NCBI GenBank assembly: GCA_030041375.1
Contig: JASHOA010000017.1
Coordinates: 62,001-126,000, forward strand
Direction: 5' to 3'
Source: Acetobacteraceae bacterium
GTDB taxonomy: Bacteria > Pseudomonadota > Alphaproteobacteria > Acetobacterales > Acetobacteraceae
DNA length: 64,000 nucleotides
The notes beneath the pieces were generated by a model, which did not search any database, had not been told where the DNA came from, and saw nothing but the letters and a program-made list of their open reading frames with translations. This document shows, in pieces, positions 1-64,000 of the stretch (positions are counted from its first letter, which is position 1; the number at the start of each line of letters is the position of its first letter). Both the position numbers and the translations under genes were made by a program.

Positions 1-95
1 GAGATCGAGCGGATGCGCAGGAGTGCGAACAGGCGCTCGAGGGCCGGTTCGAGATGCGAATCGATATACGAGATGACCGCCTCGAGGTCGGACAT
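1..95 (-). CDS. M20-family peptidase/dipeptidase, N-terminal fragment
   Basis: Only the first 31 codons are inside the window. The product begins MSDLEAVISYIDSHLE and continues ALERLFALLRIRSI, which resembles the N-terminal helix of M20/M25/M40 metallopeptidases (consensus around 'RLFELLRIPSIS'). The ATG at 95 is preceded by a strong GGAGGA ribosome-binding site at about 98-105. No metal ligands are visible because the gene runs off the left edge, so the family call rests on the N-terminal motif only. It lies downstream of the RND permease gene on the same strand, 231 bases away, and could be independently transcribed. Confidence 0.6.
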   Translation of the reverse strand, partial: MSDLEAVISYIDSHLEPALERLFALLRIRSI

Positions 96-326
96 TCTTC
101 CTCCTTGCGCGCGCTTCGTCCGGTTTCCCCGACGCGCGCGTGTGTTGGTGACGTTGGTGACGATCGTTGCCACATGGTGATGCTAATGCTCTTGTTGGGA
201 AGGAGAAACGGCGTGGAATCCCGCCGCTATGCCCGATGTCCCAAACGTTGGCGGGCCGGCAAAGAAGCGAGACCTCCGCGATGCAGCGCGCATCGGCGCG
301 GGCCGATGTCGCCGTACGCCCCTGCT

Positions 327-3300
327 TCAGCTTCCGGAAGAAGTTGCGCCCACGCGCTCGGGTGCCACGGACGAGTGCGCCTCTCCGGGTTCTTTGATCC
401 CGAACCACGCAACGTAAAGAGCAGGCAGAAAAATCAGCGTCAGCACGGTGGCAACCAGCAGCCCGCCCATCACCGCGAACGCCATCGGCCCCCAGAAGAT
501 GGTGACGGCGATCGGAATCAAGCCGAGCACGGTCGAGACGGCGGTCAGCATGATCGGTCGGAAGCGCGACATTGCCGCGGCGATCACGGCATCCCATGGG
601 TGGGCACCCTCGGCCCGCTCGGTCTCGACCTGCTCGATCAGGATCACGCCGTTGCGCGCGATCATCCCGAAGAGAGAGAGGATGCCGAGGATCGCGACAA
701 ATCCCAGCGGCTGACGAAAGAGGAGCAGCGAGCCGATCACGCCGATCATCCCGAGGGGAACGACGCTGAGCACGAGGAACAGGCGGTTGAAGCTCTGCAA
801 CTGGATCATCAGGAAGGTGATCATCAGGAAGAGCATCAGCGGAACAACGGCATAAACCGAGGCTTGCGAGAGCTGGCTCTCCTCGACCACACCGCCGACG
901 GCGATGCGATAGCCGGACGGGAGGGTCGCATTCAGCCGTTCGACCGCCGGCGCCAGCGCAGCGACGACGCTTTCCGGCAGGACGCCGGGGGCGACCTCGG
1001 ACTGGACCGTGAGAGTGGGCACGCTGTTGCGGGTCCAGATCAGTGGAAATTCCTGACCGAACCGGAAGGTCGCGATCTGGCTGAGCGGTACGGTCCGCCC
1101 ACCCGGCAATGGCACCTGAAGGTGCTGCAGCGTCTCGATCGAAAGACGCTGCTCGTCGACGGCGCGGACCACGACATCGACCAGGTGAATGCCGTCCCGG
1201 ACCTGGGTGACGGAGGAACCGGTGACGACGGTGTTCATGACCTGGGCGAGGGCCTGGGTGCTCAGACCCAGGAGGCGCGCCTCATCCTGATTGATCTCGA
1301 TCCGCACCATCCGGGCAGGATCCATCCAGTTATAGTTGACACGGCGCGCATCGGGGTTGGAGGCGACCACGGCCGCAAGCTGGCGCGCGATGTCCCGGAC
1401 CTTCGAAATTTCAGGCCCGCTGACGCGATACTGCACCGGCCAGCCGACCGGTGGACCAAGATTGAGCGGGGCCACGCGGGTGATCGCGTTCGGGAACCGC
1501 TCGGGCAGTACCCGATCGAGCATCGCCTCGAGGCGCTGGCGCGCCGCCACGTTCCTGGCGACGAGGACGGCCTGGCTGAAGCCCGGGTTCGGCAATTCGA
1601 CAAAGAGCGGCAGGTAGAACCGGATCGCGCCGCGTCCGACATAGGTGCTCCAGTGCGCGACATCCTTGTCTTTGGCGAGGATCGCATCGAGCTCGGCGGC
1701 CGCATGCTCGCTGGCATAGATGGAAGAACTGGCAGGCAGCCTGAGATCGACGAGCAGGTCCGGCCGGTCGGAGGGAGGAAAGAACTGTCGCGGCACGAGC
1801 GGCGATGCCAGCAGCGCGAGTACGAAGACGCCGAGCGTCACCGCGATCGTCATCCAGCGCAAGCGCATCGCCCCGACCAGCAAGCTGCGGAAGCCGATCA
1901 TCATCCGGCCGGGCTTGCCCACCGGCTTCGGCTTCATCAACCACACGCCGATCAAAGGCGTGAAAATGACAGCGATGAACCACGACATGATCAGCGTGAT
2001 CGCGACCACCGCGAACATCGAAAACGTATATTCGCCGGCCGAACTCCTCGCGAATCCGATCGGCACGAAGCCGGCGGCGGTGACGAAGCTTCCGGTCAGC
2101 ATCGCGATCGCCACGGAGCGGTAGGCAAAGGTCGCGGATGCCTCCTTGCCGTCTCCGGCAGCAAGCCGCGTGGTCATCACGTCGACAGTGGTCATCGCGT
2201 CATCGACCAGGAGCGAAAGGGCGATGATCAGCGCACCGAGCGAAATCCGCTGCAGATCGATCCCGAAAAACTGCATGATCGGGAAAGTCACGGCGAGGGT
2301 CAGCGGAATCGCGAGCGCTACGACCGTGCCGGCACGGACGCCGAGGCTTGCGAAGCTCACCGCCATGATGATGACGATTGCTTGCCAGAGCGAGTCCGTG
2401 AATTCGCTGATCGAGCGCTGCACCACCTGAGGCTGGTCGGCGACCAGGACGGCATTGATCCCGACCGGGAGCCCGGCGACGATCGCCTGCATCTTCTGCC
2501 GCACATTGCGGCCGAGTGTCAGGATGTCGCCGCCTTCGCGCATCGCGATCGCGAGTCCGATCGCCGGGCGGCCATTGACGCGGAACATCGGCTGCGGGGG
2601 ATCGACGAAGCTGCGATGGACGGTGGCGATGTCGCGTAGCCGGATGAGGCGGCCGCCGACCGGGAAATTGACGGCGAGGATGTCTCTTTCCGATGTGAAT
2701 GCACCGGAAATTCTGAGCAGGAGCCGTTCGTTCCCGGTCTGGATGATGCCGGCCGGGCTGACGACGTTCTGCGCCTGCAGGGCGGCGATCAGGGCCGAGC
2801 GGTCGATGCCGAGGGTCGCGAGTTCCCGCATCGAAAACTGGACGAAGAAGCGCTCCGGCTGCTCGCCGATGAGTTCGACCTTGGAGACGTCCGGCACCTG
2901 GAGCAACTGGTTTCGGACCGCCTCGACGTGGTCCTGCAATTCGCGGAAGGTGAAGCCATCGGCCGTGAAACCGTAGATGATGCCGAACGTATCGCCGAAC
3001 TCGTCGTTGAAGCGCGGGCCGACGACTCCCTGCGGCAGAGTCTGCCGCATGTCCGCGATGCTCTTGCGGACGTGGTACCAGGTGTCAGGGACTGCGCTCG
3101 CCGGGGTGGCCTGCTGGAGGTTGACGAAGATGACGGTGTTGCCCGGTGTGGTCTCGCTGCGCAGATAGTCGAGGTGCGGTGTTTCCTTGAGGGTCCGTTC
3201 GAGGCGCTCGGTGACCTGCAGCAACTGCTCGTCGAGTGTCGCGCCCGGCCATGCGCATTGCACGACCATGGTCTTGATGACGAACGCCGGATCCTCGTCC

Positions 3301-3407
3301 CGGCCGAGCCGGACGTAGGCCATGATTCCGGCCAGCACTGCTGCGATCATCATATAGACGACGAAGGAGCGGTGCTTGAGGGCCCATTCCGAGAGGTTGA
3401 AACCCAT
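327..3407 (-). CDS. RND-family efflux transporter permease subunit
   Basis: Inner-membrane proton-driven pump of the AcrB/HAE1 superfamily, 1026 residues, the usual length. The N-terminus has the first transmembrane helix followed by LGRDEDPAF, then the porter domain with a TTPGNTVIFV stretch. TM4 carries the paired acidic residues of the proton relay (LLVDDAM, D402-D403). The TM10 basic position reads ARN rather than the AKN of AcrB; Arg at this position is inferred to serve the same relay. The ATG at 3407 was chosen over an upstream GTG at 3434 because of an AGGGAG site and the family-like MGFNLSEW start. Its adaptor gene lies upstream on the same strand, separated by a 408-base gap with a palindromic repeat. 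No outer-membrane factor gene is adjacent. The substrate cannot be told from sequence. Confidence 0.93.
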   Translation of the reverse strand: MGFNLSEWALKHRSFVVYMMIAAVLAGIMAYVRLGRDEDPAFVIKTMVVQCAWPGATLDEQLLQVTERLERTLKETPHLDYLRSETTPGNTVIFVNLQQATPASAVPDTWYHVRKSIADMRQTLPQGVVGPRFNDEFGDTFGIIYGFTADGFTFRELQDHVEAVRNQLLQVPDVSKVELIGEQPERFFVQFSMRELATLGIDRSALIAALQAQNVVSPAGIIQTGNERLLLRISGAFTSERDILAVNFPVGGRLIRLRDIATVHRSFVDPPQPMFRVNGRPAIGLAIAMREGGDILTLGRNVRQKMQAIVAGLPVGINAVLVADQPQVVQRSISEFTDSLWQAIVIIMAVSFASLGVRAGTVVALAIPLTLAVTFPIMQFFGIDLQRISLGALIIALSLLVDDAMTTVDVMTTRLAAGDGKEASATFAYRSVAIAMLTGSFVTAAGFVPIGFARSSAGEYTFSMFAVVAITLIMSWFIAVIFTPLIGVWLMKPKPVGKPGRMMIGFRSLLVGAMRLRWMTIAVTLGVFVLALLASPLVPRQFFPPSDRPDLLVDLRLPASSSIYASEHAAAELDAILAKDKDVAHWSTYVGRGAIRFYLPLFVELPNPGFSQAVLVARNVAARQRLEAMLDRVLPERFPNAITRVAPLNLGPPVGWPVQYRVSGPEISKVRDIARQLAAVVASNPDARRVNYNWMDPARMVRIEINQDEARLLGLSTQALAQVMNTVVTGSSVTQVRDGIHLVDVVVRAVDEQRLSIETLQHLQVPLPGGRTVPLSQIATFRFGQEFPLIWTRNSVPTLTVQSEVAPGVLPESVVAALAPAVERLNATLPSGYRIAVGGVVEESQLSQASVYAVVPLMLFLMITFLMIQLQSFNRLFLVLSVVPLGMIGVIGSLLLFRQPLGFVAILGILSLFGMIARNGVILIEQVETERAEGAHPWDAVIAAAMSRFRPIMLTAVSTVLGLIPIAVTIFWGPMAFAVMGGLLVATVLTLIFLPALYVAWFGIKEPGEAHSSVAPERVGATSSGS

Positions 3408-3515
3408 CAGCGCACGCTCCCTGTCGGGGGCCACCGAAGGGTTGCTGCATGGAGGGGCGATGCGGAAGACGAGATCGCCGGGCTAGCACCCGGAATCATG
3501 CTCGGGTGATACAGG

Positions 3516-3640
3516 CCACCCTCACCCCGCGCATCGGGCACCCAACGCACTCGTGCGTTGGGGCCCGCGCGCGACCCTCTCGCGGGGCTCCCATCGCGCC
3601 TTGCGCGATGGGGACCCGCCAGAGGGAGAGGGCAAGGTGT
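3516..3640. repeat. Palindromic intergenic repeat element with nested hairpins
   Basis: Between the adaptor and permease genes. The outer flanks read caccctcacccc and agggagagggcaaggtg, partly complementary. Inside are a perfect 10-bp inverted repeat at 3541-3550/3553-3562, a 6-bp repeat at 3564-3569/3581-3586 (cccgcg/cgcggg), and a perfect 10-bp repeat at 3590-3599/3603-3612 (cccatcgcgc/gcgcgatggg). The flank style resembles dispersed palindromic repeats common in alphaproteobacterial intergenic DNA. If transcribed it would fold into a multi-branched structure. The rest of 3408-3815 holds no credible gene. Confidence 0.7.
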
Positions 3641-3815
3641 TTCGAGGTCATGGGAGTGAGTCACGCATGAGCGAAAGTTGGTACTCGTGTCCTGCCCGCG
3701 TCGTTCGTTGCCCACGGCAACGCCTGCAACGGGATCAAGAGGCCACTGAAAACAAAGAGCGAGTGTGCCGACCGGGGATGCGCATTGCTCGGTACCGAGC
3801 GTCAGAGCGGGCACA

Positions 3816-4904
3816 CTAGGAAGCTCCGAGAAGGCGGACCGGCTGGCTCGGGTGCAATTCGTGTGCACCGGCGGTTACCACGACGTCGCCGGTGGCCAGC
3901 CCGTGCGTGACGATCACGCTTTCCGGACTGAACTGCTTGATCTCTATGGCACGGAGCGAGACGGTCAGGGTCGCAGGATCGACGACCCAGACCGCTGGCC
4001 GATTGTTGGCGTCGGTCAAAGCAGAGGCGGGAATCTCGATTCCGGGGCGCGGCGCGAGGCGGATCTCGACATTGACGGTGGAACCAAGGCGCATGGCCTC
4101 CGGCGGGTCGACGAGACTGGCCTTGACCTGAAACGTGCGCGTGACCGGGTCTGCCTGGGGCGCGATTTCACGCACGACCGCAGAAGCCTCGACCGAAGGA
4201 TCGTTGGCGAGGCTCGCGGTGATCTTCGGTTCGGACTTCACGGCCGGAAGCAGCTGTGCCGGTATGCCGACAACGGCATCGCGCCCGCCGACACGCGCGA
4301 CCCTGACGATCATCTGTCCGGCCTGGACGACTTCCCCCGTCTCCGCTCCGGTTGCGGTCACGGTGCCTTCGGCCCCCGAGGTCAGCATCGTGTAGCCGAC
4401 GCGGTCGGCGGCGATATGCACCTGGACCTGCGCATCCTCCACCCGTGCCTGGGCGGTGAGCATCGCCTTCTCGGCAAGGTCGTACTGGGCGCGGGTGGCG
4501 TGCCCTTGCGCGAGAAGGGTCTTCTGGCGTTCGAACGCGGCCGTCGTCTGCCGCAACTCGGCTTCCGCGGCCGCCAGCGCAGCCTGGGCAGACCGCAGCG
4601 CGTTGACCTCGTTCTGCGGATCGAGGATCGCCAGCACTTCACCGGGCACGACATGGTCGCCGACGTTAACCATCCGTTCCAACATGTGGCCCGCGATGCG
4701 GAACGAGAGCGCGGCCTCATCCTCGGCTCCCACATAACCGGTGAGGGTCGCGGTGTCCGCGATCTCGTGCTGGCTGACCGTCACGGTTCGAACCGGGCGC
4801 GCCGGCGGCGCTTCGGCCTTGGTCTGCTGGCGGCCGCAGCCGCCCAGCGCGACCACCGCCCCAAACAGCAGCAGGAGTGGCCAATGCGGACGGAACTCGA
4901 TCAT
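3816..4904 (-). CDS. RND efflux periplasmic adaptor (membrane fusion lipoprotein)
   Basis: HlyD/AcrA-type adaptor of 362 residues linking the RND pump to an outer-membrane channel. The N-terminus MIEFRPHWPLLLLFGAVV is followed by the lipobox LGGC (Cys23), so a periplasmic lipoprotein is predicted. It has the family order: barrel-sandwich start (TLTGYVGAEDEAALSFRIAG), the GEVLAILDP lipoyl half, an alanine-rich coiled-coil hairpin (SAQAALAAAEAELRQT), a second lipoyl half, then a beta-barrel (PVTRTFQVKASL). It precedes the RND permease on the same strand and is almost certainly its partner. Confidence 0.92.
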   Translation of the reverse strand: MIEFRPHWPLLLLFGAVVALGGCGRQQTKAEAPPARPVRTVTVSQHEIADTATLTGYVGAEDEAALSFRIAGHMLERMVNVGDHVVPGEVLAILDPQNEVNALRSAQAALAAAEAELRQTTAAFERQKTLLAQGHATRAQYDLAEKAMLTAQARVEDAQVQVHIAADRVGYTMLTSGAEGTVTATGAETGEVVQAGQMIVRVARVGGRDAVVGIPAQLLPAVKSEPKITASLANDPSVEASAVVREIAPQADPVTRTFQVKASLVDPPEAMRLGSTVNVEIRLAPRPGIEIPASALTDANNRPAVWVVDPATLTVSLRAIEIKQFSPESVIVTHGLATGDVVVTAGAHELHPSQPVRLLGAS

Positions 4905-4998
4905 TGCGGCCGCCTCAGGACACTTGCTCCCTGGATTATGCAGCGCTCGCCTGCGAGCCTATCCGCACCCGCGCCGCACGCCAAGAAGCGAAGTACGG

Positions 4999-5520
4999 TC
5001 AGGTCGCCGCCGGACTTGTCGCAGCGTGCCTGGCCTGGACGTCGGCGAGTGCCGCCTGAAGGGCTTCCTCCTTCGTTTCGTCGAAGGAGCTGCGCAGCAC
5101 GATCCCGCCCGAACCCCGTAGTTCATTCAGGATCTTGTCGGTGGTCATTTTCCGGATCAGCAGGAACAGGCCGGCCTTTCCGGACTGCAGAGCGGCGGCG
5201 GCCTCCTTCATGAAAGCGTCATTGATCCCGACATCGGAGAGCCTGCCGCTGAGAGCGCCGGTTGCAGCGCCGACCGCAGCGCCGGCCAGAGGCATCAGAA
5301 AGAGCAGGCCGATCAAGGTTCCCCAGACCGCCCCGGAGAGCGCGCCGGCCTTGACGGGTTGGAAGAGCTGATTGAGCTTGATCTGACCCTCGGCACATTT
5401 CACGGCGATGACGGCATCTCCGAGTTCGATCAGATACTCCTTTTGAAGCGCCAGAAGCCTTTGCCGGACTTCCTCGGCTTTTGCCTCCGTATCGAACTCG
5501 ATGACCAAAAGATCAGCCAT
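4999..5520 (-). CDS. DUF1269-family membrane protein
   Basis: 173 residues. The start MADLLVIEFDTEAKAEEVR, then GDAVIAVKCAEGQIKLNQL, then a Gly/Ala-rich membrane segment (GLLFLMPLAGAAVGAATGALSG) matches the DUF1269 family, whose role is unknown though members are often stress-associated. The ATG at 5520 is chosen because AAGGAG lies seven bases upstream; the longer frame to 5610 has no such site. The C-terminal part (KMTTDKILNELRG, SFDETKEEALQAAL) is soluble and helical. It follows the small exported-protein gene on the same strand, 90 bases away, and may be cotranscribed with it. Confidence 0.85.
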   Translation of the reverse strand: MADLLVIEFDTEAKAEEVRQRLLALQKEYLIELGDAVIAVKCAEGQIKLNQLFQPVKAGALSGAVWGTLIGLLFLMPLAGAAVGAATGALSGRLSDVGINDAFMKEAAAALQSGKAGLFLLIRKMTTDKILNELRGSGGIVLRSSFDETKEEALQAALADVQARHAATSPAAT

Positions 5521-5610
5521 GCCGTTGCTCCTTCGGCCGCTATGCGCCTGCCTTGCTGCCGGCTGCACCCGGCACCGTTCGGCGGCCCGCCTGAGGCCGC
5601 CGGACGCCAC

Positions 5611-5940
5611 TTAATCCACGGGCTGGAGTGTCGTCGTATTGAACTTGTAGGTCTCTATGCCGCCGCTCGGAGTCTGGACCACGGCGGCACCACGGTTGAA
5701 GTCGAGAGCCACGATCTGGCTCGCCGGGTGCTTCAGCTTGATATCGTTCAGGAGGATGGTGGTCAGGATTTCATAGACCGTCTGGCCGCCCTGCTTCATC
5801 CGGGCCTCGACCTCGGAATGCACCTGCGGAGAGAGCCCGGCCAACTCCGCCTGCTCGAGCGTGGTTGCGACCTGCGCGAACGCTGCGGTGGTCACGAACG
5901 CGGCCGCGACACCGGCGGCCAGGATCCCGATCTTTGCCAT
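5611..5940 (-). CDS. Small exported protein of unknown function
   Basis: 109 residues with a clear Sec signal peptide: MAKIGILAAGVAAAF followed by an AFA-like cleavage site near residue 22. The mature part (EARMKQGGQTVYEILTTILL, KLKHPASQIVALDFNRG, ETYKFNTTTLQ) has no motif I recognise. It starts the short minus-strand unit that continues into the DUF1269 gene and is divergent from the Mrp operon. The coding call rests on the signal peptide, codon usage and clean start. Confidence 0.7.
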   Translation of the reverse strand: MAKIGILAAGVAAAFVTTAAFAQVATTLEQAELAGLSPQVHSEVEARMKQGGQTVYEILTTILLNDIKLKHPASQIVALDFNRGAAVVQTPSGGIETYKFNTTTLQPVD

Positions 5941-6250
5941 GGTTCCCTCGTCAATCTACCCGCCACGTATGTATCAGGCGGTACGCGAAGAGAGATGAAC
6001 TCCGAATCTCATGCCTGTGCCTGGCGTTTCAATCCACTCTCGGGATAATTGGAACAAAGGGCATAGCAAGGGGACGGGCAGCGGATGCAGAGAGCCACGA
6101 GCACCGGTAACAAACTCTGATGCACTGGGATCAGGTCCTGGAACGCGGACCGGGCTCGGTCTCCCAAGGTCAGCTTCCGATCGCCGGGAAGGGCCGGCGG
6201 GGGCATGCTGCGCCGCTCGTGCGGCGCCTCCTGGCGATGATGGCCGGAGG
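5941..6250. other. Intergenic region between divergent transcription units
   Basis: About 310 bases separate the minus-strand small exported-protein gene from the plus-strand antiporter operon. I see no gene, clear promoter hexamers or strong inverted repeat. It must contain both promoters. Confidence 0.5.
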
Positions 6251-6751
6251 ATGAAAGCGACAGCCGGAATGGCGAGGGCGCTCGTCTGGCGAGGAATCGG
6301 GCTCCTCGTGCTTTGGCTGATCGTGGCCGGCGCCGAGCCGGCAGATTTGCCGGTCGGCGTCGCTGTGGCGGCACTCGCGGCGCGGGGGAGCCTTGCCCTG
6401 CTGCCGCCGGCCGATTACCGGGTCCGGATCGTGCCGCTCCTGCACTTCGCCCTGCGGCTGATCTGGGATTCGGTACTTGCCGGCGCAGACGTTGCCGCGC
6501 GGGCTCTCAGCCCCCGGCTGAGAATCGACCCGGGGTTCATCCGTTATCGACCCGGCATCGCAAGCGGCCCCGGACGCTCCCTCTTCGCGACGTTGATGAG
6601 CCTGGTGCCCGGTACCTTGCCGGCGGGCACGGAACCGGACGGCGTGCTCATCGTCCATTGCCTGGACGTCGGCGAGCCGGTCGAAGCCAACATGCGGCGG
6701 GAGGAGGCAAAGTGGCGGCTCGCCTGTGGAGGAGAGAGCGGCAGTGGCTGA
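6251..6751 (+). CDS. mrpE: Mrp-type Na+/H+ antiporter subunit E (MnhE)
   Basis: First gene of the antiporter operon, 166 residues. After a hydrophobic N-terminus (WRGIGLLVLWLIVAGAE) it shows the MnhE order: a second membrane segment, VRIVPLLHFALRLIWDSVLAGADVA without the full motif run, the hallmark LSPRLRIDPGFIRY and SLVPGTLP, then a cytosolic tail with VLIVHCLDV. Start choice is uncertain: the ATG at 6251 directly abuts a GGAGG, and the ATG at 6269 has weaker spacing. Its stop overlaps the start of the next gene. MrpE subunits are needed for assembly and stability of the complex. Confidence 0.9.
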   Translation: MKATAGMARALVWRGIGLLVLWLIVAGAEPADLPVGVAVAALAARGSLALLPPADYRVRIVPLLHFALRLIWDSVLAGADVAARALSPRLRIDPGFIRYRPGIASGPGRSLFATLMSLVPGTLPAGTEPDGVLIVHCLDVGEPVEANMRREEAKWRLACGGESGSG

Positions 6752-7025
6752 CTTCTTGCTGCTGGCTGCCCTGTTCGTGCTGGCGACCGCCGCGGCCGGA
6801 TTGCTGCGCCTCCTCAGGGGACCCGGCCGGGCGGATCGGATGATGTCCGCCCAGCTTCTCGGCACCGCCGGAATCGCGGCGCTTCTGCTGTGGGGGACGG
6901 CACTTCGCATGTCTGCCGCCATCGACGTCGCCCTGACGCTGGCGCTGCTGGCTGCGTTCGCTTCGGCAGCCTTCGTGAAGGCGCTGGCCGATGAGAACGG
7001 TCGCGGGCCAAGCGACAAACGATGA
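6744..7025 (+). CDS. mrpF: Mrp-type antiporter subunit F (MnhF)
   Basis: 93 residues, three predicted membrane helices. The family motif RLLRGPGRADRMMSAQLLGTAG-like stretch (RGPGRADR) is visible near residues 25-32, and the C-terminal helix contains DVALTLALLAAFASAAF. GTG at 6744 is preferred to GTG at 6726 because GGAGGAGAG lies eight bases upstream of it; this start overlaps the mrpE stop by eight bases. The stop overlaps the ATG of mrpG. Confidence 0.92.
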   Translation: MADFLLLAALFVLATAAAGLLRLLRGPGRADRMMSAQLLGTAGIAALLLWGTALRMSAAIDVALTLALLAAFASAAFVKALADENGRGPSDKR

Positions 7026-7315
7026 GCCTCGTGCGTGACATCCTCACCGTCCTCTCTGTCACGGCGGGAGCCTTTTTCTTCCTCGCCGGAACCGTCGGGC
7101 TGCTGCGCTTCCCGGACACGCTGACACGACTGCACGCGCTGACGAAGGCCGACAATCTCGGTCTTGGGCTCGTCGTGCTCGGCCTTGCCTTGCAAACGTG
7201 GAGCGGGCCGGCCGTTCTCAAGCTGGCGGTCGTCTGGCTGTTGGCCTTGTTTTCGGGCGCGACCGTCGCCCAGCTCATCGCGCACCGTGCCCGGGACGAC
7301 CGGCCGGGCGAATGA
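7022..7315 (+). CDS. mrpG: Mrp-type antiporter subunit G (MnhG)
   Basis: 97 residues, three membrane helices. The motif FFLAGTVGLLRFPDTLTRLH followed by TKADNLGLGLVVLGLAL is the MnhG/YufB signature. ATG at 7022 forms an ATGA overlap with the mrpF stop, indicating translational coupling. The following gene starts in another ATGA overlap at 7312. Confidence 0.94.
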   Translation: MSLVRDILTVLSVTAGAFFFLAGTVGLLRFPDTLTRLHALTKADNLGLGLVVLGLALQTWSGPAVLKLAVVWLLALFSGATVAQLIAHRARDDRPGE

Positions 7316-8250
7316 CGATGGGGCTCCTGCTCGATTTTTTCCTTGTCATCCTGGCGCTGGCGGCCGGCTGGTGGACGATCGGGGCGAAAGACAGCTTCGG
7401 CGCCGCGGTCGCCTTCGTCGCGTACGGACTGGTGCTGGCGCTGATCTGGGTGCGAATTGCCGCGCCGGACGTGGCGCTGACCGAGGCGGCGATCGGCGCC
7501 GGGCTGACAGGCGGGATGCTGATTGGGGCGAGCACACGGCTCGAGAGCGCCAAGCAGGCGACTCGAGCCGGAGGTGTCACGCGCCGGCTTGCCATCGCTC
7601 TCAGCGCACTGGTCGCAGCGGCGCTGGCGCTGGCAGTGCTCGGCTTGCCACACCCGCCGCCCTCTCTCGCCGCGGCAGCGATGGCAGCCTTGCCGCCAAC
7701 CGGGCTCGGCAACCCGGTCACCGGCGTGCTGCTCGCCTATCGCGCCGTGGACACGCTGCTCGAGAAGGTGGTGCTGATCCTGGCGCTGCTCGGTACATGG
7801 TCGCTCGCGCCGGATCGGCTATGGGGCGGACGGCCGGGGCGGAAAGAGCGCCGGAACGCAGCCAGCCCGCTGACCTTGCTGGGCCAGGTCCTGCCGCCAA
7901 TCGGGATCGTCATCGGTCTGCACATCCTCTGGGTCGGCGCCAACGAACCGGGCGGTGCGTTCCAGGGCGGAACGATTCTCGCGGCAATGTGGATGCTGGC
8001 GGTAATGGCGGGGCTGGTCGATGTGCCCGCGATTTCCCGGACCTGGCTGCGTCTTTTGGTGGTTGCCGGGCCGGGTCTGTTCCTGATCGTCGGGCTTGCT
8101 GGATTCGTTGTCGCAGGCGGCTTTCTAGCTTATCCGCCCGGCTTCGCCAAGCCATTGATCCTGCTCGTCGAGGTGGTGCTCACGCTCTCCGTTGCGGCGA
8201 TCCTCCTGTTGCTGCTGGCGGGGCCGCCCGAGCGTGAGCCGCCGCGATGA
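7312..8250 (+). CDS. mrpB: Fused MrpA C-terminal (DUF4040/MbhD-like) and MrpB (MnhB) subunit
   Basis: 312 residues. Residues about 1-90 form a DUF4040/MbhD-type three-helix module (VAYGLVLALIWVRIAAPDVA, then LTEAAIGAGLTGG), equivalent to the C-terminal end of full-length MrpA. Residues about 180-312 form the MnhB domain (IGIVIGLHILWVGANEPGGA then FQGGTILAA, the family's PGGxFQGG motif). A linker helix region separates them. No full-length mrpA exists in the operon, so this protein supplies the MrpA tail. The start overlaps mrpG by ATGA. Confidence 0.9.
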   Translation: MTMGLLLDFFLVILALAAGWWTIGAKDSFGAAVAFVAYGLVLALIWVRIAAPDVALTEAAIGAGLTGGMLIGASTRLESAKQATRAGGVTRRLAIALSALVAAALALAVLGLPHPPPSLAAAAMAALPPTGLGNPVTGVLLAYRAVDTLLEKVVLILALLGTWSLAPDRLWGGRPGRKERRNAASPLTLLGQVLPPIGIVIGLHILWVGANEPGGAFQGGTILAAMWMLAVMAGLVDVPAISRTWLRLLVVAGPGLFLIVGLAGFVVAGGFLAYPPGFAKPLILLVEVVLTLSVAAILLLLLAGPPEREPPR

Positions 8251-8588
8251 ACGCGGAAGTCCTGTTCGGCCTTGCCGGTGCGGTGCTGGCCGGGCTCGGG
8301 CTTTACGGGCTGGTGGCGGATCCGGCGCCGCTGCGCAAGCTGCTGGCGTTCAATCTGCTCGGCGGCGGCGTGTTTCTCGTGTTCGGCGTCGTCGCCCGGC
8401 GCGGTGCGGCGGCCGGCCTCGGCGGAGACCCGGTGCCGCAGGCGCTGGTGATCACCGGACTCGTGGTCGCCTTCGCGGCAACCGCGCTGGCGGTCGCGCT
8501 CTTGCGGCTGCTCTTCGAGCGGACGGGGCAAACGCTGCTCGACACTGCTGCGCAGGAGAGAACCAGCCCAGACCAGGCCGACGGATGA
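8247..8588 (+). CDS. mrpC: Mrp-type antiporter subunit C (NuoK/MnhC-like)
   Basis: 113 residues, three helices: LFGLAGAVLAGLGLYGLVAD, KLLAFNLLGGGVFLVFGVVA, then DPVPQALVITGLVVAFAATA. The DPVPQALVLT-like motif is characteristic of MnhC, the homologue of complex I NuoK. The start overlaps the previous stop by ATGA and the stop overlaps the next start in the same way. Confidence 0.93.
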   Translation: MNAEVLFGLAGAVLAGLGLYGLVADPAPLRKLLAFNLLGGGVFLVFGVVARRGAAAGLGGDPVPQALVITGLVVAFAATALAVALLRLLFERTGQTLLDTAAQERTSPDQADG

Positions 8589-10114
8589 TGGCGCCCGCAC
8601 TTCCCGATATGCCGACGGCGGGCGGCTTTCTCCTCGTCCTGGCGATCATGCTGCCGATCGCAGGTGTCCTGCTGCAATTCATGCTTGGCGGCCGCCAGGC
8701 GGAGCGTATCGCGCTCCTCGTCATGCCGGCCGGACTCGCCGTGGCGGTCGCGGTCACGGCTGCCCTTATGCTGAGCGGCAGGCCGCTTGTTTATCATCTC
8801 GGCAACCTGGCTCCGCCGCTTGGCCTGGCACTCCGCGCCGATGGTTTCTCGGCGCTGATGCTGATGACGACCGCCCTCATCGTGAGTGCGATCGGCCTGT
8901 TCGCGCGGGCGGATTTCGCGACCCCCACCGGCACGGTGGAGGCCCGTGCGCCGTTCGTATTCTGGACACTGCTGCTGGCACTCTGGGGTGCGCTCGCTGT
9001 CGTGTTCCTGGGCCAGGATCTGTTCACGCTTTATGTCGGGCTCGAGCTTCTGACGTTCGGCGCGGTGCCGCTGGTCTCGCTCGACGGCCGCGCGGAGACC
9101 CTCACCGCAGCGCTGCGGTATCTTCTTTTCGCCTTGTTCGGGTCAGCGCTCTTTCTCGCCGGCACCGTGCTCTTCTACGGAGAATACGGCACGCTCGACA
9201 TCGCGCTTCTGGCCACACGGACACATCCGGATACGACAAGCGCGATCGCGGTGGCGATGATGACGGCCGGGCTACTCGCCAAGACGGCGCTGTTTCCGTT
9301 TCATCTCTGGCTGCCGCCTGCGCATGCCGGGGCGCCGGCGCCGGCGAGCGCGCTTCTCTCCTCGCTGGTGGTGAAGGGGCCATTCTTTCTGGTGGTCCGA
9401 CTCTGGTTCGGTGCGATGCCGGGGCTCACCGATCTTCCCGCCGCGCAGTTGCTGGGAGCGCTCGGCGCCGGAGCAGTACTCTTCGGCAGCGTGCTTGCGC
9501 TCTGCCAGCCGCGGCTCAAGCCTCTGATCGCGTACTCGACGGTGGCACAGCTCGGCTATCTGTTTCTGATGTTTCCGCTGGCCGGTGGCGTAGGACTGCC
9601 GGCATCGGTGCGGATGGCTGTCTGGACGGGCGGAGCAGTGCAGGCCGTGTCGCACGCGTTCGCCAAGGCAGCGATGTTCGCGGGAGCCGGGTTGATCGGC
9701 CAGGCTCTCGGGCATGACCGGATCAGCGGCCTGCGCGGAGTGGGCAGAGCGCTTCCGGTCACGACATTCGCTGTTGCGTTTGCCGGACTCTCGTTGATGG
9801 GCCTGCCGCCGAGCGGAGGGTTCATGGCCAAGTGGCTGCTGGTACGCGCCTCGATCGCGACGGCGCAGTGGTGGTGGGCGGCACTCGTGTTCGCAGGCGG
9901 TTTGCTGGCCGGAGGCTATATCTTCCGCATCATCGCACCGGCGCTGTCGGCGCCGGAGAAGCCGTTGCCGGCGATCCGCACGCCGGCACGGCGGCGAGAA
10001 GTGGTGGTCCTGGCGCTGGCGCTGATCTCGGTGCTGCTCGGTGTCGTGCCGTTCGGGCTCACCACTCTGCTTGCGGTCGGCAACCCGACCATCGCTCATA
10101 TTGTGCCGCGGTGA
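8585..10114 (+). CDS. mrpD: Proton-conducting antiporter subunit (MrpD/NuoN family)
   Basis: 509 residues, about 14 helices. Key ion-path residues of the complex I antiporter family are present: the TM5 Glu in LYVGLELLTFG, the TM7 Lys in LLAKTALFPFHLWLPPAHA, a second Lys in SSLVVKGPFFLVVRLW, the conserved His in AVSHAFAKAAMF, and the TM12 Lys in GLPPSGGFMAKWLL. The ATG at 8585 (an ATGATG pair) overlaps the mrpC stop. It is one of two large antiporter-like subunits in the operon and retains all canonical residues. Confidence 0.94.
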   Translation: MMAPALPDMPTAGGFLLVLAIMLPIAGVLLQFMLGGRQAERIALLVMPAGLAVAVAVTAALMLSGRPLVYHLGNLAPPLGLALRADGFSALMLMTTALIVSAIGLFARADFATPTGTVEARAPFVFWTLLLALWGALAVVFLGQDLFTLYVGLELLTFGAVPLVSLDGRAETLTAALRYLLFALFGSALFLAGTVLFYGEYGTLDIALLATRTHPDTTSAIAVAMMTAGLLAKTALFPFHLWLPPAHAGAPAPASALLSSLVVKGPFFLVVRLWFGAMPGLTDLPAAQLLGALGAGAVLFGSVLALCQPRLKPLIAYSTVAQLGYLFLMFPLAGGVGLPASVRMAVWTGGAVQAVSHAFAKAAMFAGAGLIGQALGHDRISGLRGVGRALPVTTFAVAFAGLSLMGLPPSGGFMAKWLLVRASIATAQWWWAALVFAGGLLAGGYIFRIIAPALSAPEKPLPAIRTPARRREVVVLALALISVLLGVVPFGLTTLLAVGNPTIAHIVPR

Positions 10115-11730
10115 GCGAGAGCCTCCTCGTCGCGGCGCCGGCGCTGCCGCTTGTGCTGGCGGTGGCGTGTCTTTGGCGCCCGCTTCGGGAATGGGCGGGG
10201 GGGCTCCTTATCCTGGCGCCCGTGCCCGCGCTGGCAGCCGCCCTGGTTGTCAGGAGAAGCTCGGTCGTCACGCTGCAGCACGGGCTGGTGCCGATCACCT
10301 TCGCCCTCGATGTTCCGGGTGCGATGCTGCTTGGGGTCTCGGCCCTGCTGTGGATTGCGGCCGGCGCTTACGCCTGCCTGCGGCGCTGCGGGCAGCCACT
10401 CGGCGGCCAGGCGGTGGTGTGCTGGCTGCTGACGCTTTGCGGCAGCGTCGGCGTTTTCATCGCCGCAGACATGGCGAGCTTCTTCATGGCCTATGCCCTG
10501 GTCAGCCTGCCGGCATGGGGCCTGGTCGTTCTCGACGACACGGAGCGGGCGCATCGGGCCGGCGCGATCTACGTGGCCTTCGCGGTGCTGGGTGAGACAC
10601 TGCTCCTGATTGGCTTTGCGCTGCTGGCAGCGGCGGGAGACAGCCTGCTCATTCGCGACGCATTGGCGGCACTGCCTCATTCACCATGGCGGGGCATGAC
10701 GCTGGCGCTTCTGATCGCGGGCTTCGGCATGAAGATCGCACTCATTCCTCTGCATGTATGGATGCCGCCGACCTATCGGGCGGCACCCATATCGGTGGCC
10801 GCGGTGCTGAGTGGTGCCGCCGTCAAAGCGGGTGTCATCGGGCTGATCCGCTTCCTGCCGCTCGGGACCGTGCTGCCTGGCGCGGGCGAGGCCCTGGCCG
10901 CAGTCGGTCTGTTTGGCGCCTTCTATGGAGTTGCGATTGGGGTGACACAGGAGCACCCGAAGACCATTCTTGCCTATTCGAGCGTGAGCCAGATGGGAGT
11001 GATCGCCGCCGTCCTCGGCATGGGGCTCGGGGCGGGAGACGGAGGCGCAGCCACCGCGGTGGCGTTCTACGGCGCCCAGCATGTGCTGGTGAAGGGTGCC
11101 CTCTTCCTTGCCGTGGGAGTCGCAGCCACCAATAGCAGGCGACAGCTCTGGCGGGTGATTGTGCCGGCGGCCGTGCTGGCGCTCGGCCTCGGCGGGCTTC
11201 CGCTCACCGGCGGCGCGCTTGCCAAGCTGGCCGTGAAGGGAGTCCTCGGCGGCGGCATTGTCGGAATGCTCGCTAACCTCTCCGCTGCTGCCAGCACGCT
11301 CCTGATGATCCATTTCGTGCATCGGCTCGCCGGATCGTCAGCGGTCGAAGACGCGGCAGGCGGACGGGAACTGGCGCTGCCCTGGCTGTTGCTGGCAGCG
11401 GCTGCGGTTGCGATTCCATGGCTCCTGTTCCCGCTCGCGACTGGCGGGTCACGCCTTGCTGCGCTTCATCCTGTTTCCATTTGGGCGTCCTTGTGGCCGG
11501 TGCTGATCGGGGCCGGGCTCGCCCTTCTGCGGCGACAATTCGAGAGACGGCTCCCGAGGTTTCCCGAGGGCGATCTCCTGGCGCTCGGCAAATACGCAAT
11601 GCCGGCTGCGATGCGGATCGGTGAAGCATCGGAGCGGCTGGAAGCGGGCTTGAGCCGATGGCCGGTTGCAAGCCTGTTGCTTCTTGCGGCGGCGTTGCTG
11701 CTTGGAGGCGGGATTCTGATCGCGCGCTAG
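10111..11730 (+). CDS. Second proton-conducting antiporter subunit (NuoL/MrpD-like)
   Basis: 539 residues of the same family as the preceding gene but divergent. The TM7 Lys (GFGMKIALIPLHVWMPPTY), the following Lys (GAAVKAGVIGLIRF), the Lys of the YGAQHVLVKGALF segment and the TM12 Lys (LPLTGGALAKLAVKG) are kept. The TM5 position where a Glu is usual reads FFMAYALVSLPAW, with no acidic residue. GTG at 10111 overlaps the mrpD stop (GTGA). It closes the operon; a long C-terminal extension includes an amphipathic stretch (RQFERRLPRFPEGDLL). It probably substitutes for the missing MrpA antiporter body. Confidence 0.88.
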   Translation: MSESLLVAAPALPLVLAVACLWRPLREWAGGLLILAPVPALAAALVVRRSSVVTLQHGLVPITFALDVPGAMLLGVSALLWIAAGAYACLRRCGQPLGGQAVVCWLLTLCGSVGVFIAADMASFFMAYALVSLPAWGLVVLDDTERAHRAGAIYVAFAVLGETLLLIGFALLAAAGDSLLIRDALAALPHSPWRGMTLALLIAGFGMKIALIPLHVWMPPTYRAAPISVAAVLSGAAVKAGVIGLIRFLPLGTVLPGAGEALAAVGLFGAFYGVAIGVTQEHPKTILAYSSVSQMGVIAAVLGMGLGAGDGGAATAVAFYGAQHVLVKGALFLAVGVAATNSRRQLWRVIVPAAVLALGLGGLPLTGGALAKLAVKGVLGGGIVGMLANLSAAASTLLMIHFVHRLAGSSAVEDAAGGRELALPWLLLAAAAVAIPWLLFPLATGGSRLAALHPVSIWASLWPVLIGAGLALLRRQFERRLPRFPEGDLLALGKYAMPAAMRIGEASERLEAGLSRWPVASLLLLAAALLLGGGILIAR

Positions 11731-11949
11731 CCTGTGATCGCCCGAGGCGGAATCGCCGCAGCAGTCATTTGGCTGAATTGCCGGCAGGCCCTGGTAATCC
11801 GCGACGAAAAGACCCATGTTCGGAGTGTCGGCGCTTTTCGGTCTGGGCTGCTCGTGCCTGTTGCGGCGTTGTCGCATTTCGACGCTCCCCAAAATTGAAG
11901 AGTTTTGTGGCCCGCGTCGTGTGGGTCGCCGGTGTGTTGGAGACAGGCA

Positions 11950-12156
11950 ATGCCCGTTGGCACGGTGAAATGGTTCAATGCCCAGAAGGGCTTCGGCTTC
12001 ATCCAGCCGGATGACGGCTCGAAGGATGTTTTCGTGCATATCTCGGCCGTCGAGCGGGCCGGCCTCGGTCGGCTGAACGAGGGCCAGAAGGTCAGCTACG
12101 AGGTCCAGCGCGGCCAGCAGGGCAAAACGTCAGCGGAAAATCTGCGATCCGCCTGA
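11950..12156 (+). CDS. cspA: Cold-shock protein (CspA family)
   Basis: 68 residues forming one cold-shock domain. RNP1 reads KGFGFI and RNP2 DVFVHIS, and the start [12 protein letters not shown] is typical. GGAG lies about eight bases before the ATG. The 219 bases upstream contain no gene and could be a promoter plus long 5' untranslated leader, as known for csp genes. It is followed after 55 bases by a small conserved gene on the same strand. A second csp lies at 22468-22671. Confidence 0.95.
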
Positions 12157-12211
12157 CCAAGACAATGCCGGCGCCGCGCGCCAATGCGGCGCCCGTCATC
12201 TGGAGGTCGTG

Positions 12212-12448
12212 ATGCTCCGTCATAAATTCGCAGTCGGCCAGGACGTGGATTTCCTCCCTGGGCCCCTGGACTCGAATATCCCGCGCGGCACCTACAAGAT
12301 CGTGCGGCAGCTCCCGGCGGAGGCAAACGATTGCCAGTACCGTGTCAAAAACACACGTGACGGGCAGGAGCGCATGGTGCGCGAGAGCCAACTCGCCGCC
12401 GGCTCGGATCCGTGGACCCCGGCGCACAACCAGAAGCTGCCGCGCTAG
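12212..12448 (+). CDS. Small conserved hypothetical protein
   Basis: 78 residues: MLRHKFAVGQDVDFLPGPLD, then GTYKIVRQLPAEANDCQYRV, then DGQERMVRESQLA. It looks like a compact beta-rich SH3-like fold; similar short proteins occur in alphaproteobacteria with no assigned role. ATG at 12212 is preferred over GTG at 12209, with GGAGG at 12202-12206. It sits 55 bases after the csp gene and ends in a strong terminator, so cotranscription with csp is likely. Confidence 0.8.
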   Translation: MLRHKFAVGQDVDFLPGPLDSNIPRGTYKIVRQLPAEANDCQYRVKNTRDGQERMVRESQLAAGSDPWTPAHNQKLPR

Positions 12449-12491
12449 AGCAGATCGCGATCAGACGGGCTCGGCTGATCGCGATCTGCTC
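12448..12491. terminator. Perfect 17-bp hairpin between convergent genes
   Basis: Arms 12448-12464 and 12475-12491 (gagcagatcgcgatcag and its complement) enclose a 10-base loop. It begins at the stop codon of the small conserved gene and lies before the aroC stop on the opposite strand, so it probably serves both directions. Confidence 0.85.
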
Positions 12492-12503
12492 AAGGGCCCG
12501 CCG

Positions 12504-13607
12504 TCAATTCCGCGGCAGGCGCGGCCGCTCGGGAGCGTCGGGATTCTGCGCCCGCTGGCGCAGCAGGTGATCGGCGAGCACCAGCGCCATCATCGCCTCG
12601 CCCACTGGCACGGCGCGAATGCCGACACAGGGATCATGCCGCCCCTTCGTCATCACCTCGATCTCGCGGCCCCCGCGATCGACCGAGCGGCGCGGAACGA
12701 GAATCGAGCTCGTCGGCTTCACCGCGAATCGCGCAACGATCGGCGCACCGATCGAAATGCCGCCGAGAATCCCGCCCGCCTGATTGCCGAGGAACCTGAC
12801 CTCGCCCGCTTCCATTCGCATCTCGTCCGCGTTCTCTTCGCCCCTCAGCGCGGCAGCAGCGAAGCCGGCGCCGATCTCCACACCCTTGACCGCATTGATC
12901 CCCATCAGCGCCGCCGCGAGATCGGCATCGAGTTTTCCGTACACCGGCGCACCGAGCCCGGCCGGCACACCCTCCGCCACCACCTCGATCACCGCACCGC
13001 TCGAAGAACCCGCCTTGCGGACCGCCGCCAGAAATTCTTCCCATATCGGAACGGTTAGCGCGTCCGGGCAGAAGAAGGGATTGTCCGCCACCTGATCCCA
13101 GTCCCAGCGTGCCCGGTCGATCCTGTGCGGCCCGATCTGGATCAGCGCCCCGCGAATGCGCACCCCGGCACCCAGCACTCGCCGCGCGATCGCACCCGCG
13201 GCCACTCGTGCGGCCGTCTCGCGCGCTGAGGCGCGCCCGCCGCCCCGATAGTCGCGGATGCCGTATTTCAGCCAATAGGTCAGGTCCGCGTGCCCCGGCC
13301 GGAACCGCTCGGCAATCTCCGCATAGTCCTTCGAACGCTGATCCAGATTCTCGATCACGAGAGAGATCGGCGTGCCGGTCGTCATCCCCTCGAAAACGCC
13401 GGACAGAATCCGCACCTGGTCGGGCTCGGCCCTCTGGCTCGTGAAACGCGACGCACCCGGACGGCGCTTATCCAGCCACGGCTGGATATCCGTCTCGCTC
13501 AACGCAATCCGCGGCGGACAGCCATCGACCACGCAGCCGATCGCCGGCCCGTGGCTCTCACCCCACGTCGTCACCCGGAACAAATGTCCGAAACTGTTGT
13601 GCGACAC
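12504..13607 (-). CDS. aroC: Chorismate synthase
   Basis: Last step of the shikimate pathway: 5-enolpyruvylshikimate-3-phosphate to chorismate, using reduced flavin. 367 residues, the usual length. Signatures seen: [20 protein letters not shown] at the N-terminus, [20 protein letters not shown] in the middle and [19 protein letters not shown] near the C-terminus. The GTG at 13607 is the start because the family N-terminus SHNSFGHLF follows directly; the frame remains open upstream but has no family similarity. It lies 50 bases downstream of fabI on the same strand. Confidence 0.95.
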
Positions 13608-13657
13608 GGGCGCTTCAGGCGCCGCCGGCGCCCTGCGCGGGGGAGCCGGGCATATGC

Positions 13658-14500
13658 CTATCCCTCGCCTGCAACCGCGATGTCGGGCGCGTTCGGATTT
13701 TTCATCCCGACGATATGATATCCGCAGTCGACGTGATGGACTTCCCCGGTCACGCCGGAAGCGAGATCGGACAGCAGATAAAGCGCAGCCCCGCCGACCT
13801 CCTCGGTGGTCACATTCCGCTCGAGCGGGCTGTTCAACTGGTTCCACCGCAGGATGTAACGGAAATCGCCGATCCCGGAGGCCGCCAGCGTCCTGATCGG
13901 CCCGGCGCTGATCGCATTGACACGGATTCCCACGCCGCCAAGGTCGGCCGCCAGATACCTGACCGAGGCCTCGAGCGCCGCCTTCGCCACTCCCATCACG
14001 TTGTAATGCGGCATCACGCGCTCCGCCCCGAGATAGGTGAGGGTGAGCAGCGCGCCGCCCCTTTGCATCATCGGCACCGCGGCCTGCGCCAGCGCAACGA
14101 AGGAATAGCAGGAGATATCGAGGGCCTGCAGGAAGGCCTCGCGCGGTGTATCGAGAAAACGCCCGCGCAGATACGCCTTATCCGCATACCCGATGGCGTG
14201 CACCAGGAAATCGAGCCTCTCCCACCGCCCGCCGAGCGCCGCGAACACCGCCTCGATGCTGCCCGGCTCCGCCACGTCACAAGGCAGCACGATCTCCGAG
14301 CTGAGACTGCCGGCGAGCGGCCTGACGCGCCGCCCCAGCGCCTCGCCCTGGTAGGTGAAGGCAAGCTCGGCCCCCTCCGCCCTGCACGCTGCCGCGACAC
14401 CCCAGGCGAGCGAGCGCTCGTTGGCGAGGCCGAGAATCAGACCCCTCCGTCCGGCGAGCAGCGGGCGCCTAGCCTGAACACGTTCGGAAGCTTCGGACAT
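13658..14500 (-). CDS. fabI: Enoyl-[acyl-carrier-protein] reductase (NADH), FabI type
   Basis: 280 residues; reduces enoyl-ACP in fatty-acid elongation. The atypical SDR nucleotide motif [11 protein letters not shown], the Rossmann segments [13 protein letters not shown] and [11 protein letters not shown], and the catalytic Tyr/Lys set in [20 protein letters not shown] identify FabI. AAGGG precedes the ATG at 14500. It is divergent from pdxH, with a 103-base shared upstream region. Confidence 0.95.
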
Positions 14501-14603
14501 GGCGACCCTTCTGCCGCCGTTGCGGGTGATGCGGCAAGTGGTCAGTGTTTCCCGCACCCACGTTTCCGCTCTATTGCAAGGAGCGAAGAGGGAGACTCCC
14601 GCG

Positions 14604-15203
14604 ATGCCCGAAGCCGCCACCGCCTTCGTCCGCGCGCCTTTCATTCTGTTCGGGGAGTGGTTCGCTGCTGCCGTCGCCGCCGAACCGCGGGATGCCAACG
14701 CCATGACGCTCGCCACCTGCTCGGCCGACGGCGCCCCTTCCGCACGCACGGTTCTCCTCAAGGGTTGGGACGAACGGGGCTTCGTCTTCTACACCAACCT
14801 CGAAAGCCGCAAGGGCGCCGAACTCGCCGCCAACCCGCGTGCCGCACTCCTTTTCTATTGGAAATCGCTCTCCCGCCAGATCCGCATCGAAGGCACCACC
14901 AGTCCGGTCAGCGCCCGCGAAGCCGACGCCTACCACGCCTCCCGCCCGCGCCTTTCGCAGATCGGCGCCTGGGCCTCCGAGCAGTCCCGCCCGCTCGCCG
15001 CGCGGGCCGATCTCGAGGCGCGCGTGGCCGCCTTCGAAGCCCGCTATCCGGCCGATCCAGTGCCTCGCCCGCCGTTCTGGTCCGGCTTCCGCCTCACCCC
15101 CGCGCGCTTCGAATTCTGGCAGGAGCGGCCCTTTCGCCTGCACGAGCGCCGCATCTTCGCCCACGACGGCATCGAATGGCAAACCGGCATGCTCTATCCG
15201 TGA
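14604..15203 (+). CDS. pdxH: Pyridoxamine 5'-phosphate oxidase
   Basis: 199 residues; FMN-dependent oxidation of pyridoxamine/pyridoxine phosphate to pyridoxal phosphate. Motifs: DANAMTLATCSADGAPSART, VLLKGWDERGFVFYTN, the ASRPRLSQIGAWASEQS segment and the C-terminal RLTPARFEFWQ, with R-L-H in FRLHERR. The ATG at 14604 with GAGGGAGA upstream is preferred over an upstream ATG at 14499 that would overlap the fabI start. Confidence 0.95.
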   Translation: MPEAATAFVRAPFILFGEWFAAAVAAEPRDANAMTLATCSADGAPSARTVLLKGWDERGFVFYTNLESRKGAELAANPRAALLFYWKSLSRQIRIEGTTSPVSAREADAYHASRPRLSQIGAWASEQSRPLAARADLEARVAAFEARYPADPVPRPPFWSGFRLTPARFEFWQERPFRLHERRIFAHDGIEWQTGMLYP

Positions 15204-15299
15204 CGCTCCGGCATGCGGCTGGCAGAACGCCGCGCCCGGTCGTGCTAACCTCTCCCCACTGCGGCGGACCGAAACGGACAACAACGCAAGGAGGCTTCG

Positions 15300-16166
15300 A
15301 TGTCGATCCGCAAGATCCTGCTGCCGCTTGCCAGCACCGCGGCCGGCGAATCGGCGCTGGCCACCGGCCTCCTGGTCAGCCGGATCTGGAATGCCCACCT
15401 GCTCGCCCTGCACGTCCGTGTCGATTCCCGCGACGTCGCACCGCTGGCCGGCGAAGGGCTCTCGGGGGCGATGATCGAAGAGATGATGGCCGCCACCGAC
15501 AAGGAAAGCGGCGAGCGTGCCGCCCTGCTCCGCGCCCTCTTCGACAGGATGGTGGCCGCGCAGCAGATTTCGCTTGCCGAGCCCAAAGCCGATCAGAACG
15601 TCGCCACCGCGAGCTTCGCCGCCGCCGTCGGCCGCGAGGAGGACGTGGTGGCGCAGCAGGCCCGCCTCGCGGATCTCACCGTCGTCGCCCATCCTGAAGC
15701 CGGCGGGGACGCCACCTCGGCCGATGCCCTGCATGCCGTGCTGTTCGATTCCGGCCGCCCGGTCCTGCTTGCGCCCGGCACTCCGCCCGCCACGATCGGC
15801 CAGCGCATCTCCGTGGCCTGGAACGGCACCGCCGAATCGGCCTCCGCCGTCACCGCCGCCTTGCCCTGGCTGCAACAGGCCGAAGCGGTGCGCATCCTCT
15901 CCTCAGAGGGCTACCAGCGCCGCGGCCCGCCCGCCGAGGAACTCGCCCCTTACCTTGCGCTGCACGGGATCACGGCCGATCTCGGCACCATCCGCCCGAT
16001 TGGCGGCGTGGTCGGCGCCGGCATTCTCGCCGCCGCCGAGGAGTTCGGCGCCGACCTTCTCACCATGGGCGCCTATTCCCACTCACGGCTCCGCCAGCTC
16101 ATTCTGGGCGGCGTCACCCGGCACGTGCTCGAGCACGCTCGCCTGCCGATCCTGATGAACCGCTGA
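15300..16166 (+). CDS. Universal stress protein, two UspA domains
   Basis: 288 residues with two tandem UspA folds. The first (MSIRKILLPLASTAAGESAL) is degenerate, while the second (RISVAWNGTAESASAV ... GADLLTMGAYSHSRLRQLILG-type ending, then VTRHVLEHARLPILMNR) keeps the GxxxHSRLRxxxLG-like nucleotide-binding motif. AAGGAGG lies eight bases before the ATG. Cytoplasmic stress protein; the ligand is unknown. Confidence 0.9.
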   Translation: MSIRKILLPLASTAAGESALATGLLVSRIWNAHLLALHVRVDSRDVAPLAGEGLSGAMIEEMMAATDKESGERAALLRALFDRMVAAQQISLAEPKADQNVATASFAAAVGREEDVVAQQARLADLTVVAHPEAGGDATSADALHAVLFDSGRPVLLAPGTPPATIGQRISVAWNGTAESASAVTAALPWLQQAEAVRILSSEGYQRRGPPAEELAPYLALHGITADLGTIRPIGGVVGAGILAAAEEFGADLLTMGAYSHSRLRQLILGGVTRHVLEHARLPILMNR

Positions 16167-16183
16167 CGGAAAACCTCCTCAAG

Positions 16184-16206
16184 CGTGTTCAGGTTGACTG
16201 AACACG
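16184..16206. terminator. Hairpin between convergent uspA-like gene and ubiA
   Basis: A perfect 9-bp inverted repeat, cgtgttcag at 16184-16192 and its complement at 16198-16206, with a 5-base loop. It lies 17 bases after the Usp stop. Confidence 0.6.
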
Positions 16207-16292
16207 ATCTCCTTTGTCTGACCGAGCGGATTCACGCGCTCCCCATGGTTCTCTGGGGATCGCTCCGCGATTCCAGTCAAGCGCGGTCCGGT

Positions 16293-17195
16293 CTAAAGTC
16301 GTCCGAGCACGAGCGCCAGGGCGATCGCCAGCCCGACCCCGCGATTGGCCTTGAAAAGAGCGAGGCAGCGCGCCGGGTCGTCGATCTCGAGTGCGACCAC
16401 CTGGCGCGCCAGCAACAGAGCGGGCAGCACGAGCCCGGCCAGGTACCAAACCGCGAGCCCGGCCAGCTGGCCTGCGATCGCGAGCAGAATCATCGTCGCC
16501 GCGTAGCAACCGGCGAGAAATGGCCGGCTCTGCCGCCCGAACAGCCGGGCCGTCGATTTCACCCCGATCAGCGCGTCGTCTTCCCGGTCCTGATGCGCAT
16601 AGATCGTGTCGTAGCCCAGGATCCAGAAAATCGATGCGGCATAGAACGCGACCGCCGCGCCATCCAGCCGGCCGGCCGCCGCCGCATACCCCATCGGCGC
16701 GCCCCAGCCGAAGGTGAAGCCGAGCACGATCTGCGGCCACCAGGTCACCCGCTTGGCCAGCGGATAGAGTGCCACCAGCAACAGCGAAGTCACCCCGAGC
16801 AGTCGCGCCAGCGGACCGAGCGCGAGCAGGATGGCAAGCCCGATCGCCAGCAGAACGAACAGGAAGGCCGCCGCCTCCCGCATCGAAATCGTGCCGGCGG
16901 CGAGCGGCCGGCCGGCGGTCCGGGTTACCCGCCGATCCAAATCGCGATCCCACATATCATTGACGACGCAGCCTGCCGCCCGCATCACCACGCTGCCCAC
17001 CGCAAACAGCACGATCAGGCGGACCGTCCTCAGCCACGGCGGCGCTCCTGCCAGCAGGATTGCCCCAAGCCCCGGCAGGAACAGAAGCCAGGCGCCGATC
17101 GGCCGATCCAGCCGCGCCAGCAGCGCATATGGCTGCCACGCCGCCGGCAGGCGGAAAATCCAGCCCTGCGCCGCGATATCCGTGTGCCCCGCCAT
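16293..17195 (-). CDS. ubiA: 4-hydroxybenzoate polyprenyltransferase
   Basis: About 300 residues, an integral membrane prenyltransferase of ubiquinone synthesis. The first Asp-rich motif is NDMWDRDLDRRVTRT and the second is GYDTIYAHQDREDDALIGVK, both binding Mg-prenyl diphosphate. Eight or nine helices are visible. The ATG at 17195, with GGAGAG upstream, is preferred over an ATG at 17219, which would overlap the start codon of the divergent rsmE. Confidence 0.95.
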   Translation of the reverse strand: MAGHTDIAAQGWIFRLPAAWQPYALLARLDRPIGAWLLFLPGLGAILLAGAPPWLRTVRLIVLFAVGSVVMRAAGCVVNDMWDRDLDRRVTRTAGRPLAAGTISMREAAAFLFVLLAIGLAILLALGPLARLLGVTSLLLVALYPLAKRVTWWPQIVLGFTFGWGAPMGYAAAAGRLDGAAVAFYAASIFWILGYDTIYAHQDREDDALIGVKSTARLFGRQSRPFLAGCYAATMILLAIAGQLAGLAVWYLAGLVLPALLLARQVVALEIDDPARCLALFKANRGVGLAIALALVLGRL

Positions 17196-17217
17196 CGCTG
17201 CTACTCTCTCCGCCGCC

Positions 17218-17928
17218 ATGCCGGGGTCAATCCGTCTCTTCGTTACAGGCCCGCTTACAGCGGGCAGAGAAGCGCTCCTCGATCGCCAAGAGGCGCATTA
17301 TCTGCGGCACGTGATGCGCCAGCGAATCGGTGCCGCAATCGTGCTGTTCAATGGCCGCGACGGCGCATGGCAGGCACGGATCACCGCGCTCGGCCCCCGC
17401 GGCGGCGGCGCCCTGCCGGTCGAGCAGCTTTGCGGGCAGAAACCGGAGCCGGGCCCGTGGCTCGCCTTCGCGCATCTCAAGCGCCCGGCTTCCGAGCTTG
17501 TCGTGCAGAAGGCAACCGAACTCGGCGTGGAGCGGCTTCTGCCAGTCCGCACCGAGCGTTCCCTCGCCGCGGCACCGAATGTCGCCCGCCTCGCCGCGAT
17601 CGCAAAGGAGGCCGCCGAACAGAGCGAGAGGTTGACCTGCCCGGAGATCGCGCCCGCCGTTCATCTGCCCGATCTCATCGCGGCCTGGCCCGCCGCGCGC
17701 AGGCTTTTCGCCGCGATCGAGCGCCGCTCCTTGCCTTTCCCGAAAGGCGGTTCGCCGTGCGGCCTCCTCGTCGGCCCGGAAGGCGGCTTCACCGAGGGGG
17801 AGCTTGACCTCCTGGCGCGGACCCCGTTTGTTCGGCCGGTCTCACTCGGACCGCGCATCCTGCGCGCGGAAACCGCTGCCATCGCCGGCCTCGCGCTCAT
17901 TGCAGCGCCGGCCGGCGGCCCGATCTGA
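17218..17928 (+). CDS. rsmE: 16S rRNA m3U1498 methyltransferase
   Basis: 236 residues, SPOUT/RsmE family. Evidence: the N-terminal PUA-like segment (IRLFVTGPLTAGREALLDRQ, then AHYLRHVMRQRIG), KATELGVERLLPVRTERS in the middle, and the knotted SAM site (LLVGPEGGFTEGELDLL and SLGPRILRAETAAI) at the C-terminus. The start overlaps the upstream alternative ubiA start, so the two divergent genes share a very short control region. It is followed by gshA after 23 bases. Confidence 0.94.
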   Translation: MPGSIRLFVTGPLTAGREALLDRQEAHYLRHVMRQRIGAAIVLFNGRDGAWQARITALGPRGGGALPVEQLCGQKPEPGPWLAFAHLKRPASELVVQKATELGVERLLPVRTERSLAAAPNVARLAAIAKEAAEQSERLTCPEIAPAVHLPDLIAAWPAARRLFAAIERRSLPFPKGGSPCGLLVGPEGGFTEGELDLLARTPFVRPVSLGPRILRAETAAIAGLALIAAPAGGPI

Positions 17929-17951
17929 ACGCAACCCCGCTCGGGAAAAAT

Positions 17952-19316
17952 ATGTCCAACCCTGGAGCAGACAATGCCACGCCCATCACCTCGACCGCCG
18001 AACTGGCAGCCTATATCGCCGCCGGCTGCAAGCCACGCCAGCAGTTCCGCATCGGCACCGAGCACGAAAAATTTGGCTTCCGCCTGAGCGATTACGCTCC
18101 ACCACCCTATGCCCCGGACGGCATCCGCGCGCTCCTCGAGGCGCTGGCCGCCGGGGGCGGGGAGCCGATCCTCGACCACGGCCAGCCGATCGGGCTCGCG
18201 CGCGGCGATCTCGCGATCTCACTCGAACCGGGCGGCCAGGTCGAGCTTTCCGGCGCGCCGCTGGCAACGCTGCACGAAACGAAAAGAGAGCTCGAACAGC
18301 ACTTCGCCGAGGTGAGCGCCATCGCCGAGCGGCTCGGCCTCGGTTTCGCGCCCCTCGGGTTTCATCCGCTGGCAAGCCGCGAGGCGATGCCTTGGATGCC
18401 GAAAAGCCGCTACGCCATCATGCGCGCATACATGCCGAAGGTCGGGCGGCGCGGCCTCGACATGATGCTCCGTACCTGCACGGTTCAGGCCAATCTCGAC
18501 TTCGAATCGGAAGCCGACATGGTGCAGAAGTTCCGGGTTGCCCTCTGTCTTCAACCGCTCGCGACTGCGCTCTTCGCCAATTCACCTTTTTGTGAAGGAC
18601 GGCCGAACGGCTTCCTGTCAACCCGCGCCGAGGTCTGGCGCGACACCGATCCCGACCGCACCGGGATCCCTGCGGTTGTCTTCGAACCCGGCTTCGGATT
18701 CGCGCGCTACGTCGAATGGGCGCTGGACGTGCCGATGTATTTCATCCGCCGCAACGGCTCCTATCGCGATCTCGCCGGGCGGAGCTTCCGCGATTTCCTG
18801 GCCGGGCGTGTTCCTGAAGCGGCGGGAGAAACGCCGACGATCGGGGATTTCGCGGACCACGTGACAACGATTTTCACCGATGTGCGATTGAAACGATATC
18901 TCGAAATGCGCGGCGCGGATGCCGGCGGCATCACCCTGATGCTCGCACAATCTGCAATCTGGGCCGGGCTTTTTTACGACGCCGCCGCGCTCGCTGCCGC
19001 CGCCTCGGTGATCGCCCGCCATCCCTGGCAGGAGTTCGCAGCCCTTCGCGACCAGGTGCCGAAGACGGCGCTTGCAACGCGCTTCGGGCGCGGCACGCTC
19101 CGCGACCTGGCGCGAGAAGTTCTCGCCATCGCCGCAGACGGGCTCGCCGCGCGCCGCAAGCTCAATCCTGCCGGGGAGGATGAACGGGTCTATCTGGCGC
19201 CGCTCGAAGCGATGGCCGCAGGCGGACCGACCGAGGCGGAGCACTGGCTCGGCCGCTTCCATTCAACGTGGAAAGGAGACGTCCGGCCCATCTTTCTGGA
19301 GGCGAAAATCCGGTAG
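17952..19316 (+). CDS. gshA: Glutamate-cysteine ligase (alphaproteobacterial/plant type)
   Basis: 454 residues; first committed step of glutathione synthesis. The start region FRIGTEHEKFGFRLSD, GLARGDLAISLEPGGQVELS and RYAIMRAYMPKVGRRGLDMM are typical of the plant-like GCL2 family. The ATG at 17952 lies 23 bases after rsmE, suggesting cotranscription. Confidence 0.95.
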   Translation: MSNPGADNATPITSTAELAAYIAAGCKPRQQFRIGTEHEKFGFRLSDYAPPPYAPDGIRALLEALAAGGGEPILDHGQPIGLARGDLAISLEPGGQVELSGAPLATLHETKRELEQHFAEVSAIAERLGLGFAPLGFHPLASREAMPWMPKSRYAIMRAYMPKVGRRGLDMMLRTCTVQANLDFESEADMVQKFRVALCLQPLATALFANSPFCEGRPNGFLSTRAEVWRDTDPDRTGIPAVVFEPGFGFARYVEWALDVPMYFIRRNGSYRDLAGRSFRDFLAGRVPEAAGETPTIGDFADHVTTIFTDVRLKRYLEMRGADAGGITLMLAQSAIWAGLFYDAAALAAAASVIARHPWQEFAALRDQVPKTALATRFGRGTLRDLAREVLAIAADGLAARRKLNPAGEDERVYLAPLEAMAAGGPTEAEHWLGRFHSTWKGDVRPIFLEAKIR

Positions 19317-19380
19317 CGAAGCACACGCATACGTAGCAAATCGTCTTGCGGATGCAACCGAAATAAGGCTGAATGGTGGC

Positions 19381-21399
19381 ATGGAAGTTGCGAGCCTCCC
19401 GCGCCACGACTCGCCGGCACGCCCCGTCAGCGCACCGAATCCCGCGGCACTCAGGCTGCGACTGATCGGAACCATGGAAGCCTCGGCACCCGGCGGAGCT
19501 TCCGTCCTGCCGCCCGGCCGCAAGACCAGGGGATTGCTCGCGGTGGTGGCGCTCTCCGCGCCGCGTCCAGTCTCACGTGCCAGGCTCGCCGATCTGCTTT
19601 GGGGCCGCCGTCCGGAACTGCAGGCACGGGCGTCGCTCCGCCAGGAAATTCATCGCCTGAGCGAGGCGCTGGAGCCGCTCGGCGTCGAAGTGCTGCACGT
19701 CACCCGCGATCATATCGCGCTCTGGCCGGGTCTCGTCTGGACCGACGTCGGCGAGCTGCGCGAGGCCAGCGCCGGTGATCCGGCGGCGCTGGCCCTGATG
19801 AACGGAACATTGCTCGATGGCCTCGACGGCGTCGACTCCGCCTTCGATGCCTGGTTGCGCACCGAGCGCGAACGGCTGGACGATCACGTCCGCGGTCTGG
19901 CCGAACTCCGTCTCGGCGCCCAGGTGGAACCACAGGCCGTCATCGCGGCGGCTCGCCAGCTTCTGGCGATCGATCGGGCACACGAAGGCGCCTGGCGTGC
20001 CCTGATGCGTGCCCATGCCGCGCGCGGCGAACGCGGCATGGCCATCGAGGCCTACGAACGCTGCCGGGCCGCGCTCGCCGCCGTCCGCGATGCAACCCCG
20101 TCGGCCGAGACCGAAGCGCTGCTTGCCGAACTTCGCCGCTCCGCCGGGCAAGCCGGATACATCATCGAGGCGGCCGCGCCTTCGGTGCGCGCGGCAGGGC
20201 CACGGATCGCAGTGCTGCCGCTGCAGCCGATCGGCAGCGCCGATTCCGAACTGGGGATCGCGATCGCCGAGGAGATCACCGGCGCACTGGCGCGCATCAA
20301 TGGTCTCTGCCTGCTTGCCCCGCCGCCGCCCACCGCCGAGCCCAGCCTGCCGCGCGAGAACCACTCGGCCCGCCGTCGCCTCGGCACCGACCTACTGATC
20401 GAGGGCACCCTGCAACGCCGTGGCCGGCACCTCCGCGTCTTGCTCCGTCTCCTCGATCTGCGCGCTGGCGACCACGTGGTGTGGACTCGCCGCTTCGACG
20501 ATCAGGCGGACGATCTGCTCGCCCTGCAGGACGAGATCGCCGCCGGCACCGCCGCCGAGCTCGACAGTTTCATCGCACTGATCGAGGCACGCCGCCTCGT
20601 CCAACGCGACAAGTCGGACCAGTCCGCGTCCGAACTGCTGCTCCACGCCGTCCCGACGATGCTGCGCCTCGAACGCAACTCCTTCCTGGAGGCAGGCCGG
20701 CTCTTGCAAGCGGCGCGTGAGCGCGAGCCCGCCAATGCTGCGGCGCACGCCTGGTATGCGTTGTGGCACACGTTCCTGGTTGCGCAGGGCTGGGCGACGG
20801 ATCCGCTCGCCGCGGCGGCCCGGGCCGGCGGGCTGGCAGAACGCGCCGTTCGGCTCGACCCCAGCGATGCCCGGGTCCTGGCAATCGCCGGACAGGTCCA
20901 GGCTGGAGTGAGGCGCCGATCCCGCGAGGCACTCGCGTTGTTCGATCGCTCGCTGGTCCGCAATCCGAGTCTTGCCATGGCCTGGGCGCTCTCCGGCTTT
21001 GCGCTGACCTGCCTCGGCCAGTTGAGCGAGGCGGAGCGGCAACTCGATCGCTACAAGGCGCTTTCGCCCCTCGATCTGTACGCCGGCTTGCTCGATCTCG
21101 GGTGTGTTGCCGCCGCCCTGCTGCGACACGACCATGCCCGCGCCGCCGTGCTCGGCCGCCAAGCGAGCGAACTCAACTCCGGCTTTCGCCCGATGCTGAA
21201 GTTCACCCTTTCCGCACTCGGCCATCTCGGCCGGCGCCAGGAAGCCGCGCTCGTCATGCGGCGGCTGATGGGGATCGCCCCCGGCCTGACGATTGCCGGC
21301 TTCCTCGCCACGAGCCCGTTCGACCGGCCCGCCGATACCGAGCACATCGCCGAGGGCCTTCGCCTCGCCGGCTTGCCCGCCAGCCCCCCTGCCCACTGA
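19381..21399 (+). CDS. SARP-like regulator: wHTH, BTAD, TolB-like and TPR domains
   Basis: 672 residues, cytoplasmic with no membrane segment. Residues about 24-95 form an OmpR/SARP-type winged helix (LPPGRKTRGLLAVVALS, LADLLWGRRPELQARASLRQ). About 100-245 is a BTAD domain (AWRALMRAHAARGERGMAIE). About 270-400 resembles the TolB-like domain found in CadC/adenylyl-cyclase relatives (RIAVLPLQPIGSADSELGIA, DLLIEGTLQRRGRHLRV). The rest is TPR-like (AERAVRLDPSDARVLAIAGQ). Such proteins are transcription activators sensing unknown signals. It lies alone after gshA, 64 bases away, and its target is unknown. Confidence 0.85.
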   Translation: MEVASLPRHDSPARPVSAPNPAALRLRLIGTMEASAPGGASVLPPGRKTRGLLAVVALSAPRPVSRARLADLLWGRRPELQARASLRQEIHRLSEALEPLGVEVLHVTRDHIALWPGLVWTDVGELREASAGDPAALALMNGTLLDGLDGVDSAFDAWLRTERERLDDHVRGLAELRLGAQVEPQAVIAAARQLLAIDRAHEGAWRALMRAHAARGERGMAIEAYERCRAALAAVRDATPSAETEALLAELRRSAGQAGYIIEAAAPSVRAAGPRIAVLPLQPIGSADSELGIAIAEEITGALARINGLCLLAPPPPTAEPSLPRENHSARRRLGTDLLIEGTLQRRGRHLRVLLRLLDLRAGDHVVWTRRFDDQADDLLALQDEIAAGTAAELDSFIALIEARRLVQRDKSDQSASELLLHAVPTMLRLERNSFLEAGRLLQAAREREPANAAAHAWYALWHTFLVAQGWATDPLAAAARAGGLAERAVRLDPSDARVLAIAGQVQAGVRRRSREALALFDRSLVRNPSLAMAWALSGFALTCLGQLSEAERQLDRYKALSPLDLYAGLLDLGCVAAALLRHDHARAAVLGRQASELNSGFRPMLKFTLSALGHLGRRQEAALVMRRLMGIAPGLTIAGFLATSPFDRPADTEHIAEGLRLAGLPASPPAH

Positions 21400-21453
21400 C
21401 CCCGATGCCAGCCTCTCCGCTCTCCCTCCGGGCCGGAGGCGAGGAATCCAGCG

Positions 21454-22410
21454 TCACCCCAGTACCCAGCGGCGAAACAGCTCGAGATCGATGTTGCCGC
21501 CGCTCAGCACCACCCCGACCCGCCGCCCGGCCTGCATCCCCTTCTCCTTCATCAATGCCGCCAGCGCAGCGGCGCCGGCGCCCTCCGCCAGGTTGTGGGT
21601 CGCCTTCCAGAAGCTCCCGATGGCGGCGGCTATTTCCGTATCCGTAACAGTGACGATGCGCGCCGCACCGCCGCGGATGATCTCGAGTGCGGCCGGATCG
21701 GGGATGCGCACGGCGATCCCGTCGGCCAGGGTATCGGCACGGTTCAGCACGACGGCATGACCAGCCGCCAGCGAACGCGCATAAGGGTCCGCGCCCCGGC
21801 TCTGCACGCCGACGATCTCCGTCTTGAGCCCGAGCAGATCCCTGACCCCGATCGCCCCGCAAATCCCTGATCCGAGCCCGACCGGGACATAGAGGCTGGA
21901 AAGCAGCGGCGCCGCCCGGAACAGTTCGAGCGCCCAACTCGCCACGCCGAGCACCAGATCCGGGTGGAAGGAGTGAACGAAGGTCAGCCCATCCCTTGCC
22001 GCCAGACGAAAGGCCTCGTCGCGCGCCGCCTCGAAATCGGCGCCATAGACGACGAGATTGGTGCCGAAGCCCTCCATCAGGCGATTCTTTTCGGCGCTGT
22101 TGCCCTCCGGAACAACAATCGTGGCCGGAATGCCCATCGCCTGCCCGGCATACCCGATCGACTGGCCATGATTGCCGCGCGTGGCCGAGATCACTCCCCT
22201 CAGGCCAGGAGTGCTTCGCCGCAGCCGGTCCAGACGCACCAGCCCGCCGCGCACTTTGAAGGCGCCGATCGGTGTGGCATTCTCGTGTTTGACCCACACC
22301 TCGCAGCCGGCCTCTGCCGAAAGCAACGGCCAGGCCCGCTCGGGCGTCGGCGCAAAGAACCGGTGGATCAGCCCGGCGGCTGCCTCCAGCTCAGCCAGCG
22401 AGAACAGAAT
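21454..22410 (-). CDS. Threonine dehydratase-like PLP enzyme with no canonical start codon
   Basis: PLP fold-type II ammonia-lyase resembling threonine/serine dehydratase. The PLP Lys is in KHENATPIGAFKVRGG, followed by SATRGNHGQSIGYAGQAMG and the phosphate-binding loop VGLGSGICG. Family-like coding continues upstream of the first in-frame TTG (22326): FSLAELEAAAGLIHRFF and APTPERAWPLL are conserved N-terminal sequence. No ATG, GTG or TTG lies between there and the csp stop at 22468. Candidate starts are ATT at 22410, ATC at 22422 after a GGAGGG at 22435-22440, or the truncating TTG. About 318 residues from the ATT. The frame equals that of the upstream csp. Confidence 0.8.
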   Translation of the reverse strand: MLFSLAELEAAAGLIHRFFAPTPERAWPLLSAEAGCEVWVKHENATPIGAFKVRGGLVRLDRLRRSTPGLRGVISATRGNHGQSIGYAGQAMGIPATIVVPEGNSAEKNRLMEGFGTNLVVYGADFEAARDEAFRLAARDGLTFVHSFHPDLVLGVASWALELFRAAPLLSSLYVPVGLGSGICGAIGVRDLLGLKTEIVGVQSRGADPYARSLAAGHAVVLNRADTLADGIAVRIPDPAALEIIRGGAARIVTVTDTEIAAAIGSFWKATHNLAEGAGAAALAALMKEKGMQAGRRVGVVLSGGNIDLELFRRWVLG

Positions 22411-22467
22411 GCCGCGCGAGATGCGGGAAACTCGCCCTCCGGCGGCGGGAAACTTTCCCGCCTTCGT

Positions 22468-22671
22468 TCACAGCGCGCGCAGGTTGGTGGCCGACGCCTT
22501 GCCGCGCTCCATGCTGATTTCGTAGCTGACCCGCTGGCCTTCATTCAATCCCTTGAGGCCTGCGGACTGAACGGCCGTGATGTGCACGAACACGTCCTTG
22601 CCGCCATCCTGCGGCACGATGAATCCATAACCTTTGGTTGCATTGAACCATTTCACGGTGCCGATGGCCAT
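22468..22671 (-). CDS. cspA: Cold-shock protein (CspA family), second copy
   Basis: 67 residues, one cold-shock domain: [18 protein letters not shown] (RNP1), [13 protein letters not shown] (RNP2). GGAGAAGAG precedes the ATG at 22671. It lies between groEL and the threonine-dehydratase-like gene on the same strand; a strong terminator separates it from groEL, so it probably has its own promoter in 22672-22880. Its TGA stop is in frame with the next gene. Confidence 0.95.
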
Positions 22672-22880
22672 GAAACACTCTTCTCCGTCGTTGAGGGACC
22701 GCGCCGATTGGCACGGCCTGGAAACAATCAGGCCTTCTTGACTTCTTGAAGGCCCGTCCGGCGACGGGGGCACCGCAAGCTGAGGCCAGGAAGTCGATTG
22801 CGATGCGAGTTGGGCAGAAAGCGCCCCGGCTGTCAATCGCGGCTTCGTGACCACCGCGGCGGAATGAACACGCAAGGAAC

Positions 22881-22908
22881 GGGGGCGGATCCATGCGGAT
22901 CCGCCCCC
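22881..22908. terminator. groESL terminator hairpin
   Basis: A perfect 12-bp inverted repeat, gggggcggatcc at 22881-22892 and its complement at 22897-22908, with a 4-base loop. It lies 25 bases beyond the groEL stop on the minus strand. Confidence 0.85.
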
Positions 22909-22933
22909 TCTCTTTCCCTTGCGTAGTGGCGAA

Positions 22934-24977
<2,044 letters not shown>

Positions 24978-25060
24978 GCGGATTGCTCCCCACCTTTAAG
25001 GTTGCATCTCTAGACAGAATTTCGATCACCCGGCGCGTGCCGGGGGCATTGCCCCGTTGG

Positions 25061-25085
25061 TGGCACTCTTCCGCAGTGAGTGCCA
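25061..25085. promoter_or_regulatory. CIRCE operator (HrcA binding site)
   Basis: tggcactc at 25061-25068, a 9-base spacer, and gagtgcca at 25078-25085: perfect 8-bp arms matching the CIRCE core (GCACTC-N9-GAGTGC). It lies upstream of groES on the minus strand, so the operon is inferred to be repressed by HrcA and induced by heat shock. hrcA itself is not in the window. Confidence 0.92.
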
Positions 25086-25244
25086 GCGATCTAGCGATTA
25101 CCCCCTCGCCTGTCAAGCGGCCGGCAGCAGTCCTGGCGGTCGAGTGACAAGTCATTGACTTTCAACGATTATTGATTGACGTCCACGGACGAAGCCGTGG
25201 CAGAATTCAGGGCGGGGAGGCAGGAAGGAGCGAAGGACCAGACC

Positions 25245-25505
25245 ATGCGACTGCCAGCACGATCAAGAGAATGGCGGCTGACCACCGCCGAGATCCTCTA
25301 TCGCCTGCCGGATCACCCCGTCCTTCTCCAGACCTTCATCTGGCAGAATTACGATCTTGCCCCGCACTATCCCGAATTGCGCCGCTTCCTCGCCTTCTGG
25401 CGCCGCGAACTCGACGGCCCGGTTCATTCGGTGCGCGTCGCTTCCGCCGACCCCCTTCCGCACCGGGGCTGGCGGCACGCCGATCATTTGCTCACCCTCC
25501 ACTGA
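25245..25505 (+). CDS. usg: Usg family protein
   Basis: 86 residues. The core EILYRLPDHPVLLQTFIWQN then YDLAPHYPELRRFLAFWRRE is characteristic of Usg, a small alphaproteobacterial protein named for its place upstream of trp genes in some species. The function is unknown. No trp gene is near here. The ATG at 25245 fits the family N-terminus; an open extension to 25176 lacks similarity. Confidence 0.85.
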   Translation: MRLPARSREWRLTTAEILYRLPDHPVLLQTFIWQNYDLAPHYPELRRFLAFWRRELDGPVHSVRVASADPLPHRGWRHADHLLTLH

Positions 25506-25597
25506 GCCGCCCCCTCGGGCAGGCTGGACAAAGGAAGCCTTCCCGGCGCATCCCAGGCCGGCGCCGCGACCGCGCCGGTTTCCCCCGGGATGAGCCG

Positions 25598-26692
25598 ATG
25601 ACGTCTGCCGTCCACGCCCTCCTCGCCCCCGGCCGCCACGCTGCCTGGGCGCGCGATCCTGATCGCCATCGCCGCCTGCTCGCCGGCTGGCTTTTCCTCG
25701 TCGCTTTCATGATCTTCGTCATGGTCGGGCTGGGCGGCGCCACGCGCCTTACCGGCTCCGGCCTCTCCATCATGCGCTGGGCACCGCTCGAAGGCGTGCT
25801 GCCGCCGCTGAGCCACGCCGCCTGGGAGCATCTCTACGCACTCTATCGCCACATTCCCCAGTATGCGCTCGAACACCAAGGCTTCGGCCTGGCGGGCTTC
25901 CAGGGCATCTTCTGGCTGGAATGGGTGCATCGCCTGTGGGGGCGCCTGATCGGGCTCGCCGTGATCGCACCGCTCGCGATCTTCTGGTGGCAGGGCCGGA
26001 TCAGCCGCTGGCTTGCTGCGCGGCTCTTTCTGTTCTTCGTCCTCGGCGGTGTGCAGGGCCTGATCGGCTGGCTGATGGTCAGGAGCGGTTTTCGCGCCGA
26101 TAGTACCTCGGTCGCAGCACCCTGGCTCGTTCTGCACCTCGTCTTCGCACTCGGGCTCTATGCCGCCATTCTCTGGACGGCGCTCACCCTCACTTCGCCG
26201 GATCCAGCGCCGCTCGCCGGCGTGCGCCCGCTCTTCCACCTCACCCTGCTCGCCTGCCTTCTGGTCGCGCTCACCATCGCCGCCGGCGGCCTCACCGCCG
26301 GCACCCATGCCGGCTTCATTTACAATACATTCCCGCTGATGGAGGGCCATCTCGTCCCGGCCAACTATGCGCGACTCACTCCGTTCCTCGCCAACTTCGT
26401 GCACAATCCGGCTGCCATCCAATTCAATCACCGGCTGCTCGCGAGCCTGACCCTGCTTGTGATTCTCGCCGCCGTCCTGCTCGCTTTCACCAGCCGCCGC
26501 CGTCTCTCCCGTGCCGCCCTCTTGGCGTTCACCGCACTCTTTCTTGTCGTCCTCCTTCAGTACGCGCTCGGCGTCGCAACCCTGCTCCTGGTGGTTCCGC
26601 TCCCGCTCGGCATCGCTCATCAGCTCAACGCAACGCTGCTGCTGACCGCAAGTCTCGTCGCCCTCGGCACGTTGCGCGGTGCCCCGCCGTGA
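25598..26692 (+). CDS. ctaA: Heme A synthase (COX15/CtaA type 2)
   Basis: 364 residues, eight membrane helices. Converts heme O to heme A for cytochrome aa3 oxidase. VMVGLGGATRLTGSGLSIM is the family hallmark. The four heme-binding His lie in EWVHRLWGR, LVLHLVFAL, QFNHRLLAS and GIAHQLNATLL. The stop overlaps the GTG start of the next gene by four bases. Confidence 0.95.
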   Translation: MTSAVHALLAPGRHAAWARDPDRHRRLLAGWLFLVAFMIFVMVGLGGATRLTGSGLSIMRWAPLEGVLPPLSHAAWEHLYALYRHIPQYALEHQGFGLAGFQGIFWLEWVHRLWGRLIGLAVIAPLAIFWWQGRISRWLAARLFLFFVLGGVQGLIGWLMVRSGFRADSTSVAAPWLVLHLVFALGLYAAILWTALTLTSPDPAPLAGVRPLFHLTLLACLLVALTIAAGGLTAGTHAGFIYNTFPLMEGHLVPANYARLTPFLANFVHNPAAIQFNHRLLASLTLLVILAAVLLAFTSRRRLSRAALLAFTALFLVVLLQYALGVATLLLVVPLPLGIAHQLNATLLLTASLVALGTLRGAPP

Positions 26693-27264
26693 CCGCCGAT
26701 ACCCGCCCGCGCTGCCCCTGGGCCGCCGGCACGCCCGAGATGATCGCCTATCACGACCTGGAATGGGGCACGCCTCAGCACGACGACCGCGCGCTGTTCG
26801 AGCTTCTCACTCTCGAAGGCGCCCAGGCCGGACTTTCCTGGCGCACCATTCTCGCGCGGCGGGAAGAGTACCGCCGCACCTTCCACGCCTTCGATATTGC
26901 CCGCATCGCCGCGATGACCGATCGCGAGCTCGAATCGGTCCTCCGCCATTCCGGCATCATCCGCAACCGCCTGAAAATCTGGTCCGTGCGTTCGAACGCC
27001 GAAGCCGCCCTGCAAGCGAGCACCACTCACGGCAGCCTCGATGCCTTTCTCTGGTCCTTTGTCGCGGGCCGACCCGTCGTCAACCGCTGGCGCACCATGG
27101 CCGAGGTCCCCGACCGGACGGATCTCTCGGACCGGATGAGCAAGACCCTGCGCAAGGCAGGATTCCGTTTCATCGGCACGACGATCTGCTACGCCTTCAT
27201 GCAGGCGACCGGCATGGTGGACGATCATCTCGCCACCTGCTTCCGCGCCCACTCCCATCCCTGA
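26689..27264 (+). CDS. tag: DNA-3-methyladenine glycosylase I
   Basis: 191 residues; excises 3-methyladenine from alkylated DNA. RCPWAAGTPEMIAYHDLEWG contains the first Cys and His zinc ligands, GLSWRTILARREEYRRTF follows, and MVDDHLATCF gives the second His and Cys ligands. GTG start at 26689 overlaps the ctaA stop (GTGA), so it is translationally coupled to ctaA. Confidence 0.94.
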   Translation: MTADTRPRCPWAAGTPEMIAYHDLEWGTPQHDDRALFELLTLEGAQAGLSWRTILARREEYRRTFHAFDIARIAAMTDRELESVLRHSGIIRNRLKIWSVRSNAEAALQASTTHGSLDAFLWSFVAGRPVVNRWRTMAEVPDRTDLSDRMSKTLRKAGFRFIGTTICYAFMQATGMVDDHLATCFRAHSHP

Positions 27265-27392
27265 TCCGCTGCGCAGAGGCATTTCGTCCACGAAACGCCC
27301 TTCCTTTACCTTTGGCGTCATTGCTCCGCCTCGCCCGCATCGCCAGCGTGCTGCGATCGACGAACCAGGGCAGCGAAAGGAGCAAGCGGGCG

Positions 27393-28202
27393 ATGCCGGC
27401 AATAACGGCAGCAGACGGCACGGAACTGTTCACGAAGGACTGGGGCCACGGACCCGCGATGCTGTTCGTGCACAGCGCGGCGGTGTCCAACGACATCTGG
27501 CAATATCAGCACGCGCATTTCCTGGAGGCGGGGTACCGGGTCGTCGCCTTCGATCGCCGCGGGCACGGGCGATCCGGACCGGCGGCAACCGGCTACGACG
27601 CGGACACCCTGGCGGACGACCTCGCCCGGGTGATCGAGGCGCACAACCTTGAGGCAGCCACTCTGGTCGGGCACTCGATGGGATGCGGCGAGATCATGAG
27701 ATACCTCGCCCGATACGGTGCGGCACGCGTAGCGCGAATCATCCTGGTCGGCACTACGACACCGTTCCTGTTGCAGACCGAGGACAATCCCGACGGGATC
27801 GACCGCCCGGTCTTCGAGTCCCTCCGTTCCGGGTGGCGGCGGGATTACCCGCGCTGGGTGGCCGAAAATGCGCGCCCCTTTTTCGTCCCCGCGACGAGCC
27901 AGGCATTGCTCGAATGGGCGGTCGGCAACATCTGCGCCACACCCGTCAGCGTTGCGATCGCCTGCAACAGGACCGTGACCGATACGGACTACCGGGCGGA
28001 TTGCCGTGCCATTTCAGTACCGACGCTGATCGTGCACGGAACGCATGACGTCTCGGCACCGCTCGATCTCACGGCGAGGCCAACCGCGACGCTGATCGCG
28101 AAGAGCCGCCTCGCGATCTACGAGGGTGCGCCGCACGGCTTGATGTTCACCCACATGGACCGCCTGCATGCGGACATGGAGGAATTCATCGCCGCCACCT
28201 GA
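27393..28202 (+). CDS. Alpha/beta hydrolase (haloperoxidase-like)
   Basis: 269 residues. Oxyanion region FVHSAAVSNDIWQYQ, nucleophile elbow LVGHSMGCGE (Ser), acid TLIVHGTHDVSAPL (Asp) and catalytic His in YEGAPHGLMFTH. The ATG at 27393 has AGGAG about ten bases upstream. The substrate cannot be predicted; cofactor-free haloperoxidase/esterase relatives are closest by motif. Confidence 0.88.
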   Translation: MPAITAADGTELFTKDWGHGPAMLFVHSAAVSNDIWQYQHAHFLEAGYRVVAFDRRGHGRSGPAATGYDADTLADDLARVIEAHNLEAATLVGHSMGCGEIMRYLARYGAARVARIILVGTTTPFLLQTEDNPDGIDRPVFESLRSGWRRDYPRWVAENARPFFVPATSQALLEWAVGNICATPVSVAIACNRTVTDTDYRADCRAISVPTLIVHGTHDVSAPLDLTARPTATLIAKSRLAIYEGAPHGLMFTHMDRLHADMEEFIAAT

Positions 28203-28231
28203 AAACCACCCTGCCATGAGAGCGGATGGTC

Positions 28232-28264
28232 CCGAAGTACGCTGCCAGGGACAGTGCACTTCGG
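28232..28264. terminator. Hairpin between convergent hydrolase and DUF1127 genes
   Basis: Arms ccgaagtacgctg (28232-28244) and cagtgcacttcgg (28252-28264) pair at 11 of 13 positions around a 7-base loop. Confidence 0.5.
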
Positions 28265-28276
28265 AACGCGACATCG

Positions 28277-28486
28277 TTACAGCCGGTTGAACTCGAACAG
28301 CGCCTGGGCGCGGCTGACCCCGATATCCTTCAGCTCGGCATCGCTCAGCGCCAGCAGCGCGGCCCGCTCGCGTCGCTGCGCCGACCACCTGGCCCAGCTT
28401 GTCCTGATGCCGTCCCACATGGCTGAGGCCCGACCGAACAGATGGATTTCGTGTCCCGGCTGGCCTGCGACCGACATCTGGTTCAT
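28277..28486 (-). CDS. DUF1127 domain small protein
   Basis: 69 residues. The C-terminal half, RERAALLALSDAELKDIG then VSRAQALFEFNRL, is the arginine-rich DUF1127 motif. Some DUF1127 proteins bind RNA or influence phosphate and carbon metabolism in alphaproteobacteria. GAGGAGAAGG precedes the ATG at 28486. It is convergent with the hydrolase gene and divergent from the LysR gene. Confidence 0.88.
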   Translation of the reverse strand: MNQMSVAGQPGHEIHLFGRASAMWDGIRTSWARWSAQRRERAALLALSDAELKDIGVSRAQALFEFNRL

Positions 28487-28640
28487 CGCCCTTCTCCTCA
28501 CAGCAGGCGGGGCTAGGCCTGTCGCCCTTTCGACCCCGCATCATCGCTACCAGCGCGGAATTAAGGGCTCTTCTGCCTTGCCGACAATCTATTTCTTGTC
28601 ATAGAATTCGTGATCAAAACTCACCTGAACAGGTGTTGGA

Positions 28641-29534
28641 ATGCCCCGCCGGCTGCCCCCTCTCAATGCGCTCCCCGACTTCGAATCGGCGGCCCGGCAT
28701 CTCAGTTTCACCAAGGCGGCGGCCGAACTCAACGTCACTCATGGCGCGGTCAGCCGGCAGGTCAAATCGCTCGAGGATTATCTCGGGTTCAAGCTGTTCC
28801 GCCGCTTGAACCGCGCGCTCAGGCTCACCGACGAGGGCCAGACTTACGCACGCTCCGTGCGCACGCTTCTGGATTCGCTTGCCGAAGAGACACGCCGGCT
28901 CATGACGCCCAAACAGGCGAACGGGCTCACGGTCAGTACAACCTACTCGTTCACCAGCGGTTGGCTGGTGCCGCGCCTCGGGCGCTTCCGCGCGCTCCAT
29001 CCGAATATCGACGTCCGCCTCCAGGCCAATGACCGGGCCGTCGACTTCGCGCGCGACATGGTCGATCTCGCCATCCGCTACGGGCGCGGCCAGTATCCGG
29101 GCCTCGCCGCAACGCGGCTCCTCGGAGACGATTACGTGCCGGTGGCGAGCCCGGCGCTGCTGAAGGGAAAGCACCCGCTCAAGAAGCCGGCAGACCTCAG
29201 GCATCACGTCCTCCTCCACGACGAGGGAACGGAGGTGGACTGGCGAATGTGGCTGATGGCGGCTGGAGTCGAGGGGGTCGATGCCGCGCGCGGCCCGATC
29301 TTCAGCCACTCCCCCATGGTCATCCAGGCGGCCATGCGCGGCGAAGGCGTGGCACTCGGCCGCACCGCCCTCATCGAAGAAGAACTGGCGTCGAAGCAAC
29401 TGGTGCGACTGTTCGACCTCAAGCTCAAATCGGAAATGGCGTACTACATCGTCTATCCACCGCGTTCGCTCGAGCGGAGCGAGGTCCGTGCTTTCCGCGA
29501 TTGGCTCCTCGCCGAGGCCGCGACCATCCGCTGA
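28641..29534 (+). CDS. LysR-family transcriptional regulator (GcvA-like)
   Basis: 297 residues. The N-terminal HTH is RRLPPLNALPDFESAARHLS then KAAAELNVTHGAVSRQVKSL, typical of the GcvA subgroup, followed by an effector domain (RLGRFRALHPNIDVRLQAND). The neighbours are a DUF1127 gene (divergent) and a LysE exporter gene (convergent), neither an obvious target. Confidence 0.93.
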   Translation: MPRRLPPLNALPDFESAARHLSFTKAAAELNVTHGAVSRQVKSLEDYLGFKLFRRLNRALRLTDEGQTYARSVRTLLDSLAEETRRLMTPKQANGLTVSTTYSFTSGWLVPRLGRFRALHPNIDVRLQANDRAVDFARDMVDLAIRYGRGQYPGLAATRLLGDDYVPVASPALLKGKHPLKKPADLRHHVLLHDEGTEVDWRMWLMAAGVEGVDAARGPIFSHSPMVIQAAMRGEGVALGRTALIEEELASKQLVRLFDLKLKSEMAYYIVYPPRSLERSEVRAFRDWLLAEAATIR

Positions 29535-29552
29535 GCGCATTCGTCTGAACTG

Positions 29553-29598
29553 GCGAGACCCGTGTCGGGCTGACTGTGCAGCCCGACACGGGTCTCGC
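29553..29598. terminator. Perfect 20-bp hairpin after the LysR gene
   Basis: Arms 29553-29572 and 29579-29598 (gcgagacccgtgtcgggctg and complement), 6-base loop, followed by gctttgtt. The remaining bases up to 29874 hold no credible gene. Confidence 0.9.
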
Positions 29599-29874
29599 GC
29601 TTTGTTCGAGCCCGCGATTCACGCCCTTCGACGATTCCGCCTCGGGCGATCGCGGGCTAGCCCGGATTTCTCAGGGTTCCCCGAAGCCCGGATCTCATTG
29701 TGCATTCTGTGAGCTGCATCAAGCATTTACGGTGCGTGTCACGTCACCGACCGCACGAGACGCAAAACAGGCTGTTTCCTTCTGACTTCGGATCGAATTC
29801 CTATAGCACGTTGATTTCAGGCTCAGATCCGGAATATCTGCCCGCAATCTCTACGGGCGTTTGAGAAATGGGGG

Positions 29875-30531
29875 CTAACGATGCTCCGTTGCCAGGCTGA
29901 GCCCGAGCCAGATCAGCACCGCGCCCGTCAATCCCTCCAGCGTGCCGCGAATACGATTCCGTTGCAGGATGTTCCCGAGCCGCGCGACCACCGCCGCATA
30001 GATCGCAAGCCAGGTGAACGTCATTGCGGAAAACAGCAGCCCCAGCACCAGCATCGTCCCGATCGCGCCGCCATGCGCCGGCACGAACTGCGGCAGGAGG
30101 CTCGGGAAGAAAGCCGCCATCTCCGGGTTGCCAAGATTGTTGAGCACGCCTTGACGGTACGCCCGAAGCGGCCCTGCAAGGTGCCGCCCCGTTCCCTTCG
30201 CCACCAACCCGCCCGCCGCGTGCACTCGGAACGCAGCCCCGATCGCCTGCGCGCCGAGGAAGATGAGATAGGCTGCGCCCAACAGCTTGACCGCGGTGAA
30301 CAATGGTGCGGAGGCGGCGAGCAGCCCCGCCAGCCCGACCGCCGTTGCCGACGCCCAGAGTGCCTGCCCCGTCACCACCCCCGCCGCCGTCAGCAACCCG
30401 CCCCGCCAACCGCCGAGCAGGGAATTCCGGATCGTGAGCGCAGTGTCCGGCCCGGGTGTTGCGATGATCAGTGCGGCAATGCCGAGGAACGCCGGCAGAT
30501 CGATGCCTGTCCAATCGACCAAGACCGCCAC
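29875..30531 (-). CDS. LysE/RhtB family amino-acid exporter
   Basis: 218 residues, about six helices. The N-terminal ALIIATPGPDTALTIRNSLL contains the PGPD motif of the family, followed by GVVTGQALWASATAVGLAGL and GNPEMAAFFPSLLPQFV. Inner-membrane efflux of an amino acid or small amine is predicted. Convergent with the LysR gene. Confidence 0.92.
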   Translation of the reverse strand: MAVLVDWTGIDLPAFLGIAALIIATPGPDTALTIRNSLLGGWRGGLLTAAGVVTGQALWASATAVGLAGLLAASAPLFTAVKLLGAAYLIFLGAQAIGAAFRVHAAGGLVAKGTGRHLAGPLRAYRQGVLNNLGNPEMAAFFPSLLPQFVPAHGGAIGTMLVLGLLFSAMTFTWLAIYAAVVARLGNILQRNRIRGTLEGLTGAVLIWLGLSLATEHR

Positions 30532-30660
30532 GCCCTGCCTGCTTCTCCGCAGAAAGGAGTGAGATTAGCGCGTGATGATCCCTGATCGTCACGCCCTCTG
30601 TTGGTCGCCTCGATCGATTTCCCGGCGTCTGGCCCGATTCCTCGCCAGGCCGACCCGGAA

Positions 30661-30885
30661 TCAGACCGAGAGATCGAGCAGCGAGCCGCGCGGCAGGATT
30701 TTTCCCCCCGCCGGCGGCGCCGACGGCAACTTCGGCAGTGTCGCCGACGGCGCGGCGGAGGCGCCTTTCCCCACGTCTCCGGCGCGCGCCGGAATGATCG
30801 GCCGCGCCGCGCCGACCGACCCGGTCGGCACCGAGAAAGCGGCTAATGCGTTGGTGGCAATCATGCCGAGAATAATGCGGCGCAC
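30661..30885 (-). CDS. Possible small exported Pro/Ala-rich protein
   Basis: 74 residues from a GTG at 30885, or 67 from an ATG at 30864. The start RRIILGMIATNALAAFSVPT looks like a signal peptide; the rest is Pro/Gly-rich and ends ILPRGSLLDLSV. Codon third positions are GC-rich as in real genes here. No motif recognised, and a competing plus-strand frame covers the same bases. Confidence 0.4.
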   Translation of the reverse strand: MRRIILGMIATNALAAFSVPTGSVGAARPIIPARAGDVGKGASAAPSATLPKLPSAPPAGGKILPRGSLLDLSV

Positions 30886-30921
30886 TTGATGAACGATCCG
30901 TCAATGCTGCGGTCGTCCACA

Positions 30922-30941
30922 AAGTTATATTCGGTTAACTT
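30922..30941. promoter_or_regulatory. AT-rich inverted repeat
   Basis: aagtta (30922-30927) and taactt (30936-30941) with an 8-base spacer, followed by TTT, in a short AT-rich patch between pgk and the small minus-strand frame. Could be a weak terminator or an operator. Confidence 0.35.
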
Positions 30942-30967
30942 TTTGCGCCACTACCCCACGGTTGCAA

Positions 30968-32170
30968 TCACGGCTTCAACTCCTGCAGAACCTCAATCCC
31001 CGGTAGAACTCTCCCTTCCAGCCACTCCAGGAACGCCCCACCCGCCGTCGAGACGTAGCTCAGCCGCCCGGCAACACTTGCCACGGTCAGCGCCGCCACC
31101 GTGTCGCCCCCGCCGGCAACCGAGCAGAGGCCCCTCCCGGTCGCCGCTGCCACGGCGCGGGCAATCGCAACCGTTCCGGCCGCGAAGGGCGGCGTCTCGA
31201 ACGCGCCGAGCGGCCCGTTCCAGACCAGCGTCCTGAGTTCGCAGAGCCTCCGCTCGAAGGCGCCGACCGTCTCCGGCCCGAGATCCAGGATCATCATCTC
31301 CGCCGGCACGGCTTGGATCGGAACCACGCGCGTATCCACGCCGGCTCGGAGCTCGGCGGCCACCACCGCGTCGAGCGGCAGCAGCACCTCGCATTCCTTC
31401 GCTTTCGCTTCGGCAAGAATCGCTCTCGCCTCCGCGTGTCGCTGCGCCTCCTCGACCGAGCGGCCGACCGCGATCCCTTCGGCAGCCAGGAAGGTGTTCG
31501 CCATCGCGCCCCCGATCAGCAGGAAGTCGACCTTGCTCATCAGGTTGCCGAGAAGCTTGAGCTTGGTCGAAACCTTGACCCCGCCGACGATCGCCCCCAG
31601 CGGGTGCCTGGGATGGCCGAGCGCGGCGTCGAGCGCGGCAAGCTCCGCCTGCATCAGCCGCCCGGCGTAAGCGGGCAGGAGGTGCGCCACCCCTTCCGTG
31701 CTCGCATGCGCCCGGTGGGCCGCAGAGAAAGCGTCGTTCACGTAAAGCTCGGCAAGCCTCGCCAGCGCCCTGGCGAAGCCCGGCTCGTTCGCTTCTTCGC
31801 CCGGGTGAAAGCGCGTGTTCTCGAGCAGCAGCACCTCGCCATCCACGAGCCGCCCCGCCGTGCGCAAGGTCTCCTCACCGATGCAGTCCGGCGTGAACCG
31901 GACCGGGCGGCCGAGAGCCGCCGCGAGCGCCGGAACCAGCGGTGCGAGCGACATCTCCGGCTTCCGCTTGCCCTCCGGCCGCCCGAAATGGCTGCAGACG
32001 ATCACCCGCGCGCCTTTCCCGGCCAGCTCGCTGAGCGTGGGAACAAGCCGCTCGATCCGCGTCGCATCGGCAACCCGCCCGTCCTTGAGCGGCACATTGA
32101 GATCCGCCCGCACCAGAACGCGCCGCCCCGCCACGTTCGCCGTGTCGAGGCTGCGCACCTGAGCGCTCAC
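30968..32170 (-). CDS. pgk: Phosphoglycerate kinase
   Basis: 400 residues; ATP-linked interconversion of 1,3-bisphosphoglycerate and 3-phosphoglycerate. RRVLVRADLNVPLKDGRVAD, SHFGRPEGKRKPEMSLAP, LLENTRFHPGEEANEPGF, GGVKVSTKLKLL and GGGDTVAALT mark the family. GTG at 32170 is the start since VRSLDTANVAGRRV is the normal N-terminus. It follows gap by 10 bases in the tkt-gap-pgk operon. Confidence 0.95.
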   Translation of the reverse strand: MSAQVRSLDTANVAGRRVLVRADLNVPLKDGRVADATRIERLVPTLSELAGKGARVIVCSHFGRPEGKRKPEMSLAPLVPALAAALGRPVRFTPDCIGEETLRTAGRLVDGEVLLLENTRFHPGEEANEPGFARALARLAELYVNDAFSAAHRAHASTEGVAHLLPAYAGRLMQAELAALDAALGHPRHPLGAIVGGVKVSTKLKLLGNLMSKVDFLLIGGAMANTFLAAEGIAVGRSVEEAQRHAEARAILAEAKAKECEVLLPLDAVVAAELRAGVDTRVVPIQAVPAEMMILDLGPETVGAFERRLCELRTLVWNGPLGAFETPPFAAGTVAIARAVAAATGRGLCSVAGGGDTVAALTVASVAGRLSYVSTAGGAFLEWLEGRVLPGIEVLQELKP

Positions 32171-32180
32171 GGCGGATGGT

Positions 32181-33194
32181 TCAAAGCCGGCCCAAGAGCG
32201 CGGCGGTATCCGCCATGCGGTTGGAGAACCCCCACTCGTTGTCGTACCAGCCCATGACGCGCGCCAGCGTTCCGTCCACCACCGCGGTTTGCGTCGCATC
32301 GATGCTGCATGAAGCCGCCACGTGATTGAAATCGATGCTGACGAGCTTTTCCGTGTTGTAGGCCATGATCCCCTTCATCGGTCCGGCTGCTGCCGTCTCC
32401 ATCGCGCCGTTGACTTCGGCAACCGTCACTGTTCGGGCCAATTCCGCATCGAGCGAAACGATCGAGACATTGGGTGTCGGCACGCGGATCGCCGTGCCCT
32501 CGAGCTTGCCCTTGAGTTCCGGCAGAACGAGCCCCACCGCCCGCGCTGCGCCGGTCGTCGTCGGGATCATCGAAACCGCCGCCGCTCGCGCCCGGTGCAA
32601 ATCCTTGTGCAGCGTGTCGACCGTCCGCTGGTCACCCGTATAGGCGTGGATCGTCACCATGTAGCCGCGCTTTATTCCGAACGCCTCGTGCAGCACCTTG
32701 GCCATCGGCGCGATGCAGTTCGTGGTGCAGGAGGCGTTCGACACGATCGTCATCGACGGCTTGAGCGCCTCATCGTTCACGCCGATGACGATCGTCGCGT
32801 CCGCCCCTTCCGCGGGGGCGGAGACCAGCACCTTCCGCGCTCCTGCCGAAAGGAGCGCCGCCGCCTGCTCGCGTTTCGTGAAAAGCCCGGTGCATTCCAG
32901 GGCGACATCCACGCCGCCGAACGGAACCTTGGTCGGATCGCGTTCCGCAGAAACCCGGATCGGCCCGTAATGACGATTGCCGTAGCGGATTTGCATCGCC
33001 TGGCCGTTGACGGAGACCTCGCCCGGAAACCGGCCATGCACGCTGTCGTAACGGAAGAGATGCGCATTCGCTTCGGTGCTGCCAAGATCGTTGATCGCCA
33101 CGGGCTCGACATCCTCGCGTCCGCTCTCGACGATGGCACGCAGAACCAGCCGCCCGATCCGCCCGAAGCCATTGATCCCGAGCCTGACGGCCAT
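32181..33194 (-). CDS. gap: Glyceraldehyde-3-phosphate dehydrogenase, type I
   Basis: 337 residues. NAD-binding start VRLGINGFGRIGRLVLRA, catalytic Cys in NASCTTNCIAPMAKVLHE, and WYDNEWGFSNRMADT at the C-terminus. It lies between tkt (15-base gap) and pgk (10-base gap), a glycolysis/pentose-phosphate operon arrangement usual in alphaproteobacteria. Confidence 0.96.
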   Translation of the reverse strand: MAVRLGINGFGRIGRLVLRAIVESGREDVEPVAINDLGSTEANAHLFRYDSVHGRFPGEVSVNGQAMQIRYGNRHYGPIRVSAERDPTKVPFGGVDVALECTGLFTKREQAAALLSAGARKVLVSAPAEGADATIVIGVNDEALKPSMTIVSNASCTTNCIAPMAKVLHEAFGIKRGYMVTIHAYTGDQRTVDTLHKDLHRARAAAVSMIPTTTGAARAVGLVLPELKGKLEGTAIRVPTPNVSIVSLDAELARTVTVAEVNGAMETAAAGPMKGIMAYNTEKLVSIDFNHVAASCSIDATQTAVVDGTLARVMGWYDNEWGFSNRMADTAALLGRL

Positions 33195-33209
33195 GCCGCG
33201 CCCCCTCCC

Positions 33210-35216
33210 TCAGCCTAGCCGTTCGCGCACTTCAGCCACTACGTGCTCCGCGGTGATGCCGAAATGCTTGAACAGCACCTCTGCCGGCGCCGAGGCGCCG
33301 AAGCCGCGCATCCCGATGAAGACGCCCTCCGGCCCGAGCCAGCGTTCCCAGCCGAACCCGCCCGCCGCTTCGATGCCAACCCGCAAACCCGGCCCCAGCA
33401 CGGCATCGCGGTACGCACTCGTCTCTGCGGCGAACAATTCCCAGCACGGGAGAGAAACAACCGCCGCCCCGATTCCGGCTTTCTCGAGCGTCTCCCGGGC
33501 GGCGACTGCGATCTGAACTTCCGATCCGCTCGCCATCAGCGTCGCCCGCCGCGGAAGGCTCGCCTCGACCAGCACATAGCCGCCGTGCGCCGAGCGGTTT
33601 TCCCCAACTTCCGTCCGCAGGCCAGGCAACCCCTGGCGGGTCAGCACCAGCGCGCTCGGCCCGGAAGTGCGCGTGAGTGCCAGCTCCCAGCACTCCGCCG
33701 TCTCCACCGCGTCCGCCGGCCTGAACACGAACAGGTTCGGCATCGCCCTGAGGCTCGCCAGGTGCTCGATCGGCTGGTGGGTCGGCCCATCCTCTCCGAG
33801 CCCGATCGAATCATGCGTCAGCACGTGGATCACGCGTGCCCGCATGAGTGCTGCGATCCTGAGCGCCGGGCGCAGATAGTCGCTGAAGGTGAGGAACGTG
33901 CCGCCGTAGGGGATGATCCCGCCATGCCGCGCCATCCCGTTCATGGCCGCGGCCATGCCATGCTCGCGCACGCCGAAATGGATGTACCGCCCGCCGTAGT
34001 TCGCTGCCGTGACCGTCCCCATCCCGCCGACCTCGGTGAGGTTCGAGCCCGTCAGATCGGCCGACCCGCCGATCAGTTCCGGCACCGCCGGAACCACTTT
34101 CTCAAGCACCTTCTGGCTGGCCTGCCGCGTGGCGAGCTTCGGCCGCCCGGCCGCGAACTCCGCCTTCAGCGCCTCGAATACTGCCGGCAGGCCCTCCGGC
34201 AGCCTCGCTGCCATCACCCGTTCGAACTCGGCCCGGAGCGGATGATGCGCGAGTCTGCGCAGCCACGCTCTTCTCGCCGCCGCGCCGCGCGCTCCCACCC
34301 CGCGCCATTCCGCCGCGATCTCTTCCGGCACGCTGAACGGCGCAGCGCTCCATCCCAGGGCGGCTTTGGTGGCTGCCGCTTCCTCAGCGCCGAGAGGGCT
34401 GCCATGTGCTGCCGCGGTGCCCGCCTTGTGCGGCGCACCGAAGCCGATCACGGTCCGGCAGGCGATCAGAGTCGGCTTTCGCGATCGCCCGGCAGAGGAA
34501 AGCGCTGCGGCAACCGCCGCCGCATCAAGCCCATCCACCCGCTTCGCCGACCACCCCAGCGCCGCGAACCGCTTCAGAACATCGTCCGAATAGGCAAGCC
34601 GTGTCGGCCCGTCGATCGAGATCGCATTGTCGTCGTAGAGAACCGTCAACCGCTCAAGCCTGAGATGGCCGGCGAGTGCCGCCGCTTCGTGGCTGATGCC
34701 CTCCATCAGGTCGCCGTCCGAGGCGATCACGAAGGTGCGGTGATCGACCAGGCTCTTGCCGAATCGCGCCGCCAGCATTCGCTCGGCGAGCGCCATGCCG
34801 ACCGCAGCGCCGAGCCCCTGCCCGAGCGGCCCGGTTGTCGTCTCGATCGCCGGGTGAAGCTCCGTCTCCGGGTGTCCGGCCGCTGCCGAATCGAGCTGGC
34901 GGAAGCGCCGCAGCACCTCGGTCTCCATCCCGGCGAAGCCGGTCAGGTGCAAGAGCGCGTAGAGCAGCATCGAGCCGTGCCCCGCCGACAGCACGAACCG
35001 ATCACGGTCCGGCCAGCGCGCATCGGCCGCATCGAATTTCAGGAACCGCGTCCACAGCACGGTCGCCGCGTCGGCCATGCCGAGCGGCAACCCCGGGTGC
35101 CCGGACTTCGCCGCTTCGACGGCGTCGATCGCCAGCGCCCTCACGGCATTCGCAAGGCGCCGGTCGCGCCCCGGCGGATGCGCCGCTCTCTCTTTCTCTG
35201 CTGCCGCTGCCACCAT
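33210..35216 (-). CDS. tkt: Transketolase
   Basis: 668 residues, thiamine-diphosphate enzyme of the pentose phosphate or Calvin cycle. DAVEAAKSGHPGLPLGMADA at the N-terminus, the ThDP motif ASDGDLMEGISHEAAALAGH with YDDNAISIDG, and THDSIGLGEDGPTHQPIEHL in the second domain. The ATG at 35216 has AAGGAG seven bases upstream. No RuBisCO or phosphoribulokinase gene is in the window. Confidence 0.96.
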   Translation of the reverse strand: MVAAAAEKERAAHPPGRDRRLANAVRALAIDAVEAAKSGHPGLPLGMADAATVLWTRFLKFDAADARWPDRDRFVLSAGHGSMLLYALLHLTGFAGMETEVLRRFRQLDSAAAGHPETELHPAIETTTGPLGQGLGAAVGMALAERMLAARFGKSLVDHRTFVIASDGDLMEGISHEAAALAGHLRLERLTVLYDDNAISIDGPTRLAYSDDVLKRFAALGWSAKRVDGLDAAAVAAALSSAGRSRKPTLIACRTVIGFGAPHKAGTAAAHGSPLGAEEAAATKAALGWSAAPFSVPEEIAAEWRGVGARGAAARRAWLRRLAHHPLRAEFERVMAARLPEGLPAVFEALKAEFAAGRPKLATRQASQKVLEKVVPAVPELIGGSADLTGSNLTEVGGMGTVTAANYGGRYIHFGVREHGMAAAMNGMARHGGIIPYGGTFLTFSDYLRPALRIAALMRARVIHVLTHDSIGLGEDGPTHQPIEHLASLRAMPNLFVFRPADAVETAECWELALTRTSGPSALVLTRQGLPGLRTEVGENRSAHGGYVLVEASLPRRATLMASGSEVQIAVAARETLEKAGIGAAVVSLPCWELFAAETSAYRDAVLGPGLRVGIEAAGGFGWERWLGPEGVFIGMRGFGASAPAEVLFKHFGITAEHVVAEVRERLG

Positions 35217-35284
35217 GTGCTCGCTCCTTGCCGCGCCTTTAACCGCGCACCCATCGGGCGGCAACCCCCAGAGCCGTAGCGCCG

Positions 35285-36202
35285 TCAGAGAGTGCCAGCG
35301 GGCTCGGTCTCGTGGAAGCGGCGATAGTCGAGCACCGTCAGCCCGTCGGGCCCGGTTCCCAGCATATCGGCAAACCGGCGATCCCAGAGAATTTCTTCGG
35401 GACCATACGAAGCCCGGGCGTGCACCGTTTGCGACACGCTCTCGTCGAGCCCGACCACCGTCGCCACCAGTTCCGCTCCGTCTTCCTCCAGGCTTTGCCG
35501 TGTCGCGCCGAACAGCGGGCTCGATTCGTCGATCACGTGCATCACGCTGAAGGTCAGCGCAAACACCGGCGTGCGCTGGCGCAGCAGCTTGAGATCATGG
35601 AAGCGCCGCATCCAGGCGCCCTCCGCGGAGCGCTCCCAGCGTAACAGCGAGAGATTGGCTTCAGCCTGGAGGATCTGGTTGTGCCGCTCGTTGGCCAGCC
35701 GGATCGTCAGAGTCGGCCGGCCGTTGTGGACGTTCACCACCGCGCTCCGGCTGAACAGAACCCGCGCCGTCGGACGCGAAAAGCGGGCGAACAGCAACCC
35801 GGAGGCAATCGCCAGGAGGCCGAGCCCCACCATCGTCTCGAGGGTGACCAGGAGGTTCACATAGAGGCTGGCCGGGGACATGCCGCCGTAACCGATCGTG
35901 GCAATCGTCTGCACACTGAAGAAGAACGCATCCGCGAGGCTGCCTGGATGCGCGCCGGCAATCCCGCGGAGATCCAGCGAGTAGAGACCGGCGAACACCA
36001 GGTTCACCGCCAGGTAAACGGCCAGGCCAGTCAGTGCGAAGCGCGGCCATGAGATCGTCAGTGCCCGGTGGTAGAGATCGCGCCCCCACCGCCGCGGCAG
36101 GCCGACGCGCACGACCCGGTCGCTCCGCCCCCTGCTGATCAGCCGCGAGTGGCGGAGCTGATCGGAGGGAGCTGACGCGAAACGAATCTCCGGCTTCTCC
36201 AT
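35285..36202 (-). CDS. Inward-rectifier potassium channel (KirBac type)
   Basis: 305 residues. Slide helix and M1 (PRFALTGLAVYLAVNLVFAG), selectivity filter TIATIGYGG, M2 (VTLETMVGLGLLAIASGLLF then ARFSRPTARVLFS), and a cytoplasmic immunoglobulin-like domain (RPTLTIRLANERHNQILQAE). GAGG six bases before the ATG. Lies upstream of tkt on the same strand with a 68-base gap. Confidence 0.94.
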   Translation of the reverse strand: MEKPEIRFASAPSDQLRHSRLISRGRSDRVVRVGLPRRWGRDLYHRALTISWPRFALTGLAVYLAVNLVFAGLYSLDLRGIAGAHPGSLADAFFFSVQTIATIGYGGMSPASLYVNLLVTLETMVGLGLLAIASGLLFARFSRPTARVLFSRSAVVNVHNGRPTLTIRLANERHNQILQAEANLSLLRWERSAEGAWMRRFHDLKLLRQRTPVFALTFSVMHVIDESSPLFGATRQSLEEDGAELVATVVGLDESVSQTVHARASYGPEEILWDRRFADMLGTGPDGLTVLDYRRFHETEPAGTL

Positions 36203-36273
36203 GCCGCCTCATGTGCGCCCTGGGCCGGCCGGACTCAATCCGGAACGACCAGGGCAGGACACGGGCGGTGCGG

Positions 36274-36501
36274 CTACTTCCGCCAAGCCTCGAGCTCAGC
36301 CTCGATATCTTCGTCCTTCAGGCCGCTTGGCCGGGCCTCTCGTTTGGCATCCCCGATCGCCGCTGCGAGAACGCCGCGTATACGCTCCCCCTTCAGCAGC
36401 CCACTCAAGTAGCGGCCTGCGACTTCTCGCCTGGCAGGGCTGTTGAGTAGTTTGGCGGCCTCGGCGTCGAGCGGGAGTGTGACTTCGGTCGTGGTGTTCA
36501 T
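36274..36501 (-). CDS. Antitoxin-like small protein, no adjacent toxin
   Basis: 75 residues: MNTTTEVTLPLDAEAAKLLN, then YLSGLLKGERIRGVLAAAIG and GLKDEDIEAELEAWRK. The ending and layout resemble antitoxins that precede PIN-type toxins. GAGGGG lies upstream of the ATG at 36501. The 71 bases to the next gene contain no toxin start, so it is an orphan or a remnant. The antitoxin call is an inference from overall appearance. Confidence 0.6.
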   Translation of the reverse strand: MNTTTEVTLPLDAEAAKLLNSPARREVAGRYLSGLLKGERIRGVLAAAIGDAKREARPSGLKDEDIEAELEAWRK

Positions 36502-36699
36502 GCAGCTTTCCCCTCGCGCAACGTAGCGCGCCGAGTGAGGCCGCGCGTTGCGACTGGGCTCAGCAGTCCCGTATGTACTCAATCCGGCAGGTGGTTTCCT
36601 GTGGCACCAGTCTACCCCAAATCGCAATAACCTCCCAGGAAGGCTATAGAATACTTACGAAGCTCGGCTTCAATGTCGATACGGACGAAAAGGCGTAAC

Positions 36700-36726
36700 G
36701 GACCTGGAGGGTCTTACCTCAGGTCC
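36700..36726 (-). terminator. Terminator of the CoA-transferase operon
   Basis: ggacctg (36700-36706) pairs with caggtcc (36720-36726), with further AGG/CCT pairing inside. On the minus strand it follows the CaiB-family stop and is followed by GCCTTTTCG. Confidence 0.6.
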
Positions 36727-37961
36727 TACTTCCGCCGCGCCGCCGGCAACGCTCCCTGTTCACGTAACGCCGCAAGCTCGGCCTCTTTTAACCCGTGCTC
36801 GGCCAGCACCTCCGTCGTGTGCTCGCCGAACCCCGGCGGCGGCCGGCGCGTTCCGCCCGGTGTGCGGGAAAGCTTGATCGGCGTGCCGAGCCCCCGGTAG
36901 GCGCCGAGCGCCGTCACCATCCCGCGCTCCGCCGTCTGCGGTGCCGCTGTCGCCTCGTCCACCCCCAGCACCGGGCCGACCGGCAGTCCGGCCCGGATCA
37001 GCCGCTCGGACAGCGCATACCCGTCCTGTTCTGCGAACGCCGCCGCCAGCGCGGCCGAAAGCGCCGCCCGGTTCTGAACCCGCGCCGCATTGCCCTGGAA
37101 ACGCGCATCGGCGGCAAGCTCCGGCCGGCCGATCTCGCGGGTCAGTCTCGAGAATTGCCCGTCATTGCCGATGCCGACGAAAATCTCGCAGGTGCGCGTC
37201 GGGAACTTGTCGTACGGCGCGATATTCGGATGCGCATTGCCGAGCGGGGCCGGCCTTCGCCCGCTCAGGAAGAAGTTGGCCGCCTGCGGATGCAAGAGCG
37301 CCATGCCGCAATCATAGAGCGTCATGTCGAGAAATTGCCCACGCCCCGATTGCGCGCGCTCGAAAAGCGCCATCAGGATGCCGACCGCCGAAAAGAGCCC
37401 CGTCGCCAGATCGACTATTGGCGTGCCGAGCCGGAGCGGCCCCGTCGTCGGATCGCCGTTCACGCTCATCAGCCCGGTCATCGCCTGCAATATCGCGTCG
37501 TAACCAGGCATCCCGCCAAGCGGCCCCGTGGCCCCGAAGCCCGAGATGCGGCAATGCACCAGGCGCGGAAAGCGCGGCGCAAGATCGGCCTCGTAGCCGA
37601 GCCCCCAGCGTTCCATCGCCCCCGGCTTGAAATTCTCGATCAGCACGTCCGCACCTTCGAGCAGCGCCAGCAGCACCGCCCGGCCTTCCGGCTTGCCGAG
37701 ATCGAGCGCGACCGAGCGCTTGTTGCGGTTGACGCCGATGAAATAGCTCGCCGTGCGCTCGCCCCCGTCCTCTCTGAACGGGGGACCCCAGTCGCGCGTC
37801 TCATCGCCCTGCGGCGGTTCGAGCTTGATCACGTCGGCGCCGTGATCGGCCAGGATCATGGTGCAGAACGGCCCGCCCAGCACGCGCGAAAGGTCGATCA
37901 CCTTGAGGCCGGCAAGCGCGCCGGCGGAGGCCGCCACACCGGCCGCGGCGGTTCCCTCCAT
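36726..37961 (-). CDS. CaiB/BaiF family CoA-transferase (class III)
   Basis: 411 residues. LKVIDLSRVLGGPFCTMILA with ADHGADVIKLEPPQGDETRD, NRNKRSVALDLGKPEGRAVL, and MPGYDAILQAMTGLMSVNGD (containing the likely catalytic Asp) are classic. The start overlaps the stop of the preceding CoA-transferase beta gene (ATGA), so it belongs to that operon. The acid substrate is unknown; family members move CoA between organic acids. Confidence 0.94.
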   Translation of the reverse strand: MEGTAAAGVAASAGALAGLKVIDLSRVLGGPFCTMILADHGADVIKLEPPQGDETRDWGPPFREDGGERTASYFIGVNRNKRSVALDLGKPEGRAVLLALLEGADVLIENFKPGAMERWGLGYEADLAPRFPRLVHCRISGFGATGPLGGMPGYDAILQAMTGLMSVNGDPTTGPLRLGTPIVDLATGLFSAVGILMALFERAQSGRGQFLDMTLYDCGMALLHPQAANFFLSGRRPAPLGNAHPNIAPYDKFPTRTCEIFVGIGNDGQFSRLTREIGRPELAADARFQGNAARVQNRAALSAALAAAFAEQDGYALSERLIRAGLPVGPVLGVDEATAAPQTAERGMVTALGAYRGLGTPIKLSRTPGGTRRPPPGFGEHTTEVLAEHGLKEAELAALREQGALPAARRK

Positions 37962-38722
37962 CAGGCGCTCCTCGCCATTTCCGCTGCCGGCCAGATGCGT
38001 TGCACGAAAGTCGGGTAAGTCGGCGCCATTGCCGCCGCGACCGGTCCCCGTAAAAGGTGAAGCCATTCGGGCACCGGGTCGGCTGTCTCCGCCAGCGGCT
38101 GCGCCATGTCGTAATCGAATCCCGTCGCCGCCCGTACGCTTTCCGCACTCTCGCCGGGATGCACCGAAACCAGCCTGAAGCGCGCCTGCTCCGGCGAGAA
38201 CGAAAACACCGCCTTGCCGGTCACCAGCGCTTCCCCATGGCCGCGGCGAAACACACCCGCAGGCGATGTGCCCGGCGCGGAGATATAGGCCACCCGCGGA
38301 ACCAGGACCCGGCGCGAATGCTCGAACCGATAAAGAATGACGCGTGGCACCATCATGTACATGAAGGCCGAGCCAAAGCTGCCTGGAAACCGGGCCACCC
38401 TGCCCGGCCACTCGCCGACGCCGACCAGGTTGAGGTTCCCCGCCCCGTCGATCTCGCCGCCGCCGAGAAAGAACAGGTCGATCCGCCCTTCCGCGGTCAG
38501 ATCGAACAGCTCGCCGGTGCCGTTCGTGAACGGATTGCCGCGCCGCTGGTTGAGCACCGATACGCGGACCTCGCCAGTGATCTCGCGCGCCAGATACGAA
38601 GCGGCGGCCGGAATCGGGCTGGCGGCGCCGATCGCCACATGCCGTGCCGGCCTCTTCCCGGGGTCGAGGATCAGCCGCGTGATGGCGCCGATCAGCCGCT
38701 CCTCGGGCAGAGCGTCTCTCAT
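37961..38722 (-). CDS. Class I CoA-transferase beta-like subunit (glutaconate/IpdB type)
   Basis: 253 residues. PEERLIGAITRLILDPGKRP, FFLGGGEIDGAGNLNLVGVG and VSVHPGESAESVRAATGFDY fit the CoA-transferase beta family. The region where glutaconate CoA-transferases carry an E-S-G catalytic Glu reads SVLNQRRGNPF, with no obvious Glu, so a hydrolase-like IpdAB relationship is possible. Overlaps its alpha partner by four bases and the CaiB gene by one codon. Confidence 0.85.
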   Translation of the reverse strand: MRDALPEERLIGAITRLILDPGKRPARHVAIGAASPIPAAASYLAREITGEVRVSVLNQRRGNPFTNGTGELFDLTAEGRIDLFFLGGGEIDGAGNLNLVGVGEWPGRVARFPGSFGSAFMYMMVPRVILYRFEHSRRVLVPRVAYISAPGTSPAGVFRRGHGEALVTGKAVFSFSPEQARFRLVSVHPGESAESVRAATGFDYDMAQPLAETADPVPEWLHLLRGPVAAAMAPTYPTFVQRIWPAAEMARSA

Positions 38723-39540
38723 TCCGCAGCCGCGGCCGTCACTCTCAGCACATAGCGCGCGAGATAAGCACGGAATCCTTCCTCGCTCCGCGCCAGCCGC
38801 GCGTATTCGAGGAAATGCACGGCATCGTCGGGATATTCGTCGAGCAACCCACCCGGCCAGGCGCCGCGCTCCGCCACCGCCACCGCTTCGATATAGACGC
38901 CGCTGATCACCCCCGGCGCCATCCGCTCGTCATCGATCAGGTTCCCCTCGACGATCCGCTCCACAGTCACCAGTGTCCGCTTCGCCGCGTGCGCCATCGA
39001 TGCAAGCTCATGATGCCGCCCGACCCAGACATTGCCTTGCCTGTCCGCCGCCGCTGCATGGAAAACGGCGAAATCGGGCGCCAGCGCCGGCAGCAGCAAA
39101 ATCGGATCGCCCTCTTGAAACGGATTGTCGATCACCCGCCAGTCCGGCCGATGTTTGAGAACATCGCTGCCCAGGATGCCGCGGATCGGGATGAAGGGAA
39201 TACCTCTGCCGGCCGCCTCCAGCATCGCATGCATGGTAGGGCAGGTGGCATCCAGCATCCGGATTTGCCCTGCCTTGACGGCACGCGTGAAGCAGGGAGC
39301 CAGTCCTGCCTCGTCGAGCGTCACCGCGCTCGATTGCACCTCGGCCACGCACCCCGCGCCGATCAGGAGGTCCGTCGCATAGCCGGAGACCGGCACGCCG
39401 ACGAGCCTCAGCCCCCGCGCACCCTGACGGACCAGCGCCCGGGCAAAGGCAGCACAGGTCGCCGAATTGTCCGGCGGGATCGCAACCATCGCCCCGGCCG
39501 GGATCTCCGCTGCTAGCCGGTCGAGTTCGAGGATGCGCAT
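38719..39540 (-). CDS. Class I CoA-transferase alpha-like subunit
   Basis: 273 residues. LVRQGARGLRLVGVPVSGYA, ATCPTMHAMLEAAGRGIPFI, PIRGILGSDVLKHRPDW and AADRQGNVWVGRHHE match CoA-transferase alpha subunits. The ATG at 39540 begins the family-like MRILELDRLAAEIPAGAMV. First gene of the leftward operon; divergent from the glutamine-synthetase-like gene over a 124-base control region. Confidence 0.88.
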   Translation of the reverse strand: MRILELDRLAAEIPAGAMVAIPPDNSATCAAFARALVRQGARGLRLVGVPVSGYATDLLIGAGCVAEVQSSAVTLDEAGLAPCFTRAVKAGQIRMLDATCPTMHAMLEAAGRGIPFIPIRGILGSDVLKHRPDWRVIDNPFQEGDPILLLPALAPDFAVFHAAAADRQGNVWVGRHHELASMAHAAKRTLVTVERIVEGNLIDDERMAPGVISGVYIEAVAVAERGAWPGGLLDEYPDDAVHFLEYARLARSEEGFRAYLARYVLRVTAAAAE

Positions 39541-39664
39541 CGGATGTCCCCAGGCTGGCCTCCTTCGTTCTACTCCCGCTCTTCGCCGCCCGGCCATCCC
39601 CTCTCTCTCGCCATCCCGTGCATTCTCTCCGATGATGCCGCCCTGCCGCGACGGAGGCCTTTTC

Positions 39665-40927
39665 ATGCAGCGCGACGATCTGGTGTTCGCCGGCTATTGC
39701 GACTGGGCCGGCCTCGTCCGCGGCAAAGCCTTCCCGGCCGCCGACATCGCCGCCCGCCTCAAGCGCGGCGTCGGCCTCACCCACTCGAACATCATGATGT
39801 CCTGCTTCGGCCCCATCATGACCACCCCGTTCGGCACCACCGGCGATCTCATCGCCCGCCCCGACCCCGCCGCCCACGTTGCCGTTCCCTTCGACGACGG
39901 CACGGCCGAGCGCTTCTATCTCAGCGATCTTCAGAACACCGACGGCAGCCCCTGGGAGTGCTGCCCCCGCGATTTCCTCAGGCGCGCCATCACCGCGCTC
40001 TCCGCCTTCGGCCTCACCCTGCATGTGAGTTTCGAGCAGGAGTTCGTCTATACCGGCATCGAGGATCGGCCCGGCTCGACCTACGCGCTCGACGCCTTCC
40101 GCCGCCAGGACGTATTCGGCGAGGCGCTGACCGGGGCGTTCAGCGCCGCCGGTCTCGGGCCGGACAGCTTTCTTCCCGAATACGGCCGCCGTCAGTTCGA
40201 GGTCACGATCGCGGCCGAGCCCGCCCTGCGCGCCGCCGACCGCGCAGTCATCGCCCGCGAACTGCTGCGCGGTGTCGCCTTCCGCCTCGGCCATCGCGCC
40301 ATCCTTGCTCCGATGCTCGAAGAGGGCGGCGTCGGCAACGGCACGCACATCCACATGAGCCTCTGGGAAGGCGAAACGCCGATCACTTACGATCCGGCCC
40401 GGCCCTACGGCGTCAGCGCGCGTGCCGCGCCCTTCTTCGCCGGCGTTCTCGAGCACATGCCGGCGATCACCGCCTTCTCCGCCCCAAGCGTTGCCTCTTA
40501 TTACCGCCTCACCCCCGGCCGCTGGGCCCCCGTGACGGCCAATCTCGCCGTCCAGGACCGTGGCGCCGCGTTTCGCGTCTCCCCGATCTTCGCCACCGCC
40601 GAAGAGCCCGCGGCCCGGCAGTTCAATCTCGAATTCCGTGTCGCCGACGCTGCCTGCTGTCCCTATCTCGCGCTCGGCGCGCTGATCCAGGCCGGCGTGG
40701 ACGGGCTCACCCGCAATCTCGCCCTTCCCGCCCCGGATGCGCCCGCTGCCTTGCTGCCGCGCACCCTGCAAGAGGCATTGGCCGCTCTCGAGGCCGACAA
40801 GGCGACGGCCCGCTGGTGGAGTGCCACCGCCATGCACGCCTATCTCGCCTTCAAGTCGGCCGAGGTCGCTTCCCTCGCCGATCTTTCCCCGAGCGACATC
40901 TGCGCCCGCTATGCGGCGGTATACTGA
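39665..40927 (+). CDS. Glutamine synthetase-like ligase
   Basis: 420 residues. Catalytic-domain motifs: SFEQEFVYTG (metal Glu), GVGNGTHIHMSLWEG, ASYYRLTPGRWAP and LEFRVADAACCPYLALGALI. The usual GPGQFE segment reads EYGRRQFEVTI. CGGAGG lies eight bases before the ATG at 39665. Such proteins join glutamate or related acids to ammonia or an amine, for example gamma-glutamylpolyamine synthesis. First of three overlapping or adjacent plus-strand genes. Confidence 0.9.
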   Translation: MQRDDLVFAGYCDWAGLVRGKAFPAADIAARLKRGVGLTHSNIMMSCFGPIMTTPFGTTGDLIARPDPAAHVAVPFDDGTAERFYLSDLQNTDGSPWECCPRDFLRRAITALSAFGLTLHVSFEQEFVYTGIEDRPGSTYALDAFRRQDVFGEALTGAFSAAGLGPDSFLPEYGRRQFEVTIAAEPALRAADRAVIARELLRGVAFRLGHRAILAPMLEEGGVGNGTHIHMSLWEGETPITYDPARPYGVSARAAPFFAGVLEHMPAITAFSAPSVASYYRLTPGRWAPVTANLAVQDRGAAFRVSPIFATAEEPAARQFNLEFRVADAACCPYLALGALIQAGVDGLTRNLALPAPDAPAALLPRTLQEALAALEADKATARWWSATAMHAYLAFKSAEVASLADLSPSDICARYAAVY

Positions 40928-40934
40928 GCCTCCG

Positions 40935-41717
40935 ATGGCCCCTCTGCCGCTGCTCGCCCCCGACGAGCCCCATCCCGTCTCGCTCCGCCTCCCGCATGGC
41001 CGGAGCGCGTTCCTGCTCACTGCCGATCACGCCGGGCGCCTGATCCCGCGCGCGCTCGCTACACTCGGCCTGCCGCCGCCAGAGCGCACCCGCCATGTCG
41101 CCTGGGACATCGGGATCGCTGGCGCCACGCGGCTTCTCTCCGCCTCGCTCGACGCAACCGCGGTGCTGCAGCGCTACTCGCGCCTGGTGATCGACTGCAA
41201 TCGCCCGCCCGAGGTGCCGAGCGCCTTCCCCGAGATCAGCGACGGAACGAAGGTGCCCGCCAATGCTTCGCTTTCGGCGGCCGAGAAGGAACGCCGCCGC
41301 CGAGCCATCTTCGACCCCTATCACGCCGCGATCGCCGCAGTAATCGCAAGCCGCCGCGCCGCCGGCCATCCGACGCTCTATGCTGCCATGCACAGCTTCA
41401 CGCCGGTGTTTGACGGCGAGGCGCGAAAAATGCACTGCGCGGTGCTCTACAACCGCAATCCGCGCCTTTCCCTCGCCCTTGCCCGACTCCTCCGCGCCGA
41501 GGGCGATCTCATCGTCGCCGAAAACGCCCCTTACCGCCTCACCGATGCCACCGATTACGGTGTGCCGGTGCATGCCGAAGCCGCCGGGCTCGATTATCTC
41601 GAGATCGAAATCCGCCAGGACCTGATCTCCCGCCCCGCCGGCCAAGCCGCCTGGGCCGAGCGTCTCGCGCGGCTGCTTCCGGCCGCGGCACGCCAGATTG
41701 CCGAGGAGTGCCCATGA
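40935..41717 (+). CDS. N-formylglutamate amidohydrolase-like protein
   Basis: 260 residues. FLLTADHAGRLIPRALATLG, HVAWDIGIAGATRLLSASLD, YSRLVIDCNRPPEVPSAFPE and YAAMHSFTPVFDGEARKMHC match the N-formylglutamate amidohydrolase family, a metal-dependent amidase. It starts seven bases after the ligase stop and ends in an ATGA overlap with the next gene. Confidence 0.9.
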   Translation: MAPLPLLAPDEPHPVSLRLPHGRSAFLLTADHAGRLIPRALATLGLPPPERTRHVAWDIGIAGATRLLSASLDATAVLQRYSRLVIDCNRPPEVPSAFPEISDGTKVPANASLSAAEKERRRRAIFDPYHAAIAAVIASRRAAGHPTLYAAMHSFTPVFDGEARKMHCAVLYNRNPRLSLALARLLRAEGDLIVAENAPYRLTDATDYGVPVHAEAAGLDYLEIEIRQDLISRPAGQAAWAERLARLLPAAARQIAEECP

Positions 41718-42364
41718 AGGATTTCGGCCTCACCCGCGACGTTCCGCTCCAAAAAGGACAAACGGCGCTTCTCTTCATCGACGTGCAGAAATACTCCGCC
41801 CCCGGCGGCGGCGCCTATGCGCATCTTCCGCCCGCCGAGGTCGAAGCGACCTATGCTTATTTCTTCCGCGAAATGCAGGAACGCGCAGTCCCGAACATGC
41901 AGCGTCTGCAGCGCGCCGCCCGCGCCGCCAGCGTCGAGGTCATGTACACCGTCATCGAAAGCCTGACCCAGGACGGCCGCGATCTCAGCCTCGACTACAA
42001 AATCTCGCGCCTCTTCTGCCCCAAGGGTTCCCACGACGCGGAAGTTCTGGACGAGATCGCGCCCACCGGCGACGAAATCCTGATTCCCAAAACCTCCTCC
42101 TCCGTGTTCGTCTCCACGCACATCCACTACGTGCTCGGCAATCTGGGCGTGAAATACCTGATCCTCGCCGGCATCCTCACCGATCAATGCGTCGATTCGG
42201 CGGTGCGCGACGCCTGCGATCTCGGCTATCTCGTCACCCTCGCAACGGACGCCTGCGCGACGCTCTCGGCGGAACGCCAGCGAAGCGCACTCGCCAACAA
42301 TCGCGGCTATTGCCGCCAGCTCGCAACCGAAGCGATCGTCGCTGAACTGGCGGCCTTCGCATAG
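41714..42364 (+). CDS. Isochorismatase-family cysteine hydrolase
   Basis: 216 residues. The Asp-Lys-Cys triad is seen: TALLFIDVQKYSAP (Asp), ILIPKTSSSVFVST (Lys) and LAGILTDQCVDSAVRDACDL (Cys). This is the amidase/N-carbamoyl hydrolase type rather than a true isochorismatase. ATG at 41714 with GAGGAG five bases upstream; overlaps the amidohydrolase stop by four bases. Confidence 0.92.
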   Translation: MKDFGLTRDVPLQKGQTALLFIDVQKYSAPGGGAYAHLPPAEVEATYAYFFREMQERAVPNMQRLQRAARAASVEVMYTVIESLTQDGRDLSLDYKISRLFCPKGSHDAEVLDEIAPTGDEILIPKTSSSVFVSTHIHYVLGNLGVKYLILAGILTDQCVDSAVRDACDLGYLVTLATDACATLSAERQRSALANNRGYCRQLATEAIVAELAAFA

Positions 42365-42365
42365 T

Positions 42366-42395
42366 ACCCGGAATCGGGCAGGAGTGATTCCGGGT
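42366..42395. terminator. Hairpin between convergent genes
   Basis: Perfect 10-bp arms, acccggaatc (42366-42375) and gattccgggt (42386-42395), between the cysteine hydrolase stop and the stop of the minus-strand exported protein. Confidence 0.75.
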
Positions 42396-42400
42396 CCTAA

Positions 42401-42868
42401 CTAGTCGGTGCGGCTGATCCGTCCGGTCTCCGTGTTGATCGCGAAGCGGGCGACGACATCGCCATGGGCCGTGACGAAGGCGAAGCTCACGGTGTGGTCG
42501 GCATTCGGTGTTACGTCATCGACCTTCCATTGATGCTGGCCGTGGCGCAGCAGGATCGCCTCGCCGATGATCTTCACGTCGTCCGGCGTGAGGGCAAGAT
42601 CGGCCGGGCGGTGAAAGAGGCCCCAGGCGCGGAGCCGATGGAACAAGGCCTCGCGCATTTCGCCGCCGCGCATCCAGCCACGCTGCCCGGGACCACGCGC
42701 ATTGCCATGCATCCACATCGGCATGCCGGGCATCGGCATCGCCGCGCCGGGAGGAGGAGGCGCGGGCGGGCTGGCCGCGGTCTGAGCCGAGGCCAGGGAC
42801 GAGAGGGTGAGCGCGCCCGCCGCGGCAACAGATGCGGCAGCGAGGGCAGCAAGGGTGAGCTTACGCAT
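42401..42868 (-). CDS. Small exported protein divergent from a two-component system
   Basis: 155 residues. Signal peptide MRKLTLAALAAASVAAAGA with cleavage near ASA, then a Pro/Met-rich spacer (PGAAMPMPGMPMWMHGNARG) and a globular end (ALTPDDVKIIGEAILLRHGQ, VVARFAINTETGRISRTD) that recalls PepSY-like domains. The Met/His-rich segment suggests metal contact. It is divergent from the response regulator with candidate binding repeats between them, so it is a likely regulon member. Confidence 0.75.
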   Translation of the reverse strand: MRKLTLAALAAASVAAAGALTLSSLASAQTAASPPAPPPPGAAMPMPGMPMWMHGNARGPGQRGWMRGGEMREALFHRLRAWGLFHRPADLALTPDDVKIIGEAILLRHGQHQWKVDDVTPNADHTVSFAFVTAHGDVVARFAINTETGRISRTD

Positions 42869-42934
42869 GAGCTACTCCTGAAACCATGTCAGAGGCTCAA
42901 CTATGCAGGAGGTCTGGCACACACGATTTGATTT

Positions 42935-42953
42935 AGTGCAACGGAGTGCAACG
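42935..42953 (+). promoter_or_regulatory. Direct repeats, candidate response-regulator binding site
   Basis: agtgcaacg occurs exactly at 42935-42943 and 42945-42953, a 10-base period as used by OmpR-family dimers binding in tandem. It lies in the 127-base gap between the divergent exported protein and response regulator genes. Confidence 0.55.
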
Positions 42954-42995
42954 CTCCCTGCCGGCCGGGGTTGCGGGGCGCTATTCTCACATCCG

Positions 42996-43715
42996 ATGGA
43001 AACCCCGCAGCACATCCTGATCGTGGACGACGACCGGGAGATCCGCGAGCTTCTGGCGCGGTTCCTGGAGCGCAACCGATTCCGGGTCACTGCCGTCCGG
43101 GACGCGCGCGACGCGCGCCGGGCCTGGCCGCATGCGCATTTCCACCTGGTCGTGCTGGATCTGATGCTACCCGGGGAAAGCGGGCTCGAGTTCGCGCGCT
43201 GGATGCGCGGCCAGTCGGATGTGCCGATCATCATGTTGACCGCCATGGGCGAGGAGACCGACCGGATCGTCGGGCTGGAGCTCGGCGCGGACGATTATGT
43301 CGCCAAGCCGTTTAATCCTCGCGAGCTTCTGGCGCGCATCCGGGCGGTGCTGCGCCGCGCCGGCGAGCCGGCGCCGCGCCGCGAATCGGCCGGGGCGGCG
43401 GCACTCAGCTTCTCCGGCTGGACGCTCGAGCCGGCGCGGCGGCGGCTGCTCAACCCTGAAGGTGTCGAGGTCCCGCTGACGGGCGGCGAATATGACCTGC
43501 TGCTGGCGCTGGTGGAACGGGCGAACCGGGTGCTGACGCGCGACATGCTGCTCGATCTCCTGCGCGGCCGCCAGGCCGGCCCGTTCGATCGCGCGATCGA
43601 CGTCGCCATCAGCCGGCTGCGGCGCAAGCTCGACGACGACGGCCGCCGCGCCCAGCTCATCAAGACGGTGCGCGGCGGCGGCTACGTGCTGGCCACTTCG
43701 GTCGAGCGCCGCTGA
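42996..43715 (+). CDS. OmpR-family response regulator
   Basis: 239 residues. Receiver domain: HILIVDDDREIRELLARFLE with phospho-acceptor Asp55 in VVLDLMLPGESG, Thr in IMLTAMGEETD and Lys in DDYVAKPFNPRELLARIR. C-terminal winged helix: VPLTGGEYDLLLALVERANR and KTVRGGGYVLA. The ATG at 42996 gives the standard N-terminus. Six bases separate it from the kinase gene. Confidence 0.95.
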   Translation: METPQHILIVDDDREIRELLARFLERNRFRVTAVRDARDARRAWPHAHFHLVVLDLMLPGESGLEFARWMRGQSDVPIIMLTAMGEETDRIVGLELGADDYVAKPFNPRELLARIRAVLRRAGEPAPRRESAGAAALSFSGWTLEPARRRLLNPEGVEVPLTGGEYDLLLALVERANRVLTRDMLLDLLRGRQAGPFDRAIDVAISRLRRKLDDDGRRAQLIKTVRGGGYVLATSVERR

Positions 43716-43720
43716 GACAG

Positions 43721-45076
43721 ATGACGCTCTGGCCGAGAAGCCTGGCGGCGCGCACGGCCGTGGTGCTGCTGGCGGCGCTGATCGCCGTGCAGGTGGCGGG
43801 GCTCACGATCGACGCGATGGAACGGCGCGACCTGCAGCGGCTCGGCCAGATCCGCGATGTTTCGGTCCGCCTCGCGACACTCTATCGCAGGGTCGTCATC
43901 ACCGAGGCGGGACGTCGCGGGCGCGTGCTGGCGGCGATCCCGGAGCCGCCAGGAGTTCGCGCGGCGCTCGCGAGCCGGCCACCGCTCATCATCGACGGCG
44001 GGCTGCCGCTTTCGCCCGAGCACATGGCGCGGGCGATCAGGGTGGCGATGCATCTCGTGCCGATGCCACAGTCGCAGCGGCCGCCCGAGATCATCATCCG
44101 GGGAGGATTCGACGCGGGGCGGCTTCTGGTTGGCATGCGGCTGCCCCAGCCGGCCAGCTGGCTCACCGTTTCCGTGCGGCTGCCGCCGCCGCAGCCATGG
44201 CATTCCCCGGCGTTTCTTGCCGCCTTCGCACTGATGACCGTGGTGGCTGCCCTGCTCACCATCTGGGCGGTGCGCCGCCTGACCCGGCCGCTGCGCACGC
44301 TTGCCGCCGCCGCCGAGAGGCTGGGCCGCGATGTCAATGCGCCGCCTCTCTCGGAAGAAGGGCCGAGCGAAATCGCGACCGCCGCGACTGCCTTCAACAC
44401 CATGGCCGCACGCATCCGCCGATTTGTCGAGGATCGCACGTTTCTGCTGACGGCGATGGGCCATGATCTGCGCACACCGATCACGCGCCTCAAGCTGCGT
44501 GCCGAGTTCATCGAGGACGAGGACCAGCGGCAGAAAATCCTGGCCGATCTCGATGAGATCGAGGCGATGGTCAACGCGACCCTCGACTTCGGCCGGGACG
44601 CCACGGCGAGGGAGCCGGCGGCGCCGATCGACCTCGCGCTCCTGTGCCAGACCGTGCTCGACGAGGCGGCGGATGTGCGGCCGGAGGCCGCCGATGCTCT
44701 TGCCTATTCGGGGCCGGCGCACTGCACGGCCCGGGCACGCATCGGTGCCCTGAAGCGGGCGCTCGGCAATCTCGTGAACAATGCCCTCGCCTACGGAGGA
44801 GCAGCACGCCTGACGCTGGTTCCTCCGGAGGCGAGCCAGAAAGGCAGCCTGGCGAGGATCGAGATCGACGATGACGGGCCCGGCATTCCACCCTCTGATC
44901 TCGAACGAGTGTTCCAACCTTTCCAGCGCCTGGAAGGAAGCCGAAACAGGGAGACCGGCGGCACCGGGCTCGGCCTGCCGATCGCGCGCGACATTTTGCG
45001 TGCGCACGGCGGCGATGTAACGCTTGCCAACCGCCCGGGTGGCGGCACCAGGGCGGTCGTAACGCTGCCGGTATAG
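43721..45076 (+). CDS. Sensor histidine kinase
   Basis: 451 residues. TM1 near residues 11-30, a short periplasmic region, TM2 (FLAAFALMTVVAALLTIWAV), HAMP, then the H-box TAMGHDLRTPITRLKL with His248, N-box LGNLVNNALAY, G1 IEIDDDGPGIP and G2 GGTGLGLPIARDILRAHGG. EnvZ-like layout. Partner of the preceding regulator; the signal is unknown. Confidence 0.94.
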   Translation: MTLWPRSLAARTAVVLLAALIAVQVAGLTIDAMERRDLQRLGQIRDVSVRLATLYRRVVITEAGRRGRVLAAIPEPPGVRAALASRPPLIIDGGLPLSPEHMARAIRVAMHLVPMPQSQRPPEIIIRGGFDAGRLLVGMRLPQPASWLTVSVRLPPPQPWHSPAFLAAFALMTVVAALLTIWAVRRLTRPLRTLAAAAERLGRDVNAPPLSEEGPSEIATAATAFNTMAARIRRFVEDRTFLLTAMGHDLRTPITRLKLRAEFIEDEDQRQKILADLDEIEAMVNATLDFGRDATAREPAAPIDLALLCQTVLDEAADVRPEAADALAYSGPAHCTARARIGALKRALGNLVNNALAYGGAARLTLVPPEASQKGSLARIEIDDDGPGIPPSDLERVFQPFQRLEGSRNRETGGTGLGLPIARDILRAHGGDVTLANRPGGGTRAVVTLPV

Positions 45077-45164
45077 AGCGGGCAGGCCGCTTGCCGGTCG
45101 ACCGGCAGCGGGCGGGACTGGTATCCTGTTTCCGGGGCAGAGAACGAATCACAGAGGAGAGTGC

Positions 45165-47780
45165 ATGACGACCGCGCCGGGCACTGCGCCGCGGAGAGGG
45201 CGGAGGATCCGTCGGGCGATCCTGGTCGTGATCGCGATCGTGATCCTGCTCCCGCTGGCAGCGATCGCGGTATTCGTCGCCCGCTTCGACCCGAACGCCT
45301 ACAAGCCCCAGATTGCCGCCGCGGTCGAGCGCGCGACGGGGCGCGCGTTGAGCCTGAAGGGGCCGCTCTCGCTCGGGATTTCACTGGTGCCGACGATCTC
45401 GGCTGCAAACGTCGCGCTTGCCAACCCTGCCGGCTTCTCACGGCCCGAAATGGCGAGCCTCGCCAAGCTGGACGCCAAGGTTGCGCTGATACCGCTGCTC
45501 TCCGGCCGGATCGAGATCCGGAGCCTGGTCCTGGTCCGGCCCGACATCGCTCTCGAAATCAACCGCGATGGGCAGAGCAACCTTGCTTTCACTCCGTCTG
45601 CCAACGCCGCCGAGGCCACTTCGCCGGCAACTCCGCCCCAGCCCGGCACTGGCGCCCAAGGCGCGGGAAAGCCGGTGACGATCGAGGTGCGGGCCTTCGC
45701 CATCGAGGACGGTACGCTTTCCTGGCAGGACGATCGAAGCGGCCGGCACGGAGTGTTGCGGCTGCACTCGTTTCTGGCCACCTCCGGGGGCGCCAGCACA
45801 CCGCTTACGGTGGCAGGGGACGCGAACTATGGCGGCATTCCCCTCACCTTGAAGGGCAATAGCGGTCCGCTGGCGCGGCTCGCCACCGCCGGGGCGGGCC
45901 CGGCCTGGCCAGTCGAGCTTACGATCGCCGCGGGGCCCGCCGTGCTGACAGTGGCCGGGAGTGTCGCGGATCCGGCTGCCGCGCGCGGTTATCACTTCGA
46001 GGTTCATGCCACTTTGCCGGCGCTGGAAGAACTGGCGCCGCTCCTGCCCGGGATGCGGCTTCCGGCGCTGCACGGAATCGTGGTGACGGCCGATCTCGCC
46101 GACGCCGGCACCGGCCATCCCGAAGTGAGCAATCTCTCTCTTGCTGCCGGCGCCTCGGATCTCGCCTCTCTTCGACCCGGACTGAAGCTGGCTTCGCTCT
46201 CGCTGGTGGCGCCGCGACTCGGGCAGCCCTGCAAGCTCGCCCTCGCCGGCACGTTCGGCGCGGCACCGTTCGATCTCGAGGCAACGCTCGGCCCTCTCGC
46301 ATCGCTGCTGCCGCCCGGCTTTGCACCGCCGCCTCCGGCGACGCCCTGGCCGATCGCCATCCGGGCAAGGGCGGCAGATGCGGTCCTCTCGCTTTCGGGA
46401 ACGGTGGCGCAGCCGATGCAGCTTGCCGGCGCCAATCTCGCGGCCTCGGTGCAAATCCCCGAACTCGCCAGGCTCGATCCGTTCGCCGGCATGAATTTGC
46501 CCCCGCTCTCCCAGATCACCTTTTCCGGGCAGATTGCCGACGCGGAGAGCGGCTGGCGGCAGTGGGTGCGGCTTTCGGCGCTTTCGCTCACGCTGCCGCA
46601 AGGCGATCTTGCCGGCGATGCGAGCATCAGCCTGGCCGGGGTGCGGCCAGTTCTGACGGCGGCGCTGACTTCGAAGCAGCTCGATCTCGATCTCCTGCGC
46701 AAGGCGCTGGCGGCGATGCCTGCGGCCGGGCACACCGGCGCGGCACAGGCCCCCCCATCCAGAACGCCGCCGGCGCCGCATGTGGCGCGCCTCATTCCGG
46801 ACACGCCTCTTCCGTTCGCGATGTTGAAGGCGGCCGATGCCGATCTCAGCTTCGGTGTCGGTAAGCTCATCGTGGATGGCGGGTCCTATGCCAACGTGGA
46901 CGGCAAACTTTCGCTGCAGGATGGCAAGCTCGTCCTGGCCCCATTTGCGGCCGATGCACCCGGTGGGCACGTGGCGCTGACTGCATCGGCGGATGATGCG
47001 GCGGCGCCGCCGCCGGTGACGCTCACGCTCGATGCCCCGGCGCTGGCGCTTTCGCCACTCCTGACCTCCTTCGGGTTGCCCGGCCGAGCAAGCGGAACGC
47101 TTGCCGTGCGGGCCGATCTCGAGGGCGCGGGCAATTCGCCGCACGCGATCGCCGCCGGGCTCGGGGGCCGGCTCGGGGTGGCGATGGCGGGCGGCAGCGT
47201 GGACAACAGCGTGCTGGCCGATCTGTTCGGCTCGGTGCTGCGGACCGCGCGCGTGCCGCCGGAACTCCTGGGCAAGGGGACGAGCGAGGTGCGTTGCCTT
47301 GCGCTTCGGATCGATGCGACAGGCGGCACGGCGACGCTGCAGGCGGGACTGCTGGAAATGACCCGGCTCACGCTCACGGCCAGCGGCAGCCTTGCGCTCG
47401 GGCCGGAAACGCTGGCGCTGCAGGCGGCACCAACATTGCAATATCAGAACAATTCGCTCACGCTCCCGGTGCGGATAGGCGGCACGTTTCTCGCGCCGAA
47501 AGTAACGCCGGAAGCATCCGGGGCCGCTCGCTCGGCGGCCGCCGGTGTGGCCGGCAATTTCATCAATCCGCAGAGCGAGCTTGGGCGCTTCCTGAGCGCG
47601 CTCAGGGGCGGCAACTCGTCGGCCCAGCCGGATTGCGCGCCGGCGCTGGCACTGGCCCGTTTCGGTGCGCCTGGCCCGGCAGCGCCGCCAGAGGCAAGCG
47701 CGCCGGCCGCCCCGCAATCCACCCCTGCTCCGGCCAAGCCGGCGAACCCGCTCAACCTGCTGCGGGGCCTTTTTCATTGA
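45165..47780 (+). CDS. AsmA family protein
   Basis: 871 residues. Cytoplasmic Arg-rich start, TM (AILVVIAIVILLPLAAIAVF), then the AsmA N-terminal motif RFDPNAYKPQIAAAVERATG. C-terminal AsmA domain shows ALRIDATGGTATLQAGLLEM and GPETLALQAAPTLQYQN. These periplasmic bridge-like proteins anchored in the inner membrane are linked to outer-membrane lipid traffic. Ends Pro/Ala-rich. The stop overlaps the next start by one base. Confidence 0.9.
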   Translation: MTTAPGTAPRRGRRIRRAILVVIAIVILLPLAAIAVFVARFDPNAYKPQIAAAVERATGRALSLKGPLSLGISLVPTISAANVALANPAGFSRPEMASLAKLDAKVALIPLLSGRIEIRSLVLVRPDIALEINRDGQSNLAFTPSANAAEATSPATPPQPGTGAQGAGKPVTIEVRAFAIEDGTLSWQDDRSGRHGVLRLHSFLATSGGASTPLTVAGDANYGGIPLTLKGNSGPLARLATAGAGPAWPVELTIAAGPAVLTVAGSVADPAAARGYHFEVHATLPALEELAPLLPGMRLPALHGIVVTADLADAGTGHPEVSNLSLAAGASDLASLRPGLKLASLSLVAPRLGQPCKLALAGTFGAAPFDLEATLGPLASLLPPGFAPPPPATPWPIAIRARAADAVLSLSGTVAQPMQLAGANLAASVQIPELARLDPFAGMNLPPLSQITFSGQIADAESGWRQWVRLSALSLTLPQGDLAGDASISLAGVRPVLTAALTSKQLDLDLLRKALAAMPAAGHTGAAQAPPSRTPPAPHVARLIPDTPLPFAMLKAADADLSFGVGKLIVDGGSYANVDGKLSLQDGKLVLAPFAADAPGGHVALTASADDAAAPPPVTLTLDAPALALSPLLTSFGLPGRASGTLAVRADLEGAGNSPHAIAAGLGGRLGVAMAGGSVDNSVLADLFGSVLRTARVPPELLGKGTSEVRCLALRIDATGGTATLQAGLLEMTRLTLTASGSLALGPETLALQAAPTLQYQNNSLTLPVRIGGTFLAPKVTPEASGAARSAAAGVAGNFINPQSELGRFLSALRGGNSSAQPDCAPALALARFGAPGPAAPPEASAPAAPQSTPAPAKPANPLNLLRGLFH

Positions 47781-48490
47781 TGAAAGCGCGCCGGCGGGCC
47801 TGGCAGGAAGCGCGGGCGGTGGCGGTCAAGGGAGGTTTTGCGGTGCATCTCGATGAGCGGGCGATCCGGCTTCCGGATAGCTCGGCGCTGGTTCTTGCCA
47901 CGCGCCCGCTTGCCGATGCGGTCGCACGGGAATGGACAAGCCGGCCGGTTGGCGAAATGATCGGACCGCAAGACATTCCGCTGACCCGGATTGCCGGAAC
48001 CGCGCAGGCACGCATTGCTCCCGATCCGCAGCCGACGATCGCCGCGCTCAGCGCCTTCGGCGCGACCGATCTCATCTGCTATCGCGCCGTGGGACCCGAG
48101 GCGCTGGTGCGAAGAGAGGAAAGGCTCTGGCAGCCCTGGATCGACTGGGCACGAAGGGAGCTGGGCGCGGAACTGCGAGTCACGACCGGCGTGATGCCGG
48201 TGGCCCAGGACCCCGTGCCTCTGGCGGCCCTCTCGCGCGCCGTGGCGTCGTGCGACGTTCCGGCGCTGGCGGCTCTCGGCGGAATCGTGCCGGCACTCGG
48301 CAGCCTGGTGCTCGGATTGGCTGTCGTGCGTGAGTTGATCAGCGCGCCGGAGGCGGCCGCCGCCGCCTTCGCGGAGGAGATTTTCCAGGCTGAATGCTGG
48401 GGGGAAGACAGGGTGGCGGCGGCGCGCAGGGCGGATATCACGGCCGAAGTTGCCGTTGCCGCGCAATTCGTCTCGCTTGCACGAGCATGA
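47780..48490 (+). CDS. ATP12-type F1-ATPase assembly chaperone
   Basis: 236 residues. FAVHLDERAIRLPDSSALVL, VAREWTSRPVGEMIGPQDIP and DLICYRAVGPEALVRREERL (then WQPWIDWARRELGAEL) are family signatures. Assists F1 alpha-subunit assembly in mitochondria and alphaproteobacteria. The ATG at 47780 overlaps the asmA-like stop by one base; it ends in an ATGA overlap with the acylphosphatase gene. Confidence 0.93.
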   Translation: MKARRRAWQEARAVAVKGGFAVHLDERAIRLPDSSALVLATRPLADAVAREWTSRPVGEMIGPQDIPLTRIAGTAQARIAPDPQPTIAALSAFGATDLICYRAVGPEALVRREERLWQPWIDWARRELGAELRVTTGVMPVAQDPVPLAALSRAVASCDVPALAALGGIVPALGSLVLGLAVVRELISAPEAAAAAFAEEIFQAECWGEDRVAAARRADITAEVAVAAQFVSLARA

Positions 48491-48753
48491 ACGCGCGGCG
48501 CCTCTTCATTGCCGGGATGGTGCAGGGAGTTGGCTATCGCGACTGGATGGTGGCGCGGGCGCGGGCGCTCGGGCTCGACGGATGGGTGCGCAATCTCGCG
48601 GACGGGCGCGTCGAGGCGCTGCTCTCGGGGCCGGAGGCGATCATCGAGGAGATGCTGCGCGCCTGCCGCCGTGGCCCGCCCGGCGCGGTGGTGGAGCGCA
48701 TCGTGGAGGAATGGGCGGAGGTGCCGGAAGGCCGCGGCTTCTTCCGCCGTTAA
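48487..48753 (+). CDS. Acylphosphatase
   Basis: 88 residues. The catalytic Arg is in [11 protein letters not shown] and Asn in [16 protein letters not shown]. The ATG overlaps the ATP12 stop (ATGA). Hydrolyses acyl phosphates; physiological role unclear. Its stop overlaps the lipB stop on the other strand. Confidence 0.93.
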
Positions 48754-49421
48754 GCGATACCCCCGAAAACGTCAGGCCAGGCGGCGATCAGCGCCCGATC
48801 GAGTTCGGCCGTGGAGGCTGCAATGCCGCGTTCGGCGAGGCTGGTGACGCCATGCGCACGGATGCCGCACGGCACGATGCCATCGAAGTGCGAGAGATCC
48901 GGGGCCAGGTTGATCGCAGCCCCGTGCGAGCTGACCCAACGGCTGACGTGCACGCCGATGGCCGCGATTTTCTCTTCTCTGCCGCCGTCGACAACCCAGA
49001 GCCCGACGCGATCCGCCCGCCGCTCTGCGGCGAGGCCGAGCCGCGCGAACGCCTGGATCAGCCACGCCTCGATTCCATGCACGAAGGCCCGCACATCCTG
49101 CGCTGCAACCGTGCCATGCCGCCGCCGGAGATCCAGCATCAGGTAGGCAATGCGCTGGCCAGGTCCGTGATAGGTCCACTGCCCGCCGCGGCGGGTTTGG
49201 AAGACCGGGAACCGGCCCGGATTGATCAGATCCTCGGGGCGGGCGGAGGTTCCGGCGGTGTAGAGGGGGGGATGTTCGAGAAGCCATACGAGTTCGCCCG
49301 CTGAACCGTTGCGAATAGCCTCTACCCTCGCCTCCATTCTGGCCATCGCCTCGGGATAGAGGACGAGGCCCCCGGCTGCCTCGAAGGCTGGGCTAGCCGT
49401 GATTGAAGGGTCAAGGGGCAT
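48750..49421 (-). CDS. lipB: Octanoyl-[ACP]:protein N-octanoyltransferase
   Basis: 223 residues; transfers octanoyl from ACP to lipoyl domains. [40 protein letters not shown], the Lys in [19 protein letters not shown] and the Cys in [14 protein letters not shown] form the family active site. Convergent with acylphosphatase, four-base overlap; divergent from tRNA-Leu. Confidence 0.95.
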
Positions 49422-49449
49422 CGGCTATATCCCGAGCCGCCTGGCGCGG

Positions 49450-49535
49450 GCGGTCGTGGCGGAATGGTAGACGCGCAAGCTTGAGGTGCTTGTGGGGGAA
49501 ACCCCGTGGAAGTTCGAGTCTTCTCGACCGCACCA
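49450..49535 (+). tRNA. tRNA-Leu (anticodon GAG)
   Basis: 86 bases with encoded CCA (49533-49535). Acceptor stem GCGGTCG/CGACCGC, anticodon stem CAAGC/GCTTG around loop TTGAGGT (anticodon GAG, reading CUC/CUU), the long variable arm TGGGGGAAACCCCG typical of class II tRNA, and GTTCGAGTC T-loop. Confidence 0.97.
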
Positions 49536-49619
49536 GCCCGCCGATCCCTCTTCCTGCCCGTCCCTTGCCGGCCCGCCGTCCGAGGGCCGATCCTTCCGTG
49601 CGGCGGAAGGAGGCGGACC

Positions 49620-51911
<2,292 letters not shown>

Positions 51912-51960
51912 CAGTGCCGGCCGATCCGCGCGGATGGCCCGCGCCGGGCGGTGGCGGGCA

Positions 51961-51982
51961 GAGAGCAGCCGATGCTGCTCTC
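51961..51982. terminator. maeB terminator hairpin
   Basis: Perfect 9-bp arms gagagcagc (51961-51969) and gctgctctc (51974-51982), 4-base loop, followed by cgaccttgcgtttcg. 49 bases after the maeB stop. Confidence 0.65.
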
Positions 51983-52080
51983 CGACCTTGCGTTTCGTTC
52001 CCAATCCGAGTGTCCCGGGCTGTCCCCTCCTGTCGGCGGAGAGCCGCGATGGGGCAATCCCCCAATCCTCCAAAGATGAT

Positions 52081-52175
52081 ATGTTGGTTTCCTCTATTCA
52101 CAGAATAGTAGTATAATATTCTAACTCATAATCTCCTATTGCGTTTGTGAGAAAAATTCTTCTCTATTTCCTGAT
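52081..52175 (+). promoter_or_regulatory. AT-rich promoter/operator region of the APS reductase gene
   Basis: A strikingly AT-rich patch in a GC-rich genome. It contains the palindrome ctattc-aca-gaatag at 52094-52108, a TATAAT at 52112-52117 and a second inverted pair gaata...tattc. This fits a regulated promoter with an operator over the core. The rest of 51983-52248 has no gene. Confidence 0.6.
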
Positions 52176-52248
52176 GCGAGTCTGGGCCAGGAGGCACGGG
52201 GGATGAATCCCGACCGCGCCACCGCCGGCCGTTCCGGGGAATCGACTG

Positions 52249-52989
52249 ATGGACGGAATGAAGTGGAGCCGCGATGACGGGCATCTGATCAACGTGCTTG
52301 AGGACCTGGTGCGCGGCATGAGTCCCGAAGAGATCCTGGAATGTGCTGTCGGGCGCCTCTTTCCCGGACGGATCGCTTTGGTTTCGTCCTTCGGCGCCGA
52401 ATCGGCTGTGCTGCTGCACCTTCTGGCGAAGGTCGATCGCGCAACGCCGGTGATCTTCCTCGACACGGGCAAGCACTTCCCGGAGACGCTCTCCTACCGG
52501 GATCGGCTGATAGCCCGGTTCGGGCTGACCGACGTGCGCTCCGTTACTCCCGATGCAAGCGAGGCGGCGACCGCGGATTCGGATGGCGCGCTCCATGCGC
52601 GCGACGCCGATGCCTGCTGCGCACTACGCAAGGTCTCTCCGCTCGATCGGGCGCTCGCGACTTTTGCTGCCTGGATCACCGGACGCAAGCGTTTCCAGGG
52701 ATGGACGCGGGCTGCGCTTCGGGTGTTCGAGGAAGACGATTGCGGACGCATCAAGGTCAATCCGCTCGCCGGGCAGAGCGCCGCCGAGATCGCCGCGAGC
52801 TTCGCCCGGTTCCGCCTGCCGGCGCATCCTTTGACGGCACTGGGTTATCGCTCGATCGGCTGCCTCCCCTGCACGCGCCCGGCTTTCGATGGTGAGGATG
52901 GACGTGCCGGACGCTGGGCGGGAAGCGGCAAGATCGAGTGCGGCATTCATCTCAGCCGATACCGGCGAGGGGCCGAACAACCCAGGTGA
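52249..52989 (+). CDS. cysH: [4Fe-4S] phosphoadenylyl/adenylyl-sulfate reductase
   Basis: 246 residues; reduces activated sulfate to sulfite in assimilation. ALVSSFGAESAVLLHLLAKV and VIFLDTGKHFPETLSYRDRL are the nucleotide region. Iron-sulfur cysteines CC (DADACCALRK) and CxxC (IGCLPCTRP) are present, so an APS-type enzyme is more likely; the C-terminal catalytic motif ECGIH is present. ATG at 52249 or 52258. No other cys gene is adjacent. Convergent with the SDR gene. Confidence 0.94.
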   Translation: MDGMKWSRDDGHLINVLEDLVRGMSPEEILECAVGRLFPGRIALVSSFGAESAVLLHLLAKVDRATPVIFLDTGKHFPETLSYRDRLIARFGLTDVRSVTPDASEAATADSDGALHARDADACCALRKVSPLDRALATFAAWITGRKRFQGWTRAALRVFEEDDCGRIKVNPLAGQSAAEIAASFARFRLPAHPLTALGYRSIGCLPCTRPAFDGEDGRAGRWAGSGKIECGIHLSRYRRGAEQPR

Positions 52990-53035
52990 ACGGGGCGGAA
53001 GGCAGGCATTGCAAGCTTGTGGCCACGCCATGGAT

Positions 53036-53782
53036 TCAGACCATCACGTCACCGCCGTTGGGATTGAGTGTCGCGCCGAGATAATAGCCGCCCTCCTCGG
53101 ACGCGAGCAGCAGTGCGGTTGGTGCGATTTCGTCGACCGTCGCGGGACGGTGCATGGGGATCTCGGCGAGCTTCCGCTTGCGCCAGTCCTCCGGGATCTT
53201 GCGAAAGAGATCGGTGTCCACCGGGCCCGGAGCAATGGCGTTCACGGTGACGTTGTGTTCCGCCACCTCGTAGGCAAGCGAACGGGTGAAGCCGATGATC
53301 GCCGCCTTGGCGGCGGCGTAATGGGCCATTTCGGCGGCGCCCTTGTGCGCAAGCTGGGAACTCATGTTGATGATTCTCCCACGGCGCCGGCGGAGCATCC
53401 CCGGCAGCACGGCGCGTGTGCACAGGAACACACCTCTGAGATGGATCCGGATCATCTCGTCCCACATCTCCGTCGGCATATCGACCACGCGCGAGGTCGT
53501 ATCGATACCCGCGTTGTTGACGAGGATATCGACATCGCCGAGTTCCCGCGCCACGCTGTGAAAGCCCTCCGCGACTTCATTCTCGTGGCCGACATCGACG
53601 CGGACCGCAATCGCGCTTCGTCCAAGCGCGCGAATGTCGGCGGTGGTCGCCTCTGCGGCGCTTACATCGCGATCGACAACGGCGATATTGGCCCCCTCTC
53701 TCGCGAAGAGAAGCGCGATCGCCCGGCCGATTCCGCGCCCGCCACCGGTGATGGCTGCATTGTTTCCTGCCAGCTTTGCCAT
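53036..53782 (-). CDS. Short-chain dehydrogenase/reductase (FabG-like)
   Basis: 248 residues. AAITGGGRGIGRAIALLFAR (TGxxxGIG), DILVNNAGIDTTSR, catalytic YAAAKAAIIGFTR (Y-x3-K) and NAIAPGPVDTDLF. It starts 11 bases after the OppF-type ATPase stop on the same strand and is the last gene of the ABC operon, suggesting it acts on the imported compound or its product. The cofactor acid VDRD points toward NAD. Confidence 0.92.
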   Translation of the reverse strand: MAKLAGNNAAITGGGRGIGRAIALLFAREGANIAVVDRDVSAAEATTADIRALGRSAIAVRVDVGHENEVAEGFHSVARELGDVDILVNNAGIDTTSRVVDMPTEMWDEMIRIHLRGVFLCTRAVLPGMLRRRRGRIINMSSQLAHKGAAEMAHYAAAKAAIIGFTRSLAYEVAEHNVTVNAIAPGPVDTDLFRKIPEDWRKRKLAEIPMHRPATVDEIAPTALLLASEEGGYYLGATLNPNGGDVMV

Positions 53783-53793
53783 GTCTTTCCCGC

Positions 53794-54909
53794 CTACCGC
53801 TCCGTGTCGTCCTCAACCCGATCTGCCTGCCGATGCGGCGGCAGCGCGGGGATGCCTGCCAGTTCCGACTCTGGTCTGTCTCCGCGTGCCGCGAGAATCC
53901 GCTGTGCGATTCTTTGAAATTCTTCGAAGGTGTCGGTTGCGTGTTCGCGCGCCGCGACCTCCTCGTGGCGAAAACAGTGCACGACGTGCTGCGGCCCGAT
54001 CCTTTCGGCGTCAGGGAATGCCGTGCTGCACCGGTCGATGCGGAAGGGGCAGCGGGTTGCCAGCGGGCAGCCCGGAGGCATGTTGATGGGGCTCGGGATC
54101 TCGCCTTCGAGAACGAATGTCGTCTCCCGCCGCAACCCCGGGCTCGGCAGCAGCACGGCGGACAGCAGCCCGACACTGTAGGGGTGGCGCGGCGTGCGGA
54201 ACACCGCCCGCGACGCCCCTTCCTCCAGGACCCGCCCCAGGTACAGCACGATGATGCGGTGACTGACCTGATGGACGGTGCTGAGGTCATGCGAGATGAA
54301 GAGATAGGCGGTGCCGAGTTCGCGCTGGATCCGCATCAGCAACTCGATGATCTCGGCACGCGCCGTGGGGTCGAGGGCCGATGTCGGCTCGTCGAGGACC
54401 AGCAGTTCCGGGTCCGTGACGATGGCGCGCGCGATGGCAACGCGCTGCTGCTGGCCGGCGCTCAGCTCCGTGGGGTACTGATCAAGGATGTCGAGCGGGA
54501 GGTTGACCCGCTGCACGACCTCCTGCACCCGCCTCTCGCGTGCGGCCCTGTCGAGGCTGCCGAGCCGGAGCGGCTCCGCGATCGACCGGCCGATCGGCAT
54601 CCGCGGGTCGAGGGATTCGCCCGGCTCCTGAAAGACAAGCTGCATCTTGCCGCGCAACGCCGGTGAGCGGACGTTCCACCGTCGCCCCATGTCGCGGCCG
54701 CGGAAGCGGATGCTGCCGGCGGTGGGCGGGACGAGCCCGAGGACACATCGGCCGATGGTGGTCTTGCCCGAACCCGACTCGCCGACGAGTGCGACGGTCT
54801 CGCCGGCGGCGATGGTGAAACTCACGCCGTTGACCGCCTGGACAACGGCGTGGCTTCCCTCGACGGGGAAATGCTTGACGAGGCCGCTCACCTCCAGAAC
54901 AGGGGCCAT
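53794..54909 (-). CDS. Opp/Dpp-type ABC transporter ATPase (OppF-like)
   Basis: 371 residues. Walker A GESGSGKT (43-50), Q-loop Gln94 (LVFQEP), signature LSAGQ (149-153), Walker B LLVLDE with Glu174 and His207 in FISHDLS: all catalytic residues intact. The C-terminal part holds CPLATRCPFRIDRC, the Cys-rich segment of OppD/F that can bind an iron-sulfur cluster. Six bases separate it from the paired ATPase. Confidence 0.95.
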   Translation of the reverse strand: MAPVLEVSGLVKHFPVEGSHAVVQAVNGVSFTIAAGETVALVGESGSGKTTIGRCVLGLVPPTAGSIRFRGRDMGRRWNVRSPALRGKMQLVFQEPGESLDPRMPIGRSIAEPLRLGSLDRAARERRVQEVVQRVNLPLDILDQYPTELSAGQQQRVAIARAIVTDPELLVLDEPTSALDPTARAEIIELLMRIQRELGTAYLFISHDLSTVHQVSHRIIVLYLGRVLEEGASRAVFRTPRHPYSVGLLSAVLLPSPGLRRETTFVLEGEIPSPINMPPGCPLATRCPFRIDRCSTAFPDAERIGPQHVVHCFRHEEVAAREHATDTFEEFQRIAQRILAARGDRPESELAGIPALPPHRQADRVEDDTER

Positions 54910-54915
54910 TTCCGC

Positions 54916-55986
54916 CTAACGCTCGACAGGAAAATGGCAGCGGGCCAGGCGACCGGCCGCGAGTTCGCGCAAGGCCGGGTGCTCGGCAAGGCAGCGCACC
55001 TGCCGCTTGACGCACCGATCGGCATAGAGGCATAGCGCCTCAGCTGCATCGCTCTCCGGCGAGGGGGCGCTTCCCATCCATCTCCGGCGCAGTTCAGCGT
55101 TGTGCGAGAAGGCCGCGAACAGGAAGTTGCTGTAGGGATGCGCGGGGCCGGAAAAGAACGCCTCCGTCGGCGCGTCTTCAACGATTTCGCCCTTGTAGAT
55201 GATGTCGACACGGTCGCAGAAATTGGCGGCGACGCCGATATCGCGGGTAATGTACAGCATCGAGGTGTTCTGCTCACGGACGAGCTTCCTGAGCAGGTCG
55301 AGCACCTGCGCCTGCACCGTGACATCGAGCCCGCTCGTTGCGTCATCGGAGATCACGAATCTGGGGCCGCAGATCAATGCCATGGCGATCACGATGCGCT
55401 GTGCCATGCCGCCACTCAACTCATGCGGATAGGCGCGGAGCCTCCGCTCCGGGTCGGGAATGGCGACCGCCCGCAGCATGTCGAGGGCCATCTCCAGGCC
55501 CCGCTTGCGCGAAACCCCGAGATGGACCTCGGCAATCGTTGCGATCTGCGGACCGATCCTGAGTAACGGATTGAGCTCGCCGCGCGGATTGGCAACGATC
55601 ATGGCAAGGTCGCGTCCACGCAGCTTGCTCAGCTCCGCCTCGCTCATGGCGCCGAGATCCGTGCCCATGAAAAAGATCTCGCCACGCTCTATCCTGCCGG
55701 GCCGCGGAACGACCCGCATGATCGCCCGGGCGAGCGTCGTCTTTCCCGCACCGGACTCGCCGACCAGGCCCAGGATTTCCCCGGGCCTCAGGCGCACGCT
55801 CACGTTGCGCAGCGCTCTGGTTGGCTCTGCCCCGTAGACGTAGTAGGCGACCTCGAGGTCGCGCACGTCTATCACCGCCGGGCCCTCCGATGCCGCCGAG
55901 GCTCTGCCGGCGGAGGCGGGGTTGCCCTGGCGGATATTTGCCCGTGTGACGAGAGATTGGGCTTCGCCTCGCATGGCTTCCGTCAT
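54916..55986 (-). CDS. Opp/Dpp-type ABC transporter ATPase (OppD-like) with altered catalytic site
   Basis: 356 residues. Walker A GESGAGKT (76-83) and signature LSGGM (190-194) are intact. The Q-loop position reads VANP (Ala132 instead of Gln), Walker B reads VISDD (Asp215 instead of Glu), and the H-loop reads ITRDIGV (Arg248 instead of His). The rest is typical OppD including the C-terminal Cys residues. The ATG at 55986 overlaps the permease stop. Probably the low-activity half of an asymmetric ATPase pair. Confidence 0.92.
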   Translation of the reverse strand: MTEAMRGEAQSLVTRANIRQGNPASAGRASAASEGPAVIDVRDLEVAYYVYGAEPTRALRNVSVRLRPGEILGLVGESGAGKTTLARAIMRVVPRPGRIERGEIFFMGTDLGAMSEAELSKLRGRDLAMIVANPRGELNPLLRIGPQIATIAEVHLGVSRKRGLEMALDMLRAVAIPDPERRLRAYPHELSGGMAQRIVIAMALICGPRFVISDDATSGLDVTVQAQVLDLLRKLVREQNTSMLYITRDIGVAANFCDRVDIIYKGEIVEDAPTEAFFSGPAHPYSNFLFAAFSHNAELRRRWMGSAPSPESDAAEALCLYADRCVKRQVRCLAEHPALRELAAGRLARCHFPVER

Positions 55987-56993
55987 CGCCGGATGCGTGG
56001 ATCGATGGCGAGGTAGATGAGATCGACGATCAGATAGACAACCAGGGAAAAGAGCGCCGAGAAGATCACGAAGCCGAGCACGGGATTGAAATCCGAATTG
56101 AGCACGCCCTGCACGGCGTATTGGCCGGCGCCGCCCCAACTGAAGACGATCTCGATGAGCACAGCGCCACCGATGAGAAAGCCGTAGAGGACGCTGACGA
56201 TCGTGATCACCGAGGGCAGCGCATTGCGGAACGCCCGCCGAATGACGAGCTTCTCCGGCAGTCCGCACAGGCGGCCGTAGAGGCTGAAATCCGCTTCCAG
56301 CGTGCGCTCCATTGTCGCTTGCGTCATCTTGAGGATCGGGCCGGCGTTGACAAGGCCGAGTGTCAGGACCGGCAGGATGAGATGATGGACGGAAGACCGG
56401 AACGCTGCCCAGTTTCCGGTAAGCAGGCTGTCGATGGTATAGAAGCCGGTTATCATGTGAGGCGTCGTCACGGTCACATCGATGCGGCCGATCGGCGAGG
56501 CCACCCATCCGAGCAGGCTGTAAAAGATGTATATGAGGATGAGAGCAAGCCAGAAATCAGGCAGCGCGCCGGCGACCAGGCCGTAGAAACCGCCAAGCTT
56601 TGCCAGCGGCCCGCGTTTGCCAAGCGCGGAAGCAACTCCCAGCGGAATACCGATGGCGAGCGCGAGCAGCATGCCGTACGTGACCAACTCGAGCGTGGCA
56701 GGGAAGCGTACCCGCAAATCATCCAGCACCGGCTTGGTCGTCTGCCAGGAGGTGCCGAGATTGCCGTGTGCCAGCTTGTCCACGTAGATCAGGAATTGCA
56801 CCGGCAGAGGCTTATCGAGGCCGAGCTGGGCCCTGAGTTCCGCGATTGTCTGCGGCGTGGCCATCGGGCCCAGCATCAGCGTCGCCGGGTCGCCGGGCAC
56901 CGCCTTGATCAGCAGGAAGCTGACCAGAACGATCCCGATGATCTGCGGGACGAGAAATGCGAGGCGGCCAGCGATATAGCGGACGACTGCCAT
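55983..56993 (-). CDS. Opp/Dpp-type ABC permease (OppB-like)
   Basis: 336 residues. GRLAFLVPQIIGIVLVSFLL then KAVPGDPATLM is the standard DppB start; the EAA-like loop (YGRLCGLPEKLVIRRAFRNA) follows, and the end has PRIRR. Second permease of the operon; a 27-base gap follows the OppC-like gene. Confidence 0.95.
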   Translation of the reverse strand: MAVVRYIAGRLAFLVPQIIGIVLVSFLLIKAVPGDPATLMLGPMATPQTIAELRAQLGLDKPLPVQFLIYVDKLAHGNLGTSWQTTKPVLDDLRVRFPATLELVTYGMLLALAIGIPLGVASALGKRGPLAKLGGFYGLVAGALPDFWLALILIYIFYSLLGWVASPIGRIDVTVTTPHMITGFYTIDSLLTGNWAAFRSSVHHLILPVLTLGLVNAGPILKMTQATMERTLEADFSLYGRLCGLPEKLVIRRAFRNALPSVITIVSVLYGFLIGGAVLIEIVFSWGGAGQYAVQGVLNSDFNPVLGFVIFSALFSLVVYLIVDLIYLAIDPRIRR

Positions 56994-57020
56994 CTTGGGG
57001 ACTGTTCCGGAAGTCCTCCG

Positions 57021-57983
57021 CTAAGCGGACACTTGGGCTGCCGCGAGGGTACGCCGACGCCTGGGGTCAGCCATGAACTCGATGCTCGTGCCGATCAGGG
57101 CGAAGCCATAGACGGTGACGGCGAGCGCGAGGCCAGGGAATACAGACGGCCACCATTGGCCGGTCATGACGTTGGGAAAGCCAGTCGCAATCATGGCGCC
57201 CCATTCCGGCGTCGGCGCGCGCACTCCGGCGCCGACGAAGCTCAGGCCGGCGGTGAGCAGGATCGACCAGCCGATGTTCACCGAAAGCTGCGCGAGCACG
57301 GGGCCGATCGCATTCGGCACGATGTGGTCCCGGATGATGAAGCGATCGGGCATTCCGGACACGAAGGCAGCCTCGACATAGCGCATTCGCCGGATGCTCA
57401 AAACCTGGCTCCGCATGAGCCGGAGATAAATGGGAATATTGACGAAGGCGATCGCAAAGATGACGCTGTTGATGCTTTGCCCGAACACCGCGACGAGGGC
57501 GATCGCGAAGACGAACACCGGGAATGCCTGCAGCACATCGGCAGCGCGCATCGTCGTGCCGCTGGCGATGTTGCGGATCCCGGGCGTACCCTGGAAGTAG
57601 CCGACCCAGGCGCCGAGCAAGGTGCCGATGATAGCCGAGATGGCCGTGCCGATGACCGCGATGGCGAGGTCGATCCGCGGGGCGTAGATCACGCGGGAGA
57701 GTACATCCATGCCGGTGTTGTCGGTGCCGAACGGATGCGCAAGGCTCGGGCTCTGGAGATAGACCGAGGGATCCGCGGTGATCGGCGAATAGGGAGCTAT
57801 GACGGGCGCGGCAATCGCGACCAGGACAACGACCGTCACGATGACATAACCCGCCGCGTAACTCGGATGCGTACGCAGGAGCCGCAGGAAGTAGCGGGTT
57901 GCGAATTTTACCTTGGCCCCGAGAGTGCGCCGCCCGGCGGGCGCGGTGGGCCCGCCGGGCGACGTGAGCGGCACCGGCCTCAT
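57021..57983 (-). CDS. Opp/Dpp-type ABC permease (OppC-like)
   Basis: 320 residues. HPFGTDNTGMDVLSRVIYAP is the DppC signature; EAAFVSGMPDRFIIRDHIVP is the coupling loop; GAGVRAPTPEWGAMI closes it. A Pro/Arg-rich N-terminus precedes the first helix. The ATG at 57983 overlaps the binding-protein stop. Confidence 0.95.
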   Translation of the reverse strand: MRPVPLTSPGGPTAPAGRRTLGAKVKFATRYFLRLLRTHPSYAAGYVIVTVVVLVAIAAPVIAPYSPITADPSVYLQSPSLAHPFGTDNTGMDVLSRVIYAPRIDLAIAVIGTAISAIIGTLLGAWVGYFQGTPGIRNIASGTTMRAADVLQAFPVFVFAIALVAVFGQSINSVIFAIAFVNIPIYLRLMRSQVLSIRRMRYVEAAFVSGMPDRFIIRDHIVPNAIGPVLAQLSVNIGWSILLTAGLSFVGAGVRAPTPEWGAMIATGFPNVMTGQWWPSVFPGLALAVTVYGFALIGTSIEFMADPRRRRTLAAAQVSA

Positions 57984-59632
57984 GCTCCGCGGTAGAAGTC
58001 CTGGAAGCGCAGATTGTTGGACGTGTAGTAGGTGAAGCCTTTGAGATCCGCACGGCGGGCCAGCACGTAGCGCGGCCAGGCGATGAAGCCCCAGGGCGCC
58101 TCACCCATGATGATCTCTTGGACCTTGGTGTAAATCTCCTTGCGTTTCGCGGCGTCGATGGTCTCGAGGCCGGCCGTGATCAGCGCATCCACCTCCGGGT
58201 TCACGTAGTTACTGTAATCGACATAGGACTTGGAGTGGAAATAGAGCTTGGTCGAATAGCCGGGATCGGGTACCCAGGGCGAATCACGATAGAAGATCAT
58301 CGGCTGTTCGCGCTTGGTGACGAAATCATAGAACGTCGCCGCCGGCACCTTGTTGAGGACGATATCGACGCCGATCTTGCGCAAGCTGGTCTGGTAGAGG
58401 ATGGCGACCGGTTCCTGAACAGGATCGCCGGCGTTGTAGCTGAGCGTGCTCTTGAAGCCGTTCTTGAAACCGGCCTCGTCGAGGAGCGCCTTCGCCTTGG
58501 CGAGATCGGTATCGTACTGCCAGAACTGATCCGTGAATTCGGGATAGATTGCCGGAATACAACCCGTCTGCTTGTCGGCGAGGCCCTGGAAAACCGTCTT
58601 CAAGGTTTCCTCGCGCGGCAGCGCATAGTTCATGGCCTGCCGGACCTTGACATTGTCGAAGGGCTTCATCTTGGCGTTCAACTCGATCCAGACGGCATAG
58701 GACGCGCGGACTGCATCGATGGCGACGCCGCGTGCCCTCTTCAGTGTCACATATTCGAGCGGCTGGAGGAATTGCGCGATATCGACGCTGCCGCCCTGGA
58801 GCAGGGAAAGCCGGGTCGCCGAGGTCGGAACCTCCTTGAAGATGACGGTGTCCATGTAGGGCTTGCCGCGATAGTAGTCGGCCCGGCCTTTGTAGACGGC
58901 CTGCTGGCCGCGCACGAGTTGGGCAACCTCGTAGGGACCGAAGCCGGCAGAGTTGTTTTCCAGGAACTTGTGGGCCCAGTCGTTGTCCACGGTTTCCTGC
59001 TTGCACTTGGCCTGGTCGTACACCGGGTTCGAGAGGTTCACCATCTGCTTCAGCAGCAGCGGGTTGGGCTTCGGAAGGTGAAACGAAACGACGTAGCGCC
59101 CGTCAACCTTGATCTGATCCTCGTGGAAGATGTTGAGGACGCCGGTCTGGAAGGGACCAAGGCCGTGCAGGTTCAGTTTGCGGTCCCATGTCCATTTCAC
59201 GTCTTCGGCGGTGAATTCATTGCCCCAGTTGCTCTTCACCCCCTGGCGCAGGGTGAAGCGGCCGACCGTACCATCGGTGCTCACCTCCCACTTCTCGGCA
59301 AGTTTGCCGACCAGATTGAGATTGTACGGCTTGTCGGAATGCACGCCGATATCTTCGCGCCGTGCCTCGGGGGCGTCGGGGTCCGGGATCTTCGCGTACT
59401 CGAGAAGGTTGTCGTAGAGCGCGCCGACGGCGTCGATCGTGCCGAGACTGACGTCATATTCGTGATCGAGGCTCTGCGGGGTTGCCGGTGCGGCGATGAC
59501 GAACGTGTGGCTGGCCTCGGTCGCTGCGGGGGCCGCAGATGCTGTTCCGGCAACGATGCCGGCAGCGCCGGTCGCCACTGCTCCTTTGATCACGCCGCGC
59601 CGTGTCAGCCTGCCGCTCCCCGGATCGTTCAT
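57980..59632 (-). CDS. ABC transporter substrate-binding protein, Tat-exported (SBP family 5)
   Basis: 550 residues. Twin-arginine signal LTRRGVIKGAVATGAAGIVA with cleavage near ASA about residue 33. Mature SBP_bac_5 features: TLRQGVKSNWGNEFTAEDVK, LRKIGVDIVLNKVPAATFYD, then WVPDPGYSTKLYFHSKSYVD. GGGAGAAGG precedes the ATG at 59632. The ligand could be a peptide, an opine or another amine-containing solute; it cannot be told. Confidence 0.94.
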   Translation of the reverse strand: MNDPGSGRLTRRGVIKGAVATGAAGIVAGTASAAPAATEASHTFVIAAPATPQSLDHEYDVSLGTIDAVGALYDNLLEYAKIPDPDAPEARREDIGVHSDKPYNLNLVGKLAEKWEVSTDGTVGRFTLRQGVKSNWGNEFTAEDVKWTWDRKLNLHGLGPFQTGVLNIFHEDQIKVDGRYVVSFHLPKPNPLLLKQMVNLSNPVYDQAKCKQETVDNDWAHKFLENNSAGFGPYEVAQLVRGQQAVYKGRADYYRGKPYMDTVIFKEVPTSATRLSLLQGGSVDIAQFLQPLEYVTLKRARGVAIDAVRASYAVWIELNAKMKPFDNVKVRQAMNYALPREETLKTVFQGLADKQTGCIPAIYPEFTDQFWQYDTDLAKAKALLDEAGFKNGFKSTLSYNAGDPVQEPVAILYQTSLRKIGVDIVLNKVPAATFYDFVTKREQPMIFYRDSPWVPDPGYSTKLYFHSKSYVDYSNYVNPEVDALITAGLETIDAAKRKEIYTKVQEIIMGEAPWGFIAWPRYVLARRADLKGFTYYTSNNLRFQDFYRGA

Positions 59633-59802
59633 CGCCCTTCTCCCTTGCTTCCCCGGCCCGGATGCGACCCCGGGCACGCCATCCTGCCGATGATGTACGG
59701 TCAGGCCATCATGGTCCGACCAAACGCGGCTGCCAGTACCACTGCGGGCAAAGAGCGTCAAGCGCGCGTGACATGAACTGACACGCCCGAAAGTCGGCGC
59801 GC

Positions 59803-59940
59803 GTGGACCGTGCGCCGGAGGCGGGAATCGCCGTCGGCCCGGTGAGTGCCGCCTGTCCTGTTTTGGAAGCGCCGGAAATCACGGTGCGCTACGGCGCGAT
59901 GGTGGCGCCAAGCGGCGTGTCTTTTGCGTTATCCGGCGGG
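59803..59940 (+). pseudogene. Remnant of an ABC transporter ATPase N-terminus
   Basis: The translation VLEAPEITVRYGAMVAPSGV then SFALSGG aligns with the first strands of ABC ATPases (typical LEVRDLTVRYGAVVALDGVSF). No Walker A follows: similarity fades after about 59955 and the opposite-strand biotin carboxylase gene ends at 59974. It appears truncated. Lies between the Opp operon and the leucine-degradation operon. No other gene is seen in 59633-59973. Confidence 0.55.
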
Positions 59941-59973
59941 TTTGCGCTCCCTCCGGCGCCCTCGCCGTTGGTC

Positions 59974-62004
59974 TCAGTTTGCGGCTTCGGGAGCGAAACG
60001 TACCAGCTCGGCACCCTCTTCGACCATTTCTCCAATGCCGAATGGAAGTTCGCTGACGCTGCCGGCGCGCGGCGCGCTGAGGGTGAGTTCCATCTTCATC
60101 GCCTCGAGCACGATCAGGGCTGCGCCTTTCTCGACGGCATCGCCTGTCTTGACGAGGATACGTGTGATACGCCCCGGGATCGGCGCGATGAGACGCTCCG
60201 CCCCGGCCGCGTGGCCGGCGGGTGGCGCAAGCGGATCGAGGCGGGTGAGCACCTCGTTCTTCTTGCCGCGGCGTATGACGACGAGATCCATGCCGCGACG
60301 AACGACACGAAGATGATGCTCTACGCGATCGAGACGGAGTGCCATCCCGGCTTCATCTTCGCGCGCCGTCGCGTGCACGCTCTCGGAGGCGAAGACGAGG
60401 CGCCAGGAGCCATCGGGGCCGGCGTAAGCGCGGAGCGGAACTTTCTCGCCGTCCCAGGAGAGCAGAAAATCCTGGAAGCCCGCGCCATTCATCCGCCAGG
60501 CATCGGCGATGGCCCAGGGCGAAAAGGGATCCGCCCTCCTTTCGGCCGCAGCCGCGGCCTCGCTTTCAGTGTCCCGGAGCACGGCGAGCACTGCTGCGGC
60601 AAGGATGAGGCGCTGCTCGGCGGGGGGCACAAGCGCCGGTTCAGGCGGCAACAGCGCATCCTTGTGCCGCGCGATGAACCCGGTATCCAGGCCGCCGGCT
60701 GCGAATTCGGGATGGGCCAGGATCGCCCCGAGGAGTCCGAGATTCGTCTCGACGCCGACGATTTCCCACTTGGCGAGAGCAGACTGCAAACGGCTGAGCG
60801 CGGCCGGGCGGTCCTCGCCCCAGGCGATCAGCTTGGCGATCATCGGGTCGTATTCGGAACCGATCGCATCGCCCTCGCGCACACCGCTATCCACTCGGAG
60901 CGCGAGGTTTTGCCGCGGCATCCTGAGATGCACGAGGTGGCCGACCGAAGGCAGGAACTCACGCCCCGGATCCTCGGCATAGATTCGCGCCTCGATCGCA
61001 TGCCCATGGATTGAGAGCCCCGTGGCGGCTTGCGGGAGCTTCTCGCCGGAAGCGACGAGAATCTGCCATTCGACGAGGTCCTGACCAGTGATCATCTCGG
61101 TCACCGCATGCTCGACCTGCAGGCGGGTGTTCATTTCCATGAAATAGAAATCGCTGCCGGCGACGAGAAACTCGACGGTTCCGGCGCCGACATAACCGAC
61201 CGCACGGCCGGCGGCGATGGCCGCCGCCGCCATCGCCGCGCGCAGTGACGGATCGAGGTCCGGCGCCGGTGCCTCCTCGATGATCTTCTGATAGCGGCGC
61301 TGGATCGAGCAGTCGCGCTCGAACAGAGAGACAACGTTGCCGTGCATGTCGGCGAAGAGCTGGATTTCGACGTGCCGGGGTCGGGCCAGGTATTTTTCGA
61401 GCAGGAGGTGGCCCGAGCCGAACGCGGAGCGCGCCTCGCGCGCGGCGGAGGAGAGCGCGGCCTCGAGATCTTCGGACCTCTCCACGATGCGCATCCCCCG
61501 CCCGCCGCCGCCAGCCGACGCCTTGATGAGCACCGGGTAGCCGATATTCCCTGCGGCGGCGGCAAGCGAGGGAAAATCCTGTGCCGCACCGTGATAGCCG
61601 GGCAGCAGGGGGACATCGGCCTTCTCCATCAGCGCCTTCGCCTCCGCCTTCGAGCCCATGCGGCGGATGGCAGCCGGCGGAGGGCCGATGAAGACGATGC
61701 CGGCCGATGCCGAGGCCTCGGCGAAATCGGCATTTTCCGACAGAAATCCGTAGCCGGGATGAATGGCCTCGGCGCCGGCGCGGCGCCCCGCATCGATGAT
61801 CCTCTCTATTGAGAGATAGCTTTCGCGGGCAGGAGGCGGGCCGATCGGCCAAGCCTCGTCGGCGAGTGCGACGTGGGCAGCGTTGCGATCGGCCTCGGAA
61901 TAGACGGCTGCCGTTGCGATGCCGAGCCGCCGGGCGGTTTTGATCACGCGGCAGGCGATCTCGCCCCGGTTCGCGATCAGGATCTTGCGGAACATCCTCT
62001 TCAC
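59974..62004 (-). CDS. mccA: Biotin-carrying subunit of acyl-CoA (methylcrotonyl-CoA) carboxylase
   Basis: 676 residues. Biotin carboxylase: [40 protein letters not shown]-grasp [16 protein letters not shown] and [20 protein letters not shown]. The C-terminal biotinyl domain has VLEAMKMEL. Start is GTG at 62004 (GTGA overlap with the upstream stop) or ATG at 61995. Methylcrotonyl specificity is inferred from the adjacent isovaleryl-CoA dehydrogenase. Confidence 0.93.
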
Positions 62005-63608
62005 ATCCGGAACAGGCCGAAGCGGGTCGGTTCGATCGGTGCATTCAGGCTTGCCGAGATGGCGAGCCCGAGCACGCGGCGGGTGTCTGCCGGATCGATC
62101 ACGCCGTCGTCCCAGAGCCGCGCCGTGGCGTAGAACGGGTGGCCCTGCGCTTCGTACTGGGCGCGGATCGGCGCCTTGAACGCCTCTTCCTCATCGGCTG
62201 GCCAGTCCGTGCCGCGGGCGGCGAGCGCTTCGCGGCGAACCTCGGCGAGTACCGATGCCGCCTGCTCGCCTCCCATGACGCTGATCCGCGCGTTCGGCCA
62301 CATCCAGAGGAAGCGCGGCGAGTAGCCGCGGCCGCACATGGCGTAATTGCCGGCGCCGAAGCTGCCGCCAATGATGACCGTGAATTTCGGCACGGCCGCA
62401 CAGGCGACGGCCGTCACCATTTTTGCGCCGTGCTTGGCGATGCCGCCTTGCTCGTATTTGCGGCCGACCATGAAACCCGTGATGTTCTGCAGAAACACCA
62501 GGGGAATCCCGCGCTGCGCCGCAAGCTCGATGAAGTGCGCACCCTTCTCGGCGCTTTCCGAAAAAAGGATGCCGTTGTTGGCGATGATGCCGACCGGATA
62601 GCCGAAGATGTGCGCGAATCCCGTGACCAGGGTCGGTCCGTAGAGGCGCTTGAACTCCTCGAAGAGGCTCGCGTCGACGATCCGGGCGATGACCTCGCGC
62701 GCATCAAAGGGCCGGCGCAGATCAACTGGCACGACACCGCCGATTTCCGCCGGATCGTAACGCGGGGGGCTTGGCTCCCTGAGCACGAGCGGAACCCGCT
62801 TGACGCGGTTGAGGCCGGCCACGATCCCGCGGGCGATACCGAGCGCGTGCAAATCATTCTCGGCCAAATGATCGGCCACGCCCGAGATGCGGGTATGCAG
62901 ATCCGCCCCGCCAAGTTCTTCGGCAGTCACGACTTCGCCGGTTGCCGCCTTGACGAGGGGCGGACCGCCGAGAAAGATCGTGCCCTGGTTCCGCACGATG
63001 ATGGCTTCGTCCGACATCGCCGGCACGTAGGCGCCGCCGGCGGTGCAGGACCCCATGACCAGTGCAATCTGCGGGATTCCGGCCGCCGACATCCGCGCCT
63101 GATTGTAGAAGATGCGGCCGAAATGCTCCCGATCCGGGAAGACTTCGTCCTGGTTCGGCAGATTGGCGCCACCGGAATCGACGAGATAGAGGCAGGGAAG
63201 GTGGTTCTCGGCGGCGATCTCCTGCGCGCGCAGGTGCTTCTTCACGGTGATCGGGAAGTAGGTCCCGCCCTTCACCGTGGCGTCATTGGCGATCACCATG
63301 CACTCGCGGCCGGCGATTCTGCCGATGCCGGTAATGATGCCGGCGGACGGGACCTCGCCGCCATACATGCTGTGCGCCGCAAGCTGGCCGATTTCGAGGA
63401 AAGGCGAGAGCGGGTCGATCAGGGCGCGGATGCGATCGCGTGGCAGGAGCTTTCCGCGCTTGATGTGGCGTTCGCGTGCGGCAGCACCGCCACCCTCGCG
63501 CACCCGTTCTGCGAGAGCGCGAAGCTCGGCCACCAGCGCCTGCATCGCTTCGGCATTGGCGCGGAATTCGCGGCTGCGCGGATCCAGCGCGGATTCGATC
63601 ACCGGCAT
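62001..63608 (-). CDS. mccB: Methylcrotonyl-CoA carboxylase carboxyltransferase subunit
   Basis: 535 residues. [40 protein letters not shown] (SGGANLPxQ is typical of methylcrotonyl-CoA subunits), [20 protein letters not shown] and [20 protein letters not shown]. The nine-base gap to the acyl-CoA dehydrogenase gene and overlap with the biotin subunit indicate one operon. Confidence 0.95.
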
Positions 63609-63617
63609 CGGGCGAGC

Positions 63618-64000
63618 TCAGCCGGTCTCAGCAAACAACTCGCGGCCGATCAGCATGCGCCGGATTTCGTTGGTGCCGGCGCCAATCTCGTAGAGCTTGG
63701 CATCGCGCAGCAGCCGTCCGGACGGGTAATCGTTGATGTAGCCGTTGCCGCCAAGACACTGGATCGCCTCGAGCGCCATCCAGGTTGCCTTCTCGGAAGC
63801 GAAGAGGATCGCCGCCGCGGCATCCTTGCGGCCGGCGCGGCCCCGATCGGCGGCGCCGGCGACCGCGTACACGTAGGCGCGCGCCGCCTGCATGGCTGTG
63901 TACATATCGGCGAGCTTGCCCTGCATGAGCTGGAATTCGCCGATCGCCCGGCCGAACTGCCGCCGCTCGTGCAGATAGGGGAGGACCAGATCGAGTGCGG
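63618..64000 (-). CDS. ivd: Isovaleryl-CoA dehydrogenase, C-terminal part
   Basis: 127 codons up to the right edge. [20 protein letters not shown] with [18 protein letters not shown] and [20 protein letters not shown] then [20 protein letters not shown] match acyl-CoA dehydrogenases of the isovaleryl type. The catalytic Glu would lie beyond the window. First gene of the leucine-degradation operon as seen here. Confidence 0.92.

Follow-up and report, generated by a model that had tools for sequence, protein, structure and literature searches.

A ligase-hydrolase set and a CoA-transferase-like operon, head to head in an Acetobacteraceae genome

PA5508 (PauA7, PDB 4hpp) and GoaS are gamma-glutamyl-amine ligases that resemble glutamine synthetase (GS). 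A related set for the use of ethanolamine, in Streptomyces coelicolor, combines a GS-like ligase (GlnA4) with a hydrolase of family PF05013 (SCO1615). According to the available part of PMC6529630, SCO1615 is predicted to split gamma-glutamylglycine, and this is a prediction only. Among CoA-transferases, class III (CaiB/BaiF) enzymes have a strictly conserved catalytic aspartate (available text of PMC9196870). In glutaconate CoA-transferase (GCT; 1poi), the catalytic residue is Glu54 of the beta subunit (available text of PMC5380842). AibAB, which is a 3-methylglutaconyl-CoA decarboxylase, and IpdAB, which is a ring hydrolase, share the GCT fold, but their B subunits lack this glutamate: AibB has Cys56 there and IpdB has Gly57.

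We analyzed a locus where relatives of these systems face each other. It lies in a 64,000-nucleotide stretch of an Acetobacteraceae genome ("the window") and has these features:

36726..37961, minus strand: CaiB/BaiF (class III) CoA-transferase, 411 amino acids (PF02515, 405.8 bits)
37961..38722, minus strand: CoA-transferase-like B subunit, GCT fold, with L57 replacing the catalytic Glu (PF01144, 35.3 bits)
38719..39540, minus strand: CoA-transferase-like A subunit, GCT fold (PF01144, 47.5 bits)
39541..39664, no strand: intergenic region of exactly 124 bases
39665..40927, plus strand: GS-like gamma-glutamyl-amine ligase of the PA5508 kind, 420 amino acids (PF00120, 211.8 bits)
40935..41717, plus strand: PF05013 (FGase) hydrolase, 260 amino acids (154.1 bits)
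41714..42364, plus strand: isochorismatase-family cysteine hydrolase, 216 amino acids (PF00857, 108.2 bits)

Open reading frames and Pfam matches bear out the six genes, their order, their divergent arrangement, and the 124-base gap, all as described in a sequence-only reading of this DNA. The genes are tightly packed: caiB and B overlap by 1 base, B and A by 4 bases, and the two hydrolase genes by 4 bases, while 7 bases separate the GS-like gene from the PF05013 gene (which has an alternative start, an in-frame ATG at 40911). The CaiB, GS, PF05013, and PF00857 scores are well above the cut-offs. A and B also pass their cut-off (23 bits), but are weaker than the other four genes.

We think it about two-thirds probable that these are two independent metabolic modules, that an insertion in the ancestor of the genus brought them together, and that the ligase and hydrolases and the CaiB-A/B enzymes have the roles proposed below.

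The ligase and its hydrolases

When compared to PDB sequences, the GS-like protein's top match was PA5508 (4hpp; 262.6 bits, E = 5e-77, across residues 11-420, which includes the C-terminal stretch), and the next-best match scored just 108.4 bits. Ammonia-using GS has a flap glutamate, which we take to be E327. At that place, the window's protein has W287, which is Trp in 49 of 50 homologues and in PA5508 as well. Aligned GS chains have Glu (8oow, 8ool), Phe (5dm3), or Leu (8wwu) at this position. As judged from sequence, the protein belongs with the PA5508-type gamma-glutamyl-amine ligases. It scored below the curated NCBIfam cut-off for gamma-glutamylputrescine synthetase (216.6 vs. 650 bits), so we rejected putrescine as the assigned substrate.

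The other two genes had been described as an N-formylglutamate-amidohydrolase-like enzyme and an Asp-Lys-Cys cysteine hydrolase. Both descriptions hold at the level of the family, as does that of the GS-like ligase. H32, D58, R83, D87, N89, R90, H153, E225, and R227 of the PF05013 hydrolase are present in all 21 homologues. The triad of the cysteine hydrolase is also nearly invariant among 37 aligned homologues with at least 38% identity (D23 in 36, K126 in 37, and C159 in 37). HutG (PF05013), RutB, and biuret hydrolase are alike in family and conserved residues, but the window's proteins score far below the equivalog cut-offs, and we rejected all three identities: 35 vs. 278.75 bits for HutG (TIGR02017), 67.3 vs. 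377.95 bits for RutB (pyrimidine utilization; NCBIfam), and 59.6 vs. 370 bits for biuret hydrolase (NCBIfam).

The ligase and the hydrolases often occur together. Across 53 loci with the GS-like gene, the cysteine hydrolase lies within 2.5 kb in 36 and the PF05013 hydrolase in 19; neither is that close in 14 loci, some through contig ends. GS matched 54 plasmid records; of 10 annotated regions from these, 9 have GS along with both hydrolases. On plasmids of other Alphaproteobacteria, the set is mostly accompanied by an RpiR regulator, an aminotransferase, and an ABC importer, and the neighbors of these loci are otherwise varied. These genes are one recurring set: the cysteine hydrolase is the more frequent partner of the GS-like ligase, and the PF05013 hydrolase the less frequent one. 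This recurrence in varied loci, and the relatedness to PA5508, support the earlier suggestion that the ligase and the C-N hydrolases form one gamma-glutamylation-type set.

Judging from its family, the ligase would join glutamate to an amine via a gamma-amide. The isochorismatase-type and PF05013 hydrolases would then cut C-N bonds, most likely freeing glutamate from the processed gamma-glutamyl amide, and the amine would thereby serve as a source of nitrogen or carbon. Histamine catabolism was rejected as a template: in the accessible part of PMC2542419, the cluster comprises a transporter, an aldehyde dehydrogenase, and an aminotransferase, without a GS. A literature search for a histamine operon by name found no paper.

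The CaiB enzyme and the A/B pair

The CaiB/BaiF enzyme that had been noted beside the A/B pair is confirmed by its Pfam score and by D155 (in the motif GYDAI), presumably the catalytic nucleophile, which is conserved in 25 of 25 homologues. CaiB scores below the NCBIfam equivalog cut-offs. A and CaiB are co-located in all 24 loci that we compared. B was called between them in 22 of these loci, and the other two (the window and L103) have B as well, but it was missed by the gene caller. The triple is also intact in all six annotated plasmid regions.

The predicted models of A (pLDDT 85) and B (pLDDT 82) both match 1poi, 5mzw, and 6co6 with a Foldseek probability of 1.00. The top PDB matches are AibA, GCT, and IpdA for A, and AibB, GCT, and IpdB for B. 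The earlier label of a class I CoA-transferase pair is right about the fold, but not about the catalytic glutamate: at the aligned position, B has Leu in 22 of 24 homologues (L57 in the window) and Gln in the other two. A GctB-like paralogue in the window's genome has FEGG at the aligned place of L57, and the two other PF01144 pairs in this genome carry FEGG and SENG motifs. We placed the lost glutamate by sequence alignment and by the end of a predicted strand (53-56), not by per-residue superposition; this position of B lay outside the phmmer and profile alignments to PDB chains. The genome's own ScoB aligned badly there, so the GctB-like paralogue is the only one that supports the placement. 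B is 21 residues shorter than this paralogue before the LFD helix.

B does retain an invariant glutamate, E71, which aligns with Asp90 of AibB, where the next helix begins, and not after the nucleophile strand. In A, the motif D-x-T-C-P-x-x-H is invariant, and its cysteine (C100) is present in 23 of 23 homologues. C100 falls at the position where 6co6 and the E105A chain 6coj differ, that is, at Glu105 of IpdA, which we take to be catalytic. As this glutamate is not retained in A, we rejected steroid ring cleavage of the IpdAB type. Also, unlike AibAB or IpdAB, A/B pairs of the window's type had caiB beside them at all the loci that we examined. Just one NCBIfam model matched the window's A, with 34.4 bits against a cut-off of 128.5, and none of these models matched any of 19 B proteins.

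Because the catalytic glutamate is absent, the CoA activation that had been attributed to the A/B pair is unlikely; only CaiB retains a CoA-transferase nucleophile. By analogy to AibAB and IpdAB, the A/B pair probably catalyzes a different reaction, with a CoA ester as its substrate. CaiB, given its family, would make a CoA thioester from a carboxylic acid by the Asp155 route. A/B would then act on this ester or a later one, by hydrolysis, C-C cleavage, or decarboxylation, perhaps via Cys100 of A.

We also considered leucine catabolism: AibAB decarboxylates the product of methylcrotonyl-CoA carboxylase, and the window has genes for this carboxylase at 59974-63608, some 20 kb away from the CoA genes. 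Genes for biotin carboxylase and its carrier lie close to A at a few other loci (c11, c19); by eye, we took these for acetyl-CoA carboxylase.

Distribution of the two halves

In a sample of 150 genomes from the family, A is present in 59, GS in 35, and both in 16, vs. 13.8 expected by chance (P = 0.25). There is no GS match in 43 of the 59 genomes with A, and no A in 19 of the 35 with GS. Where both are present, they are adjacent in just two of the 16 genomes (G000 and G002). In another (G015), A and a distant GS (41% identity) share a contig, with about 13 kb between them, and in most other genomes with both, they are on different contigs of draft assemblies. In a sample of 289 genomes from the class, A is present in 48, and A and GS occur together in 10, vs. 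3.8 expected (P = 0.0014, which ignores genome size and relatedness); of these, the window's own genome is the only one with the two genes adjacent. Among genomes with both from the two samples, we found no adjacency outside the window's genus (these include draft contigs, which are not decisive singly), and the four of 53 GS loci with A within 2.5 kb are all from this genus. Annotated plasmid regions of either half list no genes of the other half, and no GS is listed within about 9 kb of the six A-B-CaiB triples.

The sequence-only reading had the CoA genes continuing the ligase's pathway. This is not supported, as co-occurrence in the family is near chance and adjacency is confined to the genus. 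The same reading had set independent occurrence of the halves in nearly all relatives as evidence against it; this is largely what we see in the family, although co-occurrence above chance in the class speaks the other way.

Within the genus, the head-to-head order is present in four of five genomes, with GS identity down to 76%. In the sister species G001, GS and A are 97% identical to the window's, but the halves are on different contigs, which end near the break. Homology to the window stops at 39541 for the CoA half and at 39599 for the GS half. The CoA-side contig's outer 200 bases recur elsewhere in G001, in a second copy with 99% identity.

The gap had been described as a 124-base shared control region. 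The length is correct; shared control is not supported. We found no sigma-70-like site in 39400-39800, and with the chosen starts, the gap is 67, 132, or 190 bases in three genus mates. After viewing the alignment, we picked two short elements: TTCTACTCC at 39568-39576, on the CoA side, and TTCTCTCCGATGATG at 39623-39637, on the GS side. The GS-side element is found in four of the five genus loci. The CoA-side element matches at 9 of 9 positions in the window and in G001; L015 and two loci from other genera match it at 8 of 9. In the sister species with separated halves, each proximal element stays with its own half, so we rejected a shared operator.

Of 19 loci outside the genus, 8 have a gene of the dienelactone hydrolase (DLH) family at most two genes upstream of A. 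In the genus mates L015 and L020, the DLH-family gene instead adjoins the cysteine hydrolase or is one ORF further. From this gene order, it is most likely that the ligase trio was inserted between the DLH-family gene and the CoA operon in the ancestor of the genus.

Alternative explanations and implications

If the six genes formed one pathway, an amine would be gamma-glutamylated and its C-N bonds hydrolyzed; enzymes of the divergent operon would then activate the resulting acid with CoA. Retention of the head-to-head order in four of five genus members and the excess co-occurrence in the class would fit this, but the excess in the family is not significant, the halves were not adjacent in any sampled genome outside the genus with both, they are separated in the closest sister species, and the plasmid regions of each half list none of the other. 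We consider a single pathway quite improbable. Because adjacency has been kept in most of the genus, linkage of the two halves might be advantageous, a point against our own reading. A literature search, largely of non-subscription papers, found no paper that unites all the queried features of this gene set.

The roles within each module could also differ from our proposals. The trio might serve to scavenge nitrogen from one defined amine, or to detoxify it, with the PF05013 enzyme hydrolyzing the gamma-glutamyl amide, as predicted for ethanolamine use in Streptomyces. PF05013 genes adjoin GS-like genes in both the window and Streptomyces, and the predicted activity of SCO1615 agrees. But the dehydrogenases of the ethanolamine route are absent beside the window's trio, which adds an isochorismatase-type hydrolase, and the commoner partner of GS is the cysteine hydrolase. 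We regard this idea as tentative. As for A/B, because B keeps the invariant E71, the pair might be an ordinary class I CoA-transferase with a relocated nucleophile; with CaiB, there would be two CoA-transferases for two acids. The fold and the operon context would fit, but this seems improbable given Leu or Gln at the aligned catalytic position in all 24 homologues, the placement of E71 outside the end of the nucleophile strand, the motifs kept by the other PF01144 pairs in the same genome, and the poor NCBIfam scores. More speculatively, and doubtful as it stands, A/B might be a new class of enzyme in the GCT fold, in which the cysteine of A (DxTCPxxH) replaces the glutamate of B and the pair cleaves or decarboxylates the CoA ester made by the neighboring CaiB.

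A subunits of this kind are common, occurring in 59 of 150 family genomes and 48 of 289 class genomes, and in the plasmid records that we viewed, A/B are annotated just as CoA transferases. They lack the residue that defines the CoA-transferase reaction, and IpdAB and AibAB illustrate that the chemistry can be different where this residue has been lost. The ligase-hydrolase trio, a presumed amine module, recurs on plasmids of rhizobia, roseobacters, and Klebsiella too, and the window has a small form of it. A neat pair of divergent operons need not mean one pathway.

Six genes and a possible tie between their halves

The sequence-only reading placed six genes in two divergent operons and joined them in a single pathway. 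The genes, their order and their strands are as claimed, and so is the gap from A to GS, which measures exactly 124 bases. Pfam backs the families, and none of the six proteins reaches an NCBIfam cut-off.

Genes of the two modules (window coordinates, strand, family from Pfam)
36726-37961, minus: CaiB (CaiB/BaiF CoA-transferase)
37961-38722, minus: B (CoA-transferase-like subunit)
38719-39540, minus: A (CoA-transferase-like subunit)
39665-40927, plus: GS (GS-like ligase)
40935-41717, plus: PF05013 hydrolase
41714-42364, plus: cysteine hydrolase (isochorismatase-type)

A 155-amino-acid protein (42401-42868) adjoins the cysteine hydrolase and has no Pfam match at 1e-5. Elsewhere in the window are genes for an inward-rectifier potassium channel (35285-36202; IRK_C and Ion_trans_2) and an Mrp/MBH-type cation-proton antiporter cluster (6269-11730). 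Near the CoA operon, phosphoglycerate kinase, glyceraldehyde-3-phosphate dehydrogenase and transketolase (named by eye) lie in a row (30968-35264); the same three clusters flank the operon in the genus mate L020.

The one-pathway reading is probably wrong: A and GS are mostly apart in the family and the class, and their adjacency was seen only in the window's genus. Among 150 Acetobacteraceae genomes, A (E 1e-40) is present in 59 and GS (E 1e-70) in 35, and 16 have both, versus 13.8 expected by chance (P = 0.25, Fisher exact test). The two are adjacent in 2 of these 16, namely the window's own genome and its genus mate G002. In G015, A and a distant GS are about 13 kb apart, and in the remaining genomes they are on different contigs. 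In 6 of the 35 genomes, the GS match is 41-44% identical, and these may hold another subgroup. In a sample of 289 genomes from the class, A is present in 48 and GS in 23, and both are present in 10 versus 3.8 expected (P = 0.0014, a raw value uncontrolled for genome size and relatedness), which speaks for some tie between the halves; only the window's genome has them adjacent. The proposed check, conservation of the six-gene set across genomes, went against a single pathway: A is within 2.5 kb of GS in 4 of 53 GS loci, all from the window's genus. The GS of another Acetobacteraceae MAG (JASHOF010000028.1) is 97% identical to the window's.

Of 19 loci outside the genus, 8 have a dienelactone-hydrolase-family gene at most two genes upstream of A. 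L015 and L020, from the window's genus, have a homologue of it (56-75% identity to copies outside the genus) that adjoins the cysteine hydrolase or sits one ORF beyond, so the trio of ligase and hydrolases lies between this gene and A. Both genus copies tested match PF01738. At E 1e-30, the gene was not found in the window's genome, in the sister species (G001), or in the 77%-complete G003. In G001, GS and A are each 97% identical to the window's, yet they are on different contigs, and homology stops at window positions 39541 (CoA side) and 39599 (GS side). Elsewhere in G001 there is another copy, 99% identical, of the outermost 200 bases of the CoA-side contig. Judged by eye, these bases resemble one end of an IS630-type transposase; Pfam gave no match for their 60-codon frame. 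In G001, each half retains a short element of its own (9/9 and 14/15 bases; the elements were chosen after the alignment had been viewed).

The ligase and its hydrolases

Our own reading of the right-hand module agrees with the earlier suggestion of a gamma-glutamylation set with C-N hydrolases: it would gamma-glutamylate an amine and then hydrolyze an amide. We read it this way because the ligase's best match is PA5508, a gamma-glutamyl-amine ligase that prefers bulky amines (excerpts of PMC6478659) and is placed beside the GoaS branch (excerpts of PMC11335346), and because a PF05013 protein is predicted, without proof, to split gamma-glutamylglycine (excerpts of PMC6529630).

Within 2.5 kb of GS, we found the cysteine hydrolase (identity of 35% or more) in 36 of the 53 loci and the PF05013 hydrolase (30% or more) in 19, with both in 16 and neither in 14. 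In 37 loci the sequence extends 2.5 kb or more to either side of GS; of these, 29 have the cysteine hydrolase and 14 the PF05013 hydrolase. GS also led to ten annotated plasmid regions, out of 54 matched records. Counting only the genes listed in their incomplete tables, both hydrolases are present in 9 of the 10, a branched-chain-type ABC importer in 8, a class III or "aspartate family" aminotransferase in 7, and an RpiR-type regulator in 7; in an eighth, the GS match is inside an SIS-domain protein. On a Terrarubrum flagellatum plasmid (L140, 7020-9281), the GS match falls at the end of a single long SIS-domain gene, which looks like a fusion of an RpiR-type regulator with the GS-like ligase. 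A Klebsiella plasmid, found via the cysteine hydrolase, carries RpiR, both hydrolases, a GS-family gene, an APC permease and a class III aminotransferase.

The CoA genes and the reaction of the AB pair

A and CaiB are together in all 24 loci examined. B was called between them in 22, and was missed by the simple gene caller in the window and L103, where other data show that it is present; L098 has an additional ORF. All six plasmid regions (one also counted among the 24) keep the triple. Four of them, from Rhodobacterales, also carry an IclR regulator, an ABC importer, a 2-hydroxyacid dehydrogenase, a class II aldolase, an FGGY kinase, an acetolactate-synthase-like enzyme and a molybdopterin oxidoreductase; this row of genes is not seen in the other two.

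The predicted models of A (pLDDT 85) and B (pLDDT 82) best match AibAB (3-methylglutaconyl-CoA decarboxylase), glutaconate CoA-transferase and the ring hydrolase IpdAB. AibAB acts on the product of methylcrotonyl-CoA carboxylase. The window also encodes biotin carboxylase and carboxyltransferase subunits at 59974-63608, some 20 kb away from that operon of CoA genes, and the biotin carboxylase bears a methylcrotonyl-CoA carboxylase BT domain.

Glutaconate CoA-transferase forms the anhydride through Glu54 of its beta subunit; IpdAB has Gly at this position and gave no CoA transfer in the tests described (both from excerpts of PMC5380842). At the same position AibB, a decarboxylase, has Cys56 (excerpts of PMC7756340). 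In B, two MAFFT modes aligned L57 with the Glu of a same-genome paralogue (FEGG), and this position is Leu in 22 of 24 homologues and Gln in 2. The DxTCPxxH motif of A is invariant (23/23); in the alignment, C100 of this motif falls on the residue altered in the IpdAB E105A structure. D155 of CaiB is kept in 25 of 25 homologues. The proposal that these genes activate a substrate with CoA probably holds for CaiB and is unlikely for the AB pair, which lacks the catalytic Glu. Because B lacks this Glu, A has the invariant C100, and CaiB has D155, CaiB is the best candidate for CoA transfer, and the AB pair is inferred, from these residues, to carry out a different reaction on a CoA ester. The window's genome has a second glutaconate-CoA-transferase-like pair (L126 and L127; contig C3, 117720-119265), which keeps the FEGG motif and adjoins a luciferase-like oxidoreductase (named by eye). 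The part worth pursuing is the AB pair without the Glu.
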